From the IMG/VR virus record IMGVR_UViG_3300044591_001861, positions 1-64,000 of that record: a stretch of 64,000 nt of DNA; one strand, 5' to 3'. Position 1 is the stretch's first letter, and every line of letters begins with the position of its first letter. Under the pieces are notes generated by a model. The model was not told the origin of the DNA. It saw nothing but the letters and a program-made list of their open reading frames with translations, and did no database searches. This DNA comes from a virus. Both the position numbers and the translations under genes were made by a program. Positions 1 to 64,000 of the stretch are shown piece after piece.

Positions 1-197
1 ATAAATTGACGAACACCAGCACCAGAACCAACGGACTGATAATTAACCCTATTCCCAGTAGTTCGTGCATAATCTTGGAACCATCGTTGATAAATTGGAG
101 CAGGGAAAGTAGCACCCGCGCCATTAATAGTAGGTCCAGCAAGAGCAGCTGCAGGAGCAGCAACTAGACCAACAGCAAAAATTTGTTTCAGTTTCAT
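1..197 (-). CDS. pstS: Phosphate ABC transporter substrate-binding protein PstS, 5' part only
   Basis: This is the first 65 codons of a gene that runs off the left edge of the window; the ATG is the complement of 195-197. The translation has a signal peptide (MKLKQIFAV then an Ala-rich stretch ending ALA) followed by GPTINGAGATFPAPIYQRW, the typical start of mature PstS with its phosphate-binding N-terminal strand. PstS binds phosphate in the periplasm for the host PstCAB transporter. Cyanophages are known to carry pstS as a host-derived phosphate-stress gene. It lies downstream of the porin gene, behind its own promoter with a Pho-box-like element. The C-terminal part cannot be assessed. Confidence 0.93.
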   Translation of the reverse strand, partial: MKLKQIFAVGLVAAPAAALAGPTINGAGATFPAPIYQRWFQDYARTTGNRVNYQSVGSGAGVRQF

Positions 198-233
198 AAA
201 AAGTTTTTTGGAAGTGAATTGACTTCGTAAGTA

Positions 234-278
234 ATCATACTGGAAGTAAACCTTAAAGTCTACTAAGATTTGGTTAAG
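234..278 (-). promoter_or_regulatory. Pho-box-like element and -10 box of pstS
   Basis: Read on the minus strand, three 8-base units recur every 11 bases: CTTAACCA (271-278), CTTAGTAG (260-267) and TTAAGGTT (249-256). A -10 box TATGAT (234-239) follows 9 bases later. Cyanobacterial Pho boxes are direct repeats of CTTAACCT-like octamers spaced by 3 bases and bound by PhoB/SphR. The units are degenerate, so this is a good candidate rather than proof. Confidence 0.65.
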
Positions 279-292
279 GTTTTCATTACCTA

Positions 293-320
293 ATAAAAAA
301 CCACCCCAGAAGGGGTGGTT
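293..320 (-). terminator. Rho-independent terminator after the porin gene
   Basis: On the minus strand the stem AACCACCCC / GGGGTGGTT (299-320, loop TTCT) is followed by TTTTTTATT. It lies 24 bases past the porin stop codon and separates porin from pstS transcription. Confidence 0.85.
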
Positions 321-343
321 CCACTCAACTTATGAGTATGTTA

Positions 344-1810
344 TCAGAACTTGAAGGTAGTCTGAATTACGCCACCCCAGTTGGAGGAGTTATCAGCAAG
401 ACGCTGATTGTCGCTTCCATAGATGATAGCAGGAGTGATGCTGATGTTATCAGACACTTGATACTTATAGAAAATCTCAAGAAGAGTGGACTTCTCAAGG
501 TTCTCTCCAGTAGGTGCTTGACCGACAGCAATACCAGCGGTGTTACCCTTAGCAAATACATCTGCCCACTGCAGACCTGCCATCCAAGATTGACTGTTGG
601 TAGCAGCACTTTGAGTACCACTTACAGTGTTCCAACCATAACCAGCAGAGATGGAAGGTGCCCAACCAGACTGCTTAGGTTGCCAGTATGCGTTCACGGC
701 ATAACCGTTAGAGGTTTGACCTGGAACAAGAGCACCAGAAGCACCGTTCAAACCGTTATAGGTGCGAACACGAGTGCCTTCAGTGCCATAACGATAACCA
801 AATGCGATACCGTAGTTAGTACCACGATAACCGATTTGTGCCAGAGTGTTTAGAGCGCCAGACTCATCAAACTCACCACGAGTGCTATCTTGACCTGCTT
901 GTGCAACATAGTTGATACCAGCAATCAGACCCTTCTTACCATACTGAATACCGAAACCAGAACCAACTGCCTTGTTATAAACACCAGGAGTACCACCTAC
1001 CTGGAAGAAATCAAGGATCTTGGATTCATATGCTGAAGGAACCCAAGCAATTTCAGTGTTACGAACAAGAGCACCAGCAGTCAGAGTTGCTTTATTATTG
1101 AAAGCAGGGAACTGATAGTAAAGACGATCAATAACTACATTGTTACCAACTTCACTGGTGGTATTATCTGCCTTATCCAGTTTAAAGATTGAAGAACTGG
1201 AACCAAAAGGATCACCACTGAAGTTAGAAGAACGCAGACGAGTGCGAAGCAGATCCTTACCAGTGAATGAAGTATCCAGGTTCAGACGCAGATCGTAGTT
1301 AAATGCAGTACGAGTTACATCACCACCTTTGGTTTGGTAGTCATCAACACCGCCGAGAACAAAGTTTGCTTCACCACGCAGTTTGGTAGTAGTGGAGAAC
1401 TGAGTCGCTTCAAGTTCACCAACTTGTGCTTCCAGTTTATCTACACGACCACGAAGAACAGCGAGTTCTTGAGCGAATTCTGCTTGAAGACGCTTGAGTT
1501 CATCTGTAACTTCAGTTACACGGTCAAGGCAAGCATTCAGAAGTGCTGCTGCCTCATAGCGGGTCATTGCCTTACCGCCACCATAAGTACCGTTAGGATA
1601 ACCAGCAACGCAACCATAACGTTCTACGAGGTTGCTGAGTGCCTGATATGCCCAATCGGTAGGTTGAACATCAGAGAATTGGGTAACGCTTGTGACCTGC
1701 TCAGAAGAGTATTGGTTGACTGCTGCCATATTAAGATCTGCGGCATTCGCAGCAACAGGAGCAACCATTCCCAGAGCAACAGGTGCAAGCATCAGTTGTT
1801 TGAGTTTCAT
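344..1810 (-). CDS. Cyanobacterial SLH-domain outer-membrane porin
   Basis: A 488-residue protein with a signal peptide (cleavage after ANA, about residue 23-24), one S-layer-homology domain (about 45-98, FSDVQPTDWAYQAL and MTRYEAAALLN), a short coiled coil (about 99-135) and a long beta-barrel region ending in phenylalanine, as needed for outer-membrane assembly. This is the layout of cyanobacterial Som/OprB-type porins, whose SLH domain anchors to peptidoglycan. In phosphate-limited picocyanobacteria a porin of this type is encoded beside pstS and induced by P stress. The phage gene lies upstream of pstS, begins with the same MKLKQ and has a Pho-box-like promoter, so a role in phosphate entry is inferred. 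The ion specificity is unproven. Confidence 0.93.
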   Translation of the reverse strand: MKLKQLMLAPVALGMVAPVAANAADLNMAAVNQYSSEQVTSVTQFSDVQPTDWAYQALSNLVERYGCVAGYPNGTYGGGKAMTRYEAAALLNACLDRVTEVTDELKRLQAEFAQELAVLRGRVDKLEAQVGELEATQFSTTTKLRGEANFVLGGVDDYQTKGGDVTRTAFNYDLRLNLDTSFTGKDLLRTRLRSSNFSGDPFGSSSSIFKLDKADNTTSEVGNNVVIDRLYYQFPAFNNKATLTAGALVRNTEIAWVPSAYESKILDFFQVGGTPGVYNKAVGSGFGIQYGKKGLIAGINYVAQAGQDSTRGEFDESGALNTLAQIGYRGTNYGIAFGYRYGTEGTRVRTYNGLNGASGALVPGQTSNGYAVNAYWQPKQSGWAPSISAGYGWNTVSGTQSAATNSQSWMAGLQWADVFAKGNTAGIAVGQAPTGENLEKSTLLEIFYKYQVSDNISITPAIIYGSDNQRLADNSSNWGGVIQTTFKF

Positions 1811-1826
1811 AAATTGTTTTGTTTGT

Positions 1827-1905
1827 ACTATAGGACAAATGTTAAGAATTACAACTGAATTCTTAAGTACTTATTTAGTGTACCAGATAAAAAATCCCCT
1901 GTCAA
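1827..1905 (-). promoter_or_regulatory. Double promoter of the porin gene: Pho-box-like promoter plus sigma70 promoter
   Basis: Two start signals are visible on the minus strand. The upstream one is TTGACA (1900-1905), 17 bases, then TACACT (1877-1882). The downstream one is a three-unit 11-base-period repeat, CTTAAGAA (1860-1867), AGTTGTAA (1849-1856) and TTAACATT (1838-1845), followed by TATAGT (1827-1832). The second matches the layout in front of pstS, suggesting constitutive plus phosphate-stress-induced expression. The assignment is by eye. Confidence 0.65.
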
Positions 1906-1910
1906 GGATT
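1889..1910 (-). terminator. Weak terminator whose loop carries a -35 box
   Basis: On the minus strand AATCC (1906-1910) and GGATT (1893-1897) form a 5-base stem followed by TTTTT. The loop TTGACAGG contains the -35 hexamer of the porin promoter. It directly follows the stop of the last glycan-cluster gene. Confidence 0.45.
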
Positions 1911-2715
1911 ATTCTTGAGGTTGTTGAGACTCTTCCCTATGAGGTTCAGAGACTCTCAAGAAGTATGGATCATAATCCATTAGACTACCAATGTCAAGAT
2001 TTGCTCCGTTTTGTTGCCAAAAATTAAGAAGTCCGTCATGACTTTGACGATGGAAAATATCAATATGTTCTGGGTGAATTGCAGAACCCATTTCCAAATT
2101 ATAAAGGAATAGAGGAATGCAATAACTCTTACCAGATTCAAAGATCAAATCTTCTGATACTGGTCTGGGTTTAACACCATTATCAAGTTTATATTTCTTA
2201 TCTCTAATATGATTTTTAACAATTTTTTCAGCATGATGCCTTGTAATTAAATACACTGCTGCAGAAAAATCATTAACAAATCTATGATGAAGCCTTACAT
2301 GAATATTGCCAGTACAAATAGTTGTTAGTTGAACACAATCCCAATCATAAGGAAGAAGATTAAAAAATTCATCCCAAGTAAATGACCAGGATTTAACTGG
2401 TTCAAAACTGACATCATCTTCCATGATGAGAACATAATCATCATCAGTTTCTTCATAAAAATATTTGATTGCCTTAATATGACTCATTACACACCCGACT
2501 TCGTTCTGAGACATATTATCAGGAATTCTTCCTTTCAGATAAGTAGAAACATCATCGTCTCTACCATCGTATCCTTGAATTCTTTCATGGTTCTCAATTC
2601 CCCAATTCTTAAATTGAGACTCCATGTACTCTCTTCGGTGAGTATCATTTTCAAGATTTAACCACAAAATTTTAGGAAGACCTTCAAGTTTGAAGATTGA
2701 TTTGTTTTTATCCAT
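1909..2715 (-). CDS. Glycosyltransferase family 25 protein (LPS-type)
   Basis: A 268-residue protein with GT25 hallmarks: an N-terminal WLNLENDTHRREYM segment, the NEVGCVMSH motif (about 71-79) and the acidic metal/sugar-nucleotide site LIMEDDVSFE (about 97-105). GT25 enzymes transfer galactose or glucose onto lipooligosaccharide in Gram-negative bacteria. It is the last gene of the glycan operon and overlaps its upstream neighbour by 8 bases. The acceptor and donor cannot be read from sequence. Confidence 0.85.
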   Translation of the reverse strand: MDKNKSIFKLEGLPKILWLNLENDTHRREYMESQFKNWGIENHERIQGYDGRDDDVSTYLKGRIPDNMSQNEVGCVMSHIKAIKYFYEETDDDYVLIMEDDVSFEPVKSWSFTWDEFFNLLPYDWDCVQLTTICTGNIHVRLHHRFVNDFSAAVYLITRHHAEKIVKNHIRDKKYKLDNGVKPRPVSEDLIFESGKSYCIPLFLYNLEMGSAIHPEHIDIFHRQSHDGLLNFWQQNGANLDIGSLMDYDPYFLRVSEPHREESQQPQE

Positions 2716-3373
2716 GATTAATTATTGTTCCGTTTGGGTTGTAATCGTAAATAGGGTTATCGTTTTGGTCATATCCTTGACCGATAAAATCATACTGAAT
2801 TTTTTCTCTGGATTCTTTCATCCATTCAACTTCTTCAAATCCATGAATCAAAGAATCATTTTCTGCAATTGGCCAAATCTCTTGAGCAAGATAAATTTGG
2901 TCAGATGTATAAAAATGTTGTTTTGAATATTCAATCATAACATCTTGCTGAGATTCAGTCAGCATACCTTTCATTCCCCACATTCCAGCAAGGATAGGCC
3001 AATCATAATGTCTTTCATGATCTCTAATTATAGAAAATTTCTTATCAGATGTCAACCATTCATTAACTGCTCTCACTTCTCTTTCAGAAATACGAGAATC
3101 AGAATCTCTTGATATTGTTACATTATCTTCACTTTCAAACATAGAATAGAATCTCCAAAAAGCACCAAAGACTCCATCATCATCAACTTCAGCAACTTCA
3201 ACATTATCCATATCATGAAGTTGTTTTGCGTATTTGAAGGGAACGCTTCCATCAAGGAATATTCTACATTTCCAATCTGGCATTAGTTCTTTAGCAATTT
3301 CAGCATTTCTAATTGCGCCAATACAATATCTGGGACTAGATCCCCATACGCTGATTGATATGATTTTGTTCAT
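2708..3373 (-). CDS. Putative glycosyltransferase-like protein
   Basis: A 221-residue protein that begins like a GT-A sugar-transfer enzyme (IISISVWGSSPRYCIGAI) and carries the acidic motif ISRDSDSRISEREVRAV, which resembles the DxD nucleotide-sugar site, followed by FSIIRDH and ILAGMWGMKG. I recall similar proteins in phages and large viruses of algae, but no named family can be assigned with certainty. It overlaps the next upstream gene by 4 bases (ATGA), so translation is coupled. No membrane segment is visible. A role in glycan assembly is inferred from motif and context. Confidence 0.65.
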   Translation of the reverse strand: MNKIISISVWGSSPRYCIGAIRNAEIAKELMPDWKCRIFLDGSVPFKYAKQLHDMDNVEVAEVDDDGVFGAFWRFYSMFESEDNVTISRDSDSRISEREVRAVNEWLTSDKKFSIIRDHERHYDWPILAGMWGMKGMLTESQQDVMIEYSKQHFYTSDQIYLAQEIWPIAENDSLIHGFEEVEWMKESREKIQYDFIGQGYDQNDNPIYDYNPNGTIINHG

Positions 3374-4317
3374 ACTGGGTTCTTCCTATACTCTTCGTAA
3401 ATTTCATTTGCAGAGTATGGAACAATATTCTTTGGAGAAATTGGAGCATACTTACAAACAATCTCATGATATTTCTCAAAACACTTTTCTGGAGTGTGAT
3501 TCTGATAATATGCATCATAAGACTTTTGAGCAATATCCTTGTATCTATCATTTTCTAATTGATAGATAATTTTTTCTTCTAAATCTGAGTGATCTATATT
3601 AATACAAATGTATTCATCATATGGCATAAAATCAGATTTGACACTGTGCAATTTAAGTTCTGGTTGAATAGTACAGACTTTTGCACTAGCAAGTTCCCAA
3701 ATTCTCCAACTATCATAAGAATTTCCTGGATAATTTAGACCAATCTTTGTTTTATTGACAACATACAAATATTCTTGAGGTGTTCTCACTGGTTGATAAC
3801 GAATAAACCAACGTAGGTGAGAAAGTTTATTCTGAGATAAATCTACTATCCTATTAATAAAAGATTGTCTTCTAGGATTACTCGGAGTACCTAAGAAAAT
3901 AACATCAAATTGTTTATTTTCACTTTGCAATTTTTCATCATAAACAGAAGGAATTGCAAAGTGATTGGGATAAATGGGGCAATTATATGGGTTAACTGTA
4001 TCAGAAGTAAGTTCTCTCTGCATAATTAGATCAGGAGATCTATTATAATACCTCTGAACATGCTCATTATCAGTATCATCATGCTGAATAATAAATGAGT
4101 TCTTACAATACTTTTCTAAGATATCGTTGATAATAGGAACTGTCCACCCAATACTTAGATAAAGAACTACAACCTTATATTCATTTTCTACAACAAAGTC
4201 AATAATATTTCTTTCATCTACAAAGTCACAAGTATATCCACACTTCTCAAAGCATTTGAAAATATAACTTGAGTTAGGAACCCACGAGTGGTTAAAAAAT
4301 AGAAAATCTTTAATCAT
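3370..4317 (-). CDS. CgeB/GT-B-like glycosyltransferase
   Basis: A 315-residue protein resembling the CgeB/YkvP group of GT-B glycosyltransferases. The N-terminal half reads as a Rossmann-like domain (FLFFNHSWVPNSSYI). The C-terminal half has the donor-site pattern KIGLNYPGNSYDSWRIWELA, followed by a long helical tail typical of these enzymes. It overlaps both neighbours by 4-8 bases within the coupled glycan operon. Substrate unknown. Confidence 0.72.
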   Translation of the reverse strand: MIKDFLFFNHSWVPNSSYIFKCFEKCGYTCDFVDERNIIDFVVENEYKVVVLYLSIGWTVPIINDILEKYCKNSFIIQHDDTDNEHVQRYYNRSPDLIMQRELTSDTVNPYNCPIYPNHFAIPSVYDEKLQSENKQFDVIFLGTPSNPRRQSFINRIVDLSQNKLSHLRWFIRYQPVRTPQEYLYVVNKTKIGLNYPGNSYDSWRIWELASAKVCTIQPELKLHSVKSDFMPYDEYICINIDHSDLEEKIIYQLENDRYKDIAQKSYDAYYQNHTPEKCFEKYHEIVCKYAPISPKNIVPYSANEIYEEYRKNPV

Positions 4318-5003
4318 TTTATTATAGTGTATTGGATTGAAGAATCAACATAAGTTTTTACTGGAGTTTTATATTCTTCCATATAAAACTGTAGCATATT
4401 CACCGCATGGGAAATATCAATATTATGCGTAAGATACATGTCATGAAAAGAATCAAACATACTACAATATTTTTTCATGGAATCATAGTTTCCATAAGCA
4501 AAATGATCTGAATACGACCAACCACCAATATCTTTTGGGATAACGAAATTTTGGTCTTTAATTTCAATATCGATTAAATCAACATCGAATCTCAATCTCA
4601 TAATTAAATCATATTGACTTGGATTATGGATCATAGAAAAAGCATACTTAACAATATGCCATTGATCTCTTAATCTTTCAACCCAAAATGAACCGTGCTC
4701 AATTGCTCTAGGATCAACTTTAAATACATCATCTGGACGATCTAAAAATTTAATATTTTCAAATCTATTTTGAACATACTTCTCATAATCAAGAAATATA
4801 TATGAGGATAATTTTCCAGCATATGTACTCAGAACGTCAGAGGTATCTACGCCTATAGTAGGTTGACCACTCTTTAATTGACACCTATCCCAACTACAAA
4901 TATAAGTATCAACATCATGTATATCTAAAATATTTTTTTTTAGATTTAGATAGGTTCTTCCATAAGTTCTAGGAAATCCTGTCATCAGTAAAGCTATTTT
5001 CAT
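4314..5003 (-). CDS. Putative glycan-biosynthesis protein
   Basis: A 229-residue protein with an N-terminal strand-turn (MKIALLMTGFPRTYG) and the motif YDLIMRLRFDVDL (about 137-149), which resembles the acidic site of GT-A sugar transferases seen in viral and bacterial capsule proteins. I cannot place it in a named family. It is joined to both neighbours by 4-base overlaps, so it belongs to the same transcription and translation unit as the surrounding glycosyltransferases. No signal peptide or membrane segment is seen. Confidence 0.6.
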   Translation of the reverse strand: MKIALLMTGFPRTYGRTYLNLKKNILDIHDVDTYICSWDRCQLKSGQPTIGVDTSDVLSTYAGKLSSYIFLDYEKYVQNRFENIKFLDRPDDVFKVDPRAIEHGSFWVERLRDQWHIVKYAFSMIHNPSQYDLIMRLRFDVDLIDIEIKDQNFVIPKDIGGWSYSDHFAYGNYDSMKKYCSMFDSFHDMYLTHNIDISHAVNMLQFYMEEYKTPVKTYVDSSIQYTIIK

Positions 5004-5779
5004 TGATTCACAGATTCATAGAGATTTGCATAGGTTTCTTCATCCAAATAACAGGGACAATACTCAGGTTGAAATTCCCAATTCTTGTTGACTGCTTTCA
5101 TTGTACTCTTAGTATCAAGAACAATAAAATTATTAACTATTGCTTCCCACGCAAATTCATTAATATTTGAAGAATCGTAGATATTAATCATATCTCCAAA
5201 CTTATTTTTAAGCACAGATAAAAACCAAAGAGTTTCTGTACATGTCAAATTATTTAATTTTGATTCATCTAATGTTAATACGCTTTCAATAACATTAGAC
5301 CATTTGAATACGTCATTTCTATATCCAACTTGAACCCAATCACATACTCTAAAGCAATTTGGATATTCATCAGAGTCTGGTCTAATAGTCATCATATTAG
5401 ACACAACCAATTTATTTTTAAAAACCTTTAGGTCATCAGTAGAATTTGGATACAAATCAACATACTGAAAAAGATCATTCTTATGAATCATATCGGAACG
5501 TGTGACCATTACTAGTTCACCTTCTGAAAATTCTAATCCTTTTTGATAAGAAAGAACTTGCCTCTTCCAATGTTGTATTGGTCCAGGACCAGGATCGGGA
5601 GTTAATACAACCTTATCAATTTGTAGACTTTTATCAATGTATTTTTCTTGACCTTCCCATGTGGAAATTATAAGTTCATCAGAGAACCAAGATCTAATAG
5701 ATTCAACAACTTCATTAATAAAGTTTTGAGGATGTTTATCATATAAAACAGATCCTCTAATAATTACGCTTTTTTTCAT
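5000..5779 (-). CDS. WavE-like lipopolysaccharide synthesis protein
   Basis: A 259-residue protein with the pattern of the WavE family, named from the Vibrio cholerae LPS core locus: IISTWEGQ near residue 39, LTPDPGPGPIQHWKRQVLS (about 58-76), VMVTRSDMIHK (the acidic RSDM site) and CDWVQVGYRND. WavE proteins are thought to act as glycosyltransferases in LPS outer-core assembly. It starts with ATG and overlaps the gene before it by 4 bases. Assignment rests on motif order; the enzymatic step is unknown. Confidence 0.75.
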   Translation of the reverse strand: MKKSVIIRGSVLYDKHPQNFINEVVESIRSWFSDELIISTWEGQEKYIDKSLQIDKVVLTPDPGPGPIQHWKRQVLSYQKGLEFSEGELVMVTRSDMIHKNDLFQYVDLYPNSTDDLKVFKNKLVVSNMMTIRPDSDEYPNCFRVCDWVQVGYRNDVFKWSNVIESVLTLDESKLNNLTCTETLWFLSVLKNKFGDMINIYDSSNINEFAWEAIVNNFIVLDTKSTMKAVNKNWEFQPEYCPCYLDEETYANLYESVNQ

Positions 5780-6237
5780 TTTAGTCTAGAAATAAAATCG
5801 CTACAAACTCCAAAACAATTATAAACTCTCAAAGAATCAAAATCTTGTTCTAATTTCCATTCTGGCATCACAATAACAGACTTAGACGTATATGATTTTC
5901 CAGGATAAGTCCAAATATAATTTTTACTAGTAAGTGTAAAATCGTCTTGTTGATGCCAAAAATAATTGTATCCGCCAGTTTTTGATACAAAGTGATAAAG
6001 TGCTTCAATATTTTTACAATGAATCCACAATTTATCCATACGTTTTGCTAACCAATATGAGGTAACAACATATTGAGGATCATCATGTCCAAGATAAAAT
6101 CTATCATCAACTATATCATAGCGAATATCAATCTCAACATCATATCCCAACTCTATCGCAGTGTCAATATATTCGGGTCTGTTTTCTTCTAATGAATTAG
6201 GACCTTCAATATTTCCCCTATGAGCAATTAGTCTCAC
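5776..6237 (-). CDS. Glycerophosphodiester phosphodiesterase-like protein (short)
   Basis: A 153-residue protein with the N-terminal signature of the GDPD/PI-PLC phosphodiesterase fold: LIAHRGN, SLEENRPEYI, GYDVEIDIRYD and FYLGHDDP, which include the catalytic His and metal-binding Glu/Asp residues. Typical GDPDs are about 240-300 residues, so this is a reduced version that keeps the first half of the barrel. The start is GTG, read from a GTGA overlap with the upstream FkbM gene. In a glycan cluster it may act on a phosphodiester-linked substituent, but that is inference. Confidence 0.72.
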   Translation of the reverse strand: MRLIAHRGNIEGPNSLEENRPEYIDTAIELGYDVEIDIRYDIVDDRFYLGHDDPQYVVTSYWLAKRMDKLWIHCKNIEALYHFVSKTGGYNYFWHQQDDFTLTSKNYIWTYPGKSYTSKSVIVMPEWKLEQDFDSLRVYNCFGVCSDFISRLK

Positions 6238-6947
6238 AATAGATCACTCCTTACATAAATTGTGTTACCTTCACAATCACTTCCATTGTATTCAAAGGAA
6301 TCAGTAATTTCAACAAAACCTGCTTCTTTTCTTAGGAAATGATCAATATCAACTTTAAGTGCTTGACCTTCATAATAAGGCTTTAGTCCAACTTCAGTAA
6401 AAATGCACTTAACATCTTTAAGAGTTTCCTTTGCTCCCTCAAAAACATCAAGTTCAGCACCTTGAACATCAATCCAAATAATATCAACCTTGTCAATATT
6501 ATTTTCAACGCGCCACAAATCTAGTGTGGTAGCATCTACTTTGATTTCTTTTTGTTTCCAAGATTTATCAAAATATTCTTCAGTAAGACCTTTCATGAAT
6601 TTATACTTTGAAGAAGCACCAGGATTTTCATCAATCACTGGATAAAAATTAATTTTTCCAGGTACATCATTTAGAGCAATATTGTATAGACTCAAATTCT
6701 TTTTAAAATATCCACTGAGTCTAGAATAAACTTCTTCGCAGTTTTTATAATTTTCTGGATTTGGTTCAAAAGCATGAACCTTTGCATCTGGAAGCAGTTC
6801 CATAAATTCAATGCTTTGCCCCAAATGCCAACTACCAATATCACAAATAGTTTCTATAGAGTCCCAGTCAATAATATCAACTACGTACTCCATTCTATTT
6901 GCAACAATAGTATGTGTGTTTAAAATAAGTTCTTTAACTGAATTCAT
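6234..6947 (-). CDS. FkbM family methyltransferase
   Basis: A 237-residue SAM-dependent methyltransferase of the FkbM type: ETICDIGSWHLGQSI (motif I), VHAFEPNPENY (acidic ribose-binding motif), GASSKYKFMKG and DIIWIDVQGAELDVFEGA (the FkbM DVxGxE motif). Such enzymes O-methylate sugars or other hydroxyl groups. It overlaps a second FkbM gene by 4 bases. The two are only distantly alike, so they probably have different targets. The methylated acceptor is unknown. Confidence 0.88.
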   Translation of the reverse strand: MNSVKELILNTHTIVANRMEYVVDIIDWDSIETICDIGSWHLGQSIEFMELLPDAKVHAFEPNPENYKNCEEVYSRLSGYFKKNLSLYNIALNDVPGKINFYPVIDENPGASSKYKFMKGLTEEYFDKSWKQKEIKVDATTLDLWRVENNIDKVDIIWIDVQGAELDVFEGAKETLKDVKCIFTEVGLKPYYEGQALKVDIDHFLRKEAGFVEITDSFEYNGSDCEGNTIYVRSDLL

Positions 6948-7534
6948 TTTTCTCCTCTAAAAACATCATTTCTAATACAAACTCTATCTCCTTCTCCGTG
7001 AATACATTGAGCAACAACATATTTTTGAGATCTAAGAAACTTTTGTAGAGATTTATTATCTAAAATATGGGGATATTCGTACCTAATAACTTTAGGTCGA
7101 ATATTTGTATTATTAAAAAGTTGTGAAATTATTACATCTTCCACACCTTCAACATCTAAAAATAAAGCATCAATATTTTCTATCGAATTTTCATTTAAAA
7201 ACGAATGAAATGTTTGCGTTTTAACTTTTATAGATTGGCAATCTTCATGTCTAACAAAACTACTTTCTGTTCCATGCAAATAAAAATCACATTCTCCATC
7301 CTTATCATAAATTGCTAAGTTATAAAAATTAATGTCATTTATAGAAGACTTATAATTTTCTTTGAGTTTTTCAAAAACATCTGGCAATGGTTCTACCAAA
7401 TGACATTCATGCTTAGCACTCATTATGATTTCACGTAATCCATAATGTTCCTCACATTCAACTCCGTCATATGCACCAACTTGCACAATAACATCATTTT
7501 CACCAATATACTTATGATAATCTAAAATAATCAT
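6944..7534 (-). CDS. FkbM family methyltransferase
   Basis: A 196-residue second FkbM methyltransferase, shorter than its neighbour: DVIVQVGAYDGVECEEHYG (motif I), CHLVEPLPDVF and ALFLDVEGVEDVIISQLF (DVEG motif). It shares its last base with the cupin gene before it and overlaps the following FkbM gene by 4 bases. Probably O-methylates a sugar of the glycan made by this cluster. Substrate not determinable. Confidence 0.85.
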   Translation of the reverse strand: MIILDYHKYIGENDVIVQVGAYDGVECEEHYGLREIIMSAKHECHLVEPLPDVFEKLKENYKSSINDINFYNLAIYDKDGECDFYLHGTESSFVRHEDCQSIKVKTQTFHSFLNENSIENIDALFLDVEGVEDVIISQLFNNTNIRPKVIRYEYPHILDNKSLQKFLRSQKYVVAQCIHGEGDRVCIRNDVFRGEK

Positions 7535-7869
7535 TAGGATTTCTTTTTTTCTAAAACAATTTTATCATTAGTAATTCCAGGAAGTTTAACACAAACAATT
7601 TCACAATCTTCCAAAAAGTTTGGATCGGCAATTTCAAAAGGATTCAATACAAAAATATCACCAGACACAAGTTTTTTTCCTTGGAGTATCATTTCTCCAC
7701 GTACAAGAAGATTTACCTCTGTAACATGTTCATGATAATGAAGATCCCAAATTTCACCCTTTGGATGCTTTTTATAAGATACTTCTACATTTTCAGTTGT
7801 AAATGCTGTTGGGGAAAAATTACCAACAAACCATCCACCAATCATTTCCTCCAGTCTATATAGGTTCAT
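7534..7869 (-). CDS. Small cupin-domain protein
   Basis: A 111-residue single-domain cupin. The metal-binding motif 1 is DLHYHEHVTEVNLLVRGEM (two His plus Glu) and motif 2 is GDIFVLNPFEIADPNF. The spacing and the following hydrophobic strand fit the cupin barrel. Stand-alone cupins in sugar loci act as epimerases, isomerases or sugar-binding partners. It is coupled to both neighbours. A catalytic versus regulatory role cannot be decided. Confidence 0.72.
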   Translation of the reverse strand: MNLYRLEEMIGGWFVGNFSPTAFTTENVEVSYKKHPKGEIWDLHYHEHVTEVNLLVRGEMILQGKKLVSGDIFVLNPFEIADPNFLEDCEIVCVKLPGITNDKIVLEKKKS

Positions 7870-8966
7870 AAATCATACTCCTCCCAATCAATACTATCAA
7901 ATCCACTGTCAGTAATCAAGTTAACACAGATTGCACGATTTTTATCAGCATCTCTCAATTTATCATTGATTAAAACTCTCACACCACTACTAACTCCCAT
8001 AATTAAATGATCCCAACAAATTCCTAAAGAATGAAGATGTGCTTCTGTCATTTCTCTTGCAGATTCTTTTCTAGCAGTTGTTAGAATAATCTTATATCCC
8101 TTAGAGTCCCATTCATTAAATTTAGCATTTACTCCAGGCAATAACTCTGGATCAATTTTATTAAGATCACTGAATTTATGACAATGCTTTAACACTGTAC
8201 CATCTAAATCGCAAAAAATAGTTTTAGGTTTCTCAGTGTAAAACTCCTTCAACTTTCCCATATAAATGGAAACGTCTTCTGGAGTTCCTAGTGGAATATA
8301 TGAGTTTTTGGGAATAAAGAAAGGAATGATACTTTTACCTTTTTCAATAAGATAATTATAAGTTTCAGAAATATAACATTCTGGTAATCCAGTTACTCTA
8401 AAATGAGTCAGAAGATTTTCTGAAGATTCTACAAAATCTTTTCCGCGTTTCCAATAATGAATTCCCACAAGAGCATTATCACTTATTGGTTTCTTTTCTA
8501 CAATATTTGTTACTGCCCCATTCGTAATCTCAGCAAAACTATTTTTGGGATCTTTAGACTTAAACAAGACAATAGCACCATCAACTGCAAGCGGAGACAC
8601 AGATTCTATAAAAGAATTTGCATCCCAATTCATTAATTGATCGCAGTTAGTGATAATTAATTCTTCATCATTATCAATATATTCTTTTGCATATAAACAA
8701 GTTTCACTACATCCACTTGTAACTTTATCAATTTGAATTTCAACAGATGAGGGATCCAGTTTCTTCAATATAGAACTTAATCTTGAATTATATTCAGGAT
8801 CATCGTACTTTCTAGTAATAAAAATATATCTACCAGAAATTCCCAAAGACTCTACTGAGTGTTCAATAAGAGTCTTTCCATTTACTTCAATTAAAGGTTT
8901 AGGAGTCTTGATTCCATTCTTGGAAAATCTACTTCCAAGACCTGCCATAGGAATAATAATGTTCAT
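7866..8966 (-). CDS. Bifunctional sugar nucleotidyltransferase with C-terminal HAD phosphatase domain
   Basis: A 366-residue two-domain protein. Residues 1-235 form a sugar-phosphate nucleotidyltransferase (IIIPMAGLGSRFSKNG, the Gly-rich NTP loop with conserved Arg; KPLIEVNGK; ITNCDQLMNW). Residues about 250-366 form a HAD phosphatase (TIFCDLDGTVLKHC nucleophile motif, ILTTARKES, VLINDKLRDAD). An upstream in-frame codon would add 18 residues, but the ATG at 8964-8966 overlaps the previous stop as ATGA, which decides the start. The next gene upstream has the same two domains in reverse order. Together they probably dephosphorylate and nucleotide-activate one sugar. The nucleotide and sugar are unknown. 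Confidence 0.85.
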   Translation of the reverse strand: MNIIIPMAGLGSRFSKNGIKTPKPLIEVNGKTLIEHSVESLGISGRYIFITRKYDDPEYNSRLSSILKKLDPSSVEIQIDKVTSGCSETCLYAKEYIDNDEELIITNCDQLMNWDANSFIESVSPLAVDGAIVLFKSKDPKNSFAEITNGAVTNIVEKKPISDNALVGIHYWKRGKDFVESSENLLTHFRVTGLPECYISETYNYLIEKGKSIIPFFIPKNSYIPLGTPEDVSIYMGKLKEFYTEKPKTIFCDLDGTVLKHCHKFSDLNKIDPELLPGVNAKFNEWDSKGYKIILTTARKESAREMTEAHLHSLGICWDHLIMGVSSGVRVLINDKLRDADKNRAICVNLITDSGFDSIDWEEYDL

Positions 8967-10333
8967 GGTTGATAGTGCTCCAAGAAATAATTCAAGTCTT
9001 CTGGGGTTCCAATACCCCACATTTTTTTAATATCTTTGATACGGATTTTCTTCCCATCTTGAATTGCTTCATTATAGACTGGGCAAACATAAAATTCATT
9101 ATTAACACGAATATTTTTTTCAATCATTTGCTCAGCATATTTTACATAATCAGATCCTTTTGTCCAGAAGTAGACACCAACAGTAGCATTGTCACTGATT
9201 GGTTTCTTCTCAGCAACTTCAGATACAAACCCATCGTCCCCAATTTTAGCATATGACCACTTAGGGTGAGTAGATTTAAAAGTTAAAATTCCACCATCGA
9301 CACCATCAGCATTAAATGCATAGAGACACTCATTACTACTCCATTCTACAAATTGATCAGAGTTTGCCATCAACAGCGGATAATCATTATTGATATACTC
9401 TTTTGCAAGAAGTGTAGTACATGCCGCACCTTCCGTAAGACCATCAACTTGAACAATAGTACAATTTGGAGCAATTAGATTCAGAAGATATTGAAGACTG
9501 TATTTCTCATAATGATCTTTCTGAACAATGAAAATATAATTTGCTTCAATGTTTAGATTCTCAACCACCACTTGAATCATAGGTTTTCCATCAACCTCAA
9601 TAAGGGGTTTAGGAAATGTATATCCAGCATTTGCAAATCTACTACCTGCTCCAGCCATAGGAATCAGAACATTCATCTTATCAGATTTCCAAGGAACAAC
9701 AGTTAATTTCTTGGAGGCAAATGTCTTGAAAACTATATTCATTTTATCTTGATTTAAGTCATCTCTATTTTCAATTGCAATAAGAGTTGCTCCACTATCC
9801 AGAGCACCTTGTCTTCCGATATGACTATCTTCAAAAATTATAGTATCTTTAGGAAGTGCATTACATGCGGTCATGCATTTCCAATACATTTCGGGAAAAG
9901 GTTTATTTCTAGTTACATCTTCATTACTGACATAGTAATCAATAAACTCAAGAATACCAAGTTTTAAAAGAACCAATTTTACAGTATTTCTAATACTATT
10001 AGATGCAACTGCAACTTGATAACCTCTCTGTTTAAGTTGCTGAAAATAATGCATTAACTCATAATCATGTTCCAATTCAGAAAAGATTTCAAGAGTTGCT
10101 TTTTGCTTATCTTCCCAAATTTGCTGATGTTTATCTACTGGAAGACCTTTTCTTTCAGTAAGCATTGCAAGTTTTCTGGACGTAGGAAGTCCATCATAAA
10201 GACTTAGATGTTCTTCTCTATTGATAATATAATCCCAAGAAACTCTTTCTAAAGCACGGTTGAGTGCTTCATAGTGCATTTCTCTACTGTCAATCAAGAC
10301 GCCATCAAGATCAAAAATTACTAGATTATTCAT
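8963..10333 (-). CDS. Bifunctional HAD phosphatase with C-terminal sugar nucleotidyltransferase domain
   Basis: A 456-residue protein. The N-terminal domain (1-215) is a beta-phosphoglucomutase-like HAD hydrolase (VIFDLDGVLIDSREMH, VASNSIRNTV, RNKPFPEMYW, IIFEDSHIGRQGA). The C-terminal domain (about 224-456) is a sugar nucleotidyltransferase (NVLIPMAGAGSRFANAG, KPLIEVDGKPM, LMANSDQFVEW). The ATG at 10331-10333 is chosen over an upstream TTG because GGAG lies 6 bases before it. The gene mirrors the downstream neighbour, and the two transferase domains are clearly paralogous. It overlaps that neighbour by ATGA. Confidence 0.87.
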   Translation of the reverse strand: MNNLVIFDLDGVLIDSREMHYEALNRALERVSWDYIINREEHLSLYDGLPTSRKLAMLTERKGLPVDKHQQIWEDKQKATLEIFSELEHDYELMHYFQQLKQRGYQVAVASNSIRNTVKLVLLKLGILEFIDYYVSNEDVTRNKPFPEMYWKCMTACNALPKDTIIFEDSHIGRQGALDSGATLIAIENRDDLNQDKMNIVFKTFASKKLTVVPWKSDKMNVLIPMAGAGSRFANAGYTFPKPLIEVDGKPMIQVVVENLNIEANYIFIVQKDHYEKYSLQYLLNLIAPNCTIVQVDGLTEGAACTTLLAKEYINNDYPLLMANSDQFVEWSSNECLYAFNADGVDGGILTFKSTHPKWSYAKIGDDGFVSEVAEKKPISDNATVGVYFWTKGSDYVKYAEQMIEKNIRVNNEFYVCPVYNEAIQDGKKIRIKDIKKMWGIGTPEDLNYFLEHYQP

Positions 10334-10334
10334 A

Positions 10335-11006
10335 TCAATCTCCAAACAACTGACTCATTTCTTCAAAAGTTTTAATATAATGATAAGAAATCATTTTTGA
10401 AATTTCTTCATCACTGTGACCATAAAACTCTGGATTTTGAGAATTAAAAAGATCACTGTTTACTTGCTCAACTTGATTAAAATAAAAATTTAACCCCGCA
10501 GATACATCGCCACAAACAGTATGATAGTTACTAAAAGAACCAATACCTTTAATGATTTTAGTACTTACAAGAAATCCAGCGCCGCCAGATGGAAACTTTG
10601 CATCTAAAGGAATTACTTTATTAACATACATTGGATTTTCAGCATCTTTAGAAGAATCAAAGACAGATCCATATACATTATCTTCATCAAAAGAATCTAT
10701 ATGAGACTCAAGGTTTTCTACATTAACGAAAGTATCATCATCAACAAAGAAAATCCAATCATAAAGATCTAACAAACTATTATCATTACCGTCAGTGAGT
10801 TCTGAAATTTTATTCAAAACATTAATTTGCTTTTCTTCACCGCTTGCATAATCATCTCTATTAGAAACCTTAATTACATTATTCTCAGGATCATTGTGGT
10901 CAGAATAGAAAACTGTATCAATCTTTTCTGCCCAAGTCTTTGAGATGTTGTTAATTCTGTCAAGATGCTTTTTTGTTGTATTGACAAAACATATTACTTT
11001 TTTCAT
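10335..11006 (-). CDS. Fringe/GT31-like glycosyltransferase
   Basis: A 223-residue protein with features of Fringe-type beta-1,3-glycosyltransferases (GT31): WIFFVDDDTFVNVENLE (the DDD metal site), FPSGGAGFLVS (GGAG motif) and a late acidic HSDEEISKM segment. GT31 enzymes are best known from eukaryotes, but related proteins occur in bacteria, giant viruses and phages. It starts as ATGA within the glf stop and leaves one base before the next gene. Donor and acceptor unknown. Confidence 0.72.
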   Translation of the reverse strand: MKKVICFVNTTKKHLDRINNISKTWAEKIDTVFYSDHNDPENNVIKVSNRDDYASGEEKQINVLNKISELTDGNDNSLLDLYDWIFFVDDDTFVNVENLESHIDSFDEDNVYGSVFDSSKDAENPMYVNKVIPLDAKFPSGGAGFLVSTKIIKGIGSFSNYHTVCGDVSAGLNFYFNQVEQVNSDLFNSQNPEFYGHSDEEISKMISYHYIKTFEEMSQLFGD

Positions 11007-12094
11007 GCAATGCTCCGAAACTTATTAAACGCAGACTCAATTACTACGTGCATGTCCATATACTTATACTCAGAAAGTCTACCACCAAAAATAAAATTGG
11101 TCAATAATTTTGACTTCTCTTTATATTTTGAATATTTTTCTTGGTTTAATTTATCATTGATTGGATAGTAAGGAATCATACCTTTTTTATATTCTTCAGG
11201 ATATTCATATGTAACTACTGTCTTATCAGAATCAACCTTTTCAAAATGCTTATGCTCTATTGTTCTTGTATATTTTGGATACTTCTGACAATAGTTGATT
11301 ACCGCATTTCCTTGATAGTTATCAGTGTTTTTTACTTGCTCATCAAATCTCAAAGATCTATAATTTAACTCGCCAAATTCATAATCAAAAAACTCATCTA
11401 TGCATCCAGTATAAACAACTTCTTTTGCAATACTATTAAAATATTCTCTATCAGAAAAATAATCAGTATCCAATTTAACTTCAATACCGTCAAGCATCTT
11501 ATTAAACATTTCAGTGTATCCTCCAATAGGAATACCCTGATACTTATCATTGAAATAATTATTGTCAAATGTAAATCTTAAGGGAAGACGTTTAATAATA
11601 AACTTTGGCAATTCAGATGGAGGTCTCCCCCACTGTTTTTCAGTATAATCTCTTATCAAAGTTTCATAGATATCAACCCCAACTAGAGATAAAGCTTGCT
11701 CTTCTAAGTTAGTTGGAATACCTACAAACCTCTGAGATTCAATTATTTGTTTTGCATGATCTGGACTTCTTGTTTCCCAAAGTTCATAAAATGTATTCAT
11801 ATTGAAGGGCAATGAATACAACTTCCCATCATTAGATATTGCTTTTGGAGAATTGATATAGTTATTAAATTCTGCAAATCTATTTACAAAGTCCCATACA
11901 AACTTATTACTTGTGTGGAAAATATGAGCGCCATACTTATGAACATTGATATTTTCAATTTTCTCAGTGTAACAATTTCCAGCGATATGTGAACGCTTAT
12001 CAATAATCAAACAAGACCTACCAGCATCTGTGGCAAGTCTTGCAAATGTTGTTCCGAATAATCCACACCCAACAATTAAATAATCGTACTTCAT
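11003..12094 (-). CDS. glf: UDP-galactopyranose mutase
   Basis: A 363-residue flavoprotein that interconverts UDP-galactopyranose and UDP-galactofuranose. Evidence: N-terminal FAD-binding YLIVGCGLFGTTFA, IIDKRSHIAGNCY, HKYGAHIFHTSN, EKQWGRPPSEL, PIGGYTEMF and a C-terminal GGRLSEYKYMDM that closes the FAD site. The length is normal for bacterial Glf. The start is the ATG at 12092-12094, preceded by GGAG and overlapping the upstream stop as ATGA. It implies that galactofuranose is part of the glycan made during infection, either as host LPS modification or on the virion. Confidence 0.95.
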   Translation of the reverse strand: MKYDYLIVGCGLFGTTFARLATDAGRSCLIIDKRSHIAGNCYTEKIENINVHKYGAHIFHTSNKFVWDFVNRFAEFNNYINSPKAISNDGKLYSLPFNMNTFYELWETRSPDHAKQIIESQRFVGIPTNLEEQALSLVGVDIYETLIRDYTEKQWGRPPSELPKFIIKRLPLRFTFDNNYFNDKYQGIPIGGYTEMFNKMLDGIEVKLDTDYFSDREYFNSIAKEVVYTGCIDEFFDYEFGELNYRSLRFDEQVKNTDNYQGNAVINYCQKYPKYTRTIEHKHFEKVDSDKTVVTYEYPEEYKKGMIPYYPINDKLNQEKYSKYKEKSKLLTNFIFGGRLSEYKYMDMHVVIESAFNKFRSIA

Positions 12095-12453
12095 CAATCT
12101 CCTTTAATAACTCTATAACTATCTTCCTCAAAATGTTGAGTTGAGAATTCAAACAGTTCAGTATCCTCTAAAGCAATCATCTGATGACGAAGACCAGGAT
12201 AAACGTGAAACTTATCACCTTTCTTTAAGAAGATTATATTGGCGAGTTCTATATTATCATCTTCAGAATATAGTAACTTTATACATCCAGATTGAATATA
12301 AAAAGTTTCATCTTTCAACTTGTGATAATGCCAGGAGCATTTCCTTCCCTGTGCAAAGTACAGTAGTTTACCGCAGTATTGCTCATTATTTACAATCCAT
12401 TTTTCAAATCCCCAACCCTTAGGGACAAAATTAATTGAAGAAGTCATTTGCAT
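12094..12453 (-). CDS. Cupin protein of the phosphomannose-isomerase type II / ManC-like kind
   Basis: A 119-residue single cupin domain. KGWGFEKWIVNNEQYCGKLL resembles the start of the C-terminal cupin of ManC-type enzymes and of sugar isomerases. SWHYHKLKDETFYIQSG carries the metal-binding His pair and Glu, and HVYPGLRHQMIALED the second motif. Possibly a mannose- or lyxose-type isomerase partner. In this cluster it could feed the GDP-mannose or heptose steps. It overlaps the preceding gene by 23 bases. Confidence 0.7.
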   Translation of the reverse strand: MQMTSSINFVPKGWGFEKWIVNNEQYCGKLLYFAQGRKCSWHYHKLKDETFYIQSGCIKLLYSEDDNIELANIIFLKKGDKFHVYPGLRHQMIALEDTELFEFSTQHFEEDSYRVIKGD

Positions 12454-12757
12454 TAATTCCTTTATCGTCTATGTAGATATCACCAGATGGTTTTCCAAGT
12501 ATGAGTTCATGGTATTTGCATCCCCATAAATTTAATTGCATTTTTGTGAGAGCATAAAATTTTTCTTTTGCTTTATCTCCATTATCATTATACCTTCCCA
12601 TACCGCGAGCAGTAAAGTATTTAATGATATGCCCATCATCATATAATTGATTGATCTTATCAATCCTATCTAAGTGGGGAGAACTCCCTTCATATTTGCA
12701 TGAACTACAATCCCCATTCTCACAGATTGTGCCGTCAATATCAATTACATATTGCAT
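12431..12757 (-). CDS. Small HAD-family capsule/LPS phosphatase
   Basis: A 108-residue HAD hydrolase. YVIDIDGTICENGD is motif I with the nucleophile Asp, YFTARGMGRYND motif II, GKPSGDIYIDDKGIN motif III/IV. The cap is minimal, as in phosphatases acting on sugar phosphates in capsule loci. The start is the ATG with AGGAGG six bases upstream; an ATG two codons earlier directly abuts that SD and is unlikely. Next to the HldE-like kinase it could fill the GmhB-like bisphosphate phosphatase step, but it is not clearly GmhB. Confidence 0.72.
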   Translation of the reverse strand: MQYVIDIDGTICENGDCSSCKYEGSSPHLDRIDKINQLYDDGHIIKYFTARGMGRYNDNGDKAKEKFYALTKMQLNLWGCKYHELILGKPSGDIYIDDKGINANDFFN

Positions 12758-13496
12758 GAACATCCTCCTGAGTTAAAACATAAGTTCCTTGATGTGCTAC
12801 TGCTATAGCAGCTGCTTTATTTGCTAAAGGAATTGATTCTTGAATTTTTTTTGTTTTTAAAAATCCATAAACAAGTGCGGAAAGAAAAGTATCCCCCGCA
12901 CCAACAACGTCATATACACTTACTTCTTGTCCTGGATATAAAATTCCATCATATTCAGCTCCCTTCCCACCCTTTGTGATAATTAAATTATCATAGTCAT
13001 TTTTATCTTTTAACTTCGAATACTCTACATCGTTAATTTTAATGTAGCAATTGTACTTAGGAAGAAGTTGTTTTTTACTATCAATAAAAACTGGACACTT
13101 TGATTGATATGCAATATCAAATAACATTTGGGAAGTTATGAATCCTTTATCATAATCAGAAATTACAATAGCATCATAAGAATCTTCTGGAATTTCGTAT
13201 TTCATTGGTTTTAAGTTGATCTCATTATCAACTCTCAATATCTGTTGATTTGACTTTTCATCAATATAACGAGTCTTTATTATCTTCTCTTCATTTGTTA
13301 GCATATAGACCTCTATACCAAAAGAACGAAGATTTTCTCTGACATTCCAAGCCATTCCTTGCTTAGTAACTGTCCTAGTATAGTTTAAGATTGGAACAGG
13401 TGCCTCTGGATTTAAACGATTGCAATTTCCATAGATGTAAACATCTGTACAACTATCACCTATTAGCAATACTTTTAATGATGTTTGTTGTTGCAT
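12741..13496 (-). CDS. PfkB-family sugar kinase, HldE N-terminal-domain-like
   Basis: A 251-residue PfkB kinase resembling the heptose-7-phosphate kinase half of HldE/RfaE: VLLIGDSCTDVYIYGN, RLNPEAPVPILNY (the NPEAPVP motif of HldE), YDAIVISDYDKG and the C-terminal ATP/anion-hole motif DVVGAGDTFLSALVYG. It is about 60 residues shorter than the usual domain; the stretch between the Gly-rich lid and strand 6 is reduced. It overlaps the separately encoded cytidylyltransferase half by 41 bases, so HldE is split with the second domain translated first. Likely phosphorylates a heptose- or hexose-phosphate. Confidence 0.82.
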   Translation of the reverse strand: MQQQTSLKVLLIGDSCTDVYIYGNCNRLNPEAPVPILNYTRTVTKQGMAWNVRENLRSFGIEVYMLTNEEKIIKTRYIDEKSNQQILRVDNEINLKPMKYEIPEDSYDAIVISDYDKGFITSQMLFDIAYQSKCPVFIDSKKQLLPKYNCYIKINDVEYSKLKDKNDYDNLIITKGGKGAEYDGILYPGQEVSVYDVVGAGDTFLSALVYGFLKTKKIQESIPLANKAAAIAVAHQGTYVLTQEDVHAICN

Positions 13497-13863
13497 AACC
13501 TTGAACTCTATTAAAAAACTTTAGATCTTTTGCATGTTGAGATCCAACAACTCTCTTATTTTCATAATCAGATCCAACTATCATTATATCAGGAGAAACA
13601 TTTTCTACCAATCTTTCAAGTTCATGCTCTGTATAAAATATTTTCACTTTGTCAACATATTTAATAGATGACAACATGTACATTCTGTCAGACTGATTAT
13701 TAATTGGACGAGAGCATCCTTTTAGTTCTTTAACTCTACTGTCAGAATCAATAGCAACAATCAAATAATCTCCAAGTGATTTAGCATACTTAAACATTTC
13801 TATATGACCGCGATGAAGAATATCAAAGCACCCATTAATAAAAACTACTTTACAATTTTCCAT
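13456..13863 (-). CDS. Cytidylyltransferase-like protein, HldE C-terminal-domain-like
   Basis: A 135-residue nucleotidyltransferase: VVFINGCFDILHRGHIEMF carries the HxGH-type motif, DSDSRVKELKGCSRPINNQSDR covers the nucleotide site, and IMIVGSDYENKRVVG the late signature. This equals the ADP/CDP-sugar-forming half of HldE. The kinase half follows in a different, overlapping frame. Together they would give nucleotide-activated heptose (ADP-glycero-manno-heptose in bacteria). The sugar is not proven here. Confidence 0.85.
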   Translation of the reverse strand: MENCKVVFINGCFDILHRGHIEMFKYAKSLGDYLIVAIDSDSRVKELKGCSRPINNQSDRMYMLSSIKYVDKVKIFYTEHELERLVENVSPDIMIVGSDYENKRVVGSQHAKDLKFFNRVQGYATTNIIKSIANR

Positions 13864-14501
13864 TTATCAGAAATCCTAAAACTTGATCCATCATTTGGGC
13901 GTACATCATGATAATAAAGTTTATCAGTTATTCCCGTTAAACTATCAATGAGATGAAATACAGAACTATTAATACAATGAATTTCCTTCGCGCCCTTAAT
14001 TACTTCAATAAAAGAAAATAGATTATTAGAAATCCCACTTTCTATACGGACTATCTTTAAATCTGTTTCCAACTTTAAATCTAATTTTCCAATACTTGCT
14101 TGGTCATGAACAAGAATGTAGTCTTCATCTGGAGGTTCTACAACCATAGATGGAGGATTGCTTGGAAGATAAAAAGAATTATATCTTTCTGAAAAATCAA
14201 TATTCAATTGAGAATAAAAAGACCTATCCCAATCTTGGGGATTGTGATGAACAAATCCAACTAAGATTATTGGAAGATCTAATATAGATGCAAATGCATC
14301 AACTTCTCCAAATTCATTTGCATCAACCTTGAATACATTGATGTTTGAATCCTCAGAATACAAATAATTTACAGTGTCGTAGTTATGAGTTTTGCACGGC
14401 AAGTACACAGTATCATATGATTTAGATACTTTATGAACCAATCCATTACAAACAAAATGATCACCAAGACCAAGATGGTGATATACAATCACATTATTCA
14501 T
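13845..14501 (-). CDS. Putative heptosyltransferase-like (GT9-like) protein
   Basis: A 218-residue protein. The N-terminus VIVYHHLGLGDHFVCNGLVH has the GxGDxL-like loop of GT-B heptosyltransferases, and the C-terminal KGAKEIHCINSSVFHLIDSL resembles their donor-site helix (in GT9 the pattern is DTGxxH). The protein is much shorter than full GT9 enzymes (about 320 residues). In context, next to the HldE-like genes, a role in heptose handling or transfer is plausible but unproven. Confidence 0.55.
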   Translation of the reverse strand: MNNVIVYHHLGLGDHFVCNGLVHKVSKSYDTVYLPCKTHNYDTVNYLYSEDSNINVFKVDANEFGEVDAFASILDLPIILVGFVHHNPQDWDRSFYSQLNIDFSERYNSFYLPSNPPSMVVEPPDEDYILVHDQASIGKLDLKLETDLKIVRIESGISNNLFSFIEVIKGAKEIHCINSSVFHLIDSLTGITDKLYYHDVRPNDGSSFRISDKWKIVK

Positions 14502-15202
14502 TTAAAATACTTAGAAATCTTTTCTCTATCACCTTTAATATAAGAAACAATCTCTTTAATATCTTGATCTAAAGAGTTCCACAATTCAAGCATTTCTTGT
14601 CCTGCTTTTTCTGAATTATAGTTTGTTCCCATTGGATGATCAATAGTGTGATTGTAATCACGAATAACAGGTCTGCCATTGGCAAAACAAATTGCGGCAA
14701 GAACTAAATCCCATCCCCAACCCATAGTATTATTTGAGAAATCAATCTTACGGTCTAACATCTCCTGAATGATCTCTTTGCGGATAAACCAAACAGTTTC
14801 ATCTGTAGATGCAACCATTCTGATATTTGGGTGATCGGATTCAAGACTACTAATGTCAGAGTTTTCTGCAGAGTACCAAGTATAGTCAATATTTGGCGCA
14901 TAGATCCCTGCATCATAATATTCAAGATACTCTTTAGCATCTTCAATTAATTTTTCCCAATTATCATAAGAAACGTCTCCTTGAATATGAAAAAGAATGT
15001 CTCCATCAAACAGTTCTAATGCTTTTCTAAACTGATCACTAAAATAACATTCGTCTCCAATATCAACCCAACCGTCTCTAGTATTATTATCATCACTATT
15101 AATAACAGTGACTTTTCCAAAGATTGGAGTTAATGCATCTTCAATTGCACATGTTTTTTCAAACTGGCGGTTCCAGTTAAAAATGAAAGGTTGAATATTC
15201 AT
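14498..15202 (-). CDS. Putative GT-A glycosyltransferase
   Basis: A 234-residue protein with a GT-A-like layout: an N-terminal FIFNWNRQFEKTCAIEDAL segment, FDGDILFHIQGDVSYDNW at the acidic site, GIYAPNIDYTWYS, and MGWGWDLVLAAICF, resembling the acceptor-site WGWD motif of family 2/7-type transferases. It overlaps its neighbours by 4 bases on both sides. Substrate unknown. Confidence 0.65.
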   Translation of the reverse strand: MNIQPFIFNWNRQFEKTCAIEDALTPIFGKVTVINSDDNNTRDGWVDIGDECYFSDQFRKALELFDGDILFHIQGDVSYDNWEKLIEDAKEYLEYYDAGIYAPNIDYTWYSAENSDISSLESDHPNIRMVASTDETVWFIRKEIIQEMLDRKIDFSNNTMGWGWDLVLAAICFANGRPVIRDYNHTIDHPMGTNYNSEKAGQEMLELWNSLDQDIKEIVSYIKGDREKISKYFK

Positions 15203-16251
15203 GAATTTTTCTCAGCAATTTTTTCTTCAATCCATGCATAGGTTTTTGCAATACCTTCTTCTAGGGTCATTGCATAGTCCCATCCAAGTTTCTCACGAAT
15301 AAGATCATTATTAGAATTACGTCCTCTAACACCTAAAGGTCCATCAATATGATTCTTTTTAACTTCCTTGTTAGCAACTTTAGCAGCAGTTTCCACAAGT
15401 TGATTGATAGTTACCATTTCTTCTGAACCAATATTTACTGGTCCAATGAAATCAGAATCCATCATTCTACGGGTCGCTTCGATGCATTCATCAATATACA
15501 GGAACGACCGAGTTTGTTTTCCATCACCCCACACATCAATAACTCCTCCCTCCTTTGGGAGGTAGGCGACTTTGCGGCAGATTGCGGCAGGTGCTTTTTC
15601 TCTTCCACCTTCCCAAGTTCCCTCTGGTCCAAAGATATTATGATACCTAGCAACCCGAACAGGAATCCCATAATTACGATGATAAGCGAAAAACAACCGC
15701 TCTGAGAACAGTTTCTCCCAACCATATTCAGAATCTGGTGCTGCTGGGTATGCGGATTCTTCACGGCAATCTGGGTTATCGGGATCAAGTTGATTATGTT
15801 CTGGATACATGCAAGCAGACCCAGAATAGAAGATCTTAGTCTTATTAACTTCCTTTAAGTCATTTAATATATGCTGTGCCTCAAGAACATTGAGATTGAT
15901 TGTAGCAGAGTTATGCATAATATCAGCATCATTCTCTCCAGTAAAAACAAATCCAGCACCACCCATATCAGCAGCAAACTGATAGATTTCGTCAAATGTA
16001 TCAGTATGCCTAAAAGGAACTGAATTGTAAAAATTTCTATATGGACCTTTATATTGGATAACTTTTTGAACAAAAGAAAGGTCTCTTAAGTCTCCTACAA
16101 TAAATTCGTCTGCTTCAGTTTCTGAAAACTCTGAATACTTTAAATCTACACCACGTACCCAATAACCTTCGGAGCGTAGTCTTTTAACCATGTGACTTCC
16201 AATAAATCCACCAGCACCAAGCACAAGTGCTGTCCTTTTATATTCAGACAT
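15199..16251 (-). CDS. GDP-mannose 3,5-epimerase-like NAD-dependent epimerase
   Basis: A 350-residue extended short-chain dehydrogenase: Rossmann GAGGFIGS (12-19), catalytic Ser in SGSACMYP (143-150), YGWEK (Tyr176/Lys180), RYHNIFGPEGTWEGGREKAP, WGDGKQTRSFLYIDEC and GPLGVRGRNSNNDLIREKLG. The GGREKAPAA and GVRGRNS blocks are hallmarks of GDP-mannose 3,5-epimerase, which makes GDP-L-galactose and GDP-L-gulose. It is the first gene of the glycan operon. A terminator and structured RNA precede it, suggesting regulated entry. GDP-mannose would have to come from the host or from other genes of the cluster. Confidence 0.88.
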   Translation of the reverse strand: MSEYKRTALVLGAGGFIGSHMVKRLRSEGYWVRGVDLKYSEFSETEADEFIVGDLRDLSFVQKVIQYKGPYRNFYNSVPFRHTDTFDEIYQFAADMGGAGFVFTGENDADIMHNSATINLNVLEAQHILNDLKEVNKTKIFYSGSACMYPEHNQLDPDNPDCREESAYPAAPDSEYGWEKLFSERLFFAYHRNYGIPVRVARYHNIFGPEGTWEGGREKAPAAICRKVAYLPKEGGVIDVWGDGKQTRSFLYIDECIEATRRMMDSDFIGPVNIGSEEMVTINQLVETAAKVANKEVKKNHIDGPLGVRGRNSNNDLIREKLGWDYAMTLEEGIAKTYAWIEEKIAEKNS

Positions 16252-16276
16252 AAAAAATAATTATTGCATAGTATAT

Positions 16277-16314
16277 ATTATACAAAAAAAGGTGGGTTTA
16301 TGCAACCCACCTTT
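16277..16314 (-). terminator. Strong terminator before the epimerase gene, followed by a TATAAT box
   Basis: On the minus strand AAGGTGGGTT / AACCCACCTT (16289-16313, loop GCATA) is followed by TTTTTTT. TATAAT (16277-16282) comes 1 base after the U-run and 17 bases after a TTGCAT in the loop. It may end transcription from upstream, serve as a riboswitch expression platform, or overlap a promoter for the glycan operon. Confidence 0.82.
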
Positions 16315-16470
16315 TGCAATTATTTCAGGCTCGCCACCAATTCTTTGGCTGGAAATTGGAAACCAGGCGGGAGAGAGTCCCATCCGCACCACTTGCTTTT
16401 TAATGGAAAAGCAAGAAACCAAAATGAGGGTCAAATTGACTCCACCACTTAGTTTTAAGAAACTAAGAAA
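16315..16470 (-). ncRNA. Candidate structured cis-regulatory RNA upstream of the glycan operon (possibly wcaG-type)
   Basis: The stretch between a small membrane gene and the terminator has no convincing gene but is dense in hairpins and locally GC-rich. On the minus strand: CTTAGTTT/AAACTAAG (16449-16468), GTCAA/TTGAC (about 16431-16441), CTTGCTTTT/AAAAGCAAG, GGGA/TCCC (loop CTCTC), CTGG/CCAG and CCAATT/AATTGG. The last two overlap and exclude each other. The wcaG RNA motif is known from cyanophages upstream of exopolysaccharide epimerase genes; the position here fits, but I have not matched its consensus. The short open frames on both strands here look accidental. Confidence 0.5.
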
Positions 16471-16682
16471 AGTTGGGATAACTTTGATATTTCGGAGATA
16501 CCAAAGAATGCACATAAGAATAATACATCCCAAAGTTTAAGTTTAATAGCAAAAGGAACTGTGAGTAACCCCCCAACAACTTTTATCATTAAACCATATT
16601 TAAATTCTCCCCATAACATAGTTTGATACCCTATCATAAGGAGAATATTTCCAATCCACCTAAGCAAATCGGTTTTAGACAT
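16455..16682 (-). CDS. Small membrane protein
   Basis: A 75-residue protein with two to three hydrophobic segments (about 8-24 IGNILLMIGYQTMLWG, 29-45 and 50-66) joined by short charged loops, with Lys/Arg near the N-terminus. I recognise the general type from cyanophage genomes but not a function. It lies downstream of two small hypothetical genes. The first hairpin of the candidate regulatory RNA overlaps its stop. Confidence 0.7.
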   Translation of the reverse strand: MSKTDLLRWIGNILLMIGYQTMLWGEFKYGLMIKVVGGLLTVPFAIKLKLWDVLFLCAFFGISEISKLSQLFLVS

Positions 16683-16730
16683 AAGGGGTTTTGCTCCCGA
16701 CCAGTGCTGTTAAAGTCCATCCGTGACTAT

Positions 16731-16970
16731 TTACTCATCATCATCCTTTACATAACAAGGAACACGATCTGGATCTAACCATTTCGCATATTCAATGTCT
16801 TCCATAGCAAGAGAACATTGCATTACATTATCAAAAAGATAAATGTCATTCCAGCGTTTTGTATATTCGTTTTGTTTTTGCATTCGATAATCGGGTTTAC
16901 CGTTTATCTCCAAAATACCTGCTTCTACAAAACGATATCCTTCACGTTCAAGAAGAACTTTGGTTTTCAT
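16731..16970 (-). CDS. Hypothetical protein, 79 residues
   Basis: A small charged protein (MKTKVLLEREGYRFVEAGIL at the N-terminus, acidic DDDE tail) with no membrane segment. ATGA overlap with the gene before it supports it as real and co-translated. Function not recognised. Confidence 0.65.
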   Translation of the reverse strand: MKTKVLLEREGYRFVEAGILEINGKPDYRMQKQNEYTKRWNDIYLFDNVMQCSLAMEDIEYAKWLDPDRVPCYVKDDDE

Positions 16971-17182
16971 GCAACCTCAACGGATTGAAGATCAGAAAGA
17001 ACATAGTCCATAAGCATTTCGTAATCATCAAGAGGATCACCAGAAAATACTACACCTTCATTCTCATAAAACCGACGAACTTTCTTATAGAGTTTTGGGT
17101 TTTTTACATCAAGATAAAAATCCCCATTTGCTGCGCCGCGGAGAGTCTGAACGTCTTTCTTGAATTTTGCTGTAAGAGTCAT
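16967..17182 (-). CDS. Hypothetical protein, 71 residues
   Basis: The start is the ATG at 17180-17182 (MTLTAKFKKDVQTLRG). A longer frame upstream runs into the promoter and the tRNA region and is rejected. The protein is soluble and mixed-charge. A sigma70 promoter (17205-17233) lies 23 bases upstream. Function not recognised. Confidence 0.65.
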   Translation of the reverse strand: MTLTAKFKKDVQTLRGAANGDFYLDVKNPKLYKKVRRFYENEGVVFSGDPLDDYEMLMDYVLSDLQSVEVA

Positions 17183-17204
17183 TGTTTTGAATGTTGACCT
17201 TGTT

Positions 17205-17233
17205 ATTATAAAAGTTTGACTTAAAGAAGTCAA
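17205..17233 (-). promoter_or_regulatory. Sigma70 promoter with an inverted repeat at the -35 box
   Basis: Minus strand: TTGACT (17228-17233), 17 bases, TATAAT (17205-17210). The -35 box is part of a perfect inverted repeat TTGACTT-CTTT-AAGTCAA, which ends before the -10 box. It drives the small genes at 16.4-17.2 kb. Confidence 0.75.
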
Positions 17234-17257
17234 GTAGGACAGTTTCACATCTGCCCA

Positions 17258-17330
17258 TGCTCCTTGCGTGGATCGAACACGCCTCAGGCGAATTATGAGT
17301 TCGCTGCATTCACCAGATTGCTAAAGGAGC
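17258..17330 (-). tRNA. tRNA-Met (anticodon CAT)
   Basis: Cloverleaf on the minus strand: acceptor GCTCCTT/AAGGAGC, anticodon stem GCGAA/TTCGC with loop CTCATAA, T-arm GCGTG-TTCGATC-CACGC. CAT may be Met or lysidine-modified Ile. No CCA is encoded. Confidence 0.88.
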
Positions 17331-17334
17331 AAGT

Positions 17335-17404
17335 AGGACTGCGGGGAATTGAACCCCGTTCACACCGTTATAAGCAGTGGGCCTTAACCAATAGGCGACA
17401 GTCC
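17335..17404 (-). tRNA. tRNA-Ile (anticodon TAT)
   Basis: Acceptor GGACTGT/GCAGTCC, anticodon stem CACTG/CGGTG with loop CTTATAA, T-arm CGGGG-TTCAATT-CCCCG. It reads AUA, a codon favoured by AT-rich phage genes and poorly served in many hosts. Confidence 0.85.
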
Positions 17405-17448
17405 CATGAAGACAGATCAATTATAGGGGACCTGAAACCCTATGACAA

Positions 17449-17652
17449 TTAAGAACCTTCTTCGTGATCGGTGTGAATACGTATTATATCATCGTCTAAA
17501 CCAGCACCTTTGAATATTTGTGACACTTCTTTATATGGCATCATAACTGCATTTCCATATTCACTAGTAATCATAAAAGATTCTCCGTTTTCTACTCTTT
17601 CCATTAGATTATCAAAATCTGATTGAAATTGTTCTACAGTAAATGATTTCAT
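17449..17652 (-). CDS. Phd/YefM-like antitoxin-fold protein
   Basis: A 67-residue protein: MKSFTVEQFQSDFDNLMERV, then VENGESFMITSEYGNAVMM and a C-terminal acidic tail. The order of helix, helix-turn and beta-hairpin (xNGExFxITxxGxxxxxxxP) is that of Phd/YefM antitoxins, DNA-binding repressors that neutralise Doc or YoeB/RelE toxins. No toxin gene lies next to it; both sides are tRNA genes. It could be an orphan antitoxin protecting against a host system, or a simple repressor. Confidence 0.72.
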   Translation of the reverse strand: MKSFTVEQFQSDFDNLMERVENGESFMITSEYGNAVMMPYKEVSQIFKGAGLDDDIIRIHTDHEEGS

Positions 17653-17685
17653 GATTAAATTAAAAAAATTGATATTAAATAAAAG

Positions 17686-17759
17686 TCGGAGTGATAGGAT
17701 TTGAACCTACGACCGCCCGCTCCCAAAGCGGATGCGCTACCAAACTGCGCTACACTCCG
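17686..17759 (-). tRNA. tRNA-Pro (anticodon TGG)
   Basis: Acceptor CGGAGTG/CACTCCG, anticodon stem TCCGC/GCGGG with loop TTTGGGA, T-arm CGTAG-GTTCAAATCC-TA region intact. Its 5' end overlaps the stop of the adjacent 92-codon gene by 10 bases. Confidence 0.92.
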
Positions 17760-18028
17760 TTACTAGAATTTTTAATTATAAGTTCTGGGGAATTTGCATT
17801 TGCTTCCTCAAGCAAAAATTTTTTAACATCATCAAACTTAAAATAAGTTTTTATGATGTCTTTAAACTCTACGTACCAAACAACATCATCATCAGAAGCA
17901 TCTTCCATTTCAGAAGGTGAATCTTTATGCTTAGGAACTGCCTCAATTACCATATGTGTATCAATACCGTGCTTTTCTTCAGCGGCAAGAATAACTTCCA
18001 TGATTGGCAGATCTGCTAGACGAGTCAT
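17750..18028 (-). CDS. Hypothetical acidic protein, 92 residues
   Basis: An acidic soluble protein (MTRLADLPIMEVILAAEEKH, then EMEDASDDDVVWYVEFKD). It has its own promoter 24 bases upstream, and its last codons overlap the 5' end of tRNA-Pro, an economical arrangement. No known family recognised. Confidence 0.62.
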   Translation of the reverse strand: MTRLADLPIMEVILAAEEKHGIDTHMVIEAVPKHKDSPSEMEDASDDDVVWYVEFKDIIKTYFKFDDVKKFLLEEANANSPELIIKNSSNGV

Positions 18029-18051
18029 TTGTTTGCTTTTGGAACTTAATT

Positions 18052-18092
18052 ATTATAAGAGGGGTTCTTGAAAAAGTCAACCCCCCCCCTCT
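18052..18092 (-). promoter_or_regulatory. Nested terminator and sigma70 promoter
   Basis: Minus strand: TTGACT (18075-18080), 17 bases, TATAAT (18052-18057). The same bases form a hairpin: AAGAGGGG with a run of G on one side and AACCCCTCTT on the other, with TTGACTTTTTCAA in the loop. It both follows the gnd stop and starts the next gene. The poly-C run (9 C on the plus strand) is notable. Confidence 0.7.
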
Positions 18093-18115
18093 TATGTGAT
18101 GTTATATTTATTAAC

Positions 18116-19138
18116 CTATCTAACGTGGTGTCCACCAAACATATAACGCATTCCGTTCAAGATTTTTGCTCCGAACGATCCGAGATTGCGTGAGTTAAAT
18201 CTTTCAAATAGTGCAGTAGTAATAACAGGAGCGGGAACCCCCAAGTCCACAGCGGCAGAAACAGTCCAACGACCCTCACCGCTGTCGGATACGCCTCCAG
18301 AGAACTGTTTAAGGCTACCATCCCTGCGTAGCACATCAGCAGTAAGATCGAGTAACCAAGACCCAACCACGCTACCACGACGCCATAGCTCAGCAACCTC
18401 AGCAACGTCAATGTCATAGCAATAGGATTCTGGATCTGCCATCGGGGCAACTTCTGCGTCACCTTCTCTAACATATTGGGCACCTGCGTTAGCATTCTTT
18501 AAAATATTGAAACCTTCGGCATATGCTTGCATAATACCATACTCAATACCATTATGCACCATCTTTACAAAGTGTCCTGCACCTGGACCGCCACAATGTA
18601 ACCAACCATATTCGGCAGAAGTCACATCAGATGTTGGATCCGTTCTATGGCAGGAGTGAATATCTGGGGAGAGGGCGGAGAATATCTTTGAACAAGTGGT
18701 GACTGCAGTATTTCCACCTCCAACCATAAGACAGTATCCACGATCCAAACCATAAACACCACCGCTAGTGCCACAATCAATATATTGGATACCCATTTTT
18801 GCCAGACGTTCTGCTCTCTTCCGACTGTCTTTAAAATTGCTATTGCCATGATCAATAATAATATCTCCTTCACTACAATATCGTAGTAACTCATTGATTG
18901 TCTCCTCTACTGTTTCGGCAGGCACAACCATTTGAAAAATGCCTGGTTGGTCATTTGTTTTAACTGCTTTAACAAGATTTTCAATTGTATCTTCTACACC
19001 AGAAACATATCCTTTTTCAAATGCTTCTTTTGCTTTTTCATAATTTCTACGATAACCCCAGACTTCAATACCTGATTTCATCATACGACGGGACATTCCT
19101 TCTCCCATGCGACCCAATCCAATTAATCCAACTTTCAT
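18116..19138 (-). CDS. gnd: 6-phosphogluconate dehydrogenase, decarboxylating (short form)
   Basis: A 340-residue enzyme of the oxidative pentose phosphate pathway that converts 6-phosphogluconate to ribulose-5-phosphate, CO2 and NADPH. Evidence: VGLIGLGRMGEGMSRRM (NADP loop), VVPAETVEETI, DHGNSNFKDS, CGTSGGVYGLDRGYCLMVGG (substrate site) and HFVKMVHNGIEYGIMQAYAE (catalytic Lys). Cyanophages are known to carry gnd as an auxiliary gene to raise NADPH and ribose for nucleotide synthesis at night or under Calvin-cycle block. It shares a unit with small hypothetical genes upstream. Confidence 0.95.
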   Translation of the reverse strand: MKVGLIGLGRMGEGMSRRMMKSGIEVWGYRRNYEKAKEAFEKGYVSGVEDTIENLVKAVKTNDQPGIFQMVVPAETVEETINELLRYCSEGDIIIDHGNSNFKDSRKRAERLAKMGIQYIDCGTSGGVYGLDRGYCLMVGGGNTAVTTCSKIFSALSPDIHSCHRTDPTSDVTSAEYGWLHCGGPGAGHFVKMVHNGIEYGIMQAYAEGFNILKNANAGAQYVREGDAEVAPMADPESYCYDIDVAEVAELWRRGSVVGSWLLDLTADVLRRDGSLKQFSGGVSDSGEGRWTVSAAVDLGVPAPVITTALFERFNSRNLGSFGAKILNGMRYMFGGHHVR

Positions 19139-19345
19139 TTAATACTCCCAAGATTCGTACTGTTGTCTAAAATAAACATCCACTTTATTCAAACTATCAA
19201 GATGAATATCGCATTTATAATTATGTTCATCACACCACTCTAATGCAAATGCATGAAATCTTTCTTCACTTTTGACTTTGTTTACTCCATAAATTCTAGC
19301 AAAAGAAGACATTACAAAATGCCAACATTGATGCTCTGGTTTCAT
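19139..19345 (-). CDS. Hypothetical protein, 68 residues
   Basis: A small soluble protein rich in His and aromatic residues (MKPEHQCWHFVMSSFARIYG). Its start overlaps the preceding mini-gene as ATGA and its stop abuts gnd, so it is co-translated. Function not recognised. Confidence 0.62.
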   Translation of the reverse strand: MKPEHQCWHFVMSSFARIYGVNKVKSEERFHAFALEWCDEHNYKCDIHLDSLNKVDVYFRQQYESWEY

Positions 19346-19431
19346 TGCGAATAAGCATGGTTAAGTCCCCATACTATAAAATATCCAATAAGACCAAAAA
19401 TGGTTACACTTGATAAGATTAGTTTAATCAT
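19342..19431 (-). CDS. Single-pass membrane mini-protein, 29 residues
   Basis: An ATG-initiated frame of 29 codons (MIKLILSSVTIFGLIGYFIV at the N-terminus), almost entirely one transmembrane helix. It overlaps the gene before by 8 bases and the gene after as ATGA, and GAGGAGG (SD-like) precedes its start. The tight coupling is the main reason to accept it. Confidence 0.55.
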   Translation of the reverse strand: MIKLILSSVTIFGLIGYFIVWGLNHAYSQ

Positions 19432-19540
19432 CCTCCTCGTCCTCGTAAGTTGATGGTTCCTCGAATAGTTCTTCCATTTTTTGTTGCAGAACCCTTTCTT
19501 GCAATCCTTTTAAATCTTCTTCTGTAAATCTAAACACCAT
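19424..19540 (-). CDS. Hypothetical acidic mini-protein, 38 residues
   Basis: Starts MVFRFTEEDLKGLQERVLQQ and ends in a run of Asp/Glu (EDEEDD). A helical, very acidic protein. Its final GAGGACGAGGAGGATG also supplies the ribosome site of the next mini-gene. Function not recognised. Confidence 0.5.
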   Translation of the reverse strand: MVFRFTEEDLKGLQERVLQQKMEELFEEPSTYEDEEDD

Positions 19541-19541
19541 A

Positions 19542-19748
19542 CTAATTTAGAGTAACATTAAGCCATGGAAATATTGGAGGAATTACTCCAATAAGTCTAA
19601 GAAGACCTTCAGCGAAAAGTGCAAGAACAACCCAACCAACACACATTGAAATAATCGCAGCATTACGATTGTGTTTGCGTATTGCATCATCAATCATCTC
19701 TTTGCATTCTTCCTGAGTGATTAGTCTTTCTGGGTTCGATTTGTTCAT
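19542..19748 (-). CDS. Small membrane protein, 68 residues
   Basis: ATG at 19746-19748 (MNKSNPERLITQEECKEM); earlier ATGs in frame exist at 19760 and upstream, so the start is uncertain. A hydrophobic segment AAIISMCVGWVVLALFAEG (about residues 27-47) and a second weak one follow a charged helix. About 59 bases overlap, in another frame, with the 57-codon gene upstream. Confidence 0.55.
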   Translation of the reverse strand: MNKSNPERLITQEECKEMIDDAIRKHNRNAAIISMCVGWVVLALFAEGLLRLIGVIPPIFPWLNVTLN

Positions 19749-19863
19749 TTGGCAATTCATGAATTTTGGCGATACCAATAACGGGAAGCATAACAAGGGA
19801 AAATCCAAGAATTCCCAAACACACTTGATTATTTAATATTTCAACTACCAATTTAGCGATCAT
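19690..19863 (-). CDS. Small membrane protein, 57 residues
   Basis: ATG at 19861-19863 with AGGAGA 8-9 bases upstream. MIAKLVVEILNNQVCLGIL leads into a membrane segment (about 15-34), then a charged tail. Its end overlaps the start of the next gene in a different frame. Accepted because of the good ribosome site. Function unknown. Confidence 0.55.
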   Translation of the reverse strand: MIAKLVVEILNNQVCLGILGFSLVMLPVIGIAKIHELPNEQIEPRKTNHSGRMQRDD

Positions 19864-19880
19864 TATGATGATCTCCTGAC

Positions 19881-20147
19881 TTAATCTTCTGTGGTGAATT
19901 TATTTTCTAAACTATAAAGTCTTTTTTCCCAAGTATCTCCACCTTCTCTTCCTTTGCAAGGATTAATACAGGTAGAATCTCCATGTTTATTGCAAACAAG
20001 ACCTGCAAGATCTAATTCAGATCCATCCTTACTAACTCCTGTTCCTGTCCAAACGTGCTTACCATTTAACCAAACGGCGCCGCACTTTGGACATTCTTTT
20101 CTCTGTAAGGAGAGATCAGAAAGTTCTCTATCGGAATTTGATTGCAT
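19881..20147 (-). CDS. Zinc-ribbon-like hypothetical protein
   Basis: An 88-residue protein with two Cys pairs or clusters: KECPKCGAVW near residue 18 and GLVCNKHGDSTCINPCKG near 49-66, suggesting a zinc-binding fold. AGAGGT lies 5 bases before the ATG. No enzymatic motif visible. Confidence 0.65.
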   Translation of the reverse strand: MQSNSDRELSDLSLQRKECPKCGAVWLNGKHVWTGTGVSKDGSELDLAGLVCNKHGDSTCINPCKGREGGDTWEKRLYSLENKFTTED

Positions 20148-20266
20148 GAGATACCTCTATTTAAACTTTTGCATTTACGCCCAGTATATCTCATCTTCCA
20201 CCAAATATATATTATCAATAACAAATCTCAATATTAGATTGTTATGAGACGATAACATTTTTAAAA

Positions 20267-20350
20267 CGGAAAGGGTGGGATTCGAACCCACGGTGCTCAT
20301 CACACGGCAGTTTTCAAGACTGCTGCCTTAAACCACTCGGCCACCTTTCC
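20267..20350 (-). tRNA. tRNA-Ser (anticodon TGA)
   Basis: Class II tRNA: acceptor GGAAAGG/CCTTTCC, anticodon stem GCAGT/ACTGC with loop CTTGAAA, long variable arm, T-arm GTGGG-TTCGAAT-CCCAC, discriminator G as in Ser tRNAs. Confidence 0.95.
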
Positions 20351-20368
20351 AATATTGGAGGTTGTTTA

Positions 20369-20614
20369 TTAACGAACCTCAAAGTCTAGTTTACGGACTT
20401 TACGTTGTCTTCTTGCCTCTTGCCAGGCAATATCTTGAGAAGTAAGAACATTTCTTTGTTCTTTCTGTGTAGAGTTTACCATAATTACTCTACTTAAGTC
20501 AAGAGCTGAAACACTATCACCCTTTACAGTCATCATATTGTGACAACCACAAACCTGAATTTTATTCGTACTGGTCAACTCTTTGTTACAATCTTTACAT
20601 CTTACTATAATCAT
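20369..20614 (-). CDS. Zinc-finger-like hypothetical protein
   Basis: An 81-residue protein with MIIVRCKDCNKELTSTNKIQ and VCGCHN, i.e. a CxxC ... CxC/H metal-site pattern near the N-terminus, and a basic C-terminal region (QEARRQRKVRKL). Small proteins of this kind occur in cyanophages. Possibly nucleic-acid binding. Confidence 0.62.
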   Translation of the reverse strand: MIIVRCKDCNKELTSTNKIQVCGCHNMMTVKGDSVSALDLSRVIMVNSTQKEQRNVLTSQDIAWQEARRQRKVRKLDFEVR

Positions 20615-20629
20615 GATTCATAAATCCTA

Positions 20630-21064
20630 TCATTGTGTAAACGATCTTAACATCCAAATAAATTTACCGTGCGCTTCATTTAAATCATCAACAAGGTTTA
20701 TAGTTCCTTTTGATTTATTTGACTCTGCTTCATCTGATACTTGAGTCAAAAGTTCTACAATTTTCTGATGACCTTCTAATAGATCACGAATCATTCCCAT
20801 AGTATCTAGCCCACTATTTGTCTCAGTAATATGAGAAACTTCAGTAATTCTAGAAAGAGTTGGAACTGGTTTTACATTCAAAAATCTCATATGTTCAGTG
20901 ATTCGATCTACCTCATCAAACATTGCTTCATATTGTTCGCCAAACAAATCATGAAATTGTTTGAAATCTTCTCCAACTACATTCCAATGATATACCCAAG
21001 TCTTTTGAAAAAGTACAAAAAGACTTGCTTGAGTGTCGGAAAGTAATTTATATAGTGTTTCCAT
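20630..21064 (-). CDS. Dps-like ferritin-fold protein
   Basis: A 144-residue protein of the Dps family. WVYHWNVVGEDFKQFHDLFG and EQYEAMFDEVDRITEHMR contain the His and the Asp/Glu residues of the Dps ferroxidase site between subunits. The last helix HGKFIWMLRSF fits the conserved end. Dps dodecamers oxidise iron, consume peroxide and coat DNA. In a phage of photosynthetic cells it may protect replicating DNA from light-driven oxidative damage or store iron released from photosystems. A late-promoter-like TATAAATA lies 16 bases before the ATG. Confidence 0.82.
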   Translation of the reverse strand: METLYKLLSDTQASLFVLFQKTWVYHWNVVGEDFKQFHDLFGEQYEAMFDEVDRITEHMRFLNVKPVPTLSRITEVSHITETNSGLDTMGMIRDLLEGHQKIVELLTQVSDEAESNKSKGTINLVDDLNEAHGKFIWMLRSFTQ

Positions 21065-21079
21065 TATACTTTTTTCAAG

Positions 21080-21087
21080 TATTTATA
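21080..21087 (-). promoter_or_regulatory. Late-promoter-like TATAAATA before dps
   Basis: A perfect TATAAATA octamer on the minus strand, 16 bases upstream of the Dps start and just 5 bases from the 3' end of tRNA-Val. This is the T4 late promoter sequence read by gp55. Confidence 0.5.
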
Positions 21088-21091
21088 CAAG

Positions 21092-21163
21092 TGGGCGATA
21101 CTGGATTCGAACCAGTGACCATCTCCGTGTAAAGGAGGCACTCTACCGCTGAGTTAATCGCCC
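21092..21163 (-). tRNA. tRNA-Val (anticodon TAC)
   Basis: Acceptor GGGCGAT/ATCGCCC, anticodon loop TTTACAC, T-arm ACTGG-TTCGAAT-CCAGT, discriminator A. Confidence 0.93.
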
Positions 21164-21166
21164 ATG

Positions 21167-21240
21167 CCCTCTGTCTAGGAATCGAACCCAGTTTCCATGT
21201 GTGTTATCCACCCGTCCTTACCAATAGACTACCAGAGGGA
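21167..21240 (-). tRNA. tRNA-like element with abnormal anticodon arm (possible pseudo-tRNA)
   Basis: The ends look like a tRNA: acceptor CCCTCTG/CAGAGGG, D-arm GTC...GAC with TTGGTAA, T-arm CTGGG-TTCGATT-CCTAG. But the middle, GGGTGGATAACACACAT, gives only a GTG/CAC stem and no loop with U at position 33. One extra base also sits at each inner end of the acceptor. No anticodon can be assigned with confidence. It is either degenerate or unusually folded. Confidence 0.55.
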
Positions 21241-21424
21241 AAGGTGATGAGTGGCCATCACCAGCAGAAGACACTTTCTGCGAGAGAAAACACCAAACCT
21301 TATTTTTCCTGTTCTCAGGAAGGCACCCAGATCAATGGGGTGGGAGACCTTGCAAGGGTTTATACCTCCAAAGTTTGTCCAGCATTTTCAATTTGAAAGA
21401 ACCAGACATTTCTAGTCCTTCCAA
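21241..21424 (-). other. Structured spacer between tRNA genes
   Basis: About 180 bases without a gene. On the minus strand they contain hairpins CCTGAGAACAGG, GCAGAA-AGTGTC-TTCTGC and GGTGAT...ATCACC in series. Nothing here matches a tRNA. It could be processed spacer or a small RNA. Confidence 0.4.
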
Positions 21425-21496
21425 CTCCACAACCTGGATTCGAACCAGGGACCAAGTGATTAACAGTCACCGACTCTACCGCTGAGCTATTGTGGA
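21425..21496 (-). tRNA. tRNA-Asn (anticodon GTT)
   Basis: Acceptor TCCACAA/TTGTGGA, anticodon stem GGTGA/TCACT with loop CTGTTAA, T-arm CCTGG-TTCGAAT-CCAGG, discriminator G. Confidence 0.95.
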
Positions 21497-21504
21497 ATGT
21501 TATA

Positions 21505-21708
21505 CTACTTAGAACTTACAAAATCATTAATCGTTTCTGCTTGCTTAAGAACATCCCGTAGAGTTGGAAACTCTGGATAATCCATCTTCACAGTATTTGA
21601 AGAATTTGCATTCCAATAACGAGCAGTATCCGTTTCAATACTGAACTGATCATTTAGCATATTATATGCTTGCTTGAATATTTCAAAACGAAGTTCGTAA
21701 GGTGACAT
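21505..21708 (-). CDS. Hypothetical protein, 67 residues
   Basis: A small helical soluble protein (MSPYELRFEIFKQAYNMLND), placed between tRNA-Gly and tRNA-Asn. I recall similar short proteins in cyanophage tRNA regions. Function not recognised. Confidence 0.65.
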   Translation of the reverse strand: MSPYELRFEIFKQAYNMLNDQFSIETDTARYWNANSSNTVKMDYPEFPTLRDVLKQAETINDFVSSK

Positions 21709-21753
21709 TTATTTACTCCTGTGTGTTTGTGTGTATGGAGATTAGTCTCCAAG

Positions 21754-21825
21754 AGCGGAATAGGGGATTCGAACCCCTGACGTTCAGCTTGGAAGGCTGA
21801 CATTCTACCGCTGAATTAATTCCGC
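21754..21825 (-). tRNA. tRNA-Gly (anticodon TCC)
   Basis: Acceptor GCGGAAT/ATTCCGC, anticodon stem TCAGC/GCTGA with loop CTTCCAA, T-arm AGGGG-TTCGAAT-CCCCT. Confidence 0.95.
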
Positions 21826-21910
21826 ATAGTCCTCTTGATTTGTGCTTCTATGAGAGGCATAAGAGGAGTAGGACTTACATGAAGTTTGGACCTTCACTGC
21901 CAATGATAAT

Positions 21911-21939
21911 ATTGTAACCTATGATTGATCCCTTGTCAA
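21911..21939 (-). promoter_or_regulatory. Sigma70 promoter upstream of tRNA-Gly
   Basis: Minus strand: TTGACA (21934-21939), 17 bases, TACAAT (21911-21916). It overlaps the stop of the HNH gene and would drive the lower tRNA group. Confidence 0.7.
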
Positions 21940-22415
21940 GCCCCTTCACCAAATATAAATTCTTTCCATTCATGAACTCTACTTTTTTCAAGATCTAACA
22001 TTACGCGACTAAAAGGTGCTTTTGGTTCACACTTTAGTTTCATATTAGTATCTTTTAAAGACTTATTGCCCTTTTTAACATTACATGTCATACAACATGC
22101 AACTAAGTTATCCCAGGTATCCTTTCCGCCTTTTGATCTTGGAATCACATGGTCTATTGTAAGATCATTTTTTGTTCCACAATACTGACATTCATGATCA
22201 TCTCTTTTATATATCAAGGCACGAGATGGATAAGTTTCCTTTTCGTTCATGAAAGGAAGTTTTACATAATTTACTAATTTAATTATTCTTTTTGAAATAA
22301 TTTTTGCCTTTTCTTTAAAACAAAGAACTACGGCTCTTTTCCAATTTGTAAAGTGAAGAGGTTCATATGAACTATTGAGAACCAATATTGTTGAATAAGG
22401 TTCTATGTATTCCAT
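21936..22415 (-). CDS. HNH endonuclease
   Basis: A 159-residue free-standing HNH nuclease with zinc-binding Cys pairs: CQYCGTKNDLTIDHVIPRSK (DH is the metal/catalytic pair) and NLVACCMTCNVKKGNKS. The N-terminal part (TILVLNSSYEPLHFTNWKRA) matches the cyanobacterial and phage HNH type. The start is the ATG at 22413-22415, six bases after AGGTG; a GTG three codons earlier is less likely. It sits among tRNA genes, a common target region for mobile homing nucleases. Confidence 0.88.
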   Translation of the reverse strand: MEYIEPYSTILVLNSSYEPLHFTNWKRAVVLCFKEKAKIISKRIIKLVNYVKLPFMNEKETYPSRALIYKRDDHECQYCGTKNDLTIDHVIPRSKGGKDTWDNLVACCMTCNVKKGNKSLKDTNMKLKCEPKAPFSRVMLDLEKSRVHEWKEFIFGEGA

Positions 22416-22455
22416 ACTAAACACCTATACATTTGTTATTTAGATTTTAATTATA

Positions 22456-22527
22456 CACCCTGAGGAGGATTTGAACCACCGTCTTATTCGTTCGTAGCGA
22501 AGCACTCTTCCACTGAGTTATCAGGGC
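22456..22527 (-). tRNA. tRNA-Arg (anticodon ACG)
   Basis: Acceptor GCCCTGA/TCAGGGT, anticodon stem CTTCG/CGAAT with loop CTACGAA, T-loop TTCAAAT. A34 is normal for bacterial Arg-ACG, which is edited to inosine. Confidence 0.88.
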
Positions 22528-22532
22528 GTAGG

Positions 22533-22604
22533 CGAAGGATGAGGGACTTGAACCCCCACTAGCGGTTTTGGAGACCACCGTGCTACCAATTACACCAATC
22601 CAAC
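22533..22604 (-). tRNA. tRNA-Trp (anticodon CCA)
   Basis: Anticodon stem GTGGT/ACCGC with loop CTCCAAA, D-arm GTG/CAC, T-arm GGGGG-TTCAAGT-CCCTC. The acceptor GTTGGAT/ATCCTTC has two T-T mismatches at positions 2 and 3, so aminoacylation may be impaired. Confidence 0.78.
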
Positions 22605-22608
22605 ATAG

Positions 22609-22682
22609 TATCCATGAGAGGACTCGAACCTCCAACAAATAAATCCTTAGTCTATTGCCTCTTCCAATTGGGCTACATGGAT
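22609..22682 (-). tRNA. tRNA with apparent anticodon AAG (Leu-type codon, class I body)
   Basis: Acceptor ATCCATG/CATGGAT, D-arm GCC/GGC, anticodon stem ATAGA/TTTAT with loop CTAAGGA, T-arm GGAGG-TTCGAGT-CCTCT, variable loop TTGTT. The anticodon AAG would read CUU (Leu), but Leu tRNAs have a long variable arm and this one is only 5 bases. Identity is uncertain. Confidence 0.65.
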
Positions 22683-22685
22683 ATA

Positions 22686-22756
22686 CTGGGTGACTAGGAC
22701 TCGAACCTAGATAAACGCCTTCAAAGGGCGGTGTCCTACCATTAGACGATCTCCCA
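22686..22756 (-). tRNA. tRNA-Gln (anticodon TTG)
   Basis: Acceptor TGGGAGA/TCACCCA with one A-A mismatch, anticodon loop CTTTGAA, T-arm CTAGG-TTCGAGT-CCTAG, discriminator G. Confidence 0.92.
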
Positions 22757-22828
22757 AGCCCTCAATTGGATTTGAACCAACGACCTACTCATTACTAGTG
22801 AGTTGCTCTACCACTGAGCTATAAGGGC
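22757..22828 (-). tRNA. tRNA-Thr (anticodon AGT)
   Basis: Acceptor GCCCTTA/TGAGGGC, anticodon stem ACTCA/TGAGT with loop CTAGTAA, T-arm GTTGG-TTCAAAT-CCAAT. A34 is unusual for bacterial Thr tRNA. Confidence 0.88.
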
Positions 22829-22830
22829 GG

Positions 22831-22901
22831 GGTGCCGTATGGGAATTGAACCCATCTAGTCGGTTCCACAAACCGATGCCTTACCACTAGGCTAACGACA
22901 C
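22831..22901 (-). tRNA. tRNA-His (anticodon GTG)
   Basis: Acceptor GTGTCGT/ACGGCAC, anticodon stem TCGGT/ACCGA with loop TTGTGGA, T-arm ATGGG-TTCAATT-CCCAT. Confidence 0.93.
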
Positions 22902-22902
22902 A

Positions 22903-22974
22903 AGGCAGTGGGTAGAATTGAACTACCGACATAGAGGGTATGAATCTCTTGTTCTACCACTGAACTACACTGCC
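22903..22974 (-). tRNA. tRNA-Met (anticodon CAT), second copy
   Basis: Acceptor GGCAGTG/CACTGCC, anticodon stem AGAGA/CCTCT with loop TTCATAC, T-arm GGTAG-TTCAATT-CTACC. Distinct from the CAT tRNA at 17.3 kb, so one of the two may be lysidine-Ile. Confidence 0.9.
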
Positions 22975-22977
22975 AAA

Positions 22978-23064
22978 CGGAAGATGTTGGATTCGAACCA
23001 ACGGAAGGATTACTCCTTCGACGGTTTAGCAAACCGTTGCTTTAGACCTCTCAGCCAATCTTCC
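22978..23064 (-). tRNA. tRNA-Ser (anticodon GCT)
   Basis: Class II: acceptor GGAAGAT/ATCTTCC, anticodon stem ACGGT/ACCGT with loop TTGCTAA, long variable arm, T-arm GTTGG-TTCGAAT-CCAAC, discriminator G. Confidence 0.95.
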
Positions 23065-23068
23065 AAGG

Positions 23069-23140
23069 TGGAACCGACAAGATTTGAACTTGTGACCGCT
23101 CGGTTATCAGCCGAGTGCTCTACCGCTGAGCTACGGTTCC
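23069..23140 (-). tRNA. tRNA-Ile (anticodon GAT)
   Basis: Acceptor GGAACCG/CGGTTCC, anticodon stem CTCGG/CCGAG with loop CTGATAA, T-arm ACAAG-TTCAAAT-CTTGT, discriminator A. Confidence 0.95.
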
Positions 23141-23145
23141 AAAGT

Positions 23146-23215
23146 ATTCCTAACGGGATTCGAACCCGTGCTGCCACCTTGAAAGGGTGGTGACCTAACC
23201 GCTAGTCGATAGGAA
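23146..23215 (-). tRNA. tRNA-Glu (anticodon TTC)
   Basis: Acceptor TTCCTAT/TTAGGAA, anticodon stem CCACC/GGTGG with loop CTTTCAA, T-arm ACGGG-TTCGAAT-CCCGT. Confidence 0.92.
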
Positions 23216-23217
23216 CT

Positions 23218-23264
23218 TGATGCTACAACCGCCAAGGAGGAACACTCCACAGGCAGCGTAGCAA
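23218..23264 (-). other. Hairpin spacer between tRNA-Asp and tRNA-Glu
   Basis: An imperfect inverted repeat closes with TGCTAC/GTAGCA and contains GGC/GCC. No tRNA arms remain. Possibly a processing signal or remnant. Confidence 0.4.
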
Positions 23265-23336
23265 CGACCCTAACGAGATTTGAACTCGTGATACCACCGT
23301 GACAGGGTGGCGTGATAACCGCTTCACTATAGGGTC
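23265..23336 (-). tRNA. tRNA-Asp (anticodon GTC)
   Basis: Acceptor GACCCTA/TAGGGTC, anticodon stem CCACC/GGTGG with loop CTGTCAC, T-arm ACGAG-TTCAAAT-CTCGT, discriminator G. Confidence 0.95.
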
Positions 23337-23340
23337 AAGG

Positions 23341-23422
23341 TGGGAGGAACAGGATTTGAACCTGTGAAGGCAGAGCCGTCTGATTTACAGTCAGATTCCT
23401 TTAACCACTCGGAAATCCTCCC
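23341..23422 (-). tRNA. tRNA-Tyr (anticodon GTA)
   Basis: Class II: acceptor GGGAGGA/TCCTCCC, anticodon stem TCTGA/TCAGA with loop CTGTAAA, long variable arm, T-arm ACAGG-TTCAAAT-CCTGT, discriminator A. Confidence 0.95.
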
Positions 23423-23426
23423 ACGA

Positions 23427-23499
23427 TGGGTCTGGTCGGACTCGAACCGACGACTTACAGGTTAAAAGCCCGCTACTCTACCAACTGAGTTACAGACCC
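23427..23499 (-). tRNA. tRNA-Lys (anticodon TTT)
   Basis: Acceptor GGGTCTG/CAGACCC, anticodon stem GCGGG/CCTGT with loop CTTTTAA, T-arm GTCGG-TTCGAGT-CCGAC. Confidence 0.93.
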
Positions 23500-23621
23500 A
23501 AATAATATAGGATAAATATTCAGTTGTCTAGGTTCTGGTCTCTTGACCACTTGATTACAATACCACCGTTTGATCTCTGGGGGGGAGGTTGGTGGACGCT
23601 TAGGAAACTGTCACAGACAAC
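23500..23621. other. Intergenic stretch with no recognised feature
   Basis: About 120 bases between tRNA-Lys and the terminator. On the minus strand a TATATTAT could be part of a promoter for the tRNA group, but no good -35 is placed. A purine-rich GGGGGGGAGG run lies near 23580. Confidence 0.4.
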
Positions 23622-23656
23622 AAAAAAGGGGAGAGAAACTAAAAGTTTCCTCCCCT
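23622..23656 (-). terminator. Strong terminator inside the tRNA array
   Basis: Minus strand: AGGGGAGGAAACT / AGTTTCTCTCCCCT stem with a short T loop, followed by TTTTTTGTTG. It ends the 190-base unit starting at the late promoter at 23803. Confidence 0.88.
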
Positions 23657-23682
23657 GTCTTTTTGCTTTTATGGATTACATC

Positions 23683-23781
23683 TTACATATGTTTTTCCAT
23701 ATTCGCAAACAGGGGAGTGCCCTCAATATGCCAATAGCGGCAATCAAGAGTACTAATCTGTTTGTTCATTTGGAAAGACAT
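23683..23781 (-). CDS. Possible mini-gene of 32 residues
   Basis: ATG frame MSFQMNKQISTLDCRYWHIE and 12 more residues. No clear SD. It is exactly enclosed by TATAAATA (23803-23810) and the terminator at 23622-23656, so this unit is transcribed for either this peptide or a short RNA. Confidence 0.4.
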   Translation of the reverse strand: MSFQMNKQISTLDCRYWHIEGTPLFANMEKHM

Positions 23782-23802
23782 TGTTTTCGACCTAAGTATG
23801 TT

Positions 23803-23810
23803 TATTTATA
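23803..23810 (-). promoter_or_regulatory. Late-promoter-like TATAAATA inside the tRNA array
   Basis: A perfect TATAAATA octamer on the minus strand, 22 bases upstream of the mini-gene ATG. Confidence 0.5.
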
Positions 23811-23832
23811 AGACTTTTCAATAAAAAGTCAA

Positions 23833-23906
23833 CGACTCAAGTAGGACTCGAACCTACGACCGACTGCTTAGAAGGCAGTTGCTCTATCCATCTGAGCTAT
23901 TGAGTC
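23833..23906 (-). tRNA. tRNA-Arg (anticodon TCT)
   Basis: Acceptor GACTCAA/TTGAGTC, anticodon stem ACTGC/GCAGT with loop CTTCTAA, T-arm GTAGG-TTCGAGT-CCTAC. Confidence 0.95.
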
Positions 23907-23914
23907 ATGAGACA

Positions 23915-23943
23915 ATTTTATCCGATATGAATTCAATTGTCAA
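23915..23943 (-). promoter_or_regulatory. Sigma70 promoter upstream of tRNA-Arg(TCT), with inverted repeat
   Basis: Minus strand: TTGACA (23938-23943), 17 bases, TAAAAT (23915-23920). GACAATT at the -35 and AATTGTC at the -10 are perfect inverted copies enclosing the spacer. Confidence 0.7.
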
Positions 23944-23945
23944 GT

Positions 23946-24026
23946 AGGACGAGAGGGACTTGAACCCTCACAGGCAATGCCCGACAGATTTTAAGTCTGG
24001 TGTGTCTACCAATTCCACCACCGTCC
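23946..24026 (-). tRNA. tRNA-Leu (anticodon TAA)
   Basis: Class II: acceptor GGACGGT/CTCGTCC, anticodon stem CAGA/TCTG with loop CTTAAAA, variable arm CGGGCATTGCCTG, T-arm GAGGG-TTCAAGT-CCCTC. Confidence 0.93.
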
Positions 24027-24053
24027 CGCAAAATATACCTCTTAGAGAGGTAA

Positions 24054-24146
24054 TAGGAGTGGAGGGACTCGAACCCCCAACCGCACGGTAATCTGCCGTA
24101 TACGGAAGGTATAAGCTTCCCGCTCTGCCAATTGAGCTACACTCCC
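24054..24146 (-). tRNA. tRNA with anticodon TAT and an abnormally long variable region
   Basis: Acceptor GGGAGTG/CACTCCT, class I D-arm (GCTCAATTGGCAGAGC), anticodon stem GGAAG/CTTCC with loop CTTATAC, T-arm GGGGG-TTCGAGT-CCCTC. Between anticodon and T-arms lie 25 bases with an internal hairpin ACGG-CAGATTA-CCGT. Ile tRNAs normally have 5 bases here. The anticodon TAT reads AUA; identity uncertain. Confidence 0.8.
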
Positions 24147-24160
24147 TTGTGTACTGACCA

Positions 24161-24190
24161 ATAATACCATTTAATTGGATTGATTGTCAA
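24161..24190 (-). promoter_or_regulatory. Sigma70 promoter at the head of the tRNA array
   Basis: Minus strand: TTGACA (24185-24190), 18 bases, TATTAT (24161-24166), 15 bases upstream of the first tRNA. TTGACAAT and ATTGGTCA form an imperfect inverted repeat. Confidence 0.72.
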
Positions 24191-24233
24191 GTGTTAAGTC
24201 TCGGAGATCTCTGAAACCAACTTAATAAGAATA

Positions 24234-24668
24234 TCACTTTTTGGGGCAGTTGTCAACCCATGGAGAACAGAGTCTCATTTCTCCTCCAAGTTTTTTACAC
24301 TCTTCAGTGTAGCATAAAGAATTATCAATTGGTTTCTCTATGTATGTAGGTGAAGGTACTTTAACTATTCCACTATCTCCAGTTAAACGTTCATAATCTC
24401 TGATTGCTTTATCAACTTCCAATTCTACTCTAGATTCAATTTCTTTTTCTATATCTTTAGGTTTTGGTATTTCTTGTGTCAATCCAAAGTGTTGGATAAT
24501 AGCATTATATATTTTCCATAACTGTTTTTCATCCATTTTTAACCATCCAGATAAACCAGATATTAACAATAAGATTACAGAAGAAATAATAAATCCCTTC
24601 ACATATTTTGGACTTAATGTTGGCAATACTTTTAATTTACCTTCTTTAACTTCAAATAATTTAAACAT
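24234..24668 (-). CDS. Membrane-anchored hypothetical protein with coiled coil
   Basis: A 144-residue protein. A short cytoplasmic N-terminus (MFKLFEVKEGKLKVLPTL) leads into one membrane segment (about 27-44, GFIISSVILLLISG), followed by a charged helical region (KDIEKEIESRVELEVDKAIR) and a Cys-rich end (CYTEECKKLGG, LCSPWVDNC), suggesting an exported tail with disulphides. The start overlaps the upstream stop as TAATG with GGGAGA ahead. Rz-like or envelope functions are possible; none is proven. Confidence 0.68.
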   Translation of the reverse strand: MFKLFEVKEGKLKVLPTLSPKYVKGFIISSVILLLISGLSGWLKMDEKQLWKIYNAIIQHFGLTQEIPKPKDIEKEIESRVELEVDKAIRDYERLTGDSGIVKVPSPTYIEKPIDNSLCYTEECKKLGGEMRLCSPWVDNCPKK

Positions 24669-24958
24669 TATTGATTCTCCCAAAAATCTTCTAGTGCTTT
24701 ATCTATCAGATCATCTGGTGGAGTATAATTTTGTTTATCTCTTAGTTTCTTAGTATCAAAAGTTAAAATTGGAGTAATAGTTCCATCATTTTCAACTCTA
24801 ACCTTTGCACCAAATGCATTTCCTTTTGGTTGAATGTTTAGAGTATTTGCAGATTCTAATGAAACTTCTATTTTATCGTTACTTGCTTTTAAATAACCTG
24901 CTTTTGCAAGAAGATCAACTGCATCTTTTTCTGAATCGGGAAGATTATCTATTCCCAT
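24668..24958 (-). CDS. Hypothetical protein, 96 residues
   Basis: A soluble protein (MGIDNLPDSEKDAVDLLAKA start; an in-frame TTG four codons earlier is less likely). The order of helix then beta strands is seen, with no known motif. Translationally coupled to the membrane protein after it. A promoter lies about 80 bases upstream. Confidence 0.62.
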   Translation of the reverse strand: MGIDNLPDSEKDAVDLLAKAGYLKASNDKIEVSLESANTLNIQPKGNAFGAKVRVENDGTITPILTFDTKKLRDKQNYTPPDDLIDKALEDFWENQ

Positions 24959-24970
24959 GATATTGTCCAA

Positions 24971-25231
24971 TGGATCTTTATATATTTATTTCTAAGATCT
25001 TTAAAGCTTCTTATAACTTATCTTCAACCCTAACAAAGGTATTTTAATTAGATATTATAGGTCTGTCAAGCAGATTAAGGTCATAAGGACCAACGGAGAC
25101 CAAATATCAGATACGCTCTAAGACCTCTCAGAGACGCTCTGAGGGCACTCTGAGGCGCTGTGAGAGGGTTGCTACGATATCAGTTTTATAGGGATTATCT
25201 ACTTCTTCTTACCAAATTTAAAATTAAACAT
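24971..25231 (-). other. Intergenic region with promoter and CTCTGAG repeats
   Basis: No gene in 25.0-25.2 kb. On the minus strand TTGACA (25064-25069), 17 bases, TAAAAT (25041-25046) is a good sigma70 promoter for the two genes below. Upstream of it (about 25094-25155) CTCTGAG-like units recur four times in direct and inverted order, including a CTCAGAG-ACG-CTCTGAG hairpin. Confidence 0.65.
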
Positions 25232-25262
25232 AAAAAAAGAGGAGTAGCAACCGCTCTCCTCT
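25232..25262 (-). terminator. Terminator after the lysozyme gene
   Basis: Minus strand: AGAGGAG / CTCCTCT stem (25238-25262) followed by TTTTTTT, 30 bases past the stop. Confidence 0.85.
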
Positions 25263-25292
25263 ATTTATTATTCAGTTGTATATTCTATTGTA

Positions 25293-25955
25293 TCAAACTT
25301 CTACCGTGATCAGTTTGGAAGCATATTCATGAGCATACGATGTGCGAGCACCATGATGCCCCCAACCAATCCAACTATACGCATAGTCCATGTAACGATT
25401 GATAGACTTACCAGGAGTTTTCATCCTGTCTTCAATTCGTTTCCATTGAACTTCAGTCGTTAGATAACGAAGTTGCGTTGGAAGTGCTGATGGAGAACCA
25501 CCAAACTTCTTAGCGAAATCACCCAATCCATAATAACGATCGGCAGATGTCCATTGAATCAGTCCGTAACCACGTCCGCAGTTACTCCAACTGGTTCTAC
25601 TACCACCTTCGCAAATGTTAGGAACAAAAGTTGATTCCTGACGAATATTGCCCATGATGGTAGCAAGGGCGTTTCTGTCTTTAATACCACGATCCTGGAA
25701 GTATGCCAGGGTAGCATTCTCATGTTCATTACACCCTTTACAAATTAACCTTGTCTCTTTAGGCTTTTCGGGAGCAACCTCGCGGATTGCTGTCTTCTTT
25801 TCATCTACAAGATCAAATTCTTTAATAATGGAAAAGGGTTTATTTTCCACTGGTGGTGGAGGACCTTGCATCTTGTAGTTGACGAATGGCAGTGATGCCG
25901 TACTGGTTGTAACCGCAGCCATAAGAGGCAGGGCTACTGTAAAGAAATTTTGCAC
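25293..25955 (-). CDS. Secreted phage lysozyme (tail-lysozyme domain)
   Basis: A 220-residue protein. The N-terminus (MQNFFTVALPLMAAVTTSTA) is a signal or signal-anchor segment. A Pro-rich linker follows (about 30-70), then a Phage_lysozyme2-like domain (about 75-220): ATLAYFQDRGIKDRNALATI, MGNIRQESTFVPN (catalytic-type Glu), GRGYGLIQWTSADRY. It would cleave peptidoglycan and act as endolysin or virion lysin. The start is GTG at 25953-25955; no ATG or clear SD is nearby, so expression may depend on the structured leader just upstream. Confidence 0.85.
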   Translation of the reverse strand: MQNFFTVALPLMAAVTTSTASLPFVNYKMQGPPPPVENKPFSIIKEFDLVDEKKTAIREVAPEKPKETRLICKGCNEHENATLAYFQDRGIKDRNALATIMGNIRQESTFVPNICEGGSRTSWSNCGRGYGLIQWTSADRYYGLGDFAKKFGGSPSALPTQLRYLTTEVQWKRIEDRMKTPGKSINRYMDYAYSWIGWGHHGARTSYAHEYASKLITVEV

Positions 25956-26053
25956 TAATTTAAATTGAACTCTACATCCGTATAGGCAAAGGAGAAGTTC
26001 CCCTTCTCAGGGGCAGCGCCCACGGCTCTAAATGACACTCAAAGTCTCATAAT
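25956..26053 (-). ncRNA. Structured 5' leader of the lysozyme gene with exclusive hairpins
   Basis: On the minus strand three hairpins share bases: GGGC-GCT-GCCC (26011-26021), CCCC-TGAGAA-GGGG (26000-26013) and GAGAAG-GGGAA-CTTCTC (25992-26008). Only alternate ones can form at once, which is the layout of a switch or attenuator. The leader from the promoter at 26085 to the GTG is about 120 bases. Confidence 0.55.
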
Positions 26054-26081
26054 AAAAAAGATCCACATAGTTGTGAATCTT
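26054..26081 (-). terminator. Terminator between the 72-residue gene and the lysozyme leader
   Basis: Minus strand: AAGATTCAC / GTGGATCTT stem followed by TTTTTTATT. It begins at about +1 of the overlapping promoter, so it stops upstream transcripts but not those starting at the promoter. Confidence 0.78.
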
Positions 26082-26084
26082 AAC

Positions 26085-26113
26085 ATAATAAGTTAATATT
26101 TAGGATCTGTCAA
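26085..26113 (-). promoter_or_regulatory. Sigma70 promoter of the lysozyme gene
   Basis: Minus strand: TTGACA (26108-26113), 17 bases, TATTAT (26085-26090). It lies in the gap after the 72-residue gene stop. Confidence 0.75.
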
Positions 26114-26122
26114 GTGTTTGGA

Positions 26123-26341
26123 TCACCGAACATCAATCTCCTGATCTCCAAAATCATCTTCCAACTCCAAACACATATAATTCAGATCCTCTTCTTCTTC
26201 TAGATCAATCCATTCTGAAAATTCTTCAGAAATTGCAATTGCATTAAGATGGTCTTCTGTATTTTCAGATTCTGACAACTGGTGAATACGGTCGATTGAC
26301 CAATCACGGACTTGAATCGCCGCATTAATCGTTGTTTCCAT
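26123..26341 (-). CDS. Hypothetical acidic protein, 72 residues
   Basis: METTINAAIQVRDWSIDRIH start; a longer frame upstream is the shadow of the GIY-YIG gene. Very acidic (SEWIDLEEEEDLNY, LELEDDFGDQEID). It overlaps the nuclease gene by 17 bases. Function not recognised; acidic small phage proteins sometimes bind host DNA-binding proteins. Confidence 0.6.
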   Translation of the reverse strand: METTINAAIQVRDWSIDRIHQLSESENTEDHLNAIAISEEFSEWIDLEEEEDLNYMCLELEDDFGDQEIDVR

Positions 26342-26771
26342 AATAATCTTTTCGGAAGTACCTTGAGAGGATGTTGCTATTGTAGAACGCTGGGGTTCCA
26401 TCGTCAAGGGATTCTGTGAGGACATTATTTGTGAAGAGTTGCTTTGTCTCTTCAAAGTTTGTTTTGCCCTTTGTTTTATGTAATGAGAGGATAGTTCTAC
26501 TAAAACTTTCCCTACCATATTTTTCAACGTCTTCTTTAAGCTCTGGACAAGACCCATAGTATTTTTTCCAATCAGATTCAGATTTTACTTTTCTTTTCTT
26601 TCCCTTAGGCGTTCTAAAAGAGAAGAAGTACTTCCTCCCAATATATCTCCTTCCATTGGAATTATTGGTAATTAAATAAACAAAACCAAAATATTCTCCA
26701 ATATTGGCGCTGCTAAAAGGATTTCCATTATAGATCCATGGATTCTCATAGTCAATATCTATACTCATCAA
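26325..26771 (-). CDS. GIY-YIG endonuclease (Seg-like)
   Basis: A 148-residue protein with a GIY-YIG domain: GFVYLITNNSNGRRYIGRKY (the paired Tyr and the Arg/Lys of the catalytic site) and later KKYYGSCPELKEDVEKYG and NFEETKQLF with the metal-binding Glu. Free-standing GIY-YIG nucleases (Seg proteins in T4) cut related phages and spread by gene conversion. It lies beside nrdB, a frequent integration neighbourhood. It overlaps the gene before it by 20 bases. Confidence 0.85.
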   Translation of the reverse strand: MMSIDIDYENPWIYNGNPFSSANIGEYFGFVYLITNNSNGRRYIGRKYFFSFRTPKGKKRKVKSESDWKKYYGSCPELKEDVEKYGRESFSRTILSLHKTKGKTNFEETKQLFTNNVLTESLDDGTPAFYNSNILSRYFRKDYYGNND

Positions 26772-26913
26772 TTATATCAAGAACTTCATTGAGATATTTA
26801 TGAGCAAGTCCTTTCATGTCCATGTCGTGTCTAACATGTTCCTTATAAAGTTTATCCTTTAATCCTAAAATACGAACTTTCAATTCATCTTTAACTAATT
26901 GATTTTTAGGCAT
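26752..26913 (-). CDS. Small helical hypothetical protein, 53 residues
   Basis: MPKNQLVKDELKVRILGLKD start and an amphipathic helical body; I recall this small gene from cyanophage genomes. The ATG lies directly at the end of the terminator U-run, so its ribosome site is unclear; AGAGGAGG is 20 bases away in the terminator stem. Confidence 0.62.
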   Translation of the reverse strand: MPKNQLVKDELKVRILGLKDKLYKEHVRHDMDMKGLAHKYLNEVLDIIDEYRY

Positions 26914-26940
26914 AAAAAAAGAGGAGTGCTACCTCCTCTA
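26914..26940 (-). terminator. Terminator downstream of nrdB that abuts the next start codon
   Basis: Minus strand: AGAGGAG / CTCCTCT stem followed by TTTTTTT and then directly ATG of the 53-residue gene. Confidence 0.83.
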
Positions 26941-26941
26941 T

Positions 26942-27103
26942 CTATACAACATCATTATGTGTTTTACCTAACCATTCAGTTTGATAATCATAATCTCCAA
27001 ACAAATATTCATCACATTCTGCTGCTTCTTGATATGCGTTCAGGATTTCCTGTTCACACCATTCATCATAATTGGAATCCTGCAAAAGTATTTTTGGTAA
27101 CAT
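26942..27103 (-). CDS. Hypothetical acidic protein, 53 residues
   Basis: MLPKILLQDSNYDEWCEQEI start, acidic throughout (ECDEYLFGDYDYQ). It overlaps the 3' end of nrdB by 38 bases in another frame and is followed by a terminator. Function not recognised. Confidence 0.55.
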   Translation of the reverse strand: MLPKILLQDSNYDEWCEQEILNAYQEAAECDEYLFGDYDYQTEWLGKTHNDVV

Positions 27104-28247
27104 CTTGTTTAATACCCCCAACAACATATGATTCTACCTCCGTTTCCTGGGGTGCCACCTGGAGACCTTTAGAGGAAATCCAGTGCTGAGTCCAAGGAAG
27201 TGGGTTATTGTTTGCTGAAATATCATATTGGGGCTTTAGCCCAATTGCTTTAATTCTTCTATTTGCGATCCACTCTACGTACTGCTGAAGAAGTTTATCA
27301 TTAAGACCGATCATGCTTCCATCCTTGAACAGATAATCTGCCCATTTTTTTTCTTCATTTACAGCAAGATCGAACATTTTGTATGTCCACTCTTCTTCTT
27401 CCTTCATAATTTGCTTCATTTCTGGATCATCACCATCACGCCATTTATTCAGGATGTTCTGAGTAATAGCTAGATGTTGGTTTTCGTCTCTTGCGATAAG
27501 AGAGATGATTTTAGCGGATCCTTCCATAAGCTTAAGTTCACCGAATGCGAAACTACAAGCAAAACTAACGTAGAACCTAATACCTTCAAGAATGTTAACG
27601 TTTGCGACTGCTCTATAGAGTTTTCTTTTAACATCATTGATCGTTTCTTTTGCATTGGAAACACCTTCAAGCCTGAACATCCAATCATTAGATGTTCCAT
27701 AACTTTGTGCTGACTGAATAAAGTCATCATAAGATTCTGTCACGCTCTTAGCTCTTTCAAGAATACGTTCATCTGTGATGATAGTATCAAATACCTCAGA
27801 TGGATCTGAGTATATATTCTTGATAATGTAAGTATATGAGCGACTATGGATCATCTCCATAAATCCCCATACTTCCATACACGCTTCAAGTTCTGGCAAA
27901 GAACAGTAGGGAATAAATGCCATACCAGGACCACGACCCTGAACAGAGTCAAGCATGATCTGATACTTTAGATTAGAAGTATAGATATGCTTCTGCTCAG
28001 GACGCAGGGTTTGATAATCTCCACGATCCTTCTGGAGAGATACCTCTTCAGGTCTCCAGAAGTATCCGAGTTGTTGAGTAGTCAGTTTATCAAAGATTGG
28101 ATACTTATAAGAATCATATCTTTGAATTCCAAGTGGTTTGCCAAAAAACATTGGTTGTTTTTTGGTATCTACCTTTTCAGTGTTAAAAACTGTCATTCCT
28201 TTAATTTGGGTTTGATTTTCCTCTGCTGAAGAAATTTTAAACTGCAT
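27066..28247 (-). CDS. nrdB: Ribonucleotide reductase class I beta subunit
   Basis: A 393-residue radical-generating subunit. It carries the di-iron and tyrosyl-radical pattern: EACMEVWGFMEMIHSRSYTY (Glu, His and the radical Tyr) and LIARDENQHL (Glu, His). With NrdA it reduces ribonucleoside diphosphates to deoxy forms for phage DNA. The ATG at 28245-28247 has AAGGAGGA just upstream and is preferred over the internal Met at residue 18. It follows nrdA by 34 bases. Its end overlaps a small gene. Confidence 0.95.
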   Translation of the reverse strand: MQFKISSAEENQTQIKGMTVFNTEKVDTKKQPMFFGKPLGIQRYDSYKYPIFDKLTTQQLGYFWRPEEVSLQKDRGDYQTLRPEQKHIYTSNLKYQIMLDSVQGRGPGMAFIPYCSLPELEACMEVWGFMEMIHSRSYTYIIKNIYSDPSEVFDTIITDERILERAKSVTESYDDFIQSAQSYGTSNDWMFRLEGVSNAKETINDVKRKLYRAVANVNILEGIRFYVSFACSFAFGELKLMEGSAKIISLIARDENQHLAITQNILNKWRDGDDPEMKQIMKEEEEWTYKMFDLAVNEEKKWADYLFKDGSMIGLNDKLLQQYVEWIANRRIKAIGLKPQYDISANNNPLPWTQHWISSKGLQVAPQETEVESYVVGGIKQDVTKNTFAGFQL

Positions 28248-28281
28248 ACTCTCCTCCTTTCACATGAATTATTTAATGGTT

Positions 28282-30585
28282 TTAAATTTTGCAAGATTCG
28301 CAATCATCTTCACTATCTGACGCTAGGATCTGACTAATTAGCGAATCCATTTTTTCTTTGGTATCATCAACTACTTCATCAGTTTTAATGTCATAAGTAT
28401 TTTGATAATATGAAGTCTTCCACCCGTACTTATATGTTGTTAAGAAGTCTTGTGCCATTACGCTAACAGGAACTTCATTATCTGGGTAATTTTCTGGATT
28501 ATAGGACCAGTTTCCAGAAATCGCTTGATCGAAGAACTTTTGCATAATAGCAACAATATGTATATACCCACGATTGCTAGGCATATCCCACAGAAGCGTA
28601 TAATTGTTCTTAAGTGTTTGATACTGAGGAACAATTTGCTTAAGTGGACCTTTCTTCGACTTCTTAATGGACAAGTATCCACGAGGTGGTTCGATTCCAT
28701 TGGTTGCGTTTGACACAACGGAACTGCTCTCCGATGGCATCTGTGCGGACAGTGTCGAATGTCGCAGTCCATATGCCAAAACACTGGCACGTAAACTTTC
28801 CCAATCATGTTGCAACTCAATAGAAGAAACTTCATCTACATCTTTTTTATAAGTATCAATTGGAAGAATACCATCAGCATACTTTGTACGACCAAAATAT
28901 TCGCAATGACCCTTTTCCTTAGCAAGTTGATTAGATGACTTAATTAGATAATATTGGAAAGATTCGGAAAGTCCATGAACGGCATCCCATGCTTCTTGAG
29001 AGTCATAATTAAATCCAAGTTTTGCCAAATAGTGCGCTAACCCAATAAATCCTATACCAAGTGAACGACGTGCCTTAGTGGCGATTTCTGCCGCCTTTAC
29101 AGGGTATTTCTGGTAGTCAACCAATTCATCAAGACCGCGTACTGAAAGATCACAAAGTTCTTCAAGTTCTTCATCAGACTTCACTTTACCAACGTTAATT
29201 GCAGAAAGAATGCAAAGTGCAATTTCGCCACTTTCATCATCAATATGTTGAATTGGATAAGTTGGTAGAGTAATTTCTTGGCAGAGATTGCTCATCTCAA
29301 CTTTATCCTTAAATGAAGAATGAGAATTGCAATGATCAATATTCATAATGTAAATACGACCAGTTTCTGCTCTCTCTTTTAAAAGATCCAGAATGAGTTC
29401 TTGAGCTCTGATAGTTTTTCTTGGAACAGATGTATCTCGTTCATAATCCACATACATATCGTCAAATCTATCAGTCCCAAAAGCATCATACAGACCAGGA
29501 ACGTCATGCGGAGAGAAGAGTGTGACCTCTGCATCTTGGATAAATCGTTCATAGAAGAGTTTACTGATTTGGATAGAGTAGTCTAACTTGCGGACTCGGT
29601 TATCTTCAGTTCCTTTGTTATTTTTTAATACTAGGATATCTTCTATTTCTTGGTGCCAGATTGGGAAGTGGACTGTCGCGCTTCCTCCTCGTATGCCATT
29701 TTGCGTACAGCAACGGACAGTTGCTTCAAACTTTTTGAGAAATGGTACAACGCCAGTGTGCTGGACTTCACCACCTCTAATTTTAGAGTTGATGCCGCGG
29801 ATTCGACCTGCGTTGATACCAATTCCTGCTCTTTGAGCAACATAGCGACCAATTGCCATATCAGAACTGAAGATACTGTCAAGGGTATCATCAACATCAA
29901 CAAGAACGCAACTTGCAAATTGGCGAAGTGGGGTTCTAACACCTGCCATGATTGGTGTAGGAATGTTGATTTTGTGCTTTGAGATTGCGTCATAATACCT
30001 CTTTACATATGACATTCTGGTTTCTTTTGGATACTCTGCAAAAATTGTCAGAGCAATCATCATGTACATAAACTGTGGAGTTTCATATACTCCACTAGTG
30101 CTTCTATCTTGCACGAGGTACTTGTCAACGACTTGACGTAAACCTGCATAAGTGAAGAGATAGTCACGATCATGATCAATGAAACTATTAGCCCGTGCAA
30201 TTTCTTCTTTAGAGTATTTGATGAAAATCTCACTATCATACACTTCAGCATTCACACAATTATAAATGTGCTGTTCAAGATTGGGAAGTTCTTTCATCTT
30301 CCCGTAAAGTTGTTTACGTACAGAAAAAAGAAGTAGGCGAGCAGCAACATACTGATAATTTGGATGATCAAGATCAATCAAATCAGATGCGGAACGAATA
30401 AGGATCTCTTGGATCTCTGCTGTGGTAATTCCATCATAAAATTGAATACCAGAAGTCATCTCAACTTGACTCGCAGAGACGCCTGCAAGACCTTTACACG
30501 CTTCTCCAACCATCAAATGCATCTTATCTAGGTCAAGAGGCTCAATGCGACCATCCCTCTTGTTAACTTTTGTACCGTTGCTCAT
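28282..30585 (-). CDS. nrdA: Ribonucleotide reductase class I alpha subunit
   Basis: A 767-residue catalytic subunit: N-terminal ATP-cone allosteric domain (TKVNKRDGRIEPLDLDKMH), the Cys/Asn/Glu active-site segment MSNLCQEITLP, GFIGLAHYLAKLG, the radical-transfer Tyr region before the end, and a C-terminal CESCKI with the shuttle Cys pair. It supplies dNTPs in a host with little DNA to recycle. It overlaps the primase stop as ATGA and precedes nrdB. Confidence 0.96.
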   Translation of the reverse strand: MSNGTKVNKRDGRIEPLDLDKMHLMVGEACKGLAGVSASQVEMTSGIQFYDGITTAEIQEILIRSASDLIDLDHPNYQYVAARLLLFSVRKQLYGKMKELPNLEQHIYNCVNAEVYDSEIFIKYSKEEIARANSFIDHDRDYLFTYAGLRQVVDKYLVQDRSTSGVYETPQFMYMMIALTIFAEYPKETRMSYVKRYYDAISKHKINIPTPIMAGVRTPLRQFASCVLVDVDDTLDSIFSSDMAIGRYVAQRAGIGINAGRIRGINSKIRGGEVQHTGVVPFLKKFEATVRCCTQNGIRGGSATVHFPIWHQEIEDILVLKNNKGTEDNRVRKLDYSIQISKLFYERFIQDAEVTLFSPHDVPGLYDAFGTDRFDDMYVDYERDTSVPRKTIRAQELILDLLKERAETGRIYIMNIDHCNSHSSFKDKVEMSNLCQEITLPTYPIQHIDDESGEIALCILSAINVGKVKSDEELEELCDLSVRGLDELVDYQKYPVKAAEIATKARRSLGIGFIGLAHYLAKLGFNYDSQEAWDAVHGLSESFQYYLIKSSNQLAKEKGHCEYFGRTKYADGILPIDTYKKDVDEVSSIELQHDWESLRASVLAYGLRHSTLSAQMPSESSSVVSNATNGIEPPRGYLSIKKSKKGPLKQIVPQYQTLKNNYTLLWDMPSNRGYIHIVAIMQKFFDQAISGNWSYNPENYPDNEVPVSVMAQDFLTTYKYGWKTSYYQNTYDIKTDEVVDDTKEKMDSLISQILASDSEDDCESCKI

Positions 30586-31550
30586 ATTTTCTTCCAGGTA
30601 GTAAATTTAAGTTTTGCTTCTAATCCAGAATAAGTATTCAATTCTATCACAGACTGAACATCCAGTCCAGATAATATCATCTCATTAATATCCTTTTCTT
30701 TTATTGTTGAAGGCCAGATGACAACTTTTTGTCCCATTTCGATAACGCGGGAAATTCTTGATAGGATTTCTCGATTACGTGGTTCGTTATCATATATCCA
30801 AATAGGATCGCTAATACCCCACTTACCAACATCACCATCAGCTCCACAAAGAGCAATCGCGTTTGAAATGAATGTTGAGTCAAATGGACCTTCGGTAATG
30901 TAAATTGGTTGTGCTTCATCGATTTCATCTAATCCGTAAACTTTTGGCGCATTATCATTGAGCATGATAGTTATGTATTTAATTTTTGAAAGACCTAATG
31001 CTCTTCCCTGAAGTCCTATTAAATTTTTCTTATAATATAGAGGAATGATAATTCTTGGTTCATCATGCTTAATATCATCAAAAGTTGGTTTTAAAGTGTT
31101 TACCCACTCTTTAAAATTTTGCGCGTAATAGAATTTATTCGGGTTTAATTTTCTACTTTTTAGATAAGCATCAGAGTCAGGATTCTCTGATGCTTTTGGT
31201 AAGTTAATATTTTGTTTGAACTTTGGTTCTTCAAAATTAAATTTTGGTTCATTAGAAACAAAGTTTTTTCCTGTTTTTCCTTCTTTAAACTTTTCAAAAA
31301 TATATTGTTTATGTATTTCAATATCAATATCTTTCAAAAAGTTATTAAAGGATATGTTTAATCCGCAGTTATGGCATTTATAATTTGTATTATTTTTTAC
31401 AGTATAAAGATATCCTCTTGCCTTATTCCTATTCTTTTGAGAATCTCCACAAATAGGACACCTGAAATTGTAAAGGTTATTTTTGACCTTTTTAAACTTT
31501 TGAAATCTAGAAGAAATCAAACTGATGTACTTTACATCAATAAAATCCAT
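30582..31550 (-). CDS. 61: DNA primase gp61
   Basis: A 322-residue T4-type primase. It has a zinc finger (FRCPICGDSQKN and YKCHNCGLNISF), a central linker, and a TOPRIM domain (PIYITEGPFDSTFISNAIAL, the metal Glu; IWIYDNEPRN). It makes RNA primers for lagging strands with the gp41 helicase. The ATG at 31548-31550 is chosen; an in-frame TTG two codons before is weaker. A promoter with TTGACG and TAGAGT lies 22-50 bases upstream. Confidence 0.92.
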   Translation of the reverse strand: MDFIDVKYISLISSRFQKFKKVKNNLYNFRCPICGDSQKNRNKARGYLYTVKNNTNYKCHNCGLNISFNNFLKDIDIEIHKQYIFEKFKEGKTGKNFVSNEPKFNFEEPKFKQNINLPKASENPDSDAYLKSRKLNPNKFYYAQNFKEWVNTLKPTFDDIKHDEPRIIIPLYYKKNLIGLQGRALGLSKIKYITIMLNDNAPKVYGLDEIDEAQPIYITEGPFDSTFISNAIALCGADGDVGKWGISDPIWIYDNEPRNREILSRISRVIEMGQKVVIWPSTIKEKDINEMILSGLDVQSVIELNTYSGLEAKLKFTTWKKI

Positions 31551-31571
31551 AACCAATACTTAACTGTAAGT

Positions 31572-31600
31572 ACTCTACTCCAGAGAACGTGAAGCGTCAA
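31572..31600 (-). promoter_or_regulatory. Sigma70-type promoter before gp61
   Basis: Minus strand: TTGACG (31595-31600), 17 bases, TAGAGT (31572-31577). The rest of the 200-base gap to 31756 shows nothing I can name. Confidence 0.5.
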
Positions 31601-31756
31601 GGATCCCAATTCACAAATATTGTTTTGAATAAAAAGAAATTATACTTGTCCACTTTACGACAGAATTCGTAACCTTTTGTAGAGAATAAGTGGTAAGTAA
31701 TTTTTTTGCTTTGTTCTTGTATTCTTTTTTCATTTGGCAATTATGCCAACACTAAA

Positions 31757-32185
31757 TTATTTATTTTTTATTTGTACTTGAGGAGAATCTGTGGTTAAAA
31801 AGTCTACCACCATATGCGATTGTGAAATAGCAAATGATACAACAGCAAAAACTCCAACAACAATCCAGCGATACTTTCCAAATTCTTCTAATTTGGATTC
31901 TACTTTTTCTATTCGTTGTATTACAGCTTTATGATCTTCTCTATTTTCAGATTTTAATTCTTCAATCTGCTTTAAAAAATTCTCATCATTTCTGATAGTT
32001 TGATCTATTCTTTCATCATGTTTTGTGAGAATTGTTGCTATCTTATTATTTGCTTCAGAAATCTTGTTAACTGCTACTTCCAACTTGTCCATCATTTGTC
32101 GTGATAGTTCTTCGTAGATATTAAATTTTGCTTCCAAAACATCCAATTTCGATAGGTCTGCTTTATTTCCGTTAAAAGGTGACAT
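31757..32185 (-). CDS. Coiled-coil protein with C-terminal membrane anchor
   Basis: A 142-residue protein. Residues 10-100 are a long coiled coil (LSKLDVLEAKFNIYEELSRQ, NRIEKVESKLEE) and one transmembrane segment follows (about 108-124, WIVVGVFAVVSFAISQ). The XhlA-type holin/haemolysin proteins have this order, but no sequence signature proves it. The function could be lysis-related or structural. Confidence 0.6.
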   Translation of the reverse strand: MSPFNGNKADLSKLDVLEAKFNIYEELSRQMMDKLEVAVNKISEANNKIATILTKHDERIDQTIRNDENFLKQIEELKSENREDHKAVIQRIEKVESKLEEFGKYRWIVVGVFAVVSFAISQSHMVVDFLTTDSPQVQIKNK

Positions 32186-32241
32186 TGTTTCTTGTATTAG
32201 ATTATGTTATATGTCACCATATTTCATTACCTAAAATTTAT

Positions 32242-32466
32242 TTATTTTTTAAATGATTTTACCCAATTTCTATATGTAACAGGAACTTTACGATAATCAA
32301 CTTTTCCTTTTTTCCCAGTATATGCGCTAGTAATTCCAACTGGAAGATCTCTTCCTGCTGTGGGACCCAATGCTGAAGATTGTGATCCGAATCCACCTCC
32401 AGTAGACGGTGCATTTGCAACCATCATTTCTCTCAATAATTCTATTACTTTATCTATCTTACTCAT
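32242..32466 (-). CDS. Hypothetical protein, 74 residues
   Basis: An N-terminal helix (MSKIDKVIELLREMMV), a Gly/Ser-rich middle (GGGFGSQSSALGP) and a basic C-terminus. Possible small structural or assembly protein of the following virion block. Overlaps the gene before by 8 bases. Confidence 0.6.
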   Translation of the reverse strand: MSKIDKVIELLREMMVANAPSTGGGFGSQSSALGPTAGRDLPVGITSAYTGKKGKVDYRKVPVTYRNWVKSFKK

Positions 32467-32845
32467 CTTTTTTATAGATAGTTTGCAATTGCTTTAGGCA
32501 ATTCAAATCAACTGGAATATCATGAATATAACATTTTGGAAATTGAGGTAATCTATTTAAAAATAGAATAAAGGTCTTTATTTGAGACCACATATCCTTT
32601 TCAATTTTAAAAAACAACATTGGAGTAGTTGCCTCTCCAAAGATATTATAAAGAACTATAAAATGATTAATTAACAGGTGAGTACGAAGCTCACCTGTTT
32701 TTTTATATCTCTTCAGAAGACGTTTAATATACTTAAAATGATTTAGATCTTTATCAAAATCATCTCTAGTTACTGCCTGAGGATTTTCATAATTTTTAAT
32801 AGCAAATAACAAAAAGTTATCTTCATTCAATTCATTAAAGATCAT
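32459..32845 (-). CDS. Hypothetical protein, 128 residues
   Basis: A helical, soluble protein (MIFNELNEDNFLLFAIKNYE) with a basic central region (YIKRLLKRYKKTGEL). A gene of this type occurs in T4-like cyanophages among structural genes. No catalytic motif. It starts 7 bases after the virion protein gene stop. Confidence 0.62.
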   Translation of the reverse strand: MIFNELNEDNFLLFAIKNYENPQAVTRDDFDKDLNHFKYIKRLLKRYKKTGELRTHLLINHFIVLYNIFGEATTPMLFFKIEKDMWSQIKTFILFLNRLPQFPKCYIHDIPVDLNCLKQLQTIYKKDE

Positions 32846-32852
32846 ATACTAA

Positions 32853-33620
32853 TCAAGCAGCGATTGTAAGAGTTGTTGTTCCAATACCAACACCTGATGT
32901 TGTACCTGCACCAGCAACATTTCTTAGAATGTCTGATGCAAAGGTCTTAGTTACAGCACCACCACCAGAGAAATCTGTGATAGTTCCGACCACACCTGCA
33001 GCAAGATTAATTGTCAGTATAGTTCCAATACCAGCACTTCCACAGGTAAATGCAAACGCAACACGGTTGCTAATTTGACCATTGAATGTTGTGTATGTGG
33101 TAAATCCTGCGTTATTAGTGTATGGATAAACTCCAGATGGTGCAAATACTGATGATGCGGTTGCAACAACAGATGTGGTAACAATACCAAGAGTATTAAC
33201 ACCAACTAGCAATACAGTTGCGCCAGCACCACAGAATACGGTCTCATTCCATACAACATGGACATAAGCGGTTTGACCATTTCTTCTAATTCTATTGGTC
33301 GCTCCAGCGCCAATAGAAATAGGTGATGCTTGATTAGGATCCTCAAAGAAAACAGCAACTGGGGTTGCTAATCCAAGTCCTCTTGAATGAGAACTGATGC
33401 CAGTTGTGTTTAAACCAGATACTGGAACCAAAACTTCATCATAGTAACTTGTTGAGAGTCCAGAATTTTCTGTAGTTCCGTAACGTCTATAAACCCAACC
33501 ACGAACATCGGCAAAGCAATTCCAAGGCGTATTATTTCTATCTGCATCTGACAAATGCTTTGGAATATTATAATTATTTGCCGCTGTTTCAGTGGTTGTT
33601 GAAATGCCCCAGAGTGCCAT
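32853..33620 (-). CDS. Virion structural protein
   Basis: A 255-residue protein rich in Gly, Ala, Thr and Val with alternating hydrophobic patterns, typical of beta-rich phage fibre or decoration proteins. The N-terminus (MALWGISTTTETAANNYNIP, then CFADVRGWVYRRYG) resembles a known T4-like cyanophage structural protein. A late promoter lies 38 bases upstream. The exact place in the particle is unknown. Confidence 0.75.
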   Translation of the reverse strand: MALWGISTTTETAANNYNIPKHLSDADRNNTPWNCFADVRGWVYRRYGTTENSGLSTSYYDEVLVPVSGLNTTGISSHSRGLGLATPVAVFFEDPNQASPISIGAGATNRIRRNGQTAYVHVVWNETVFCGAGATVLLVGVNTLGIVTTSVVATASSVFAPSGVYPYTNNAGFTTYTTFNGQISNRVAFAFTCGSAGIGTILTINLAAGVVGTITDFSGGGAVTKTFASDILRNVAGAGTTSGVGIGTTTLTIAA

Positions 33621-33657
33621 TCTTTTTACCTTTACTAAACTAAAATTTATCTATGAG

Positions 33658-33665
33658 TATTTATA
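33658..33665 (-). promoter_or_regulatory. Late promoter TATAAATA of the virion protein gene
   Basis: A perfect TATAAATA octamer on the minus strand, 38 bases before the ATG, partly inside the U-run of the preceding terminator. Confidence 0.72.
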
Positions 33666-33666
33666 A

Positions 33667-33695
33667 AGAAGGAGACCTTTAGATTTGGTCTCCTT
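33667..33695 (-). terminator. Terminator before the virion protein gene
   Basis: Minus strand: AAGGAGACC / GGTCTCCTT stem (33669-33695) followed by CTTTATAAATA, which contains the late promoter. Confidence 0.75.
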
Positions 33696-33731
33696 AGATT
33701 AATATTTAATTTCTTATAATCTATAAAATAA

Positions 33732-33905
33732 TCACTTACAATCTCTAAGAAGTGCGGTTCTTACAGTCTGTGCAAGTAGATTGTCAATATCATTATCAGT
33801 TGTATTTACATAACGATCTAAAAGATCGCAGACAAGTTTCTTAGTGTTGCATGAATTTAATGCTGCAAAAAGAATTGGTTTTACTAGTTCTACAAATGCT
33901 CCCAT
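33732..33905 (-). CDS. Hypothetical protein, 57 residues
   Basis: MGAFVELVKPILFAALNSCN start, ATG preceded by GGAGGTTATC (good SD). Mixed helical protein with three Cys. Lies between the long late gene and the terminator. Function not recognised. Confidence 0.65.
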   Translation of the reverse strand: MGAFVELVKPILFAALNSCNTKKLVCDLLDRYVNTTDNDIDNLLAQTVRTALLRDCK

Positions 33906-33963
33906 GATAACCTCCGTATGAGTGGATTCAAAAGTATTTAGGAATTTTACTTAATTTTAATAT

Positions 33964-36900
33964 TCAATCAAACCTTGAAGACATATTATCCTGCGCTCTT
34001 TGAGCAGCAGCACGACGTTTTGCTACTTTTTGAGCTGGAGATGCTGGAGCTCCATATTCACCAGCCTTAGGTGGTTTTTTGCCTGGTTCTTTTTTCTTTC
34101 CTCTTGGCTGAACTCCCAACCTACCAGACCCCATGCTCTTCATTACGGATCTCATTACTTGAGATCTTGTATCATTACCACCCATTGTTCCACCTTTTAC
34201 AGATGGTTTTCCAGTTTTGTAGTCCTTACCAGTCTCCTTTTCATAACGATTTAATTCACTTACGAACTCTTCACCCATAGCATCCTGCTTACGTTGCTTC
34301 TTAGGATTCTTAGTTTTATCTGCAGAGTAGTTACTATCATCACCCTCAGGGTCTACAGAACTACGATGTCTTGTACTTCTTTCTTCATCATCCAGTTTTG
34401 AACGGTTGGACTTTGCCTCATCTGGAGAATATGTTCTACCACTGTTGTACCATTCTTTACCTACATGACCTCTCTTCTTAGCATCGGCAGAGGCTTCTCT
34501 ACGCTTGAGTTTTCTGCGGTTTGCTTTGAAGTCCTTCATAGTCATACCTTCTTCAATTTCAAATTCAACCTCTTCCATTTCCATTGGAAGTTTTCCTTGC
34601 TTTTGCAGCGCCAATTCTTGCCTCTGAAGCATTTGCTTCTTCTGGATCATCTTCTGACGATTAGCAAGTTGTTGCTTTCTGAGCATTTCCGCTTTCTTGT
34701 CTTCAGTACCAGAACCCTGCTGTTGCTGAGCACCAACTTGCTGTTGCTCTTGATCCATTGCCTCTGCAACTCCACTGAGAGGTAACTTACCTTGTTTTTG
34801 CTGAGCAAGTTGTTGACGTTGAAGCATTTGCTGCTTTTGAATCATCTTCTGACGATTAGCAATCATTTGCTTTCTTTGAATATCGTCTTGCTTAGCAGTG
34901 GTTCCTGATGGAGGAGTTGTTTCTCTTCCAGGCAGTTGAGTTACTGCTTCACCTAATTTTTTACCGCCGCGGCGGGCAGTGAGAACAGCGGCAATAGCAG
35001 CCTTTCTTCTTTCTTCCTTAGTTCTTCCTGCCAGTTGAGGAGATTGAGAGGAATAGAAGTCTTTGATTGCTGTTCCCATATCAGTTTTAGCAGTGATCTT
35101 TTCATCAATTACTGCAACCTCTTCTTCCATTCTACGAGCAACATTTCTAGCACCTCTAGAAACTGATCTTGCACCACTAGCAATTGCTTTCTTTAGTCCA
35201 CTCTTAAGAGTGGATCCAATTCTAGAAAGCATTCCAGATTTCTTACTGTCCTTCTTTGTAGAAGCTGTCTTATACTTAATTCTATAAGAACCAGAGGATT
35301 TTGTTCCTTCATCAGAATCATCATCACCCTTACCTGCTTGATATCCTGCCTTTGCAGTTGAAGATACTTTTCCAGCAACTTCTTTTGCTTTTTCTCCTGC
35401 TGCTGCAGCTGCGGCGCCTGCTTTCTTAGCAGCACCAACTGCCTTACCTGCGACATATCCAGCACCATAAGCTACTGATTTACCTGCAGATTTAATTCTA
35501 TCACCAACACTCTTTACAGTATCCTTTACTTTTTGAGTTTTTTCTGCTCTTCTTTCAGCTGTCTTATTTTTAGCAATTAGTTTTGCATTCTTCTTAGAAG
35601 TTGCAGCTGCCAATGCATAACGATCTTCTTCGACCAATAAACTTTCTAAAGAAATATCTAGAGATTCCGTAAGTACTTCTTGAATCTCATCAATATCATA
35701 TCCCTCATCAATACACTCATAGAAGACTTCAGTTACAACCTCTTCAATTAGATCATTAGAAAGGAAATATAGTTCTGAATTTGTGAGTTCTTCAAGAACA
35801 TGTTCAAACTCTTCACCTCTAACAAGTCTAGCAGCAAGTCTGGATGCTCCACTTACTCCAGAAGCAAATCCTTTAGCAACAGTAGATGCTCCCTTTGCTG
35901 CCTTACCAATTGTCTTCCCAGTTTCACGAGCAGCACTCATTGCTTCTCTATGTCTTTTCATTCCCTTATTTACTTCTCTAGCAATTGCATCAAGAACAGG
36001 TCTTTTCTTTGGTTGACTTTCTTTTGCAGTGTCTACAGCTGCTTTTACTTCTGGTTTTGCTTCAACTTTTCTATTTTTCTTGACAGTAGATGACGGACCT
36101 TCAGAATCAATCTTTCTAGTTAAACCATACTTCTTTAAAGCAGCGTTAGTTGAACTCTGAACTTTGCTTCCCTTTGGACCCTTAAGAGGTGCTCCTGCTG
36201 CTTTCTTCTGTAAGCGTGTTTCTACTTTTTCAGTAATTACAGACTCGTTAAGTTCAAAAATAAACTCAACAAAAGCATCTAAACCAAGTTCTTCAATTAC
36301 AATTTCAACTCCCTCATCATTTAATCCCTCATTGAAGAAATATTCTGCTGCTACATTAATAGATTCATTAATAAATTCTTCAGTCAATTCAATAGATTCA
36401 ATTATAACAGATTCCTCAAGTTTGGGGGAAAGATTGATGCACTTATCTTTTCCGTTATAATTATTGACTTTTTTTTCTTTTACTTGATTTTTTTTTTGAA
36501 TCTCAATATCATCAGATACTACTTCACGAAGATCTTCTCTCCAGTTTGAGAATCCCTCTTCAACCTTACCTTTTCTATTTGACATCGCATTGCCAATTGC
36601 TTTGCGGCGCTTCAAAAGATATTGGTCATTTTTATCTTTTTTCGCTGGAATTCCGTCATTATCAATATCACCTTTAGAATCTTCTTTACCTACTGGATCA
36701 AGTCCCTTACCAGAGGTAACTTTTGCAGTTTGACTACCTTTTTTTGCTTCTCCTTCATAAGGAGAACCATACTGAGTCATTTCAACTGAAGAAATATTTT
36801 TATTTGCTCTCAGTTGATTAATCTTTTCTCTGGTTGCCATACGAACATATGACTTACCAGTAAGTCTATCAGTTACACGTACTTGATACTTCTTAGTTTC

Positions 36901-37254
36901 TACTTCTTCTTTAACTGGGGTAGATCCACCTCCTCCACCAGCAGGACCAATTCCAAGTTTTTCTTTAACTGCTTTCTTTTCAACAGCATTCATTGAAGTA
37001 TTTGACATGTACTGATTGAATGCTTGCTCTAGAGGAACATCCTCTCTTCTTGCTCTATATCTAATATCATAAACTGCTTGGCGTACTCTCTTCATTTCAC
37101 CTTCTTCACCACCGCCAGATGGAGCAGCACCTCCTTTCTTTTCTGGTCCAGATGGACTCGCTGGTGCTGATGCAGATGCCTTTCCAAGCTGTGGTTTAAA
37201 CACCTCCTCAACGTAAATAGAAGAGATGTCATTAAAAATATTATTGGTTGTCAT
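33964..37254 (-). CDS. Large virion-associated protein with repetitive basic and Gln-rich segments
   Basis: A 1096-residue protein, very long and low-complexity. Visible in order: a Gly/Ala/Pro N-terminal linker; a basic segment with KGDIDNDGIPAKKDKND (an Asp-rich Ca-binding-type loop); acidic helical modules (NVAAEYFFNEGLNDEGVEIV, VFYECIDEGYDIDEIQEVL); Ala/Lys-rich helices (AAAAGEKAKEVAGKV); a duplicated Gln-rich coiled coil (RQKMIQKQQMLQRQQLAQQK and a second near-copy); and a basic C-terminus with GKKKEPGKKPPKAGEYG. Similar proteins occur in cyanophage particles. DNA condensation in the head is an inference. Confidence 0.7.
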   Translation of the reverse strand: MTTNNIFNDISSIYVEEVFKPQLGKASASAPASPSGPEKKGGAAPSGGGEEGEMKRVRQAVYDIRYRARREDVPLEQAFNQYMSNTSMNAVEKKAVKEKLGIGPAGGGGGSTPVKEEVETKKYQVRVTDRLTGKSYVRMATREKINQLRANKNISSVEMTQYGSPYEGEAKKGSQTAKVTSGKGLDPVGKEDSKGDIDNDGIPAKKDKNDQYLLKRRKAIGNAMSNRKGKVEEGFSNWREDLREVVSDDIEIQKKNQVKEKKVNNYNGKDKCINLSPKLEESVIIESIELTEEFINESINVAAEYFFNEGLNDEGVEIVIEELGLDAFVEFIFELNESVITEKVETRLQKKAAGAPLKGPKGSKVQSSTNAALKKYGLTRKIDSEGPSSTVKKNRKVEAKPEVKAAVDTAKESQPKKRPVLDAIAREVNKGMKRHREAMSAARETGKTIGKAAKGASTVAKGFASGVSGASRLAARLVRGEEFEHVLEELTNSELYFLSNDLIEEVVTEVFYECIDEGYDIDEIQEVLTESLDISLESLLVEEDRYALAAATSKKNAKLIAKNKTAERRAEKTQKVKDTVKSVGDRIKSAGKSVAYGAGYVAGKAVGAAKKAGAAAAAAGEKAKEVAGKVSSTAKAGYQAGKGDDDSDEGTKSSGSYRIKYKTASTKKDSKKSGMLSRIGSTLKSGLKKAIASGARSVSRGARNVARRMEEEVAVIDEKITAKTDMGTAIKDFYSSQSPQLAGRTKEERRKAAIAAVLTARRGGKKLGEAVTQLPGRETTPPSGTTAKQDDIQRKQMIANRQKMIQKQQMLQRQQLAQQKQGKLPLSGVAEAMDQEQQQVGAQQQQGSGTEDKKAEMLRKQQLANRQKMIQKKQMLQRQELALQKQGKLPMEMEEVEFEIEEGMTMKDFKANRRKLKRREASADAKKRGHVGKEWYNSGRTYSPDEAKSNRSKLDDEERSTRHRSSVDPEGDDSNYSADKTKNPKKQRKQDAMGEEFVSELNRYEKETGKDYKTGKPSVKGGTMGGNDTRSQVMRSVMKSMGSGRLGVQPRGKKKEPGKKPPKAGEYGAPASPAQKVAKRRAAAQRAQDNMSSRFD

Positions 37255-37270
37255 TGTTGTAGAATTCGTA

Positions 37271-38536
37271 CTATTTCTTCTTATACTTATTTATGAAATT
37301 CTTAATTTCTTTTGTTCCCGTCATTTTCATTGTATATTCACGATATGCATCCGTTCCAACTTCTCTTTGGTCGGCAGGAACTCCAGATTTGTTAGTAAAT
37401 CCACTTTGAATATTTCTTGTTTGAGGGACAAATGCTCCGTATGATACGGGTTTATGATCCTCTTTATCTGCTGCTTTTTTAGATTCCACCACATCTTTAA
37501 TCCAACATTTAAACATAATACTATCTTCAGTAACGCAAATCAAATAATTTGTTCCTCTACGAATAATACGTCCAACTAGTCCAGTATTAAGATTTTCAAC
37601 AATATCTCCAATTCTAAAAATGTTTTCTTGGATATAATTTTCACGAAGGTTTTTCCAATCCAACTTAGGAGCAATTTCCCAAAGATTCCATCCCTCTTTA
37701 ATATTCATTGCAGCACGAATGGTATTATAGAGTTCTTTTGCTTGTTTCTCATTGAATGTGGAAGGAACTCCTTTTCTAAAGGTTTTAAAATCTCCTTCTG
37801 CTGCGGCCTTTCTTTGCTTAGATGCAGACATACCAGACACATCATCTTCAGAATCAGGATCCCTTTCCCCAGCAGAACGAACTTCTAAATTATCAAATTG
37901 ATAGAGTTTACCATTATAATTATTGGAAAGTTTTTCAAACTCATTAACTCTATCAGCACCACCTACAATTCTTACGTTAGTATATCCATCCATATGTGCC
38001 TTTTTAAGAACATCGAAGATGGTACGATTTGCCTGATCATTTATAATTCTTTCACTATGCTGAGGAAACATTTGCCTCATAACAGAAACTTTAGTATCAG
38101 CATCTAATGGATTCTTTTTCTTATCCTGACTTCTTGATGGAACAATAATATAATCACCATCATCAGAAGATGTTGCTACGGTATTTAAAAGTTTTTCATG
38201 TCCAGTTGTTGGTGGATTGAACCGCCCAAAAGCAATAGTTAAAGTTCCTTTTGTTTTTGGTACTGGAGGTGGACCTTCCACTTGAGGTTCTTGCTGAGAC
38301 TGAACTTCTTTTGGAATTTCTTGATCCTTTACTTTTTTTTCTTGAGGAGGGTCTTGCTTTCCAATTTTTTGATTTTTATTATAAAACTTAAGTTTTCCAC
38401 CCTCAGTCTTCGCTGTAAATTCTCCATTTTTATCGTACCATCCACCATGCCCATCTCCAGTTAAACCGAGACGAGATGCTTGCTGAACAGCAAGAGACTT
38501 TGATGCTTCAGAAAGAAATTGTAAAAAACTTTTCAT
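37271..38536 (-). CDS. Nucleotidyltransferase-like protein with MKSFLQFL N-terminus
   Basis: A 421-residue protein. The start is MKSFLQFLSEASKSLA (a TTG 15 codons earlier is rejected). A Lys/Pro linker (about 75-95) precedes a nucleotidyltransferase domain (about 97-260): LTIAFGRFNPPTTGHEKLL with the xxGH motif, DYIIVPSRSQDKKKNPLD and VRIVGGADRVNEF, as in NMN/pantetheine adenylyltransferases. The C-terminal part (300-421) is unassigned. A CATAAATA late-type promoter lies 21 bases upstream. Whether it acts in NAD metabolism or in the particle is open. Confidence 0.72.
   Translation of the reverse strand: MKSFLQFLSEASKSLAVQQASRLGLTGDGHGGWYDKNGEFTAKTEGGKLKFYNKNQKIGKQDPPQEKKVKDQEIPKEVQSQQEPQVEGPPPVPKTKGTLTIAFGRFNPPTTGHEKLLNTVATSSDDGDYIIVPSRSQDKKKNPLDADTKVSVMRQMFPQHSERIINDQANRTIFDVLKKAHMDGYTNVRIVGGADRVNEFEKLSNNYNGKLYQFDNLEVRSAGERDPDSEDDVSGMSASKQRKAAAEGDFKTFRKGVPSTFNEKQAKELYNTIRAAMNIKEGWNLWEIAPKLDWKNLRENYIQENIFRIGDIVENLNTGLVGRIIRRGTNYLICVTEDSIMFKCWIKDVVESKKAADKEDHKPVSYGAFVPQTRNIQSGFTNKSGVPADQREVGTDAYREYTMKMTGTKEIKNFINKYKKK
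37288..37295 (-). promoter_or_regulatory. Late-promoter variant CATAAATA before the 1096-residue gene
   Basis: CATAAATA on the minus strand, 34 bases before the ATG at 37254. One base off the TATAAATA consensus. Confidence 0.5.
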
Positions 38537-38556
38537 TTTTTGTGTTGATATACTTA

Positions 38557-38564
38557 TATTTATG
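38557..38564 (-). promoter_or_regulatory. Late-promoter variant CATAAATA before the nucleotidyltransferase-like gene
   Basis: CATAAATA on the minus strand, 21 bases before the ATG at 38536. It overlaps the stop of the preceding gene. Confidence 0.5.
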
Positions 38565-38565
38565 T

Positions 38566-40086
38566 TTATGTTCCGCCCCAAAGTCTGGGATCGATTCCTA
38601 GAGCATCTTGTAAATTACCAAGATTGTTTTTACTTCTTAACTTCATCCAATTTCCTTTCAACTTACTCCAATTATTTTTCGACATAATATCAAAATATAG
38701 ACGAGTAGATCCTCTACTTGGATTAACATTTTCTTTAGAAGTAACATAGACAACTTGCTCATTCAAAATTGCTCTATCATAAAACATCTCTTTAAAATTT
38801 AAAGAATTATTTGGTTCTGATGCTTTAGTAAATCCCTTTTCAAAAAATAAACTTAATGCTCCAACATTGGGTCTATAGTCTCTTCTACTACTTCTATTAA
38901 TAACCGTATTGGTTAAAAGATCATTTAACTGTGGCATTACTTGTCCAACAGAATTTCTATTTTTAAGTAAAGAAGTTAAATCATCATTTTGAGACAGAGA
39001 TGCTTTTTTAATTTTAGATGGATCACAATTTTTAAAATAATTAACTAAAGTTGTTATTGCAGCATTTTTATTTCCAGAATATCTATGATGATCTAAGGCA
39101 TAACGACATATTTCTCTAAATTGACTTTCTTTAGATTTTGCAAGTATAGCAGCGGAGTACAATGGATATAAAGAAGATGTTTTTGATGCTTGAGGAGATG
39201 CTTTAGTAACTCCCCCCAGCATAGTGTAATATTCTCCAATATTTCCCTGACCCTTTGACCTTTTCCATTGATTTATTTCTCTAACGTTAGAAAATAAATC
39301 TTTTGGTTTTACGACATTTGGTGATGAACCAAATGCAGCATTCTTAACAGATACTTTTATTGAATTTCCCTCAACCTGCCTAACGCCTGGAGGAACTAGA
39401 AAATAATCAACTAAAGGATAGTTTGCACCTACTGGAAAATAAACAGTCCACTTTGCAACTCCTCCTGGAATGTTTTCAACTCCAATCATTTTTCTTAGAG
39501 ATGCCGATCCCGATAATCTTTTAAGTAAAGCATAAGCGGAAAATATTTCTATAGCTTCACTACCAAATTCTAAAATTCCATGAAAAGTAGTTGATAAATT
39601 TTTATCAAATTCGTCAAATGCTTTAGATACAACTGAGTTCCATATTACACTATCCTCACCAATATATTTCTTAACTGCATCTTTAATAGCTGCTGGAGTC
39701 AGTCTTTTTCCCTCAATACCAATATCTTTTGGCTTCATCTTCCTGACTCTTTCAGATGAAGAAGTTCCTGGTTTTAAGACCAACCCATATGTTTTAGTTT
39801 GATCTACAAGAATTCCAACTTCACTTGATATTCTATTTCCAGATATTGTTGCTGACTTTTTCTTTGAAAAAACATAATTCTCAAGATATAGATTTTCTAA
39901 AATTCCATCAAATATAACTTGTCTCACACTTCTACTTCTTGGCATATTTGAAACTTCATAAACAAATGTGCCATTTTCATTTATTTCAACAATACTATCT
40001 TCAGTGACGGAAATACTCCCCATATTATTCTGAGATAAGACAGAACTTAAGATTGCAAAAATATTACTCTTTATAGAGTTTGCCAT
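38566..40086 (-). CDS. Unassigned 506-residue protein
   Basis: I do not recognise this protein. It begins MANSIKSNIFAILSSVLSQN, has mixed alpha/beta character, no membrane segment and no low-complexity region. A central part (EFGSEAIEIFSAYALLKRLS and WTVYFPVGANYPLVDYFLVP) looks like an enzymatic or nuclease-like core, with Glu, Asp and Lys nearby, but no family motif is certain. A CTAAATAT box (40111-40118) 25 bases upstream suggests late expression together with the neighbouring virion genes. Confidence 0.7.
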   Translation of the reverse strand: MANSIKSNIFAILSSVLSQNNMGSISVTEDSIVEINENGTFVYEVSNMPRSRSVRQVIFDGILENLYLENYVFSKKKSATISGNRISSEVGILVDQTKTYGLVLKPGTSSSERVRKMKPKDIGIEGKRLTPAAIKDAVKKYIGEDSVIWNSVVSKAFDEFDKNLSTTFHGILEFGSEAIEIFSAYALLKRLSGSASLRKMIGVENIPGGVAKWTVYFPVGANYPLVDYFLVPPGVRQVEGNSIKVSVKNAAFGSSPNVVKPKDLFSNVREINQWKRSKGQGNIGEYYTMLGGVTKASPQASKTSSLYPLYSAAILAKSKESQFREICRYALDHHRYSGNKNAAITTLVNYFKNCDPSKIKKASLSQNDDLTSLLKNRNSVGQVMPQLNDLLTNTVINRSSRRDYRPNVGALSLFFEKGFTKASEPNNSLNFKEMFYDRAILNEQVVYVTSKENVNPSRGSTRLYFDIMSKNNWSKLKGNWMKLRSKNNLGNLQDALGIDPRLWGGT

Positions 40087-40120
40087 AAAACTAAAAGGTT
40101 ACGCTTTTAGATATTTAGAA

Positions 40121-40193
40121 TGGAGAATAGGAGACTCGAACTCCTGACACCCGCCTTGCAAAGGCGATGCTCTACCAACTGAGCTAATTCCCC
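40121..40193 (-). tRNA. tRNA-Ala (anticodon TGC)
   Basis: Acceptor GGGGAAT/ATTCTCC, anticodon stem TCGCC/GGCGG with loop TTTGCAA, T-arm AGGAG-TTCGAGT-CTCCT, discriminator A. It is separate from the main array and has its own promoter 63 bases upstream. Confidence 0.95.
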
Positions 40194-40255
40194 AGATGGA
40201 TTAAGTGTGATATATCTCATAAGGACATAACAGGGACTTAACCTCTATCTTATAT

Positions 40256-40292
40256 AGTATAAAACCCCTCAACTAAAAAGTCAAGGGGTCGG
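40256..40292 (-). promoter_or_regulatory. Nested terminator and sigma70 promoter before tRNA-Ala
   Basis: Minus strand: TTGACT (40279-40284), 17 bases, TATACT (40256-40261). The hairpin CCCCTTGACT-TTTT-AGTTGAGGGG with following TTTT places the -35 box inside the terminator stem. It ends the 489-residue gene and starts tRNA-Ala. Confidence 0.72.
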
Positions 40293-40313
40293 ACTAACTT
40301 CCTGATTTAGTTA

Positions 40314-41783
40314 TCAGTGCTTTTCGTCACCACTAGGTGGTTTTGCCTTTGCCATTCTAGTTCCAGCAGCATCGCCAAACTTATCTCTTAGAGAAATTTT
40401 TTCTCTTCTTGGAGATACATATCCAACTCCAGGAACTACACCTGTCTTACCAGCATCTCTTGCAGCATTTCTTGCTTCTGCTCTTGCTGCTGCTCTCTTA
40501 CGATTTTTCTCGTAAGAACTCATTGCCTCATCAAGCCACGCTTCAAACTGTTCCTTAGCAATCTCACCCATTGCTTTTTGCTTACGGAGTTTCTTAGGAT
40601 TCTTGGTTACGCCGCCAGGACCCTCTGAAGGATAGTCATGATCTTGAGTTCTTCCAACACCATGAACAGCACCAGATCTTGCTCTTTCTCTATCATTGGC
40701 AGTCATTTCACCTCTTCCGTAATGAGGACCACCTCTAAGAGATCTCCACATATGCTTCTCAGCGGACTTCACTTTTTTAGTTTTTTCTCCTCTTTGAGAA
40801 TACTCAGATGCTGGTTTATTAGTTCTCTTACTAACAAGTTTTCCGTATGCTGCAGATGCTTTTGGAGTTTTACCGTAGGAACCTTCTGCTTCATCAAGAT
40901 AAAACTCATACATATCATCCCAGGTGTAATCAGAAAGGTCATAACCTTCTTCTACCAGAGCATCTACCCAGAACTCAAACTCTTCTTTATTAATTTCTGC
41001 TGCTCTTCTTGCTGCTTTGCTTCCCTTTCCAACATTAGAATATGATTTTGGCCAATTGGAACCTGCTACTTTGCGATTGGGAGGAGTTCCCAGAAGTCCA
41101 TCTTTATTAGAGCGTCTGATGTGCTTGATTAATGCAACATTATCACCTTGACCTGCTTTTGCTCTACCAGAAGCATGAGTACGGTTAGCAATCATTTCTG
41201 CTGCTTTTGCTTTACCCTTTTCACTGGTAATTGCTTCATCAAGTTCTTCCTCACCGAGAATAATATTAATCGCTTCCTCATCAATCAGATTTGCCATCAT
41301 CCACTCAGCATCTTCAAAAGTTTCTGCATATCCCTCAACATAGAGAAACTCAAGAATAGTATCAAACAGATCAAAAGACTCATCTCCCATATTGAGTTGC
41401 TTTTTCTCATTAGGAGTCAATGCTGCAGATCCTCTCTGTGCTCCTCTTGCTGCCTGCTTTGCTTTTACTGCAGGGTCTGTAGACTTATGGGCATAACCAT
41501 GTAGACCAGGACTTGAAGAAGTAGTCTTACGGAAATCTCCTCTTTGCTTTCTAGCAAGATTTTCCCTTGCTTTTTGCTTTTCACTATCTCCGTAAGTTGG
41601 TTTGTCTGCAAGTTTAGTTGCTCTATCTGCTGCTGCACCACCACCAGTTGACTTAGCAATTTTTTGGCGAATAGGTGCCTCATCATAACCACGCTTTGCC
41701 ATCGCAGTTGCTTCATCAACTTCTTGAGGAGTATGCACTTCAGCATACGCTTCCATTATGCCCTTAAAATCTTTGATGTCCAT
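40314..41783 (-). CDS. Late basic virion-associated protein
   Basis: A 489-residue protein with alternating basic Gly/Lys/Arg-rich linkers and acidic helical modules: LFDTILEFLYVEGYAETFED, EFEFWVDALVEEGYDLSDYT and EQFEAWLDEAMSSYEK. It also has NPKKLRKQKAMGE, seen in the 1096-residue protein as well. A similar module is in the 177-residue protein at 58 kb. I recall such proteins from T4-like cyanophages as structural or head-associated. The late promoter lies 20 bases upstream. Function inferred only. Confidence 0.68.
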   Translation of the reverse strand: MDIKDFKGIMEAYAEVHTPQEVDEATAMAKRGYDEAPIRQKIAKSTGGGAAADRATKLADKPTYGDSEKQKARENLARKQRGDFRKTTSSSPGLHGYAHKSTDPAVKAKQAARGAQRGSAALTPNEKKQLNMGDESFDLFDTILEFLYVEGYAETFEDAEWMMANLIDEEAINIILGEEELDEAITSEKGKAKAAEMIANRTHASGRAKAGQGDNVALIKHIRRSNKDGLLGTPPNRKVAGSNWPKSYSNVGKGSKAARRAAEINKEEFEFWVDALVEEGYDLSDYTWDDMYEFYLDEAEGSYGKTPKASAAYGKLVSKRTNKPASEYSQRGEKTKKVKSAEKHMWRSLRGGPHYGRGEMTANDRERARSGAVHGVGRTQDHDYPSEGPGGVTKNPKKLRKQKAMGEIAKEQFEAWLDEAMSSYEKNRKRAAARAEARNAARDAGKTGVVPGVGYVSPRREKISLRDKFGDAAGTRMAKAKPPSGDEKH

Positions 41784-41802
41784 TTTACAAATACTTTTTA
41801 GT

Positions 41803-41810
41803 TATTTATA
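41803..41810 (-). promoter_or_regulatory. Late promoter TATAAATA of the 489-residue gene
   Basis: A perfect octamer on the minus strand, 20 bases before the ATG, followed by ACTAAAAAGTATTTGTAAA, nearly identical to the leader at 58.6 kb. Confidence 0.78.
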
Positions 41811-41826
41811 AAAATACCATATAGAG

Positions 41827-42000
41827 TCACTCAACTACTTGACTAATTGCATCATCAAGATCAGCAATCACTTCACGAAGTTCAAAGATACGAGGTGGAG
41901 TACTAATAGGATCTGTAGTATAACCCTTCTGAGCATCAAACAAAACCTGACGAACTGCTGCAGCAGAACGTATATCCATTTCAACGGTTACTTTACTCAT
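41827..42000 (-). CDS. Hypothetical protein, 57 residues
   Basis: MSKVTVEMDIRSAAAVRQVL start, ATGA overlap with the gene before, AGGAAG upstream. Helical and acidic (REVIADLDDAISQVVE). Function not recognised. Confidence 0.65.
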   Translation of the reverse strand: MSKVTVEMDIRSAAAVRQVLFDAQKGYTTDPISTPPRIFELREVIADLDDAISQVVE

Positions 42001-42212
42001 GATTCTTCCTCAACTTGCTTATTAAATCCAGTAGATACTTTTTTCTTTTCTGCTCTTTTTTTGAGCACTAATCCAGAAAGAGATTCCATTACTTTAAGAA
42101 TGTCTTCTGTTTTGCACCCTTCTCCAAGTTCAGATGCTACAAAATGATATTTTGGAAAGAACTCTTCTGAAACTTCTTTATAATCTTCTAGAGTAATTGG
42201 TTTATCACTCAT
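41997..42212 (-). CDS. Hypothetical protein, 71 residues
   Basis: MSDKPITLEDYKEVSEEFFP start, helical with a Lys-rich end (KKRAEKKKVSTGF). Coupled to both neighbours by 4-base overlaps in the MazG operon. Function not recognised. Confidence 0.65.
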   Translation of the reverse strand: MSDKPITLEDYKEVSEEFFPKYHFVASELGEGCKTEDILKVMESLSGLVLKKRAEKKKVSTGFNKQVEEES

Positions 42213-42625
42213 ACATCTCCCTCAACGCGATTCTCGGAACGATAGATATCAAAAGTTCCATTAGGATAACGAGCACTCAGTTTTTCATAGTTCATCTGAA
42301 GAACTTCTTCAAAATTAGTATCAAGAGCCATACATGCTTGAGCGAGATACCAACAAATATCTCCTAGTTCTCGTTTCAGATGAAAAATATTTTCTTCATT
42401 ATATGGTTTTCCTTGAAGGAGAATTTTCTTTACAACTTCAGTAAACTCACCTGCCTCAGCACTCATACCCAGAGCAGCGGTTACTAGACGAGGAACATCG
42501 GCATCATCACTTGCTTCAAGTTCACTAATACGAGCAAGAAGTTGTGCAACATCACTACTTGCAGGACTCGTTGTTTGACGTACAAAATCAATATACTTAT
42601 TAGTGTCAATCACTTTATTAGTCAT
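42209..42625 (-). CDS. mazG: MazG-like nucleotide pyrophosphohydrolase
   Basis: A 138-residue protein of the all-alpha NTP pyrophosphatase fold: MSAEAGEFTEVVKKILLQGK and LKRELGDICWYLAQACMALD contain the ExxE and ExxD metal-binding helices. MazG hydrolyses NTPs; cyanophage MazG prefers dGTP and dCTP and was earlier proposed to act on ppGpp. It shares one base with the gp41 stop. Confidence 0.88.
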   Translation of the reverse strand: MTNKVIDTNKYIDFVRQTTSPASSDVAQLLARISELEASDDADVPRLVTAALGMSAEAGEFTEVVKKILLQGKPYNEENIFHLKRELGDICWYLAQACMALDTNFEEVLQMNYEKLSARYPNGTFDIYRSENRVEGDV

Positions 42626-43998
42626 CAGAATTTAAATCCCTCAAATGTTTTTTTAGGTTTTTTATCTTCATAATCATACTCTTCATCTTTTCCGTTGTCA
42701 AGGATATCATTCTGAGCAGATTGTTCGCAATCATAAAGACGCATTTTAGCGCGGTCAATACCAATCACAAAACGCTTATGGATGGTTGGATCATTATAAC
42801 GGTTCTTAAGTTGTTTTACAAGAATTTGTCCAAGTTCTTCTAGTTCTTCTGTAGAAATTAGAGCAAACATTAAGTCAGCAGTTGCAGGAAGACCAAATGA
42901 TTCAGAAGTATCAGTCAGTTCAACATCAGAAGAACCATAACCAGAACGAGTGGTCTGAGTGGCACTTACAATAGGAACATTAAATTCTACAGCAAGACCA
43001 CGAAGTTCTTCAGCGATTGCTTTCACAAAAGTATAAGAATTGATATTACTATTTCCTTTATACCTACTGGAAGCACAAATATTCAGATAATCAATGAAAA
43101 TAATATCTGGTTTAAATGATTTCTTTAGAGCAAGTTCATTCAAAAGAGACTTGAAATGACCAGAGTGTGCTGATGCAGTTGGATACTCTTTAATGATTAA
43201 TGTTCCCTGCGTCTTCTTTGCAATATTTGTGACTTTATTCTCAAATACAGATTTGGGAAGATCTACAATATCTCGAATATTAACATTCAATAAGTTTGCA
43301 TCAATTCGTTCAGCAATCTTTTCTTCTGCCATCTCCATTGTAATGTAGAGAACGTTCCTCCCTTGCAGCAACACGGAGCTAGCGACGTGGCACATGAATA
43401 GAGATTTGCCGACACCTGTACCAGCAAGCGCGATATTAAGAGTCTTACAAGGTAACCCACCTTTTGTAATTTTGTTAAAGTAATCAAGATCAAATTCAAT
43501 TTTCTCCTCTGTTCTGTGATAAGATTCATATCTTGTTTCATAATCTTGTAGATAATCATGCCCAACGTGATTGTCAAATGAAACTGCAAGAGCATCTTGT
43601 AGGATGGAAGGAATAGCATCCCTACTCTTACTTCCATTACCATCAACTAGTTGGATTGATTCCATAAGTGCCAAATAAATGGCACGATCACGACACCACT
43701 TTTCAGTAGTATCAATCAACCAAGTTAGTTCTACAGGAACATTTTCAAGAGTGCTGACCAAATGGACAAGTTTTTGAAACTGCTCTTGAGTAACATCATT
43801 TCTTCTCTCAACTTCAATACACAGAATGTCTTTAGTTGGAATTGTATTATATTCTAAAAGAAATTTATTAATTTCTTGATATATAATTTTTTGTTCTGGA
43901 TCTTCAAAGTATTCTTCTTTTAAGAATGGTAAAACTTTTCTTACATAATCCTCATTAAATAACAGGTTTCTAAGAATTAGAAACTCAACTTTCTCCAT
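42625..43998 (-). CDS. 41: Replicative DNA helicase gp41 (DnaB-type)
   Basis: A 457-residue RecA-fold hexameric helicase: N-terminal helical domain (MEKVEFLILRNLLFNEDYVR), Walker A ALAGTGVGKSLFMCH, Walker B DIIFIDYLN, VSATQTTRSGYG and a late arginine region DRAKMRLYDCE. It unwinds DNA at the phage fork with gp61 primase. Overlaps UvsX by 14 bases. The acidic C-terminal tail probably contacts partners. Confidence 0.95.
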   Translation of the reverse strand: MEKVEFLILRNLLFNEDYVRKVLPFLKEEYFEDPEQKIIYQEINKFLLEYNTIPTKDILCIEVERRNDVTQEQFQKLVHLVSTLENVPVELTWLIDTTEKWCRDRAIYLALMESIQLVDGNGSKSRDAIPSILQDALAVSFDNHVGHDYLQDYETRYESYHRTEEKIEFDLDYFNKITKGGLPCKTLNIALAGTGVGKSLFMCHVASSVLLQGRNVLYITMEMAEEKIAERIDANLLNVNIRDIVDLPKSVFENKVTNIAKKTQGTLIIKEYPTASAHSGHFKSLLNELALKKSFKPDIIFIDYLNICASSRYKGNSNINSYTFVKAIAEELRGLAVEFNVPIVSATQTTRSGYGSSDVELTDTSESFGLPATADLMFALISTEELEELGQILVKQLKNRYNDPTIHKRFVIGIDRAKMRLYDCEQSAQNDILDNGKDEEYDYEDKKPKKTFEGFKF

Positions 43999-44992
43999 AA
44001 CTAAATTCCTTACGTGCGATTTGATCTAGTTGTTGCATTACTTCTTCAGTGAAATACACTTCAGGTTCTTTCAGAATCTGCTTAGCATAAATCTTCTTAC
44101 CATCAATTTCATAGCGTCCCGCTACATTCTTCCAGAGTCCACCAATCTCACCAAGTTCCAGAAGACCATAGTAACGATCAAGACCGCGCTCATCATAATA
44201 CAAACGGACTTCAACATCTTTATTCTCCTTACTCAAACGCGATTTAGCAGTCTTAGCCTTGATAATATTTCCGACCACTTCCGTTCCATCCTTCTCTTTC
44301 TTTTTGCTGAGATAGATAATCGTACTTGCTGCGTACTTGAGTCCAGAACCTCCCCCCATTTCTTTCGTTGGTACATAAGCTCCGATGACATCGTATGTAT
44401 GATTTGTGACAATGAGTGGTACATTTGCTTGTCCTAATTTAAGAGTTAACATTCTGAAAGCGCCTTTGATAAGTTGCGATTTAGTCATATCACGAACTTC
44501 TTTATCATTCAGAACATCATTAATCTCCTTACTCGTAGAAAGCATCCCCAAAGAGTCTAGCACAAACATGCAAGGATTGCGCTCTCCTTCAGGTTTTTTC
44601 ATGTACAGATCTACCGCTTTGAGTGCTTTGTTACGAAACTCTTCAATTGTAACAACATTAACAACAACAAGACGAGAAGTATCAATTCCACGAGATTCTA
44701 ATAGAGATTTAGTGATAGCAGCTTCAGTATCAAAATAGAGACAATAACCATCGGGATTGGTATCAAGAAAATTCTTAACAACGGCGAGGCTGAAGAAAGT
44801 TTTTCCAGTAGAAGACTCTCCAGCAATAGCAGTAATCTTATTGCCAGATACACCACCAAATATGCTACCTGAAACCAGTGCATTAAAAATGTATGAACCC
44901 GTGTCAACATAAGTTTCTGTTTCATCAATATCTGAGGCAAGTTTGGTGTAATCATCACCAATTTCTTTTACAATATCCTTTAAGAAGTCCAT
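43985..44992 (-). CDS. uvsX: RecA-like recombinase UvsX
   Basis: A 335-residue strand-exchange ATPase. Walker A AIAGESSTGKTFFSLAVVK, Walker B PCMFVLDSLGMLS, LIVTNHTYDVIGAYVPTKE, and DNA-binding loop region GGGSGLKYAASTI. It forms filaments on ssDNA with gp32/UvsY for recombination-dependent replication. 30 bases separate it from the polymerase gene before it. Confidence 0.95.
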   Translation of the reverse strand: MDFLKDIVKEIGDDYTKLASDIDETETYVDTGSYIFNALVSGSIFGGVSGNKITAIAGESSTGKTFFSLAVVKNFLDTNPDGYCLYFDTEAAITKSLLESRGIDTSRLVVVNVVTIEEFRNKALKAVDLYMKKPEGERNPCMFVLDSLGMLSTSKEINDVLNDKEVRDMTKSQLIKGAFRMLTLKLGQANVPLIVTNHTYDVIGAYVPTKEMGGGSGLKYAASTIIYLSKKKEKDGTEVVGNIIKAKTAKSRLSKENKDVEVRLYYDERGLDRYYGLLELGEIGGLWKNVAGRYEIDGKKIYAKQILKEPEVYFTEEVMQQLDQIARKEFSYGES

Positions 44993-45022
44993 AATATTTT
45001 TCCAATTAGTAACAGTATAGCA

Positions 45023-47518
45023 TTAGATAAAGAAAGCATCAAGGGTGCTAGTTCTTTCAGAAGACCATCCGATTGCATTAAGAATGATTTTTAAAGGTTC
45101 AAGAAACCCTTTATCAAATTGCAACTCATAATCAACATATTTTTCTAATCCAAGTTCTCTTGGGAAGTCTTGAATGAAAGAGATAACATTTTCATGAATA
45201 ATATTTGGTTTTTTGAGATAGCAAAACTTGACTTTTTCTCCATTTTGAATGAGAGAATACTTATTCGTAAGTTTTTTGTCCTTAATATAGTAATTAAAGA
45301 GCAATGCTCCCCTAACATGCATTGGAGTTTTGGGAGCATATATGTTTGAAAATGATTGATATTTCTGAATATCAGAAGCAGATCTTGGAAAAGAAACTTC
45401 CTCTGGAGAAAGTTTTTTAAACTTAGTCCTACATTCTTCAATGTAATTTATCACATCATCTTCAGTCCCATTCATCATAAGTTTAAGTGCATCCTTAATC
45501 ATTTGACGACAAGGAGCTGGAGTTGATGATTTAACTGCTTCAATTCCCATGATCTTCAGTTTGGGTTCAGAGTAACGAACACCTTCACTGTCCCAGACAT
45601 TCATAATATAACGTTTCTTAGCAGTCCAAATTCCACGATCAGCAATATTCTCACGCTTCATCTGCATCTTCTGCTCATAAGCATTCATGTATTCTGCCAA
45701 TTCTTGGTAAGAACTTTCAATATATTTTTCAAGTTCCACCTTAGCGACCTTATCAAGGAAATTGACAACGCTCTCAGTAGTTTTCTCTCTGCCTTCGTAT
45801 ACACGGTCAACCAAAGGACCCATATGCATATAAATGGAATCAGTATCAGAAGCAATGACATAATCAACACCCTCAGTTTTAAGAAGTTTGTTCATATAGT
45901 TATTCAACTTTTCTTCAATCCACCTAATAGCAACTTGACCAGAAAGAGTAATTGCTTCAGCATTTTCAAGTTTGTAATAACGGAAATATTGATTACCAAT
46001 AGCACCATAAGCAGAGTTCAAAGAAATCTTCTTTGCCATCTGAATATTGTTGCAGCGAGCAATTTCTTTTACAAGTTCTTTATTCTTGGTTTTCTCATAC
46101 TGTTTCTTTGCCTCAATCATCTTCTTCTTAAAGATAACACGGTCCCCATACATTTTTTCCATAAGTTCTGGAAGGATTCCACGTATATCTTTTCGAAACA
46201 TAGCTCCATTTGGGCACACTGCATAATCCTTATACATCTCAAGAGTAATTTCTTTCTTTAAGATTTTTTCTACAGATACATTTGGGCAACGTTCATCTAC
46301 CAGAGTTTCTGGACTGATGTTTGATTGCATAATCAAATGTGGATATAGGGAGTTAAGGTCAAAGTTGACAATCCAATCATATACACCAGGAATTGGTTCT
46401 TTTACATAAGCACCCGCATACTTATCATTTTTTTCAGATTTGTCTTTTGGGGGAATAACGACGTTTCTTTTTTTCAAATAATTATAAATGATGTTATCCC
46501 ACATACGGACTTGATAAAACACATCAACAAAGTTAACTTTTGCATCAAATGCCATCGTAACTGCAAGTTCAATCAGTTTCATCTTGTCTTCCAAACGGTC
46601 AACAAGTTCTACGTCAATGATGTTGTACTCTACAAACTTTTGCCAACCTTTGGTATAAAAGTCCTTAAAAGTATCAAACTCAGAGTGATCCAGTTTCTTC
46701 TGACCCAATTCAACACTTGCAATATGATCTAGACGATATGATTCTTGAGCAGAATAAGTAAATTTTTTATAAAGATCAAGGTAATCCAGTTGAGTAATGC
46801 CACCAACATCAAAACAAATTTGTTGTCGGTTATTGACCCATACTTCATTTTGTGTTATGAGTCCCCATGGAGAAAAACTCTTCATTCTTTTCTCACCGAG
46901 AACGCGAGAAAGTCTGCCACAAATATATGGAATATCATAAAATTGAATGTTCCATCCAGTAACAACCTCAGGAACATTATTTTCCCAATAAAACAAAAAC
47001 TTATTTAAAAGTTCATACTCGGAAGAACACTGAATATAATTAACATTACTCTGAGTATTTTTAAATGGACCATTTCCCCAAGTAATAATATTTTTTGTGG
47101 AATAATCCTGAATTGTAATCAGAAGTATTTCTTGGTCACATGACTTTGGATCTGGGAATCCATTTTCAGAGGCAACCTCAATGTCAAGAGTTACCAACTT
47201 AATTTTATTGATATCAAATTTAATTTCATCCTCAGGATACTTATCAGAAATGTATTGATAAACATACCTATCATTCCCGTAGATTTTAAATCCATCTACG
47301 CTATCATACTTTTTGTAGAACTCTCTACAATCTTTTACTAATCCTGGTTTTATTGCTTCAACGTATTCACCTTCAAGTGTTTTATATTTTGTTTCTTTAT
47401 TTGATTTTACAAATAAAGTTGGAGAGTATTCCTCCTTAAACATTACATGTTGCCCATTCTCATATCCGCGAACAAGAAACTTGTTCCCGATCATTTGTAC
47501 GTTGGTATAAAATCTCAT
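45023..47518 (-). CDS. 43: DNA polymerase gp43 (family B)
   Basis: An 831-residue family B polymerase. Exonuclease: LVTLDIEVASENGFPDP (Exo I), GWNIQFYDIPYICGRL (Exo II) and VEYNIIDVELVDRLE (Exo III). Polymerase: NFDLNSLYPHLIMQSNI (motif A), KISLNSAYGAIGNQYFRYY (motif B) and YVIASDTDSIYMHMG (motif C). The C-terminal end DAFFI is the clamp-binding peptide. Normal length and apparently without introns or inteins. Confidence 0.97.
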   Translation of the reverse strand: MRFYTNVQMIGNKFLVRGYENGQHVMFKEEYSPTLFVKSNKETKYKTLEGEYVEAIKPGLVKDCREFYKKYDSVDGFKIYGNDRYVYQYISDKYPEDEIKFDINKIKLVTLDIEVASENGFPDPKSCDQEILLITIQDYSTKNIITWGNGPFKNTQSNVNYIQCSSEYELLNKFLFYWENNVPEVVTGWNIQFYDIPYICGRLSRVLGEKRMKSFSPWGLITQNEVWVNNRQQICFDVGGITQLDYLDLYKKFTYSAQESYRLDHIASVELGQKKLDHSEFDTFKDFYTKGWQKFVEYNIIDVELVDRLEDKMKLIELAVTMAFDAKVNFVDVFYQVRMWDNIIYNYLKKRNVVIPPKDKSEKNDKYAGAYVKEPIPGVYDWIVNFDLNSLYPHLIMQSNISPETLVDERCPNVSVEKILKKEITLEMYKDYAVCPNGAMFRKDIRGILPELMEKMYGDRVIFKKKMIEAKKQYEKTKNKELVKEIARCNNIQMAKKISLNSAYGAIGNQYFRYYKLENAEAITLSGQVAIRWIEEKLNNYMNKLLKTEGVDYVIASDTDSIYMHMGPLVDRVYEGREKTTESVVNFLDKVAKVELEKYIESSYQELAEYMNAYEQKMQMKRENIADRGIWTAKKRYIMNVWDSEGVRYSEPKLKIMGIEAVKSSTPAPCRQMIKDALKLMMNGTEDDVINYIEECRTKFKKLSPEEVSFPRSASDIQKYQSFSNIYAPKTPMHVRGALLFNYYIKDKKLTNKYSLIQNGEKVKFCYLKKPNIIHENVISFIQDFPRELGLEKYVDYELQFDKGFLEPLKIILNAIGWSSERTSTLDAFFI

Positions 47519-47787
47519 TTAGTTAAAGACTGGTACTTTTCAAGTAGTGTGGGTTTTGGATCTGATAGTGTAAGAATTTTATCAGAGTGTATCATAAAGA
47601 TATCCTGACTGGTAAAATCTGACAACCATGCTTCTAAAGTGGGGGGAAGACCTTGTATTGGCGTAGCAAATTGATATGGTTTAGTCAATTTGCAATCGGG
47701 TTCTCCAATATCAGCAGAGACTTCTTCAATTGAGGATATTAATTTTGTGCCATCTAAAAGGCAGATTAGTTTTATATTTTCCATCAT
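47515..47787 (-). CDS. Small Sm/SH3-like beta-barrel protein A
   Basis: A 90-residue protein. Strand pattern ENIKLICLLDGTKLISSIEE, with FATPIQGLPP and IFMIHSDKILTLSDPKP, resembles two other proteins in this window (47784-48191 and 62439-62831): a short barrel with a conserved late 'D.I.....' strand. Starts as ATGA within the preceding gene. Function unknown; the place next to gp43 suggests a replication-related role. Confidence 0.62.
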   Translation of the reverse strand: MMENIKLICLLDGTKLISSIEEVSADIGEPDCKLTKPYQFATPIQGLPPTLEAWLSDFTSQDIFMIHSDKILTLSDPKPTLLEKYQSLTK

Positions 47788-48191
47788 CTGCAAGTCTTAC
47801 AATCGTAGTTATCATCTTCCTTTGCTGCTGATTCTTCAGGGGGATGATTCATTCCTTCGTTCCAATCCCTAGTTGAATTGATAACATCATTCTCATACAT
47901 TTCAGCTAGCATATCTACTGGATCAGTAAACGTTACCACCCAATCAGATACAACAGGAACTCGTGTGCCTTTTGCAAGTGGAATCCAAGGAAAAAGACTA
48001 ATGTTAAAGGAAGTTTTTCCTGGAGTTAGTTGAGTTGGTCCCTGAGGATTTTGTTCCGTTTCAGGATCAATAATATTAACAAGACAAGGTTTATAAAAAT
48101 AAAATCCCGCCAAGCGATCATCAACTATCATTTCTTGAACATCAGCAATGACAAATTGACCCGTTTTAATCAATGCAATTTTTACAGACAT
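47784..48191 (-). CDS. Small Sm/SH3-like beta-barrel protein B
   Basis: A 135-residue protein starting MSVKIALIKTGQFVIADVQE; the longer frame upstream is rejected since GGAGGAATT precedes this ATG. It keeps the barrel-like strand order of its neighbour, with FYFYKPCLVNII and WIPLAKGTRVPVVSDWVVTF, and ends in a CKTCR Cys pair. First gene behind the promoter at 48213. Confidence 0.66.
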   Translation of the reverse strand: MSVKIALIKTGQFVIADVQEMIVDDRLAGFYFYKPCLVNIIDPETEQNPQGPTQLTPGKTSFNISLFPWIPLAKGTRVPVVSDWVVTFTDPVDMLAEMYENDVINSTRDWNEGMNHPPEESAAKEDDNYDCKTCR

Positions 48192-48212
48192 AATTCCTCC
48201 AATCTTAAACTC

Positions 48213-48265
48213 AGTATAGCAATAAAAAAGAGGGGAGTCAACTGGATTTTGCCAGTTTCCCCTCC
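48213..48265 (-). promoter_or_regulatory. Nested terminator and sigma70 promoter between hsp20 and gene 47784
   Basis: Minus strand: TTGACT (48236-48241), 17 bases, TATACT (48213-48218). The hairpin GAGGGG ... CCCCTC with inner stem AACTGG/CCAGTT and TTTTTT (48224-48264) ends hsp20. The -35 box sits in the 3' arm of this terminator. Confidence 0.82.
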
Positions 48266-48296
48266 GTGGCAGAGCGCCGACGATATTCAATACTAT

Positions 48297-48731
48297 TTAG
48301 AACCAAACTTTTCTCTTATGATGCTCTGGAACAATCTTTCCTAACTTAACTATAAGCATTCCGTTTTCAAATTTTACATCTCTTACTTCAACATCATCAG
48401 AAATAGTCCAAGAACGGTTAAACGCTCTTGTTGCTAGTCCTCTGTGCAAATACTCCGTCTCATTATTTGTTTCTTTTTGTCCCTCCACAAAAAGTTTATT
48501 GTTTTCAGTATATACAACAACTTCTTTTGGACTAAATCCTGCTAAGGCAACTTCCAAACGAAAATCTACATTCGTTTCTTTTACCAAGTTGTATGGAGGA
48601 TAGTTAGTTTCTGTTTGATGTAGTGACCCAAATCTATGAAACCACTCATCCATCCCAATAGAATATTTTTCTACATCATTTAAAAATTTTTCAATGTTTG
48701 CGACTTCGTATCTTGCTAAAGTTGGATACAT
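48297..48731 (-). CDS. Small heat-shock protein (Hsp20/alpha-crystallin)
   Basis: A 144-residue chaperone with an alpha-crystallin domain (about 45-135): NVDFRLEVALAGFSPKEVVV, LFVEGQKE, AFNRSWTISDDVEVRDVKFE and FENGMLIVKLGKIVPE (the GxLxVxL motif). It holds unfolded proteins without ATP and is a common auxiliary protein of T4-like cyanophages. AAAGGAG precedes the ATG. Expression likely begins in the gap after the terminator at 48806. Confidence 0.95.
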   Translation of the reverse strand: MYPTLARYEVANIEKFLNDVEKYSIGMDEWFHRFGSLHQTETNYPPYNLVKETNVDFRLEVALAGFSPKEVVVYTENNKLFVEGQKETNNETEYLHRGLATRAFNRSWTISDDVEVRDVKFENGMLIVKLGKIVPEHHKRKVWF

Positions 48732-48805
48732 GTTTTTTCTCCTTTAAAAGCGAGTTTATTAGTAATGGACCCTTACGGCATCCACTACTAATTATACAAG
48801 AATAC

Positions 48806-48831
48806 AAAAAAAGCGAGGTAATGAACCCCGC
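48806..48831 (-). terminator. Terminator after regA
   Basis: Minus strand: GCGGGGT / ACCTCGC stem (48813-48831) followed by TTTTTTTG. A TATAAT lies 13 bases beyond the U-run, so an hsp20 promoter is possible but its -35 is weak. Confidence 0.82.
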
Positions 48832-48854
48832 ACATTTTTGTATTGTTTTCCGTA

Positions 48855-49292
48855 CTATTTTGCAGTAGTTTCCTTCTTAGATCCAATATTATATTTTTGC
48901 TCTAAGATCCATTCTCCCTTATCCTTATAAGATAGAACTTTAATTTGATTTAGAGGTGCAATATCTGCGATTGATTCTTCATTTACAATTCCAATAAGTC
49001 CCCAATCAGCTAAAAGACGAGCAATTCTATTTCTGCGCTGAACATCATTTACAGTAAGATTAGCATGTTTACCATCAAGAGCAAACAATTCTTTAAAGTG
49101 GACAATATAGTACTTACCTTGCTTATGAAGAATGTGGCAAGATTGATAGAGTTTTTTCTCCTTTCTAGATGCAACTCCAATGCGAGTCAAAGTTTCACGA
49201 ACTTTTAGGAAGTCATCTGGTTCGTTAAGAAGAACTTCCACCATCATATTGGGAGACCAATTTACTTGGGGTTCAATTGTTTGATTAGTCAT
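48855..49292 (-). CDS. regA: Translational repressor RegA
   Basis: A 145-residue RNA-binding protein: FLKVRETLTRIGVASRKEKK, LYQSCHILHKQGKYYIVHFK and FALDGKHANLTVNDVQRRN are T4 RegA signatures. RegA binds start regions of early mRNAs, including gp44 and gp45 mRNAs in T4, and blocks translation. It follows gp62 by a 4-base overlap. Confidence 0.95.
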   Translation of the reverse strand: MTNQTIEPQVNWSPNMMVEVLLNEPDDFLKVRETLTRIGVASRKEKKLYQSCHILHKQGKYYIVHFKELFALDGKHANLTVNDVQRRNRIARLLADWGLIGIVNEESIADIAPLNQIKVLSYKDKGEWILEQKYNIGSKKETTAK

Positions 49293-49669
49293 TTTTTTCC
49301 GCCAGTTTCAAGTCGTTGTTTAATAAAATCGAGTTGTTGTCTTGATAAAATTTTCAAACTTTGCAATGCTTTTTCATTACTATATCCATAGTACTGCTTA
49401 ACGCATTCTAAATCTTTAACTTTATCTTTACGGAGCCAAGGAGAAAATCTCTTACGCTTCCTCAGTGTATTTATATAAAACAAATATTGCATGTCCTTAT
49501 CCAGATGATGATTCATATTCATTTCATTAGCAAAAAGAATACAATCAATATGACCAGATAAACATTTATTAACAATATATGGCGGATATTCTTTCTTACA
49601 ATTTGGGTCAACATCAATCAAATTTTCTTTAGTAAAATTAATTGAGTTCAACCAGTCCTTCAATTCCAT
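49289..49669 (-). CDS. 62: Clamp-loader small subunit gp62
   Basis: A 126-residue protein starting MELKDWLNSINFTKENLIDV, the T4 gp62 type, with IVNKCLSGHIDCILFANEMN, LFYINTLRKRKRFSPWLRKD and a Lys-rich end. It pairs with gp44 to load the gp45 clamp. An 18-codon longer frame is rejected. It overlaps the methylase gene by 32 bases, an unusual separation from gp44. Confidence 0.9.
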   Translation of the reverse strand: MELKDWLNSINFTKENLIDVDPNCKKEYPPYIVNKCLSGHIDCILFANEMNMNHHLDKDMQYLFYINTLRKRKRFSPWLRKDKVKDLECVKQYYGYSNEKALQSLKILSRQQLDFIKQRLETGGKK

Positions 49670-50486
49670 AATTAAAAAGCAGTAGTTCTTTACGTTGTTT
49701 TTGCTCACGCATATATTCACCAACAGAACGCATCGTATAAGTTAAATCAAACTCAGCAGCATTCCAGTTCTTAAATCGATCCTTCACAAGTTGATCAGAA
49801 TTATAACTAATCAATTGATCCATATTGTTAGCATCGCAATTAGTAGCAAACTTATCGTGATCAAATCTTTTGTGCATTGATCCCTTATTCCCATAGAGAT
49901 TATCCTTAATATCATAAGGAGGATCGAGATACATAAAAGCACTCCTTTCTCCATCCATCAGATAATCGTAAGAGTAATTAGTTATACGCCAATTGGAAAT
50001 TAGTTTTGCATACTCTGGCAGTTTCTCAATTCCTCGCATTGAAAAGTTGCTTTGTGATGCTTGAGCAGAAAATGATGAACTTTCTGTGAGACCAGAGAAT
50101 GAACATTTATTGACAATATAGAAAGCAACAGCACGATCAAGACTTGATAGATCTTTGGCATTCACATGTTCCTTTGATTTAAGAAAAAGTTCTCTCGCAA
50201 GTTCGGGAGTATTGTAAGCAAGTTTACAATCAACCAATTCATTCTTCAAATCATTTCCAAACATCTGGAGTTGTTGCCAGAAGTTTACAAGTGGTTCATA
50301 AAGATCATTTACCCAAATTTTAAGGTTTGGATATTTTTTAGTAATATAGATTGCAACACTTCCACCACCAAGAAATGGTTCACGGAATTCATCATAATTG
50401 CGAAGGTCTGGAAAATATGGTCCCATCTTTTCACAAGCACGGGATTTTCCGCCAGGATATCTAAGGGGTGTTTTGAGAGATTTCAT
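49638..50486 (-). CDS. DNA adenine methylase (Dam/D12 class)
   Basis: A 282-residue N6-adenine methyltransferase: TPLRYPGGKSRACEKM (SAM loop), FREPFLGGGSVAIYI (FxGxG motif), VNKCSFSGLTESSSFSAQAS and FMYLDPPYDIK (DPPY catalytic motif). It would methylate GATC-like sites to protect phage DNA from host nucleases or mark it. Placed between gp62 and small genes of the gp44 operon. Target site not proven. Confidence 0.93.
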   Translation of the reverse strand: MKSLKTPLRYPGGKSRACEKMGPYFPDLRNYDEFREPFLGGGSVAIYITKKYPNLKIWVNDLYEPLVNFWQQLQMFGNDLKNELVDCKLAYNTPELARELFLKSKEHVNAKDLSSLDRAVAFYIVNKCSFSGLTESSSFSAQASQSNFSMRGIEKLPEYAKLISNWRITNYSYDYLMDGERSAFMYLDPPYDIKDNLYGNKGSMHKRFDHDKFATNCDANNMDQLISYNSDQLVKDRFKNWNAAEFDLTYTMRSVGEYMREQKQRKELLLFNYGIEGLVELN

Positions 50487-50682
50487 AATCAGGTTTGTTG
50501 TACTTCAAATATTCAAAAAAGGTAAGTTTCATTTCTTTATGAGTCATACCACAGTGCTTTGCTGCTTGTGGTAGATTCATTTTAGAATAAAAGAGACCCT
50601 CATTTGCTTCACGCACATTTTCAGGAGTTGTTTTTACGGGAACTTCAATAAGAGATGCTTTATTGATCTTAAAAGGATTCAT
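50461..50682 (-). CDS. Hypothetical protein, 73 residues
   Basis: MNPFKINKASLIEVPVKTTP start. Its middle (MNLPQAAKHCGMTHKEMKLT) looks like a short helix-turn-helix, so DNA binding is possible. It overlaps the methylase by 26 bases and the gene before by 4. Function not recognised. Confidence 0.66.
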   Translation of the reverse strand: MNPFKINKASLIEVPVKTTPENVREANEGLFYSKMNLPQAAKHCGMTHKEMKLTFFEYLKYNKPDYEISQNTP

Positions 50683-50966
50683 TCAAATTCTCCAACTTTA
50701 TTTGATTTAACATGAGGAGGTGTTGTATATTTTGGCACACAAGAAACCGTAATACTTGTCGATTTAGTTGCTTGTGCCATTTCTCGATATCCAGTACCAA
50801 CATAAATCTGCCCACCAACTACAGCAACTGCCATAGTTCCCCAGAAAATATAATACCATCTGGACTTGACTTGATGCTTTTTGAGTTGATCAAGTTCTTC
50901 ATGAATATCCTGATGATGAAACCTTAAAGGTTTTTGAATCAATTCTTTTAATTTTTTGTTTTTCAC
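50679..50966 (-). CDS. Small membrane protein, 95 residues
   Basis: A basic N-terminal helix (MKNKKLKELIQKPLRFHHQD) precedes one membrane segment (about 37-58, YYIFWGTMAVAVVGGQIYVG) and an exported tail with one Cys. The start is GTG in a GTGA overlap with the gp44 stop. Function unknown. Confidence 0.65.
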   Translation of the reverse strand: MKNKKLKELIQKPLRFHHQDIHEELDQLKKHQVKSRWYYIFWGTMAVAVVGGQIYVGTGYREMAQATKSTSITVSCVPKYTTPPHVKSNKVGEFE

Positions 50967-51910
50967 TTGAATTCACATTCGCACATAAGTTCAGTAAGAG
51001 CAGCAAGAATATTAATTTCTTGATCCGCAACAAAAGCAACTTGATACTGATATTTTGCAATAATCAGTACAGCAGCAGGAATAGATGCTGGAATCAAATT
51101 CTCATAACAAGCATCATAAACACGGCGTAACAATACAGAAGAATCATTATCCATATTATTAACTACCCATTTACGTACTTCAGTAAAGTTCTTATCTTTA
51201 AGACTTTTGATAAGTTCATTTACTGCAATATCAGCAAAGGATGCAAGAATTGCAGAGTCAATTTTTCCACCAACAGAATACCTCTGACATTCATTCAGAA
51301 CTCGCCTCCAGTCTGGAAAATGCTTGTTGATCAACTCAGCAATTACTTTTTGATCATATTGAACACCTTCCTTATCCAAGATTGATTGAATTCTTTGGAA
51401 GAAACTTCCTGCAAGTAAGACTTTTTCTTTACCTTGAATTTTGAATTCAACCACAGCACACCTGGAATGTAGTGGTTCGATAATTTTATTTTTGTAGTTA
51501 CAGGTGAAGATGAATCTGCAGTTACCACTAAATTCCTCAGTAAACGCCCGTAGGAGGAGTTGTACGTCGTTGGTTGTGTTATCTGCCTCATCAATGATGA
51601 CGACTTTGTGTTTAGCAGTTGACGAAAGCGATACGGTCGAAGCGAAGTTCTTCGCATTGTTTCTGACAGTATCAAGGAATCTACCTTCGTCGGATCCGTT
51701 AATGACATAAAAATCTACTCCCAATTCATTACAAAGTGCTTTTGCTACAGTAGTCTTACCGCATCCAGCAGGACCAGCAAGAAGTAGATTCGGCACTTCT
51801 CCAGTATTTAGAAAGTCAATAAAGGTTTTCTTAATATTCTCAGGGAGAATACAGTCTTCAATTGTTTTGGGGCGATACTTCTCCACCCACAGAAATTCAT
51901 CACGACTCAT
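50963..51910 (-). CDS. 44: Clamp-loader ATPase gp44
   Basis: A 315-residue AAA+ protein of the RFC type. FLWVEKYRPKTIEDCILPEN (RFC box), Walker A LLAGPAGCGKTTVAKAL, Walker B HKVVIIDEADNTT, HSRCAVVEF (SRC arginine finger) and a C-terminal helical collar. It opens and loads gp45. The ATG at 51908-51910 comes just after the previous stop; an in-frame TTG is rejected. Confidence 0.95.
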   Translation of the reverse strand: MSRDEFLWVEKYRPKTIEDCILPENIKKTFIDFLNTGEVPNLLLAGPAGCGKTTVAKALCNELGVDFYVINGSDEGRFLDTVRNNAKNFASTVSLSSTAKHKVVIIDEADNTTNDVQLLLRAFTEEFSGNCRFIFTCNYKNKIIEPLHSRCAVVEFKIQGKEKVLLAGSFFQRIQSILDKEGVQYDQKVIAELINKHFPDWRRVLNECQRYSVGGKIDSAILASFADIAVNELIKSLKDKNFTEVRKWVVNNMDNDSSVLLRRVYDACYENLIPASIPAAVLIIAKYQYQVAFVADQEINILAALTELMCECEFK

Positions 51911-51915
51911 AATTT

Positions 51916-52428
51916 TTATACCCAATCAGGTTTTCGTTCTGGCATACGAAGATAATTAGATGCAACCCAAGGTTTGGATGCAATATACATCTTGTAAGCA
52001 GTAAAAGTGTCAATGCTTGTGTCAAGTTTATACTCATCTGGCATAGCACGGGCAAATGAAGTTACTTCTGTAATTTTTCCCTTTGGAAAAAGGTAATAAG
52101 CATCCACAAGTGTTTTGTAACAAGCATGTATCTTATTATAGCGCAAAGCATACTCATCGCACAAATTAAGTCCGTGCTTAATCAACCAATAGGCATTATG
52201 GATATTTTCCATTGCCCATTTGGTGCAGGGATGATTACGAAAAGCACCTTTTTCAGTCCTGTAAGGAGTGTTATCAGTCTTATAAAGAAAACCATACCCA
52301 TGACCCCAATTATCAGATGCCACAATAGAGAGCATCTGACAGCACTCTAGGGGCATTTTAACAACGTGTTTGTCGGGTAGGCAGATAGCACTCTCAGCTG
52401 GCCAAGGAGAAGTTGCAAAAATGTTCAT
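51916..52428 (-). CDS. Conserved phage protein of unknown function (DKHVVKMPLE type)
   Basis: A 170-residue protein. N-terminal MNIFATSPWPAESAICLPDK and HVVKMPLECCQMLSIVA belong to a phage family seen with the pattern DKHVVKMxLE..QML; sequences of this type are sometimes annotated near pyrimidine-dimer glycosylases, which I cannot confirm. Two Cys and a HPCTKWA motif follow. It starts as TAATG with the small gene before it. Confidence 0.62.
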   Translation of the reverse strand: MNIFATSPWPAESAICLPDKHVVKMPLECCQMLSIVASDNWGHGYGFLYKTDNTPYRTEKGAFRNHPCTKWAMENIHNAYWLIKHGLNLCDEYALRYNKIHACYKTLVDAYYLFPKGKITEVTSFARAMPDEYKLDTSIDTFTAYKMYIASKPWVASNYLRMPERKPDWV

Positions 52429-52574
52429 TATAAGGGTTGCGGACCACCAACAATTATAGCAGAAGGAACTTGTGCCTGAGCAATTTTTTTTGCTTGAGAT
52501 TGACTTGTTGCATCAACCACAAGTTCTAGATATCTAGAATCTCCAGGAAGTTTGTATCTAACAGTGTATTTCAT
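52428..52574 (-). CDS. Hypothetical protein, 48 residues
   Basis: MKYTVRYKLPGDSRYLELVV start, then DATSQSQAKKIAQAQVPSAI. A single beta-alpha unit. It overlaps the gp45 stop as ATGA and the next gene as TAATG, so it is coupled in the clamp operon. Confidence 0.66.
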   Translation of the reverse strand: MKYTVRYKLPGDSRYLELVVDATSQSQAKKIAQAQVPSAIIVGGPQPL

Positions 52575-53236
52575 TCAAAGCTAGAATCGGGTTCCAAAGC
52601 AATATAATATGTCAGATCATAATCAGTACTCTTAAAGCGTGAAAGAAGTTTTTTAGAGACAACGACTTCATACTTTCCAGGAAGAATCTTGATATTTTCA
52701 ACCTTAAAGTTGAAAATAAACTGATCATCAGTTTCACCAACTATAATAGAGAAATCATTCGAAGTGTCATTCTTCTTATCTCGAACAACAAGTTTAACAA
52801 CACCCGCTTCCCCAACAGCAGAAAGGTCAGGAAGTTGATATACAGATGCTGCTTTAAGTAGTTTGTCAAGTTGCTGAGTACTCAGTTCAAAACAAACATC
52901 TTCAGAGGGAAGAACAATTGATTTTTCTGGAGGGGTAACAATAACAGAAGGATCTGCAAAGAAATATTTGGACCTCATTTTACCTTCACGAATAACAGCG
53001 AAACTGCCATTATCAAAATCAAGTTCTGCATTTTGATGTAGAGCAAGTCCATTAAGGAATTGGTTCAAATCATAAATTCCAAAATCTTTAGGAATTTCTT
53101 CATCAATAATTGCTTCTGCAAGAATATTCTTCATCACAGAGATAGTGCGAAGAGAGTTGCCTTCCTTAAAAAGAATAGACTGATTGATGGAAGAAAAGTT
53201 CTTTAGGAGAGTCAGAGTTTTATCAGAAAGTTTCAT
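52571..53236 (-). CDS. 45: Sliding clamp gp45
   Basis: A 221-residue clamp monomer of the T4 trimer type: SDKTLTLLKNFSSINQSILF, DFGIYDLNQFLNGLALHQNA, CFELSTQQLDKLLKAASVYQ and YEVVVSKKLLSRFKSTDYDL. It tethers the polymerase and, in T4, activates late transcription with gp55 and gp33. Normal length. It follows a small DUF3310 gene by 5 bases. Confidence 0.95.
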   Translation of the reverse strand: MKLSDKTLTLLKNFSSINQSILFKEGNSLRTISVMKNILAEAIIDEEIPKDFGIYDLNQFLNGLALHQNAELDFDNGSFAVIREGKMRSKYFFADPSVIVTPPEKSIVLPSEDVCFELSTQQLDKLLKAASVYQLPDLSAVGEAGVVKLVVRDKKNDTSNDFSIIVGETDDQFIFNFKVENIKILPGKYEVVVSKKLLSRFKSTDYDLTYYIALEPDSSFE

Positions 53237-53241
53237 AATAA

Positions 53242-53688
53242 TCAGCGAGAGAATTCGGTAAGACCGTTATTTTGACGGGAATAGTGTCCATCAAAGTGGA
53301 GAAGGAGCATAGCATAGTGGATCACTTTAAGCAAATCACGCTTATTACGTCCATCCTTATCGCCATAGCGACTGCCATACTTCAGGATATTTGCCTGACA
53401 GAAACCTGCTGCCAGTTTCTTTGCTGCCATCAGGTCAATAGTTTGAATGTCATCATAACCAGATTCATCACCACAATAATGACCGTGATAAGTGCTGGTT
53501 ACATAATCCTGAATATCTTTCAGGATTTTATCTTCGTTGTATTTCCAAAGATGATTTTTAGATTCACTCATAGTAAGTTTAATTTCGTCAACAGAATGAA
53601 TAGAAGGAATTTTTGAAAGGTTTAGTGTTCCATCTCCACCCTCAGATAAGGTGAATTTGAAACTATCGGAATAAGGATACTCGTCCAT
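53242..53688 (-). CDS. DUF3310-type phage protein
   Basis: A 148-residue protein. The C-terminal part YGSRYGDKDGRNKRDLLKVI and HYAMLLLHFDGHY is the pattern of phage DUF3310 (also called nucleotide-kinase-like). The start is ATG at 53686-53688 (MDEYPYSDSFKF); the longer frame begins with TTG inside the terminator hairpin and is unlikely. Biochemical role unknown. Confidence 0.72.
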   Translation of the reverse strand: MDEYPYSDSFKFTLSEGGDGTLNLSKIPSIHSVDEIKLTMSESKNHLWKYNEDKILKDIQDYVTSTYHGHYCGDESGYDDIQTIDLMAAKKLAAGFCQANILKYGSRYGDKDGRNKRDLLKVIHYAMLLLHFDGHYSRQNNGLTEFSR

Positions 53689-53694
53689 AATAAA

Positions 53695-53718
53695 GGGAAG
53701 GTCATAGTTTACCTTCCC
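53695..53718 (-). terminator. Hairpin terminator at the start of the clamp operon
   Basis: Minus strand: GGGAAGGT / ACCTTCCC followed by TTTATT. It begins just after the -10 box of the promoter at 53721, so it stops transcripts from the CobS-like gene while promoter transcripts start inside it. Confidence 0.65.
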
Positions 53719-53720
53719 CA

Positions 53721-53749
53721 ATTATATCAGAACGGAGCGGGTTGGTCAA
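53721..53749 (-). promoter_or_regulatory. Sigma70 promoter of the clamp operon
   Basis: Minus strand: TTGACC (53744-53749), 17 bases, TATAAT (53721-53726). It lies over the last codons of the CobS-like gene. Confidence 0.75.
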
Positions 53750-54845
53750 CGTATTCTACGGTCAGTTCAGGTTGAGACGGCATTTGAAAATCGGCATCCA
53801 CTTTGTCATAGAGTTCCAGGAAAGACTGTTTGGTTTCGTCATCAAAGCGGTTCACGCACACTTGGATTGCCTTTGCCTTGTCTTGGAAGATGCTGTAAGC
53901 ACGGATGATATGAACCAGACGGCGGGTGCTGATGATTTCTTCAATACCTCCATCATAGAAGGTCTTACGGATAATATCTGCCCAGTCAACCAGGCGCTTA
54001 CAGAAATCGCGGTCTTCTACCTGCAGATCCAGAGCAACGCCTTCCAGGATCTTCTGCTCAGTAGCAGGGGCAGGATAGGACTGCTCAAAGGTCACAGGGA
54101 AACGCTCAAGGAATGCTTCATTGAGCACGTTGGTGCCAATAAAACGTCCATCATCAGAACCCTTACCCTTGGTGTTGGCGGTGGCGATTACATTGAAACC
54201 AGCAGCGGGTTTTACCCACCGACCAATCTTCTTCAGGAAGACACCCTTTCCTTCAAGGATGGATTGGAGACACAGAATTTTGTTGCTAGCGAGGTCGATT
54301 TCGTCAAGAAGCAGGATTGCTCCTCGCTCCAGTGCCTCAATGACGGGACCGTTGTGCCAAGCAGTATTCCCATCAACAAGGCGGAAACCCCCGATAAGGT
54401 CGTCTTCATCAGTTTCAATGGTAATGTTTACACGGATTAGTTCACGCTTAAGTTGAGCACACGCTTGCTCCACACTGAACGTTTTACCATTACCCGACAG
54501 ACCCGTAATGAACGTTGGATAAAAAAGACGGGACTGAATAATTTTTTTAATATCGTTAAAATTACCAAACTTGACGAAGGTATCATCTTTATCAGGAATG
54601 AGGTTTTGTTCCACAGCGGGGATGGCAGCAGGTGCTTGAAAAGTACGTTCGATTTCTTCTACTTTTTGTTGTGTCACTTCAAGATTCCATTTGCCACGAG
54701 AAGTTTTATATTGAGAAAGTTTGTTAGTCACCGTTTGATAATTAGTATCATTCATTGCACACCAAGCACGAATATCACCAGAAGTGACACTGTTGCCATA
54801 AAGTGCTTGAAGTGAAGTACGAATGTAATCGGTGGAGACGGACAT
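53727..54845 (-). CDS. cobS: CobS/MoxR-like AAA+ ATPase
   Basis: A 372-residue AAA+ protein like cyanophage CobS. Walker A FITGLSGNGKTFSVEQA, Walker B GAILLLDEIDLASNKIL, NVIATANTKGKGSDDGRF (sensor) and a late STRRLVHIIRAYS. In bacteria CobS with CobT drives cobalt insertion into cobalamin; MoxR-type AAA+ proteins also remodel other complexes with VWA partners. The VWA partner is the 727-residue gene two genes upstream. Role in the phage unknown. Confidence 0.88.
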   Translation of the reverse strand: MSVSTDYIRTSLQALYGNSVTSGDIRAWCAMNDTNYQTVTNKLSQYKTSRGKWNLEVTQQKVEEIERTFQAPAAIPAVEQNLIPDKDDTFVKFGNFNDIKKIIQSRLFYPTFITGLSGNGKTFSVEQACAQLKRELIRVNITIETDEDDLIGGFRLVDGNTAWHNGPVIEALERGAILLLDEIDLASNKILCLQSILEGKGVFLKKIGRWVKPAAGFNVIATANTKGKGSDDGRFIGTNVLNEAFLERFPVTFEQSYPAPATEQKILEGVALDLQVEDRDFCKRLVDWADIIRKTFYDGGIEEIISTRRLVHIIRAYSIFQDKAKAIQVCVNRFDDETKQSFLELYDKVDADFQMPSQPELTVEYVDQPAPF

Positions 54846-54883
54846 GATTAAGTGGTTTGTTTCAACTGAAGTTATTATAGGGC

Positions 54884-54909
54884 AAAAAGAGGGGGGGTCT
54901 GAACCCCCC
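54884..54909 (-). terminator. Terminator before cobS with following TATAAT
   Basis: Minus strand: GGGGGGT / ACCCCCC stem with TCAG loop, then CTCTTTTT. TATAAT (54874-54879) comes 4 bases later, a likely -10 for cobS. The -35 (TTCAGA, 18 bases off) lies over the loop and is weak. Confidence 0.8.
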
Positions 54910-54913
54910 TGTG

Positions 54914-55099
54914 TCAGTTTGCCAACTGGTTCTTAAGACTTTCAAAGTAATCTTTTTTGGCAATCTTTCCTTTATATCCAGGATAATATTTTTCAACAAG
55001 TTTAGGCAAACCCATTGCTGCAATAGATCCAATTTCAGTCACCCAAATTTCTTTGGTATCAAATTTAATAACATGCTCGTAAGGAAATTTAGTCTTCAT
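54914..55099 (-). CDS. Hypothetical protein, 61 residues
   Basis: MKTKFPYEHVIKFDTKEIWV start, a single alpha/beta unit with a Lys-rich tail. The in-frame TTG six codons earlier is rejected. Overlaps the gene before by 11 bases. Function unknown. Confidence 0.6.
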   Translation of the reverse strand: MKTKFPYEHVIKFDTKEIWVTEIGSIAAMGLPKLVEKYYPGYKGKIAKKDYFESLKNQLAN

Positions 55100-55772
55100 A
55101 ATTAATTTTATTTTCAATAATAGAATGACATTCTACCATAAATTGATGAAATGTTTTACCTGAGTAATTAAAAGAATCGTTCAACTTTGCCATCTGAACG
55201 CCTGTTTTTGAATTTCTCTCCCCCATTCCCAACTTTTTATAAATTCTACCTCTTTGTTCTGCCCCCTCCTCATCACTTCTCTTTCTTTTCTTTCCAGTAG
55301 AACTGATTGCAGTAGGAGTATTTGTAGCAACTCCTTTTTTCTCTTTCATCTTAGATGCAACATCCTTTAGAGCACCAACAAATGCTCTAGCTTTCTGTCC
55401 AGGTTCTTTAATGCTTCTTTTTGGAGAACCTACAGTAATATCATGAACCTCAGAATCTTTTTTAGCTCCAGTTTTATGAAACTGTTTTTTTAATTCTTTG
55501 GCATCAACTTTTTCACCCTCTTTATGTTTTTGTTTTGCAGTATGAGCAGCATAATCTCCAGGAGACTTATGAGTTCTTACCCAAACAGGAACATCCTTTC
55601 CACTCTTTTCTACTTTTGGATCTTGAATGGGACCCTTTTTTCTAAATCCAGCTCTTGCAACATCTTTTCTTGCAGCACCTTCAGATCCAGGAATTGGCAT
55701 AGTGCCAGATTTCCCAGATCCTTTCATTTTCATTAATGTTCTCTCATCAAGGATTTCTTCCTGAAAGTGCAT
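55089..55772 (-). CDS. Late basic protein of unknown function
   Basis: A 227-residue, very basic, low-complexity protein (Lys/Gly-rich; GSGKSGTMPIPGSEGAARKD, KEPGQKARAFVGALKDVASK) with a C-terminal FHQFMVECHSIIENK that resembles the FxQFLxE tag found at the N-terminus of other late proteins here. A late-type CTAAATAC box lies 20 bases upstream. Probable virion or DNA-associated protein; not proven. Confidence 0.6.
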   Translation of the reverse strand: MHFQEEILDERTLMKMKGSGKSGTMPIPGSEGAARKDVARAGFRKKGPIQDPKVEKSGKDVPVWVRTHKSPGDYAAHTAKQKHKEGEKVDAKELKKQFHKTGAKKDSEVHDITVGSPKRSIKEPGQKARAFVGALKDVASKMKEKKGVATNTPTAISSTGKKRKRSDEEGAEQRGRIYKKLGMGERNSKTGVQMAKLNDSFNYSGKTFHQFMVECHSIIENKINYED

Positions 55773-55790
55773 CTTTATAAGTTCTTTTTA

Positions 55791-55798
55791 TGTATTTA
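55791..55798 (-). promoter_or_regulatory. Late-promoter variant CTAAATAC of the 227-residue gene
   Basis: Minus strand CTAAATAC, 19-20 bases before the ATG, followed by ATAAAAAGAACTTATAAAG, close to the leaders at 41.8 and 58.6 kb. Confidence 0.5.
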
Positions 55799-57979
55799 GA
55801 CTACAAGAGAAATAAACTCTCCAAGAACTTTTTTGTTTAGTTTTTTAGTTTTGAGAGATTTTACAAAAGCAGACTTGATTTGCGCTTTGGTTGCACATTC
55901 ATGAACATCAAACTCAGTATCCTGAGAAAGCGCAGTTGCAGACATTCCAAAGTAAGCATCATATCCAGATTTAGTAATAGTAAAACTCTTCAGTTTTTTC
56001 CAATCATTCTGAATTTTATCATATTCCTTACTATAGTTTTCATGATACATGTTTACAAAACGTCCGAAGTTACGACCTTCAAGAACACGAATCCCAATAA
56101 AATTCATAGAAGAAAACTTATCTTTCAAGTTCCGAAGAAGAACATCAGTAAAATTATGATATCCATAATCAAACATGTAAGTTGTTCCAATCTTTCGATC
56201 CCTAAGAAATGTATTCTGAGGATAGACACTAGCAATGCCCAGATAAGGTTCTTTCTCCCAACGACGATTAACTTCCCTATGATAAGCAAGTTGATTTGCT
56301 TCACCATCAGTCAGAACAATACACTGAACCTTTTGCAGTTTATTTTCTTTCTGAAACTTAGGAAGAATTTGGTGAAGAGTGATTAGTGCTTCATTTAGTG
56401 GGGTTCCAGACAGACACAAACGATTAGGATATGTGTAAGGGCATCGATAGGTATCACTAAAGCAATAGGCAAGACGCCAAATATTAAGCATTTGATTTTC
56501 CAATTCTTTACCAGAAACTTTACTGGTAAGAATATTCATCATAGAAAATGTCTCATCTACACAAAGCAAACTTTCCCTTTTCTGATAATGGGGAGTACGA
56601 TCTGCCGCAAAATACTTTCCAGTTTCATAATCATACTCACCACGCCTCCACTCATTAGTGAAAGCATAAACCTCAAAGGGAATGGAAACTTTCTTACAGA
56701 ACCAAACAAGGTTGAAGAGTTGCTTACAAGTATCAAGCATCACATCGGACATAGAACCGCTCCAATCCAATACAAACACAAGTCCATGATTCTTACCATC
56801 AGGAATCACAGAAACTTTCTTAAAAAGGTCCTCATTGTATTTGTATGTATGCAGGCGAGTAGTATCAAGAACACCTGTACGAGCAGTAGAGGAGCGGGCA
56901 TACTGATCTGCTGCTTTACGGCACTCAAATTCTTTCACCAGATAATTGACTTCTTTCTGAGCAGAAGATTTAAATTTTTTAAATTCAATGTCAGTCTCTT
57001 TATAGAGATCTGTAGGAACAATTCCTCTTTCCTCTGCAGTATTATTTTGGATTTTTTGCTGATGAGCAAATGAGTCATTAATATCTTTATGAATATCAAA
57101 ATTCATTCCAATAACCGTATCAAGATTTACCTGAGGAACTTCCACATAAACATTATCATATCCACCCTCCTTTACAAGATCACGAATCTTATCTTGCAAA
57201 GAATCTGCGGTACGAACTTCTGGTTCATCCTCTTTACCTACAGAATTTACTTGAGTTTGATCACCATGAGCAGTTCCACCATAAGAAGTGTCAGATTCTA
57301 GAGGTTGAGAGTTGTCACTATTCCCCTCTTGCTCAGAAGAAGAGTCATTGCTCTCCACAGATTCATTTCCAGAAGACTCAGAATTTCCTTGAGTTTCTTG
57401 ATAATCAAGGTCGGAAACTTTTTGTTGCTCCTGTTCTTTCTTACAGTACTTATAAAGTTCTTCTGCCGCAATCAGAGTATCTGCAAAAGTTTCAGACGCA
57501 TCAATCAAATTAATGATTTCTTTCTCTTCTACATTAAAATTAAGAGGAATAAAATTCCCAATCTTAAAGTAAAGATTTACACGGTCGGCAAGATTAAAAG
57601 TAGAAATATTCTCATCAGCAATCTGAAAGAAATCATCTTCATTCAGTTCTTTATATCCATTGAAAAAAGTCTTTGCAAGACCAGCATATTTACGCTTCAT
57701 CAGTTTCTCAATACGAGCATCCTCAACAACGTTTACAAACTGTGCAGGAACTTTTACATTTTCCGTCCAGTCCTCATCGGGAGTGAAGAGTGCATGTCCA
57801 ACCTCGTGACCCACCAGAAGGTCATAGACGGTGTTGCTTGCCTTATCCCACATTGGCAGGGTCAGCACACGAGTATGAACGTTAAAGCAGGCAGTCTCCA
57901 CCTTCTTGTGCTCAACCACAAGGTCTTCGGTGGCAAGAAGTTTAGCAAGTTGGGACTTGATTTCGTGGCGGACGGTCAT
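55796..57979 (-). CDS. CobT-like protein with zinc peptidase motif and VWA domain
   Basis: A 727-residue protein starting MTVRHEIKSQLAKLLATEDL. An N-terminal zinc metallopeptidase-like motif, LLVGHEVGHALFTPDEDW (H58, E59, H62), is followed by a Ser/Glu-rich linker (about 190-260) and a C-terminal VWA domain with MIDAS LVFVLDWSGSMSDVM. CobT of aerobic cobaltochelatase has this VWA end; the phage version adds the peptidase motif. It pairs with the CobS-like AAA+ ATPase. Substrate unknown; phage or host protein processing is possible. Confidence 0.8.
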   Translation of the reverse strand: MTVRHEIKSQLAKLLATEDLVVEHKKVETACFNVHTRVLTLPMWDKASNTVYDLLVGHEVGHALFTPDEDWTENVKVPAQFVNVVEDARIEKLMKRKYAGLAKTFFNGYKELNEDDFFQIADENISTFNLADRVNLYFKIGNFIPLNFNVEEKEIINLIDASETFADTLIAAEELYKYCKKEQEQQKVSDLDYQETQGNSESSGNESVESNDSSSEQEGNSDNSQPLESDTSYGGTAHGDQTQVNSVGKEDEPEVRTADSLQDKIRDLVKEGGYDNVYVEVPQVNLDTVIGMNFDIHKDINDSFAHQQKIQNNTAEERGIVPTDLYKETDIEFKKFKSSAQKEVNYLVKEFECRKAADQYARSSTARTGVLDTTRLHTYKYNEDLFKKVSVIPDGKNHGLVFVLDWSGSMSDVMLDTCKQLFNLVWFCKKVSIPFEVYAFTNEWRRGEYDYETGKYFAADRTPHYQKRESLLCVDETFSMMNILTSKVSGKELENQMLNIWRLAYCFSDTYRCPYTYPNRLCLSGTPLNEALITLHQILPKFQKENKLQKVQCIVLTDGEANQLAYHREVNRRWEKEPYLGIASVYPQNTFLRDRKIGTTYMFDYGYHNFTDVLLRNLKDKFSSMNFIGIRVLEGRNFGRFVNMYHENYSKEYDKIQNDWKKLKSFTITKSGYDAYFGMSATALSQDTEFDVHECATKAQIKSAFVKSLKTKKLNKKVLGEFISLVV

Positions 57980-58007
57980 AGGTTTGATTCGTATGAACTC
58001 ATGATAC

Positions 58008-58033
58008 AAAAAAAGAGGGTGGTTAAACCCTCT
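58008..58033 (-). terminator. Terminator before the CobT-like gene
   Basis: Minus strand: AGAGGGT / ACCCTCT stem followed by TTTTTTTG. It ends the late gene at 58058-58591. Confidence 0.85.
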
Positions 58034-58057
58034 GATGTGCCAGTTTAAAAAGTGGAC

Positions 58058-58591
58058 TCAAACTCCTTTTACAGGCATTCCTGGTTTTGAAAGTATTTTA
58101 TTATTAAGTTCTATCCCCTTTCTTTTCTGTGCATTTGTTTTTGGACCCTTATTAACAAACTTCTCAAAATCATCTAGAGGATCTTCAGCATTATATCCAA
58201 AAGTTGCATGTTTTTCAACAATACTCTGCTTCCACTCTCCACTCATATTTGCCATAATAGCAAGTGCTGCCTTGTTGGTATCTGCGTAACCTTCGGCAAC
58301 TAGATGCTCAAGAATATGGTCGAAGAGGTCGGTTTCTACTTCTTCTTTGTTGAGTTCTGCAGCTCTCCTTTTTGCTTTGTTTCCTGCACCCCTATCTCTA
58401 TTTGCTCCCTGAGTGTCTGCCCAATAATCCTTATTTCTTCTATTCATTTCACCACCAACACTACGTTCTTCTGGAGGAGCACTTCTTCCACCACGTTTTC
58501 TCATTGATCCAAATTTAGGATCTAATGCTTCATCAAGTTCACAAACCTGATTATAAGCTTCTTGAAGGGCACGAAGTTCTTGCGAGTTCAT
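58058..58591 (-). CDS. Late basic protein with acidic helical module
   Basis: A 177-residue protein: MNSQELRALQEAYNQVCELD, a basic Gly/Arg linker (RKRGGRSAPPEERSVGGEM), and DLFDHILEHLVAEGYADTNK with AALAIMANMSGEWKQS. The helical module matches the one in the 489-residue protein. It has a perfect late promoter and the same 5' leader. A virion or head-associated role is inferred. Confidence 0.65.
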   Translation of the reverse strand: MNSQELRALQEAYNQVCELDEALDPKFGSMRKRGGRSAPPEERSVGGEMNRRNKDYWADTQGANRDRGAGNKAKRRAAELNKEEVETDLFDHILEHLVAEGYADTNKAALAIMANMSGEWKQSIVEKHATFGYNAEDPLDDFEKFVNKGPKTNAQKRKGIELNNKILSKPGMPVKGV

Positions 58592-58605
58592 TTTACAACT
58601 ACTTT

Positions 58606-58752
58606 TTAGATATTTATAAAATAAGAAGCGTCCCCGTGTTGGAGACGCTTCTTGAGTGCTTGGCGACGTGCCTTTGCTTGTCGGAGTGCTTGCGGTTTTA
58701 GTTTCCGCTTTTGCTCCTTCTTGGAATGATGGTAGCGGTTGGGGACTTGCAT
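58606..58752 (-). CDS. Small highly basic protein, 48 residues
   Basis: MQVPNRYHHSKKEQKRKLKP start, then RRQALKKRLQ; about one third Lys or Arg, no acidic cluster except the end. TAATG coupled to the gp46 stop. Its 3' part contains the terminator hairpin and the late promoter of the next gene, so one sequence serves three functions. Likely binds nucleic acid. Confidence 0.6.
   Translation of the reverse strand: MQVPNRYHHSKKEQKRKLKPQALRQAKARRQALKKRLQHGDASYFINI
58611..58618 (-). promoter_or_regulatory. Late promoter TATAAATA of the 177-residue gene
   Basis: Perfect octamer on the minus strand, 20 bases before the ATG at 58591. Leader TCTAAAAAGTAGTTGTAAA follows. Confidence 0.78.
58622..58653 (-). 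terminator. Terminator after gp46, inside a coding region
   Basis: Minus strand: AAGAAGCGTC / GACGCTTCTT stem with a 10-base middle, followed by ATTTTAT. It lies within the last codons of the 48-residue gene. Confidence 0.75.
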
Positions 58753-60479
58753 TAGTCTTGTGCTGATGTGGACATCATACGTGAAAAACCTTTGACTTTC
58801 TCGAACCTTATGACACTTTCAAATTTGTCATGCAGTTCAGACTTATGAGAAATGACAAATATATTAGCATCCTTAATAACATAACGTATAATTTTAAGAA
58901 ACTCTTCAGTTCCATATCCATCCAAAGAAGAATCAAAAACTTCATCCATAATCAAAAGATTTGTATTGGTTGAATTTTTAAACTTTGCAACTTCTCTCCA
59001 GGTAAAAAGAAGTGCTAAGTCAATTCTTTGCTTTTCTCCCTCACTAAAAGAACTATAAGAAAAGTCTTCATGAATTGGAGATTGAATGGTTTCGTTAAAC
59101 TCTTCATCCAGAGTAAAGTTGATGTAAAAATCCATCATCTGAAGATATCTATTAACTTGTTTATTAATTAGTGGTAGATACTTTTTGATGATTTTTGTTT
59201 TTACTCCTCCATCTTTTAAAAGACTATATGAAAAATCGTAGTAATTAATTAATTCTTTTTTTGATGCGAGATCATCAAATACTTTTTGAAGATCTTTTTT
59301 AAAGGATTCTAACTTCTCATGTTCAGAATTTCGGTTTGCAAGGTTCTCGGTAAGAACTTGAATTTCATGTTCAAGTTTTCGGATTTGTCTCTGTAATCCG
59401 TTAATCTTAATATTGTTTTGAGAAATGCCATTCGTTAATTTTGAAATCTCCTTAGAAAGAGTAGTGAATTGACGCTCTCGCTCCTCTTCCTCTTTAATTG
59501 CCTCCTCCAGTTCTTTATAACCAGATTGCAACTCCTTTGCTTTAGATTGAGCGTCGTTAATTCTATTTATTCTGAAAACCTCCTCGATAGACTGGGTACA
59601 GGTGGGGCATACCGTATTCTCAGTGAAGAACTTATGTTCTTTAGTAATTGTCGATACCTTCTGAGAGATTTTACCCTTTAGATTTCCCAACTTACGAAGT
59701 TTTTCTGCGTACCCAACCAGATTGTCTTGCTTTCTAATGTACTCACGAAGAGGTTCTTCTGTAGAAGAGTTTTCTTCAATCAAGTATTCAACTTCTTCCG
59801 ACAAAGACTTGATAGAAACGTTTTTGTCGTCAATATCCTTCTTACCTCTATTTTCAAGTTCTTCAATAAAACTTTGCTGCATCTGAACTTTATCTTTTAC
59901 CGACTCTTTCTTCAATTCAAATGTTCTAATCTCTTCCTTTGAAGACCGAATTTTTTCTTTGATAATGCTGTTCATTGAAGAAAAAATCTTAATATCTAAA
60001 AGATCTTCAATAACTTCTCTACGGTTTGATGCAGTAAGTTGCATGAAAGGAACAAAATTACTGCTGCCAAGAATTACAATCTGAGTAAATGACCTGTAAT
60101 TCATTTTCAAAACAGTTTGTTCAAACCATTTCTGCTGATCAACAGATGAAGCGTTTTGATCTATGAGAGAATCATTCTTGTATATCTCAAAAATATTTGG
60201 TTTGATTCCTCTACGTACTTTCCATTTAGTTTTGCCAATTGTAAATTCAATTTCAACTAAGCAATCTTTTTCATTGGTAGAATTTACAAGTTGAGGTTTA
60301 TTGATACCCCTAAAAGACTTACTAAAAAGAACGAATGTTAGTGCATCGAGAACAGTACTTTTTCCTGCTCCATTCGATCCGATAATTAAAGTAGTTGTAT
60401 TTTTCTGAAAATTAACTTCTGTAAATTGATTGCCAGTAGAAAGAAAATTTTTCCAACGAATTTTTTCAAATAAAATCAT
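58752..60479 (-). CDS. 46: Recombination nuclease subunit gp46 (SbcC/Rad50-type)
   Basis: A 575-residue ATPase: Walker A TTLIIGSNGAGKSTVLDAL, a central coiled coil with the zinc-hook VCPTCTQSIEE (about 290), signature YSSFSEGEKQRIDLALL and Walker B LLIMDEVFDSSLDGYG. With gp47 it resects DNA ends for recombination-driven replication. Followed by TAATG of the small basic gene. Overlaps the DUF3110-like gene by 14 bases. Confidence 0.95.
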   Translation of the reverse strand: MILFEKIRWKNFLSTGNQFTEVNFQKNTTTLIIGSNGAGKSTVLDALTFVLFSKSFRGINKPQLVNSTNEKDCLVEIEFTIGKTKWKVRRGIKPNIFEIYKNDSLIDQNASSVDQQKWFEQTVLKMNYRSFTQIVILGSSNFVPFMQLTASNRREVIEDLLDIKIFSSMNSIIKEKIRSSKEEIRTFELKKESVKDKVQMQQSFIEELENRGKKDIDDKNVSIKSLSEEVEYLIEENSSTEEPLREYIRKQDNLVGYAEKLRKLGNLKGKISQKVSTITKEHKFFTENTVCPTCTQSIEEVFRINRINDAQSKAKELQSGYKELEEAIKEEEERERQFTTLSKEISKLTNGISQNNIKINGLQRQIRKLEHEIQVLTENLANRNSEHEKLESFKKDLQKVFDDLASKKELINYYDFSYSLLKDGGVKTKIIKKYLPLINKQVNRYLQMMDFYINFTLDEEFNETIQSPIHEDFSYSSFSEGEKQRIDLALLFTWREVAKFKNSTNTNLLIMDEVFDSSLDGYGTEEFLKIIRYVIKDANIFVISHKSELHDKFESVIRFEKVKGFSRMMSTSAQD

Positions 60480-60744
60480 GTTCTTCTATGTCATCAGGAG
60501 GTATAATAATATCGTCTGGAGTAATTACGGCATATTGGTAATCATGAGATTCACATGCTTTAAGTATCAGATCATCATCAACTTCAATAACATGCATTTC
60601 TGGGTAACTTCTATCCTCAAGCATCATTGCGAATCTTGCGGCGTCATCCTCTTCTTGGAAGATATAAAGAACTTGTTCTCCATCTTCATTGGTGACGGAA
60701 TAAGCTCCCTCTTCTTCTTTACCATCTACCGTAATTATAAACAT
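60466..60744 (-). CDS. DUF3110-like small protein
   Basis: A 92-residue protein MFIITVDGKEEEGAYSVTNE, with IFQEEDDAARFAMMLEDRSY and a PPDD end, like the cyanobacterial DUF3110 family. In cyanophages it is found between gp46 and gp47. Function unknown. Confidence 0.75.
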   Translation of the reverse strand: MFIITVDGKEEEGAYSVTNEDGEQVLYIFQEEDDAARFAMMLEDRSYPEMHVIEVDDDLILKACESHDYQYAVITPDDIIIPPDDIEEHDFI

Positions 60745-60746
60745 GT

Positions 60747-61781
60747 TTATACCATTTCGCAAGCTTCTTGATAAATTTCTCGAATAAGTCTTTGGACTAT
60801 AGATTTGTCCAAATTAATTTCAGACTCTGTAATATATCTATCTAGAATTGAAATGGTATTTTCGGATTCAAATGCTTCAAATTCTTCAGATTCTTGAATT
60901 TGGAAATTTTCAACTACTTTTAATTCGAAAACATTTGAAGAATATAATTTATCAATAAACTTTTCAAAATTTTTTTGACTTGTTTTCTTTCTTACAATAA
61001 CTCTAACTATTTTATTTTCATATTCTCGTGCATCAAAAGTTTGATGGGGAGTATCTTCATAATAAATGTTATAAAACATTCTGTATGGATTATCAATTGA
61101 AACGTGATCTAAAGTTTCGGTATCAAATATTGTAAATCCTCTAGAATCATTAACATCATTCCAATATATTTCGTATGGATTACCTAGATAGAAAATTTTT
61201 CCATCATCCGATCTAGTGTGATAGTGTCCAGAGAAAACACGGTAGAACTTCTCAAATAATTTACTGTCCATACCATCTTCCATAATGTGCCCTTTATGAG
61301 CTCTAAATCCGTTGAGCTCAAGGTGCCCCATCACACACTTGCAAGTTGTATTTTTAACAAGTTTAGTAGTCTCTTCCTCATTCTCTTGATTAATCCATGG
61401 TAAAAGTAAAATATCTAACCCACCAACATTAATTTGTGTTGCTTTATCATAAGTTTTAATATTATCAAATGATTTTAACAGAAGACTTGGAGAATTTACG
61501 TTGTTGGTATTCTTATAATAACAATCATGATTTCCAACAATCATATGAACATCATATTTTTTGAGTGGTTCAAAAACTACACGCTTTGCCCACTCTAAAC
61601 TTTGATAATCTATTGACTTGCGGCTATCAAAAGCATCTCCCATGTGTATTACAGTAGTAATACCTTCTTTTTCTAATGTAGGAAAAAATACATTAGCGTA
61701 AAACTGCTCAAAATAGTCATGAAAAAGTTTTGATCCCTTTCTACAACCGTAGTGGGTATCTGTAATAATTGCGACTTTCAT
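60747..61781 (-). CDS. 47: Recombination nuclease gp47 (SbcD/Mre11-type)
   Basis: A 344-residue metallophosphoesterase: IITDTHYGCRKGSKLFHDYF, VIHMGDAFDSR, MIVGNHDCYYK, VMGHLELNG and FSGHYHTR supply the di-metal ligands. The C-terminal half (about 250-344) is the gp46-binding region. It starts directly after gp55. Confidence 0.95.
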   Translation of the reverse strand: MKVAIITDTHYGCRKGSKLFHDYFEQFYANVFFPTLEKEGITTVIHMGDAFDSRKSIDYQSLEWAKRVVFEPLKKYDVHMIVGNHDCYYKNTNNVNSPSLLLKSFDNIKTYDKATQINVGGLDILLLPWINQENEEETTKLVKNTTCKCVMGHLELNGFRAHKGHIMEDGMDSKLFEKFYRVFSGHYHTRSDDGKIFYLGNPYEIYWNDVNDSRGFTIFDTETLDHVSIDNPYRMFYNIYYEDTPHQTFDAREYENKIVRVIVRKKTSQKNFEKFIDKLYSSNVFELKVVENFQIQESEEFEAFESENTISILDRYITESEINLDKSIVQRLIREIYQEACEMV

Positions 61782-62321
61782 TCAGTAGCGAAGTTTGGTG
61801 TATACGTTATCCTTAATAGAATTATATTCGCTATGGGTCATTCCGTCAATACCACTGTCATCAAAGAAAACTTCATCATAACCCGTTCTTTCTAAGATTT
61901 TATTTTTAATCTCTAACTGCTTCTTTTCTCTTTGGATTCTCCTCAGAAATGCGTAGTGAATAATCTGAGTGAAATAAGCAAAAGGATTTTGTGATTTCTC
62001 GGGATTAAAATTGTGAATGTATTGAACACAGTTTTCAATGCCATCGGAAATCATATCATCCTTAAACATGTAATTGACAAAATTTGGTTTAAATGATAGA
62101 TGAGTTGCAATTTTTAAAAAACACTCTCCAATATAATTGGTAATTTGAGGTTTTGTATCCCAATGTTTGGAACGGTCATCTTTTGTAGGTATTCTACCAT
62201 ACTTTTGAATAAAGGTCCTTTCTACCTCGCCATGATATGCGATTAGTGCCGCAAGAAAGTCCTTGTTATTTACATAGTGTTCTGATCTTCTTCTTTTAGT
62301 CATTACCGTCGTTGTTATCAT
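61782..62321 (-). CDS. 55: Late sigma factor gp55
   Basis: A 179-residue T4-type late sigma: RSEHYVNNKDFLAALIAYHG, the core-binding helix segment NFNPEKSQNPFAYFTQIIHY and AFLRRIQREKKQLE. It directs host RNA polymerase to TATAAATA sites. The ATG at 62319-62321 has AGG 7 bases upstream. A sigma70 promoter lies 27-55 bases upstream. Confidence 0.93.
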   Translation of the reverse strand: MITTTVMTKRRRSEHYVNNKDFLAALIAYHGEVERTFIQKYGRIPTKDDRSKHWDTKPQITNYIGECFLKIATHLSFKPNFVNYMFKDDMISDGIENCVQYIHNFNPEKSQNPFAYFTQIIHYAFLRRIQREKKQLEIKNKILERTGYDEVFFDDSGIDGMTHSEYNSIKDNVYTKLRY

Positions 62322-62347
62322 TAGAATACCTAATTTATTATGTAGAT

Positions 62348-62376
62348 ATTATAACATTTACAGTTGAAAATAACAA
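62348..62376 (-). promoter_or_regulatory. Sigma70 promoter of gp55
   Basis: Minus strand: TTGTTA (62371-62376), 17 bases, TATAAT (62348-62353). Confidence 0.65.
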
Positions 62377-62380
62377 CAAC

Positions 62381-62410
62381 TTGACACTACCCTTCAAACT
62401 CCGTTATAAT
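62381..62410 (+). promoter_or_regulatory. Plus-strand (antisense) sigma70-type promoter
   Basis: TTGACA (62381-62386), 18 bases, TATAAT (62405-62410) on the plus strand, the only strong one I see in that direction. It points into the 3' end of the minus-strand gene at 62439, where no plus-strand gene exists. Confidence 0.6.
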
Positions 62411-62438
62411 GTCTTTGTCAAAGATGATAAGAATTATA

Positions 62439-62831
62439 TTAACTATTTTTATAGAGCTTTTCTAATAGCTCTTTAGCATCATTTACATTAGCAAGATATC
62501 CCATTTTCCTAGAGACAACAGTTTTGTTGCTTTTTATACTGTTTGTTTTTCTAACATAAGTTTGGTACATCATAATCATTTCAATATTTTTAGATTCGCT
62601 TACTGTAAGTACGTCATTCATATTGATAATAAACATATCTTCTGATGATGTTTTTAACCATGGTTCAATCTTGTATCCAGCAACTCCTGATCTTCCTTTA
62701 ATCTCACAAATGATTATTGGATTTGTGACTAAAAGCATAATTGAACCATTTTCAGTATTGGGAGCAATCTTTGCAAAGATTTCTTCTCCTGTTTTCAACT
62801 TGACTGTTGCATAGAAATCGTCTTCGATCAT
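62439..62831 (-). CDS. Small Sm/SH3-like beta-barrel protein C
   Basis: A 130-residue protein: DFYATVKLKTGEEIFAKIAP, MLLVTNPIIICEIKGR and MFIINMNDVLTVSESKN. Same strand order as the two barrel-like proteins beside gp43. It overlaps the UvsW stop as ATGA. Function unknown. Confidence 0.66.
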   Translation of the reverse strand: MIEDDFYATVKLKTGEEIFAKIAPNTENGSIMLLVTNPIIICEIKGRSGVAGYKIEPWLKTSSEDMFIINMNDVLTVSESKNIEMIMMYQTYVRKTNSIKSNKTVVSRKMGYLANVNDAKELLEKLYKNS

Positions 62832-64000
62832 TTCTTTAAATTAATAGTAATTATTTCGTAATTAAAATTCTCTTCATTGTAAATTTTTATTCTTTCAATA
62901 AAATGATTTAAAGTATAATTTTTTCTTGAGTTATAAGTACAATCATCAGCAATATCATATAGTATTGCTTTTGTTTTATTAGCACCTTTCCTTAAAACTC
63001 TACCAATGGATTGTAAATTTCTAACTCTAGATTTGCTTGGAGATGCAAATATTACATTATGAAGATTTTTTATATTAATACCCGTTGAGAAAACTCCATA
63101 AGATGCAACAATAACTGCATCACTTTCCCTTTCTGTAATTTCTCTAACTTGTTCTCTCTCTGCGGTTGCAACTCCACCATGAACAAAAAACACTTTTCTA
63201 TTATTGTGTTTGCTATTATTTATTAGATTAAATAATGGCTCACCATGAGTTTCAATTCTCGAGAATAAAACTAATGTATTTCCCTTTAGATCTAATACAA
63301 GATTTTTAATAAAGTTATTTCTTTTTTCATGAGTAATTATAAATTGAGTTTCATCTTCAAATGTTTCAAACTTTTTAGGTGGATGTTTTAATACTAGGCA
63401 ACGAATATCCAACTTTGAAAGATGACCTTTCTCCATTAGTTCTGCAGTTTTTGTAACTTTATATGATGGACCAAATAGTCCTTCCAAAACCCACTTATGC
63501 GTTTGAGATCCATCTAATGTTCCAGTAAATCCAAATCTATATTTTGCAGAATGAAGTTTTGACATAATCCCAATTAAAGATTTGCTCTTGAAAAGGTGAG
63601 CTTCATCTCCAATCACAACATCAAATTCTTCGAAGAACTTTCTTTCTAGTTTATAGATAGATTGCCAGGTAGTAATTACAACAGGAAAATTATTAGTTTT
63701 TTCTCTACCAGAATAAATACGGTGGCAATATGTCTCAGCATCCCAACCATAATCCTGAAAATCCTTATACATCTGCTCTACAAGAGATGTCGTTGGAACA
63801 ACTAAAAGGATTTTTTTCTGTTTATCTACAAAATATCTTACTATTGAATAAATCATCAGAGATTTGCCTGAGGCAGTTGGTGATATCAATAGTTTTCGAT
63901 TATATTTTAATGCATCGTATACTCCCTCTACTTGATAATCTCTCGGAGTATGGGAGCAAATAAATTTCATATAATCTTTTACGCCTTCATATGAAATATC
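62828..64000 (-). CDS. uvsW: DNA/RNA helicase UvsW, 5'-truncated by the window edge
   Basis: The frame stays open to base 64000; the ATG at 63970 is internal, and 10 further codons (DISYEGVKDY) precede it, so the N-terminal domain of about 100 residues lies outside. Present: RDYQVEGVYDAL (Q motif), SPTASGKSLMIYSI (Walker A), VIGDEAHLFKSKS (DEAH-type), FGFTGTLDGSQTHKW and LQSIGRVLRKGANKTKAILYD (motif VI). UvsW branches, rewinds and clears R-loops to switch replication modes. Confidence 0.95.
   Translation of the reverse strand, partial: DISYEGVKDYMKFICSHTPRDYQVEGVYDALKYNRKLLISPTASGKSLMIYSIVRYFVDKQKKILLVVPTTSLVEQMYKDFQDYGWDAETYCHRIYSGREKTNNFPVVITTWQSIYKLERKFFEEFDVVIGDEAHLFKSKSLIGIMSKLHSAKYRFGFTGTLDGSQTHKWVLEGLFGPSYKVTKTAELMEKGHLSKLDIRCLVLKHPPKKFETFEDETQFIITHEKRNNFIKNLVLDLKGNTLVLFSRIETHGEPLFNLINNSKHNNRKVFFVHGGVATAEREQVREITERESDAVIVASYGVFSTGINIKNLHNVIFASPSKSRVRNLQSIGRVLRKGANKTKAILYDIADDCTYNSRKNYTLNHFIERIKIYNEENFNYEIITINLKK

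Follow-up and report, generated by a model that had tools for sequence, protein, structure and literature searches.

A wcaG RNA ahead of a viral glycan operon as a candidate 3'-end element of the preceding early transcript

Results

Genes and features at the locus

We analyzed a 64,000-nucleotide stretch of viral DNA (positions 1 to 64,000 of IMG/VR record IMGVR_UViG_3300044591_001861), referred to here as the window. The locus under study is read from the minus strand. At its upstream end, a candidate promoter of the upstream transcript (TTGACT and TATAAT separated by 17 nt, 11/12; positions 17205 to 17233) precedes a gp205-type gene at 16967 to 17182 (phrog_552; 80% identity to the T4-GC249 protein of S-SM2) and a gp206-type gene at 16731 to 16970 (phrog_481; 64% identity to the T4-GC250 protein of S-SM2). 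These are followed by a 75-aa open reading frame (ORF) of unknown function at 16455 to 16682 (phrog_2318; E = 4e-19), which ends inside an array of small RNA structures. The array leads into an intrinsic terminator (16287 to 16315), a promoter that overlaps it (16277 to 16305), and a gene for a nucleotide-sugar epimerase at 15199 to 16251 (Pfam PF01370, E = 6.8e-37; phrog_540). The first-pass annotation had named an epimerase as the first glycan gene, and these assignments agree with it. Further along the glycan operon, a heptose kinase/adenylyltransferase-like function is apparently split over two overlapping genes (12741 to 13863).

The window also carries a cluster of 24 tRNA genes (17257 to 24146) and one more tRNA gene at 40120 to 40194. 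Several of these tRNAs carry an A34 anticodon, which is unusual (Leu AAG, Val AAC, and Thr AGT); the Val one scored barely above the cut-off.

Identification and fold of the wcaG RNA

From the letters of the window, a structured RNA with six possible hairpins had been described in front of the terminator and the epimerase gene, and the wcaG motif had been proposed. All of these parts were found on the minus strand. An Rfam covariance-model search identified positions 16323 to 16423 as a wcaG RNA (RF01761) with a score of 100.7 bits against a cut-off of 42 (E = 3.7e-18 over the window), and the match covers the full model length (1 to 98). The proposed interval did contain the structured RNA; its end at 16277 coincides with the final base of a TATAAT box, and the interval therefore took in a promoter that had not been named. 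The hairpins resolve into six helices, of which wcaG contributes P1, P2, and P3, an extra unit upstream of it (16424 to 16476) contributes two, and the terminator is the sixth. Weak Rfam matches to STnc390, L20_leader, and frnS were under the cut-off and were dismissed as terminator-like.

The wcaG fold comprises P1 (16415-16407/16400-16392), P2 (about 16387 to 16367), P3 (16359-16354/16342-16337), a pseudoknot between CUGG (16366 to 16363) and CCAG (16352 to 16349), and a 3' box, GUGGCGAGCCUG (16337 to 16326). Comparison with 37 diverse relatives established the covariation that the first-pass annotation had suggested looking for. In P2, P3, and the pseudoknot, 96.5% of cells were paired. The covariation score was 0.428, compared to 0.181 for shuffled alignments; none of the 500 shuffles scored as high, and slid versions scored far lower. 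The pseudoknot pairs 58:73 and 59:72 showed 16 and 11 two-sided changes, respectively, and the CUGG:CCAG pairing is replaced in relatives by CCUG:CAGG, CAGG:CCUG, CGAG:CUCG, or CUAG:CUAG. Two of the hairpins had been described as mutually exclusive. The pairings concerned, CUGG:CCAG and CCAAUU:AAUUGG, are the crossing stems of an H-type pseudoknot and can coexist.

The 194-nt stretch as a whole folded at -60.5 kcal/mol, compared to -45.9 kcal/mol for dinucleotide shuffles (z = -3.5), and it was more stable than 200/200 of them. The energy of the wcaG part folded alone was not significant against shuffles (z = -1.0), and the case for wcaG therefore rests on family membership and covariation. 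By score and by structure, the sequence is a genuine copy of wcaG and belongs to RF01761. A pattern scan of bacterial genomes (257 Gb) gave a number of matches close to the chance expectation, and those listed came from unrelated phyla and included no cyanobacterium.

Additional hairpin units upstream of wcaG

The extra unit at 16424 to 16476 lies outside the Rfam model and consists, in order, of a hairpin (CUUAG...CUAAG), the sequence UGGUGGA, and a second hairpin (GUCA...UGAC). The first loop holds the stop codon of the 75-aa ORF. Of 118 loci, 91 carry a single such unit or a pair of them ahead of wcaG, and the stem was conserved above the level of shuffled arms in related loci. A related intercistronic unit, AGUCACGGAUGGACU...CUGGUCGGGA...CCCC, occupies positions 16683 to 16730, directly after the stop codon of the gp206-type gene. 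Units like it recur in other loci; its nested fold alone was not significant.

Tandem RNA-like units were also seen in front of wcaG more widely. They take the form of a hairpin plus UGGUGGAGUCA...GACC and of AGUC..GACU plus CUGGUCGGGA...CGACCCC, both in the window and, for example, at loci L122, L131, and L138. The unit behind the gp206-type gene of the window is one that stands alone. No Rfam family reached the cut-off on these extra units in the window and ten isolate regions.

A terminator that overlaps a promoter

The terminator, AAAAGGTGGGTT-GCATA-AACCCACCTTTT followed by TTT, forms a 12-pair stem (16315 to 16287) that folded alone at -17.7 kcal/mol (z = -4.3), and the earlier description of it as strong was borne out. 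The promoter shares part of this sequence. Its -35 element, TTGCAT (16305 to 16300), lies in the terminator loop and at the edge of the stem, and after a 17-nt spacer its -10 element, TATAAT (16282 to 16277), directly follows the T run. Transcription of the glycan operon would thus start near position 16270, which leaves about 19 nt to the ATG.

The same arrangement was found in relatives. A terminator was present at this place in 81/99 related loci, 62 of them with a perfect TATAAT and 71 with 17-nt spacing; the usual -35 element is TTGCAT, TTGACA, or TTTACA. A TATAAT box lay 4 to 9 nt past the stem at 65/89 wcaG-linked terminators, compared to 11/67 for strong terminators elsewhere in these sequences. 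We compared 71 distinct regions upstream of epimerase genes: the promoter was found in 38/38 with wcaG and in 28/33 without it, compared to 4% in control sequence. Since the promoter is kept at epimerase genes that do not have wcaG, it goes with the epimerase gene. Sigma-70-like motifs have been reported upstream of early genes of S-PM2 and Syn9, and cyanomyoviruses are believed to express their early genes from host sigma-70 promoters (PMC2984593).

At three loci (L307, L315, and L334), epimerase genes carry the composite or a remnant of it with no wcaG directly upstream. Judged from these sequences, wcaG and the composite are separable. Because terminator and promoter form one composite, the epimerase transcript should begin past the terminator and not contain wcaG. 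Transcripts that start only downstream of the terminator are what the sequence predicts.

Genes on either side of wcaG

Each of the 24 isolate cyanophages carried exactly one wcaG above the cut-off. To one side of it the genes were conserved. The gp205/gp206/75-aa block lay upstream in 23/24 isolates and in 80/84 loci, counts that come from related loci and thus from non-independent events; part of this synteny may reflect shared ancestry. Taken singly, the gp206-type gene was upstream in 70/84 loci and a homologue of the 75-aa ORF in 36/84. In 24 of the 27 loci with no extra unit intervening, wcaG started within 8 nt of the upstream stop codon. This proximity has to be read with the compactness of phage genomes in mind, in which intergenic elements are always near stop codons; to that extent, the compactness weakens the case for a 3'-end role.

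On the other side the genes vary. The epimerase gene adjoins wcaG in the window and in 47/84 loci, but in only 6/24 isolates. A tRNA gene came next (within 200 nt) in 10/24 isolates and a sugar operon in 6/24; genes following wcaG in isolates further included hli genes, genes for 2OG-Fe(II) oxygenases, and unknown genes. In the environmental set most of the genes after wcaG were glycan related, which represents a real association. A single upstream family is joined to at least 10 different downstream families, and the reverse also holds.

We also counted from the genes. Close relatives of the gp206-type gene of the window had wcaG downstream in 46/46 cases, yet two divergent sets had it in 37/66 and 18/40, and we rejected a strict linkage. 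Relatives of the epimerase gene had wcaG directly upstream in 45/80 cases by our own count. Because divergent gp206 relatives partly do not have wcaG, its upstream link, although stronger than the downstream one in these sequences, is not strict. The strand orientation of the neighbors was uninformative, as nearly all lie on the same strand on both sides. At a few loci (L012, L034, and L035), neither a terminator nor a promoter separates wcaG from the ORF that directly follows it, and wcaG may act in a leader there.

Several annotation details were recorded at the isolate loci. In S-PM2 (AJ630128; locus L122), ARAGORN and Rfam both placed a tRNA-Gly gene just past wcaG (3165 to 3236), which is missing from the annotation of the record. 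Annotated hypothetical-protein ORFs cross wcaG in syn9 (gp208; L123, 2927 to 3085), S-SM2 (L125, 2949 to 3143), and S-RSM4 (L138, 2166 to 2279) and are probably not real genes. S-CREM1 (L126, 3468 to 3682) carries a manA RNA (RF01745), another orphan motif labeled as cis-regulatory, between tRNA-Leu and tRNA-Asn genes, with no protein gene behind it.

Evaluation of a switch in front of the glycan operon

Weinberg et al. (2010) proposed a 5' regulatory role for wcaG and marked its riboswitch status "y" (probably) (PMC2864571), and the later genome papers examined repeat the riboswitch proposal without a test. No selective ligand was found in the papers examined. In line with this usual annotation, wcaG would sit in the 5' leader of the glycan operon and, as a riboswitch or attenuator, decide on passage through the terminator, and the first-pass annotation had likewise suggested transcriptional control of the operon by an aptamer plus terminator. 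The conserved aptamer-like fold with its pseudoknot, a terminator at a median of 11 nt downstream, the frequency with which glycan genes follow, and the original proposal all speak for such a role.

The pairing results did not. An anti-terminator, in which wcaG pairs alternatively with the terminator, was considered and rejected, as the own terminator held no advantage over swapped ones in pairing (-12.0 versus -11.8 kcal/mol; permutation P = 0.07), in a test whose power is limited by the G richness of most terminator arms. Compared to unrelated terminators with equal numbers of G-C pairs, the own terminator was better by only about 1 kcal/mol. Moreover, the glycan operon has its own promoter, which overlaps and follows the terminator and is kept where wcaG is missing; a tRNA gene comes next in 10/24 isolates; and no promoter enrichment was seen within 300 nt upstream of wcaG. 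The sequence data thus disfavor a transcriptional switch for the glycan operon, and we regard a riboswitch or attenuator in its 5' leader as unlikely.

Discussion

The sequence comparisons suggest that wcaG is probably a 3'-end RNA of the upstream early transcript and that the terminator behind it doubles as the promoter of the next operon. The upstream transcript would start near position 17205 and carry the gp205-type, gp206-type, and 75-aa genes. We infer that upstream transcripts end at the wcaG array and terminator, so that the message would close with a stack of small hairpins and the pseudoknot (the extra unit plus wcaG), followed by the terminator. The latter would serve as a host-sigma-70-type promoter of the glycan operon, whose epimerase message, beginning about 19 nt before the ATG, would have no wcaG in it. 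RNase P makes 3' ends ahead of tRNA genes as a matter of established tRNA biology, and before such genes it would be expected to make the end of the message instead. Least certain is the role of the fold, which may protect or process the 3' end of the message, unless wcaG is released as a small RNA.

Alternatively, wcaG could be a processive antiterminator that acts on the passing RNA polymerase, like HK022 put or Bacillus EAR, so that at some point during infection upstream transcription enters the genes beyond. A structured RNA just before a terminator at exopolysaccharide operons recalls EAR, and the tRNA genes that follow elsewhere would profit from readthrough too. However, put and EAR act early in the transcript on terminators farther downstream, whereas wcaG would lie at the transcript end; the next operon has its own promoter; and Rfam reports no sequence likeness to EAR (epsC). 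We give antitermination little credence.

The joining of one upstream family to at least 10 downstream families, and the reverse, could also mean that the conserved block serves mostly as a module boundary at the DNA level, where cassettes are swapped by homologous recombination, as has been proposed for the PeSL elements of T4-type phages. The composite of terminator and promoter is as in PeSLs, going by their citation in PMC4503421. The compensatory changes in P3 and the pseudoknot show selection for RNA pairing, for which a recombination site has no need, and a mainly DNA-level role appears highly improbable.

For the family as a whole, we advance more tentatively that wcaG may have been read from the wrong side. 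It could be a 3'-end RNA, present once per genome, of the gp205-gp207 early block that T4-like cyanophages conserve, made of tandem hairpin and pseudoknot units that Rfam covers only in part. It could act on the upstream message or, once released, as an RNA of its own, with the sugar genes as incidental neighbors. Since 2010, wcaG has been carried among the candidate riboswitches of exopolysaccharide or high-light genes; if it is instead part of the upstream transcript, looking for ligands on the basis of the sugar genes would be misdirected. At this locus, a terminator and the early promoter of the next operon would be packed into one short sequence where gene cassettes vary.

Compared to the published wcaG motif (RF01761; PMC2864571), the window copy is alike in sequence, in P1, P2, P3, and the pseudoknot, in the cyanophage host range, and in the exopolysaccharide gene downstream. 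It differs in its extra upstream unit outside the model and in its probable context, the 3' end of an upstream transcript rather than a 5' leader. The PeSL (promoter early-stem-loop) elements of T4-type phages (Arbiol 2010 and Comeau 2014, as cited in PMC4503421) resemble positions 16277 to 16315, and the same stretch generally in relatives, as far as that paper describes them: a terminator stem-loop and an early sigma-70 promoter stand at the boundary of variable gene modules. Unlike PeSLs so described, the window has a structured RNA in front and the -35 element inside the terminator loop. For one S-PM2 region, the same paper doubted that PeSLs drive the shuffling. EAR (epsC) and HK022 put are likewise structured RNAs that lie close to a terminator, and EAR, too, is found at exopolysaccharide operons; unlike them, wcaG has no sequence match to these RNAs, would lie at the transcript end, and is followed by a separate promoter.

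Follow-up and report, generated by a model that had tools for sequence, protein, structure and literature searches.

The window analysed here is the whole 64,000 nt stretch (positions 1 to 64,000) of the IMG/VR virus record IMGVR_UViG_3300044591_001861. ARAGORN finds 25 tRNAs in the window: 23 at 17257-24027, one at 40120, and one at 24054-24146, which is the gene considered in this work (Table 1). The tRNA array is cyanophage-like, and the records similar to the region are mostly from Synechococcus phages. A previous reading made from the sequence only had placed a tRNA with a TAT anticodon at 24054-24146, and ARAGORN, which that reading named as a check, calls a tRNA-Ile (tat) of exactly that span on the minus strand. 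The Rfam tRNA model scores the same span at 55.7 bits, for a gathering score of 29. The cloverleaf has an acceptor stem of 7 bp, a D arm of 4 bp and a T arm of 5 bp, and 25 nt, GTATACGGCAGATTACCGTGCGGTT, separate the anticodon stem from the T stem. The insert with an ACGG/CCGT hairpin that had been described between the anticodon and T arms is thus there in the letters; a T.G wobble adds one pair to its stem, giving TACGG/CCGTG with CAGATTA as the 7-nt loop. The other AUA-reading tRNA that the same reading had reported near 17335 is also real, and it is class I. Elsewhere in the window, Rfam identifies a wcaG cis-regulatory RNA (16323-16423, minus strand, 100.7 bits), and a tRNA-Val (aac) (21166-21238, minus strand) has a very weak Rfam score of 30.1 bits and is perhaps decaying.

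Table 1. Parts of the tRNA-Ile(UAU) gene and two ordinary isoleucine tRNAs of the window used for comparison.
Feature	Positions	Strand	Basis	Remarks
Whole tRNA-Ile(UAU) gene	24054..24146	-	ARAGORN, Rfam, letters	93 nt; 3' CCA not encoded
Acceptor stem, 5' strand, GGGAGTG	24140..24146	-	letters; covariation	
D arm, GCTC-AATTGGCA-GAGC	24122..24137	-	letters	U12-A23 present
First anticodon arm, GGAAG-CTTATAC-CTTCC	24104..24120	-	ARAGORN, letters	anticodon UAU at 24113-24111; C38
Second anticodon-like arm, TACGG-CAGATTA-CCGTG	24084..24100	-		GAU at 24093-24091; the hairpin of the sequence-only reading
Class I variable loop, CGGTT	24079..24083	-	letters	5 nt; CGGTC in the tRNA-Ile(GAU) of the same array
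T arm, GGGGG-TTCGAGT-CCCTC	24062..24078	-	letters	
Acceptor stem, 3' strand, CACTCCT, and discriminator A73	24054..24061	-	letters	
Ordinary tRNA-Ile(GAU), arm CTCGG-CTGATAA-CCGAG-CGGTC	23067..23140	-	ARAGORN	comparison
Ordinary class I tRNA-Ile(UAU), loop CTTATAA	17333..17405	-	ARAGORN	no second arm

The single-sequence fold of this tRNA is not unusual (z-score of -1.73, with 11 of 200 shuffles folding equally well), and its minimum free energy fold differs from the cloverleaf. We take the hairpin as real because of the comparative evidence. In an alignment of 33 diverse relatives, most of them selected by the loop of the hairpin and not by its stem, 97.3% of the cells of the cloverleaf plus hairpin are paired, and 235 cells have changes on both sides of a pair, compared to 54.5 in shuffled alignments. 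The covariation score for the whole structure is 0.844 versus 0.223 in the shuffles, none of which reaches it (0/500), and shifting the structure by one to three columns results in a far lower score. Within the hairpin, 100% of the cells of the three inner pairs are paired, each pair with changes on both sides, and 86% of those of the fourth. This covariation rules out a chance hairpin: the hairpin is real and RNA-level selection acts on it.

Absence of the insert from other phages had been named by the sequence-only reading as evidence against it, and many phages have the insert, which also rejects a window-specific artefact. Using blastn, we find the same gene, insert included, in the Synechococcus phages DSL-LC02 and SynMITS9220M01, where the stem is GCAC/GTGC in place of ACGG/CCGT and the loop CAGATTA is identical; a homologue in Acinetobacter phage vB_AbaS_qsb1 has the stem CGA/TCG and the loop CAGATAA. 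A pattern that combines the UAU loop with CAGATWA and the T loop occurs in at least 120 viral stretches and in 89 genome stretches. At least 117 of the viral but 42 of the 89 genome stretches also have a hairpin, T stem and anticodon stem, and the genome matches that fail this check mostly look like chance. Other members are found in Vibrio phages Thalassa, Achelous and henriette 12B8, and in Lactobacillus phages LpeD and Lpa804. In total, the layout is common to hundreds of phage loci (Synechococcus, Vibrio, Lactobacillus and Acinetobacter phages), and judging from titles and hosts the carriers, phages and genomes together, span Cyanobacteria, Proteobacteria, Bacillota and Acidobacteriota. 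We refer to the members as double-arm tRNAs. The eight bacterial genomes that we looked at have a single copy each. In three bacterial families the gene is present in 4/149, 6/100 and 2/78 genomes, the others having no match, a sporadic distribution that rejects a conserved core gene of these families and indicates that the gene is probably mobile. A partner gene beside the tRNA was also rejected: when open reading frames within 3.5 kb are clustered, the largest cluster covers 18 loci and has mixed functions. Among individual neighborhoods, phage DSL-LC02 (locus L003, 2662-2993) has two small genes with antitoxin and AbrB/MazE-type annotations directly upstream of the tRNA, and a Stenotrophomonas locus (L172, 1932-5912) has near the tRNA a KfrA gene and an OLD-like TOPRIM ATPase adjoining a UvrD-like helicase, a pair that we take to be Gabija-like.

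The sequence-only reading had described a class I body with a class II-like variable arm. The class I body with an extra hairpin is confirmed, and the class II character of the arm is not, because of the spacing to the T stem and the GAU in the loop. In 133 of the 134 distinct sequences, 9-10 nt separate the end of the hairpin loop from the T stem, that is, about 5 nt after a stem of 4-5 bp, which matches the spacing that follows an ordinary anticodon loop. The variable stems of Leu, Ser and Tyr tRNAs from the same loci, in contrast, mostly end 1-3 nt ahead of the T stem, and on this geometry we reject a class II variable arm. The second loop has 7 nt with GAU at positions 34-36, as in C-A-GAU-(U/A)-A, and the loop of tRNA-Ile(GAU) is CUGAUAA. 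For the window tRNA, 16 of 22 positions of the second arm plus variable loop agree by eye with the array's own tRNA-Ile(GAU). When positions 34-36 are masked and 22 isotype profiles are compared, Ile-GAU scores best for 23 of 53 distinct second arms, compared to 13 of 23 true Ile-GAU arms and 17 of 583 non-Ile arms; with profiles of the stem only, Ile-GAU is barely ahead of Met (15 versus 13 of the 53). The Ile-GAU background was cleaned by removing six mis-called double-arm members and four further Ile-GAU calls without U33. ARAGORN itself labels some Xanthomonadaceae-type copies (L200, L205, L162, L167, L179 and L184) as tRNA-Ile(gat) because it takes the second arm as the anticodon arm. The suggestion that the insert bears on synthetase identity seems well placed. 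Given the GAU loop and the anticodon-arm spacing, the hairpin probably supplies isoleucine identity rather than shifting identity towards a class II synthetase.

The two arms are strictly coupled. A search leaving the variable region unconstrained, with a pattern consisting of the D arm and the UAU loop only, produced 276 distinct hits, of which 247 could be parsed: 30 are class I, 3 are intermediate, and 214 have a long variable region. The second-loop triplet of these 214 is GAU in 209 cases, GAC (a valine anticodon) in four (L313, L320, L364 and L455), and AGT in one (L429) that we judge to be a misparse. The register choice behind the 209/214 favoured GAT; without it, GAT is found in 224 of 229 members of a larger and mostly motif-selected set, and of the five that remain, two look like false parses and one is a register slip. 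A fifth GAC case occurs in Lactobacillus phage 3-521 (L343, 1501-1591). The exceptional second loops CGGACGG, GCGACGG and TGGATTG keep GAY but not A33; blastn with the TGGATTG variant found no match. In the opposite direction, leaving the anticodon unconstrained and fixing the loop CAGATWA, the first arm is UAU in all 140 occurrences, and also in all 56 distinct sequences obtained with another D arm.

Bacterial isoleucine determinants, as given in PMC9976931, include A73, C4-G69, the pair 12-23 (U12-A23 in its Table 1, U12-G23 in its section 11), C29-G41, G/C34, A35, U36, A38 and t6A37, the last a strong determinant for bacterial isoleucyl-tRNA synthetase (IleRS). Of the 134 distinct sequences retrieved without fixing the D arm, 118 have C29-G41 in the second arm and 37 have it in the UAU arm; taking one sequence per similarity cluster, the numbers are 32/38 versus 6/38. 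The background in the same loci is 13/29 for clean Ile-GAU tRNAs and 122/1063 for other class I tRNAs. C4-G69 occurs in 74/134 double-arm tRNAs, 369/1063 other class I tRNAs of the same loci, and 11/29 clean Ile-GAU tRNAs. U12-A23 is present in 99 of 112 double-arm tRNAs, counted only on sufficiently long free-D-arm hits as the D-arm pattern of the search with unconstrained variable region fixes U12. A73 is found in 159/164, an encoded CCA in 134/164, and an acceptor stem with all 7 pairs in 152/164 parsed double-arm tRNAs. A38 is kept in only 8% of 209 UAU arms, compared to 78% in other class I tRNAs, and is present in 208 of 229 second loops. Position 33 of the second loop is A in 223, G in 3 and U in 3 of the 229, and at position 37 there are 143 U and 73 A, so that most second loops cannot carry t6A there; A37 is present in the UAU loop. 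The set of G34 or lysidine-34, A35 and U36 that IleRS looks for is complete only if the second arm counts, as the first has U34. The window copy has U12-A23, A73 and, in the second arm, C29-G41 together with A33 and A38; C4-G69 is missing. Most elements preferred by IleRS are therefore located in the second arm, and the U33 required by the ribosome in the first, a residue needed for the U-turn.

The anatomy, its covariation, the GAU triplet, the coupling to UAU and the placing of the identity elements are the observations behind the following model, in which two anticodon arms of the tRNA would stand in tandem, preceded by the D arm and followed by the variable loop. Of these, the first (UAU) would read the isoleucine codon AUA. 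The second arm (GAU, with loops CAGAUUA, CAGAUAA or UAGAUNR) would reproduce the one found in the common tRNA-Ile(GAU) and be recognised by IleRS, so that the tRNA is charged with isoleucine without lysidine, and A33 in place of U33 should keep the second loop off the ribosome. The arms may exchange places below the D stem, or they may lie side by side. IleRS charges a plain UAU anticodon poorly. GAU cannot read AUA, and bacterial IleRS as characterised wants G34 or lysidine-34; a tRNA that presents GAU to the enzyme and UAU to the ribosome would thus solve both problems. We hold this reading, with AUA decoded by the UAU arm and IleRS presented with the GAU arm, with slightly better than even confidence; charging by IleRS, use on AUA codons, and the absence of decoding by the second arm are the parts of it that we infer. 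Several facts weigh against it. Most second loops have U37 and hence no t6A, the 30 class I tRNAs among the 247 phage UAU tRNAs seem to do without a second arm, and there are five cases with the valine triplet GAC. The missing C4-G69 of the window copy, the weak preference of the stem-only profiles and the redundancy of AUA decoding described below count against it as well. In addition, a review (PMC7609411) reports that allo-tRNA-UAU, which is probably the same group, was unusable in E. coli translation, and that the synthetases of this host did not charge related odd tRNAs. Unmodified transcripts or a foreign IleRS could explain the E. coli failure of allo-tRNA-UAU.

In comparisons to related phages, AUA codons of the window align with I in 55%, V in 18% and L in 7% of cases (n=284), and AUU codons with I in 62%, V in 13% and L in 9% (n=1060). 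AUA aligns with isoleucine about as AUU does, and therefore AUA means isoleucine in the window. The alignment is no proof of isoleucine on the double-arm tRNA, because the window has a class I UAU tRNA as well. Similarly, TilS is present in 8/8 bacterial carriers searched, so that the double-arm tRNA is not their sole AUA decoder; with TilS in the carriers and the class I UAU tRNA in the window phage, AUA decoding is redundant. Of 247 other phage loci, only 2 have such a second UAU reader within the stretches covered. In Vibrio phage Thalassa (L340, 1413-1488), a tRNA-Ile(GAU) adjoining the double-arm tRNA has the loop CCGATAA, with C33 for U33.

The GAU loop may instead have nothing to do with charging. 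Anticodon nucleases can target tRNA-Ile(GAU), and the loop could act as a decoy that mimics this tRNA and occupies or misleads a host factor such as a nuclease. The distribution of the gene, mostly in phages, sporadic in bacterial genomes and near defence-like genes in one of them, would fit a decoy, and A33 and the many cases of U37 are unexpected in an IleRS substrate; but the strict coupling to UAU, the full tRNA body with its A73 and CCA, and C29-G41 are left unexplained, and we consider a decoy unlikely. The loop could also be an AGAUN pentaloop that binds some widely conserved protein or RNA, without any mimicry of an anticodon, given that the closing positions around AGAU vary (C.A, U.G and U-A). 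This we find a little less plausible still, since it is GAY and not A33 that the exceptional loops keep, the canonical spacing and the Ile-like stem would have to be a coincidence, and the loci share no neighbor gene within 3.5 kb.

Both arms are intact, and the spacing suits a swap from the 3' side, so one may ask whether they are interchangeable, with UAU reading AUA and GAU reading AUU/AUC. The near absence of U33 from the second loop makes such dual decoding improbable, as does the ordinary Ile-GAU tRNA found nearby in 90 of 247 phage loci. We give very little credence to a class II-like arm that steers the tRNA to LeuRS or SerRS so that AUA is misread, as proposed for the nematode nev-tRNA-Ile(UAU): A73 and a large variable region are leucine determinants in PMC9976931, yet the geometry is unlike that of the class II tRNAs of the same loci, and AUA aligns with leucine no more than AUU does. 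A decaying or selfish tRNA-like gene with no role in translation is just as hard to credit. Stem defects and a link to transposons are reported for allo-tRNA-UAU in PMC7609411, but here acceptor stems are mostly complete and covariation is strong.

We next compare double-arm tRNAs to systems already described. Allo-tRNA-UAU (Mukai et al. 2017, as presented in the review PMC7609411) has a UAU anticodon, an extra stem and a possible five-stem junction, is abundant in environmental DNA, and is present in Acidobacteria; Terriglobia genomes contain double-arm members. The UAU anticodon and extra stem are common to both, on a comparison by description only. The section of that review on allo-tRNA-UAU mentions neither phages nor a second anticodon, and it puts the extra stem between the acceptor and the D arm. 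The 8/4 acceptor/T split of allo-tRNA-UAU is also different from the 7/5 of double-arm tRNAs, as read by parsers that assumed 7/5 (T stem with 5 of 5 pairs in 161/166). The nematode nev-tRNA-Ile(UAU) (PMC4300185) is similar in combining UAU with an added arm in the variable region; that arm is of a Leu-like kind, and in vitro the tRNA accepts leucine, whereas double-arm tRNAs have anticodon-arm spacing, a GAU loop and isoleucine elements. The nev-tRNAs belong to nematode genomes, and double-arm tRNAs to phages and bacteria, with a geometry that is not of the Leu type. The tRNA-Ile2 with lysidine (TilS pathway) answers the same problem of reading AUA with isoleucine identity by modifying C34, whereas a double-arm tRNA has its UAU encoded and bears a second arm. 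Class I tRNA-Ile(UAU), found in some bacteria and phages and once in the window, has the same decoding anticodon but no second arm, and usually has A38 (21/30).

A literature search, with most subscription papers outside its reach and so not a proof, found no paper naming two anticodon arms in such a tRNA; the direct parallels it found are the allo-tRNA review and the nematode nev-tRNA paper. As far as could be seen, the sequence group is partly known and the two-arm reading is new. To our knowledge, no tRNA has been described in which codon reading and, for synthetases that inspect the anticodon loop, identity are served by different anticodon loops. If the two-arm reading is true, decoding and identity would be separable by means of a separate identity anticodon. 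It would explain the five-stem allo-tRNA-UAU group, show how phages can cope with the difficult codon AUA in a new way that needs no lysidine, and provide a design rule for orthogonal tRNAs. The general proposal of a tRNA class that splits decoding (UAU for the ribosome) from identity (GAU for IleRS), spread by phages across several phyla as a lysidine-free solution for AUA, with a rare GAC variant presenting valine identity and perhaps inserting Val at AUA, seems to us evenly balanced between right and wrong.

Finally, the phage and bacterial loci also include class II-type bodies with non-class-II anticodons, for instance an Asn GUU tRNA with a Ser-like variable arm. We observe them for Asn (gtt; L301, L112, L124, L034), Trp (L223, L229), Pro (L295, L332, L030), Gly (L316, L030), Thr (L125, L338) and Lys (L175, L099). 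They are possibly misreading tRNAs or allo-type tRNAs.
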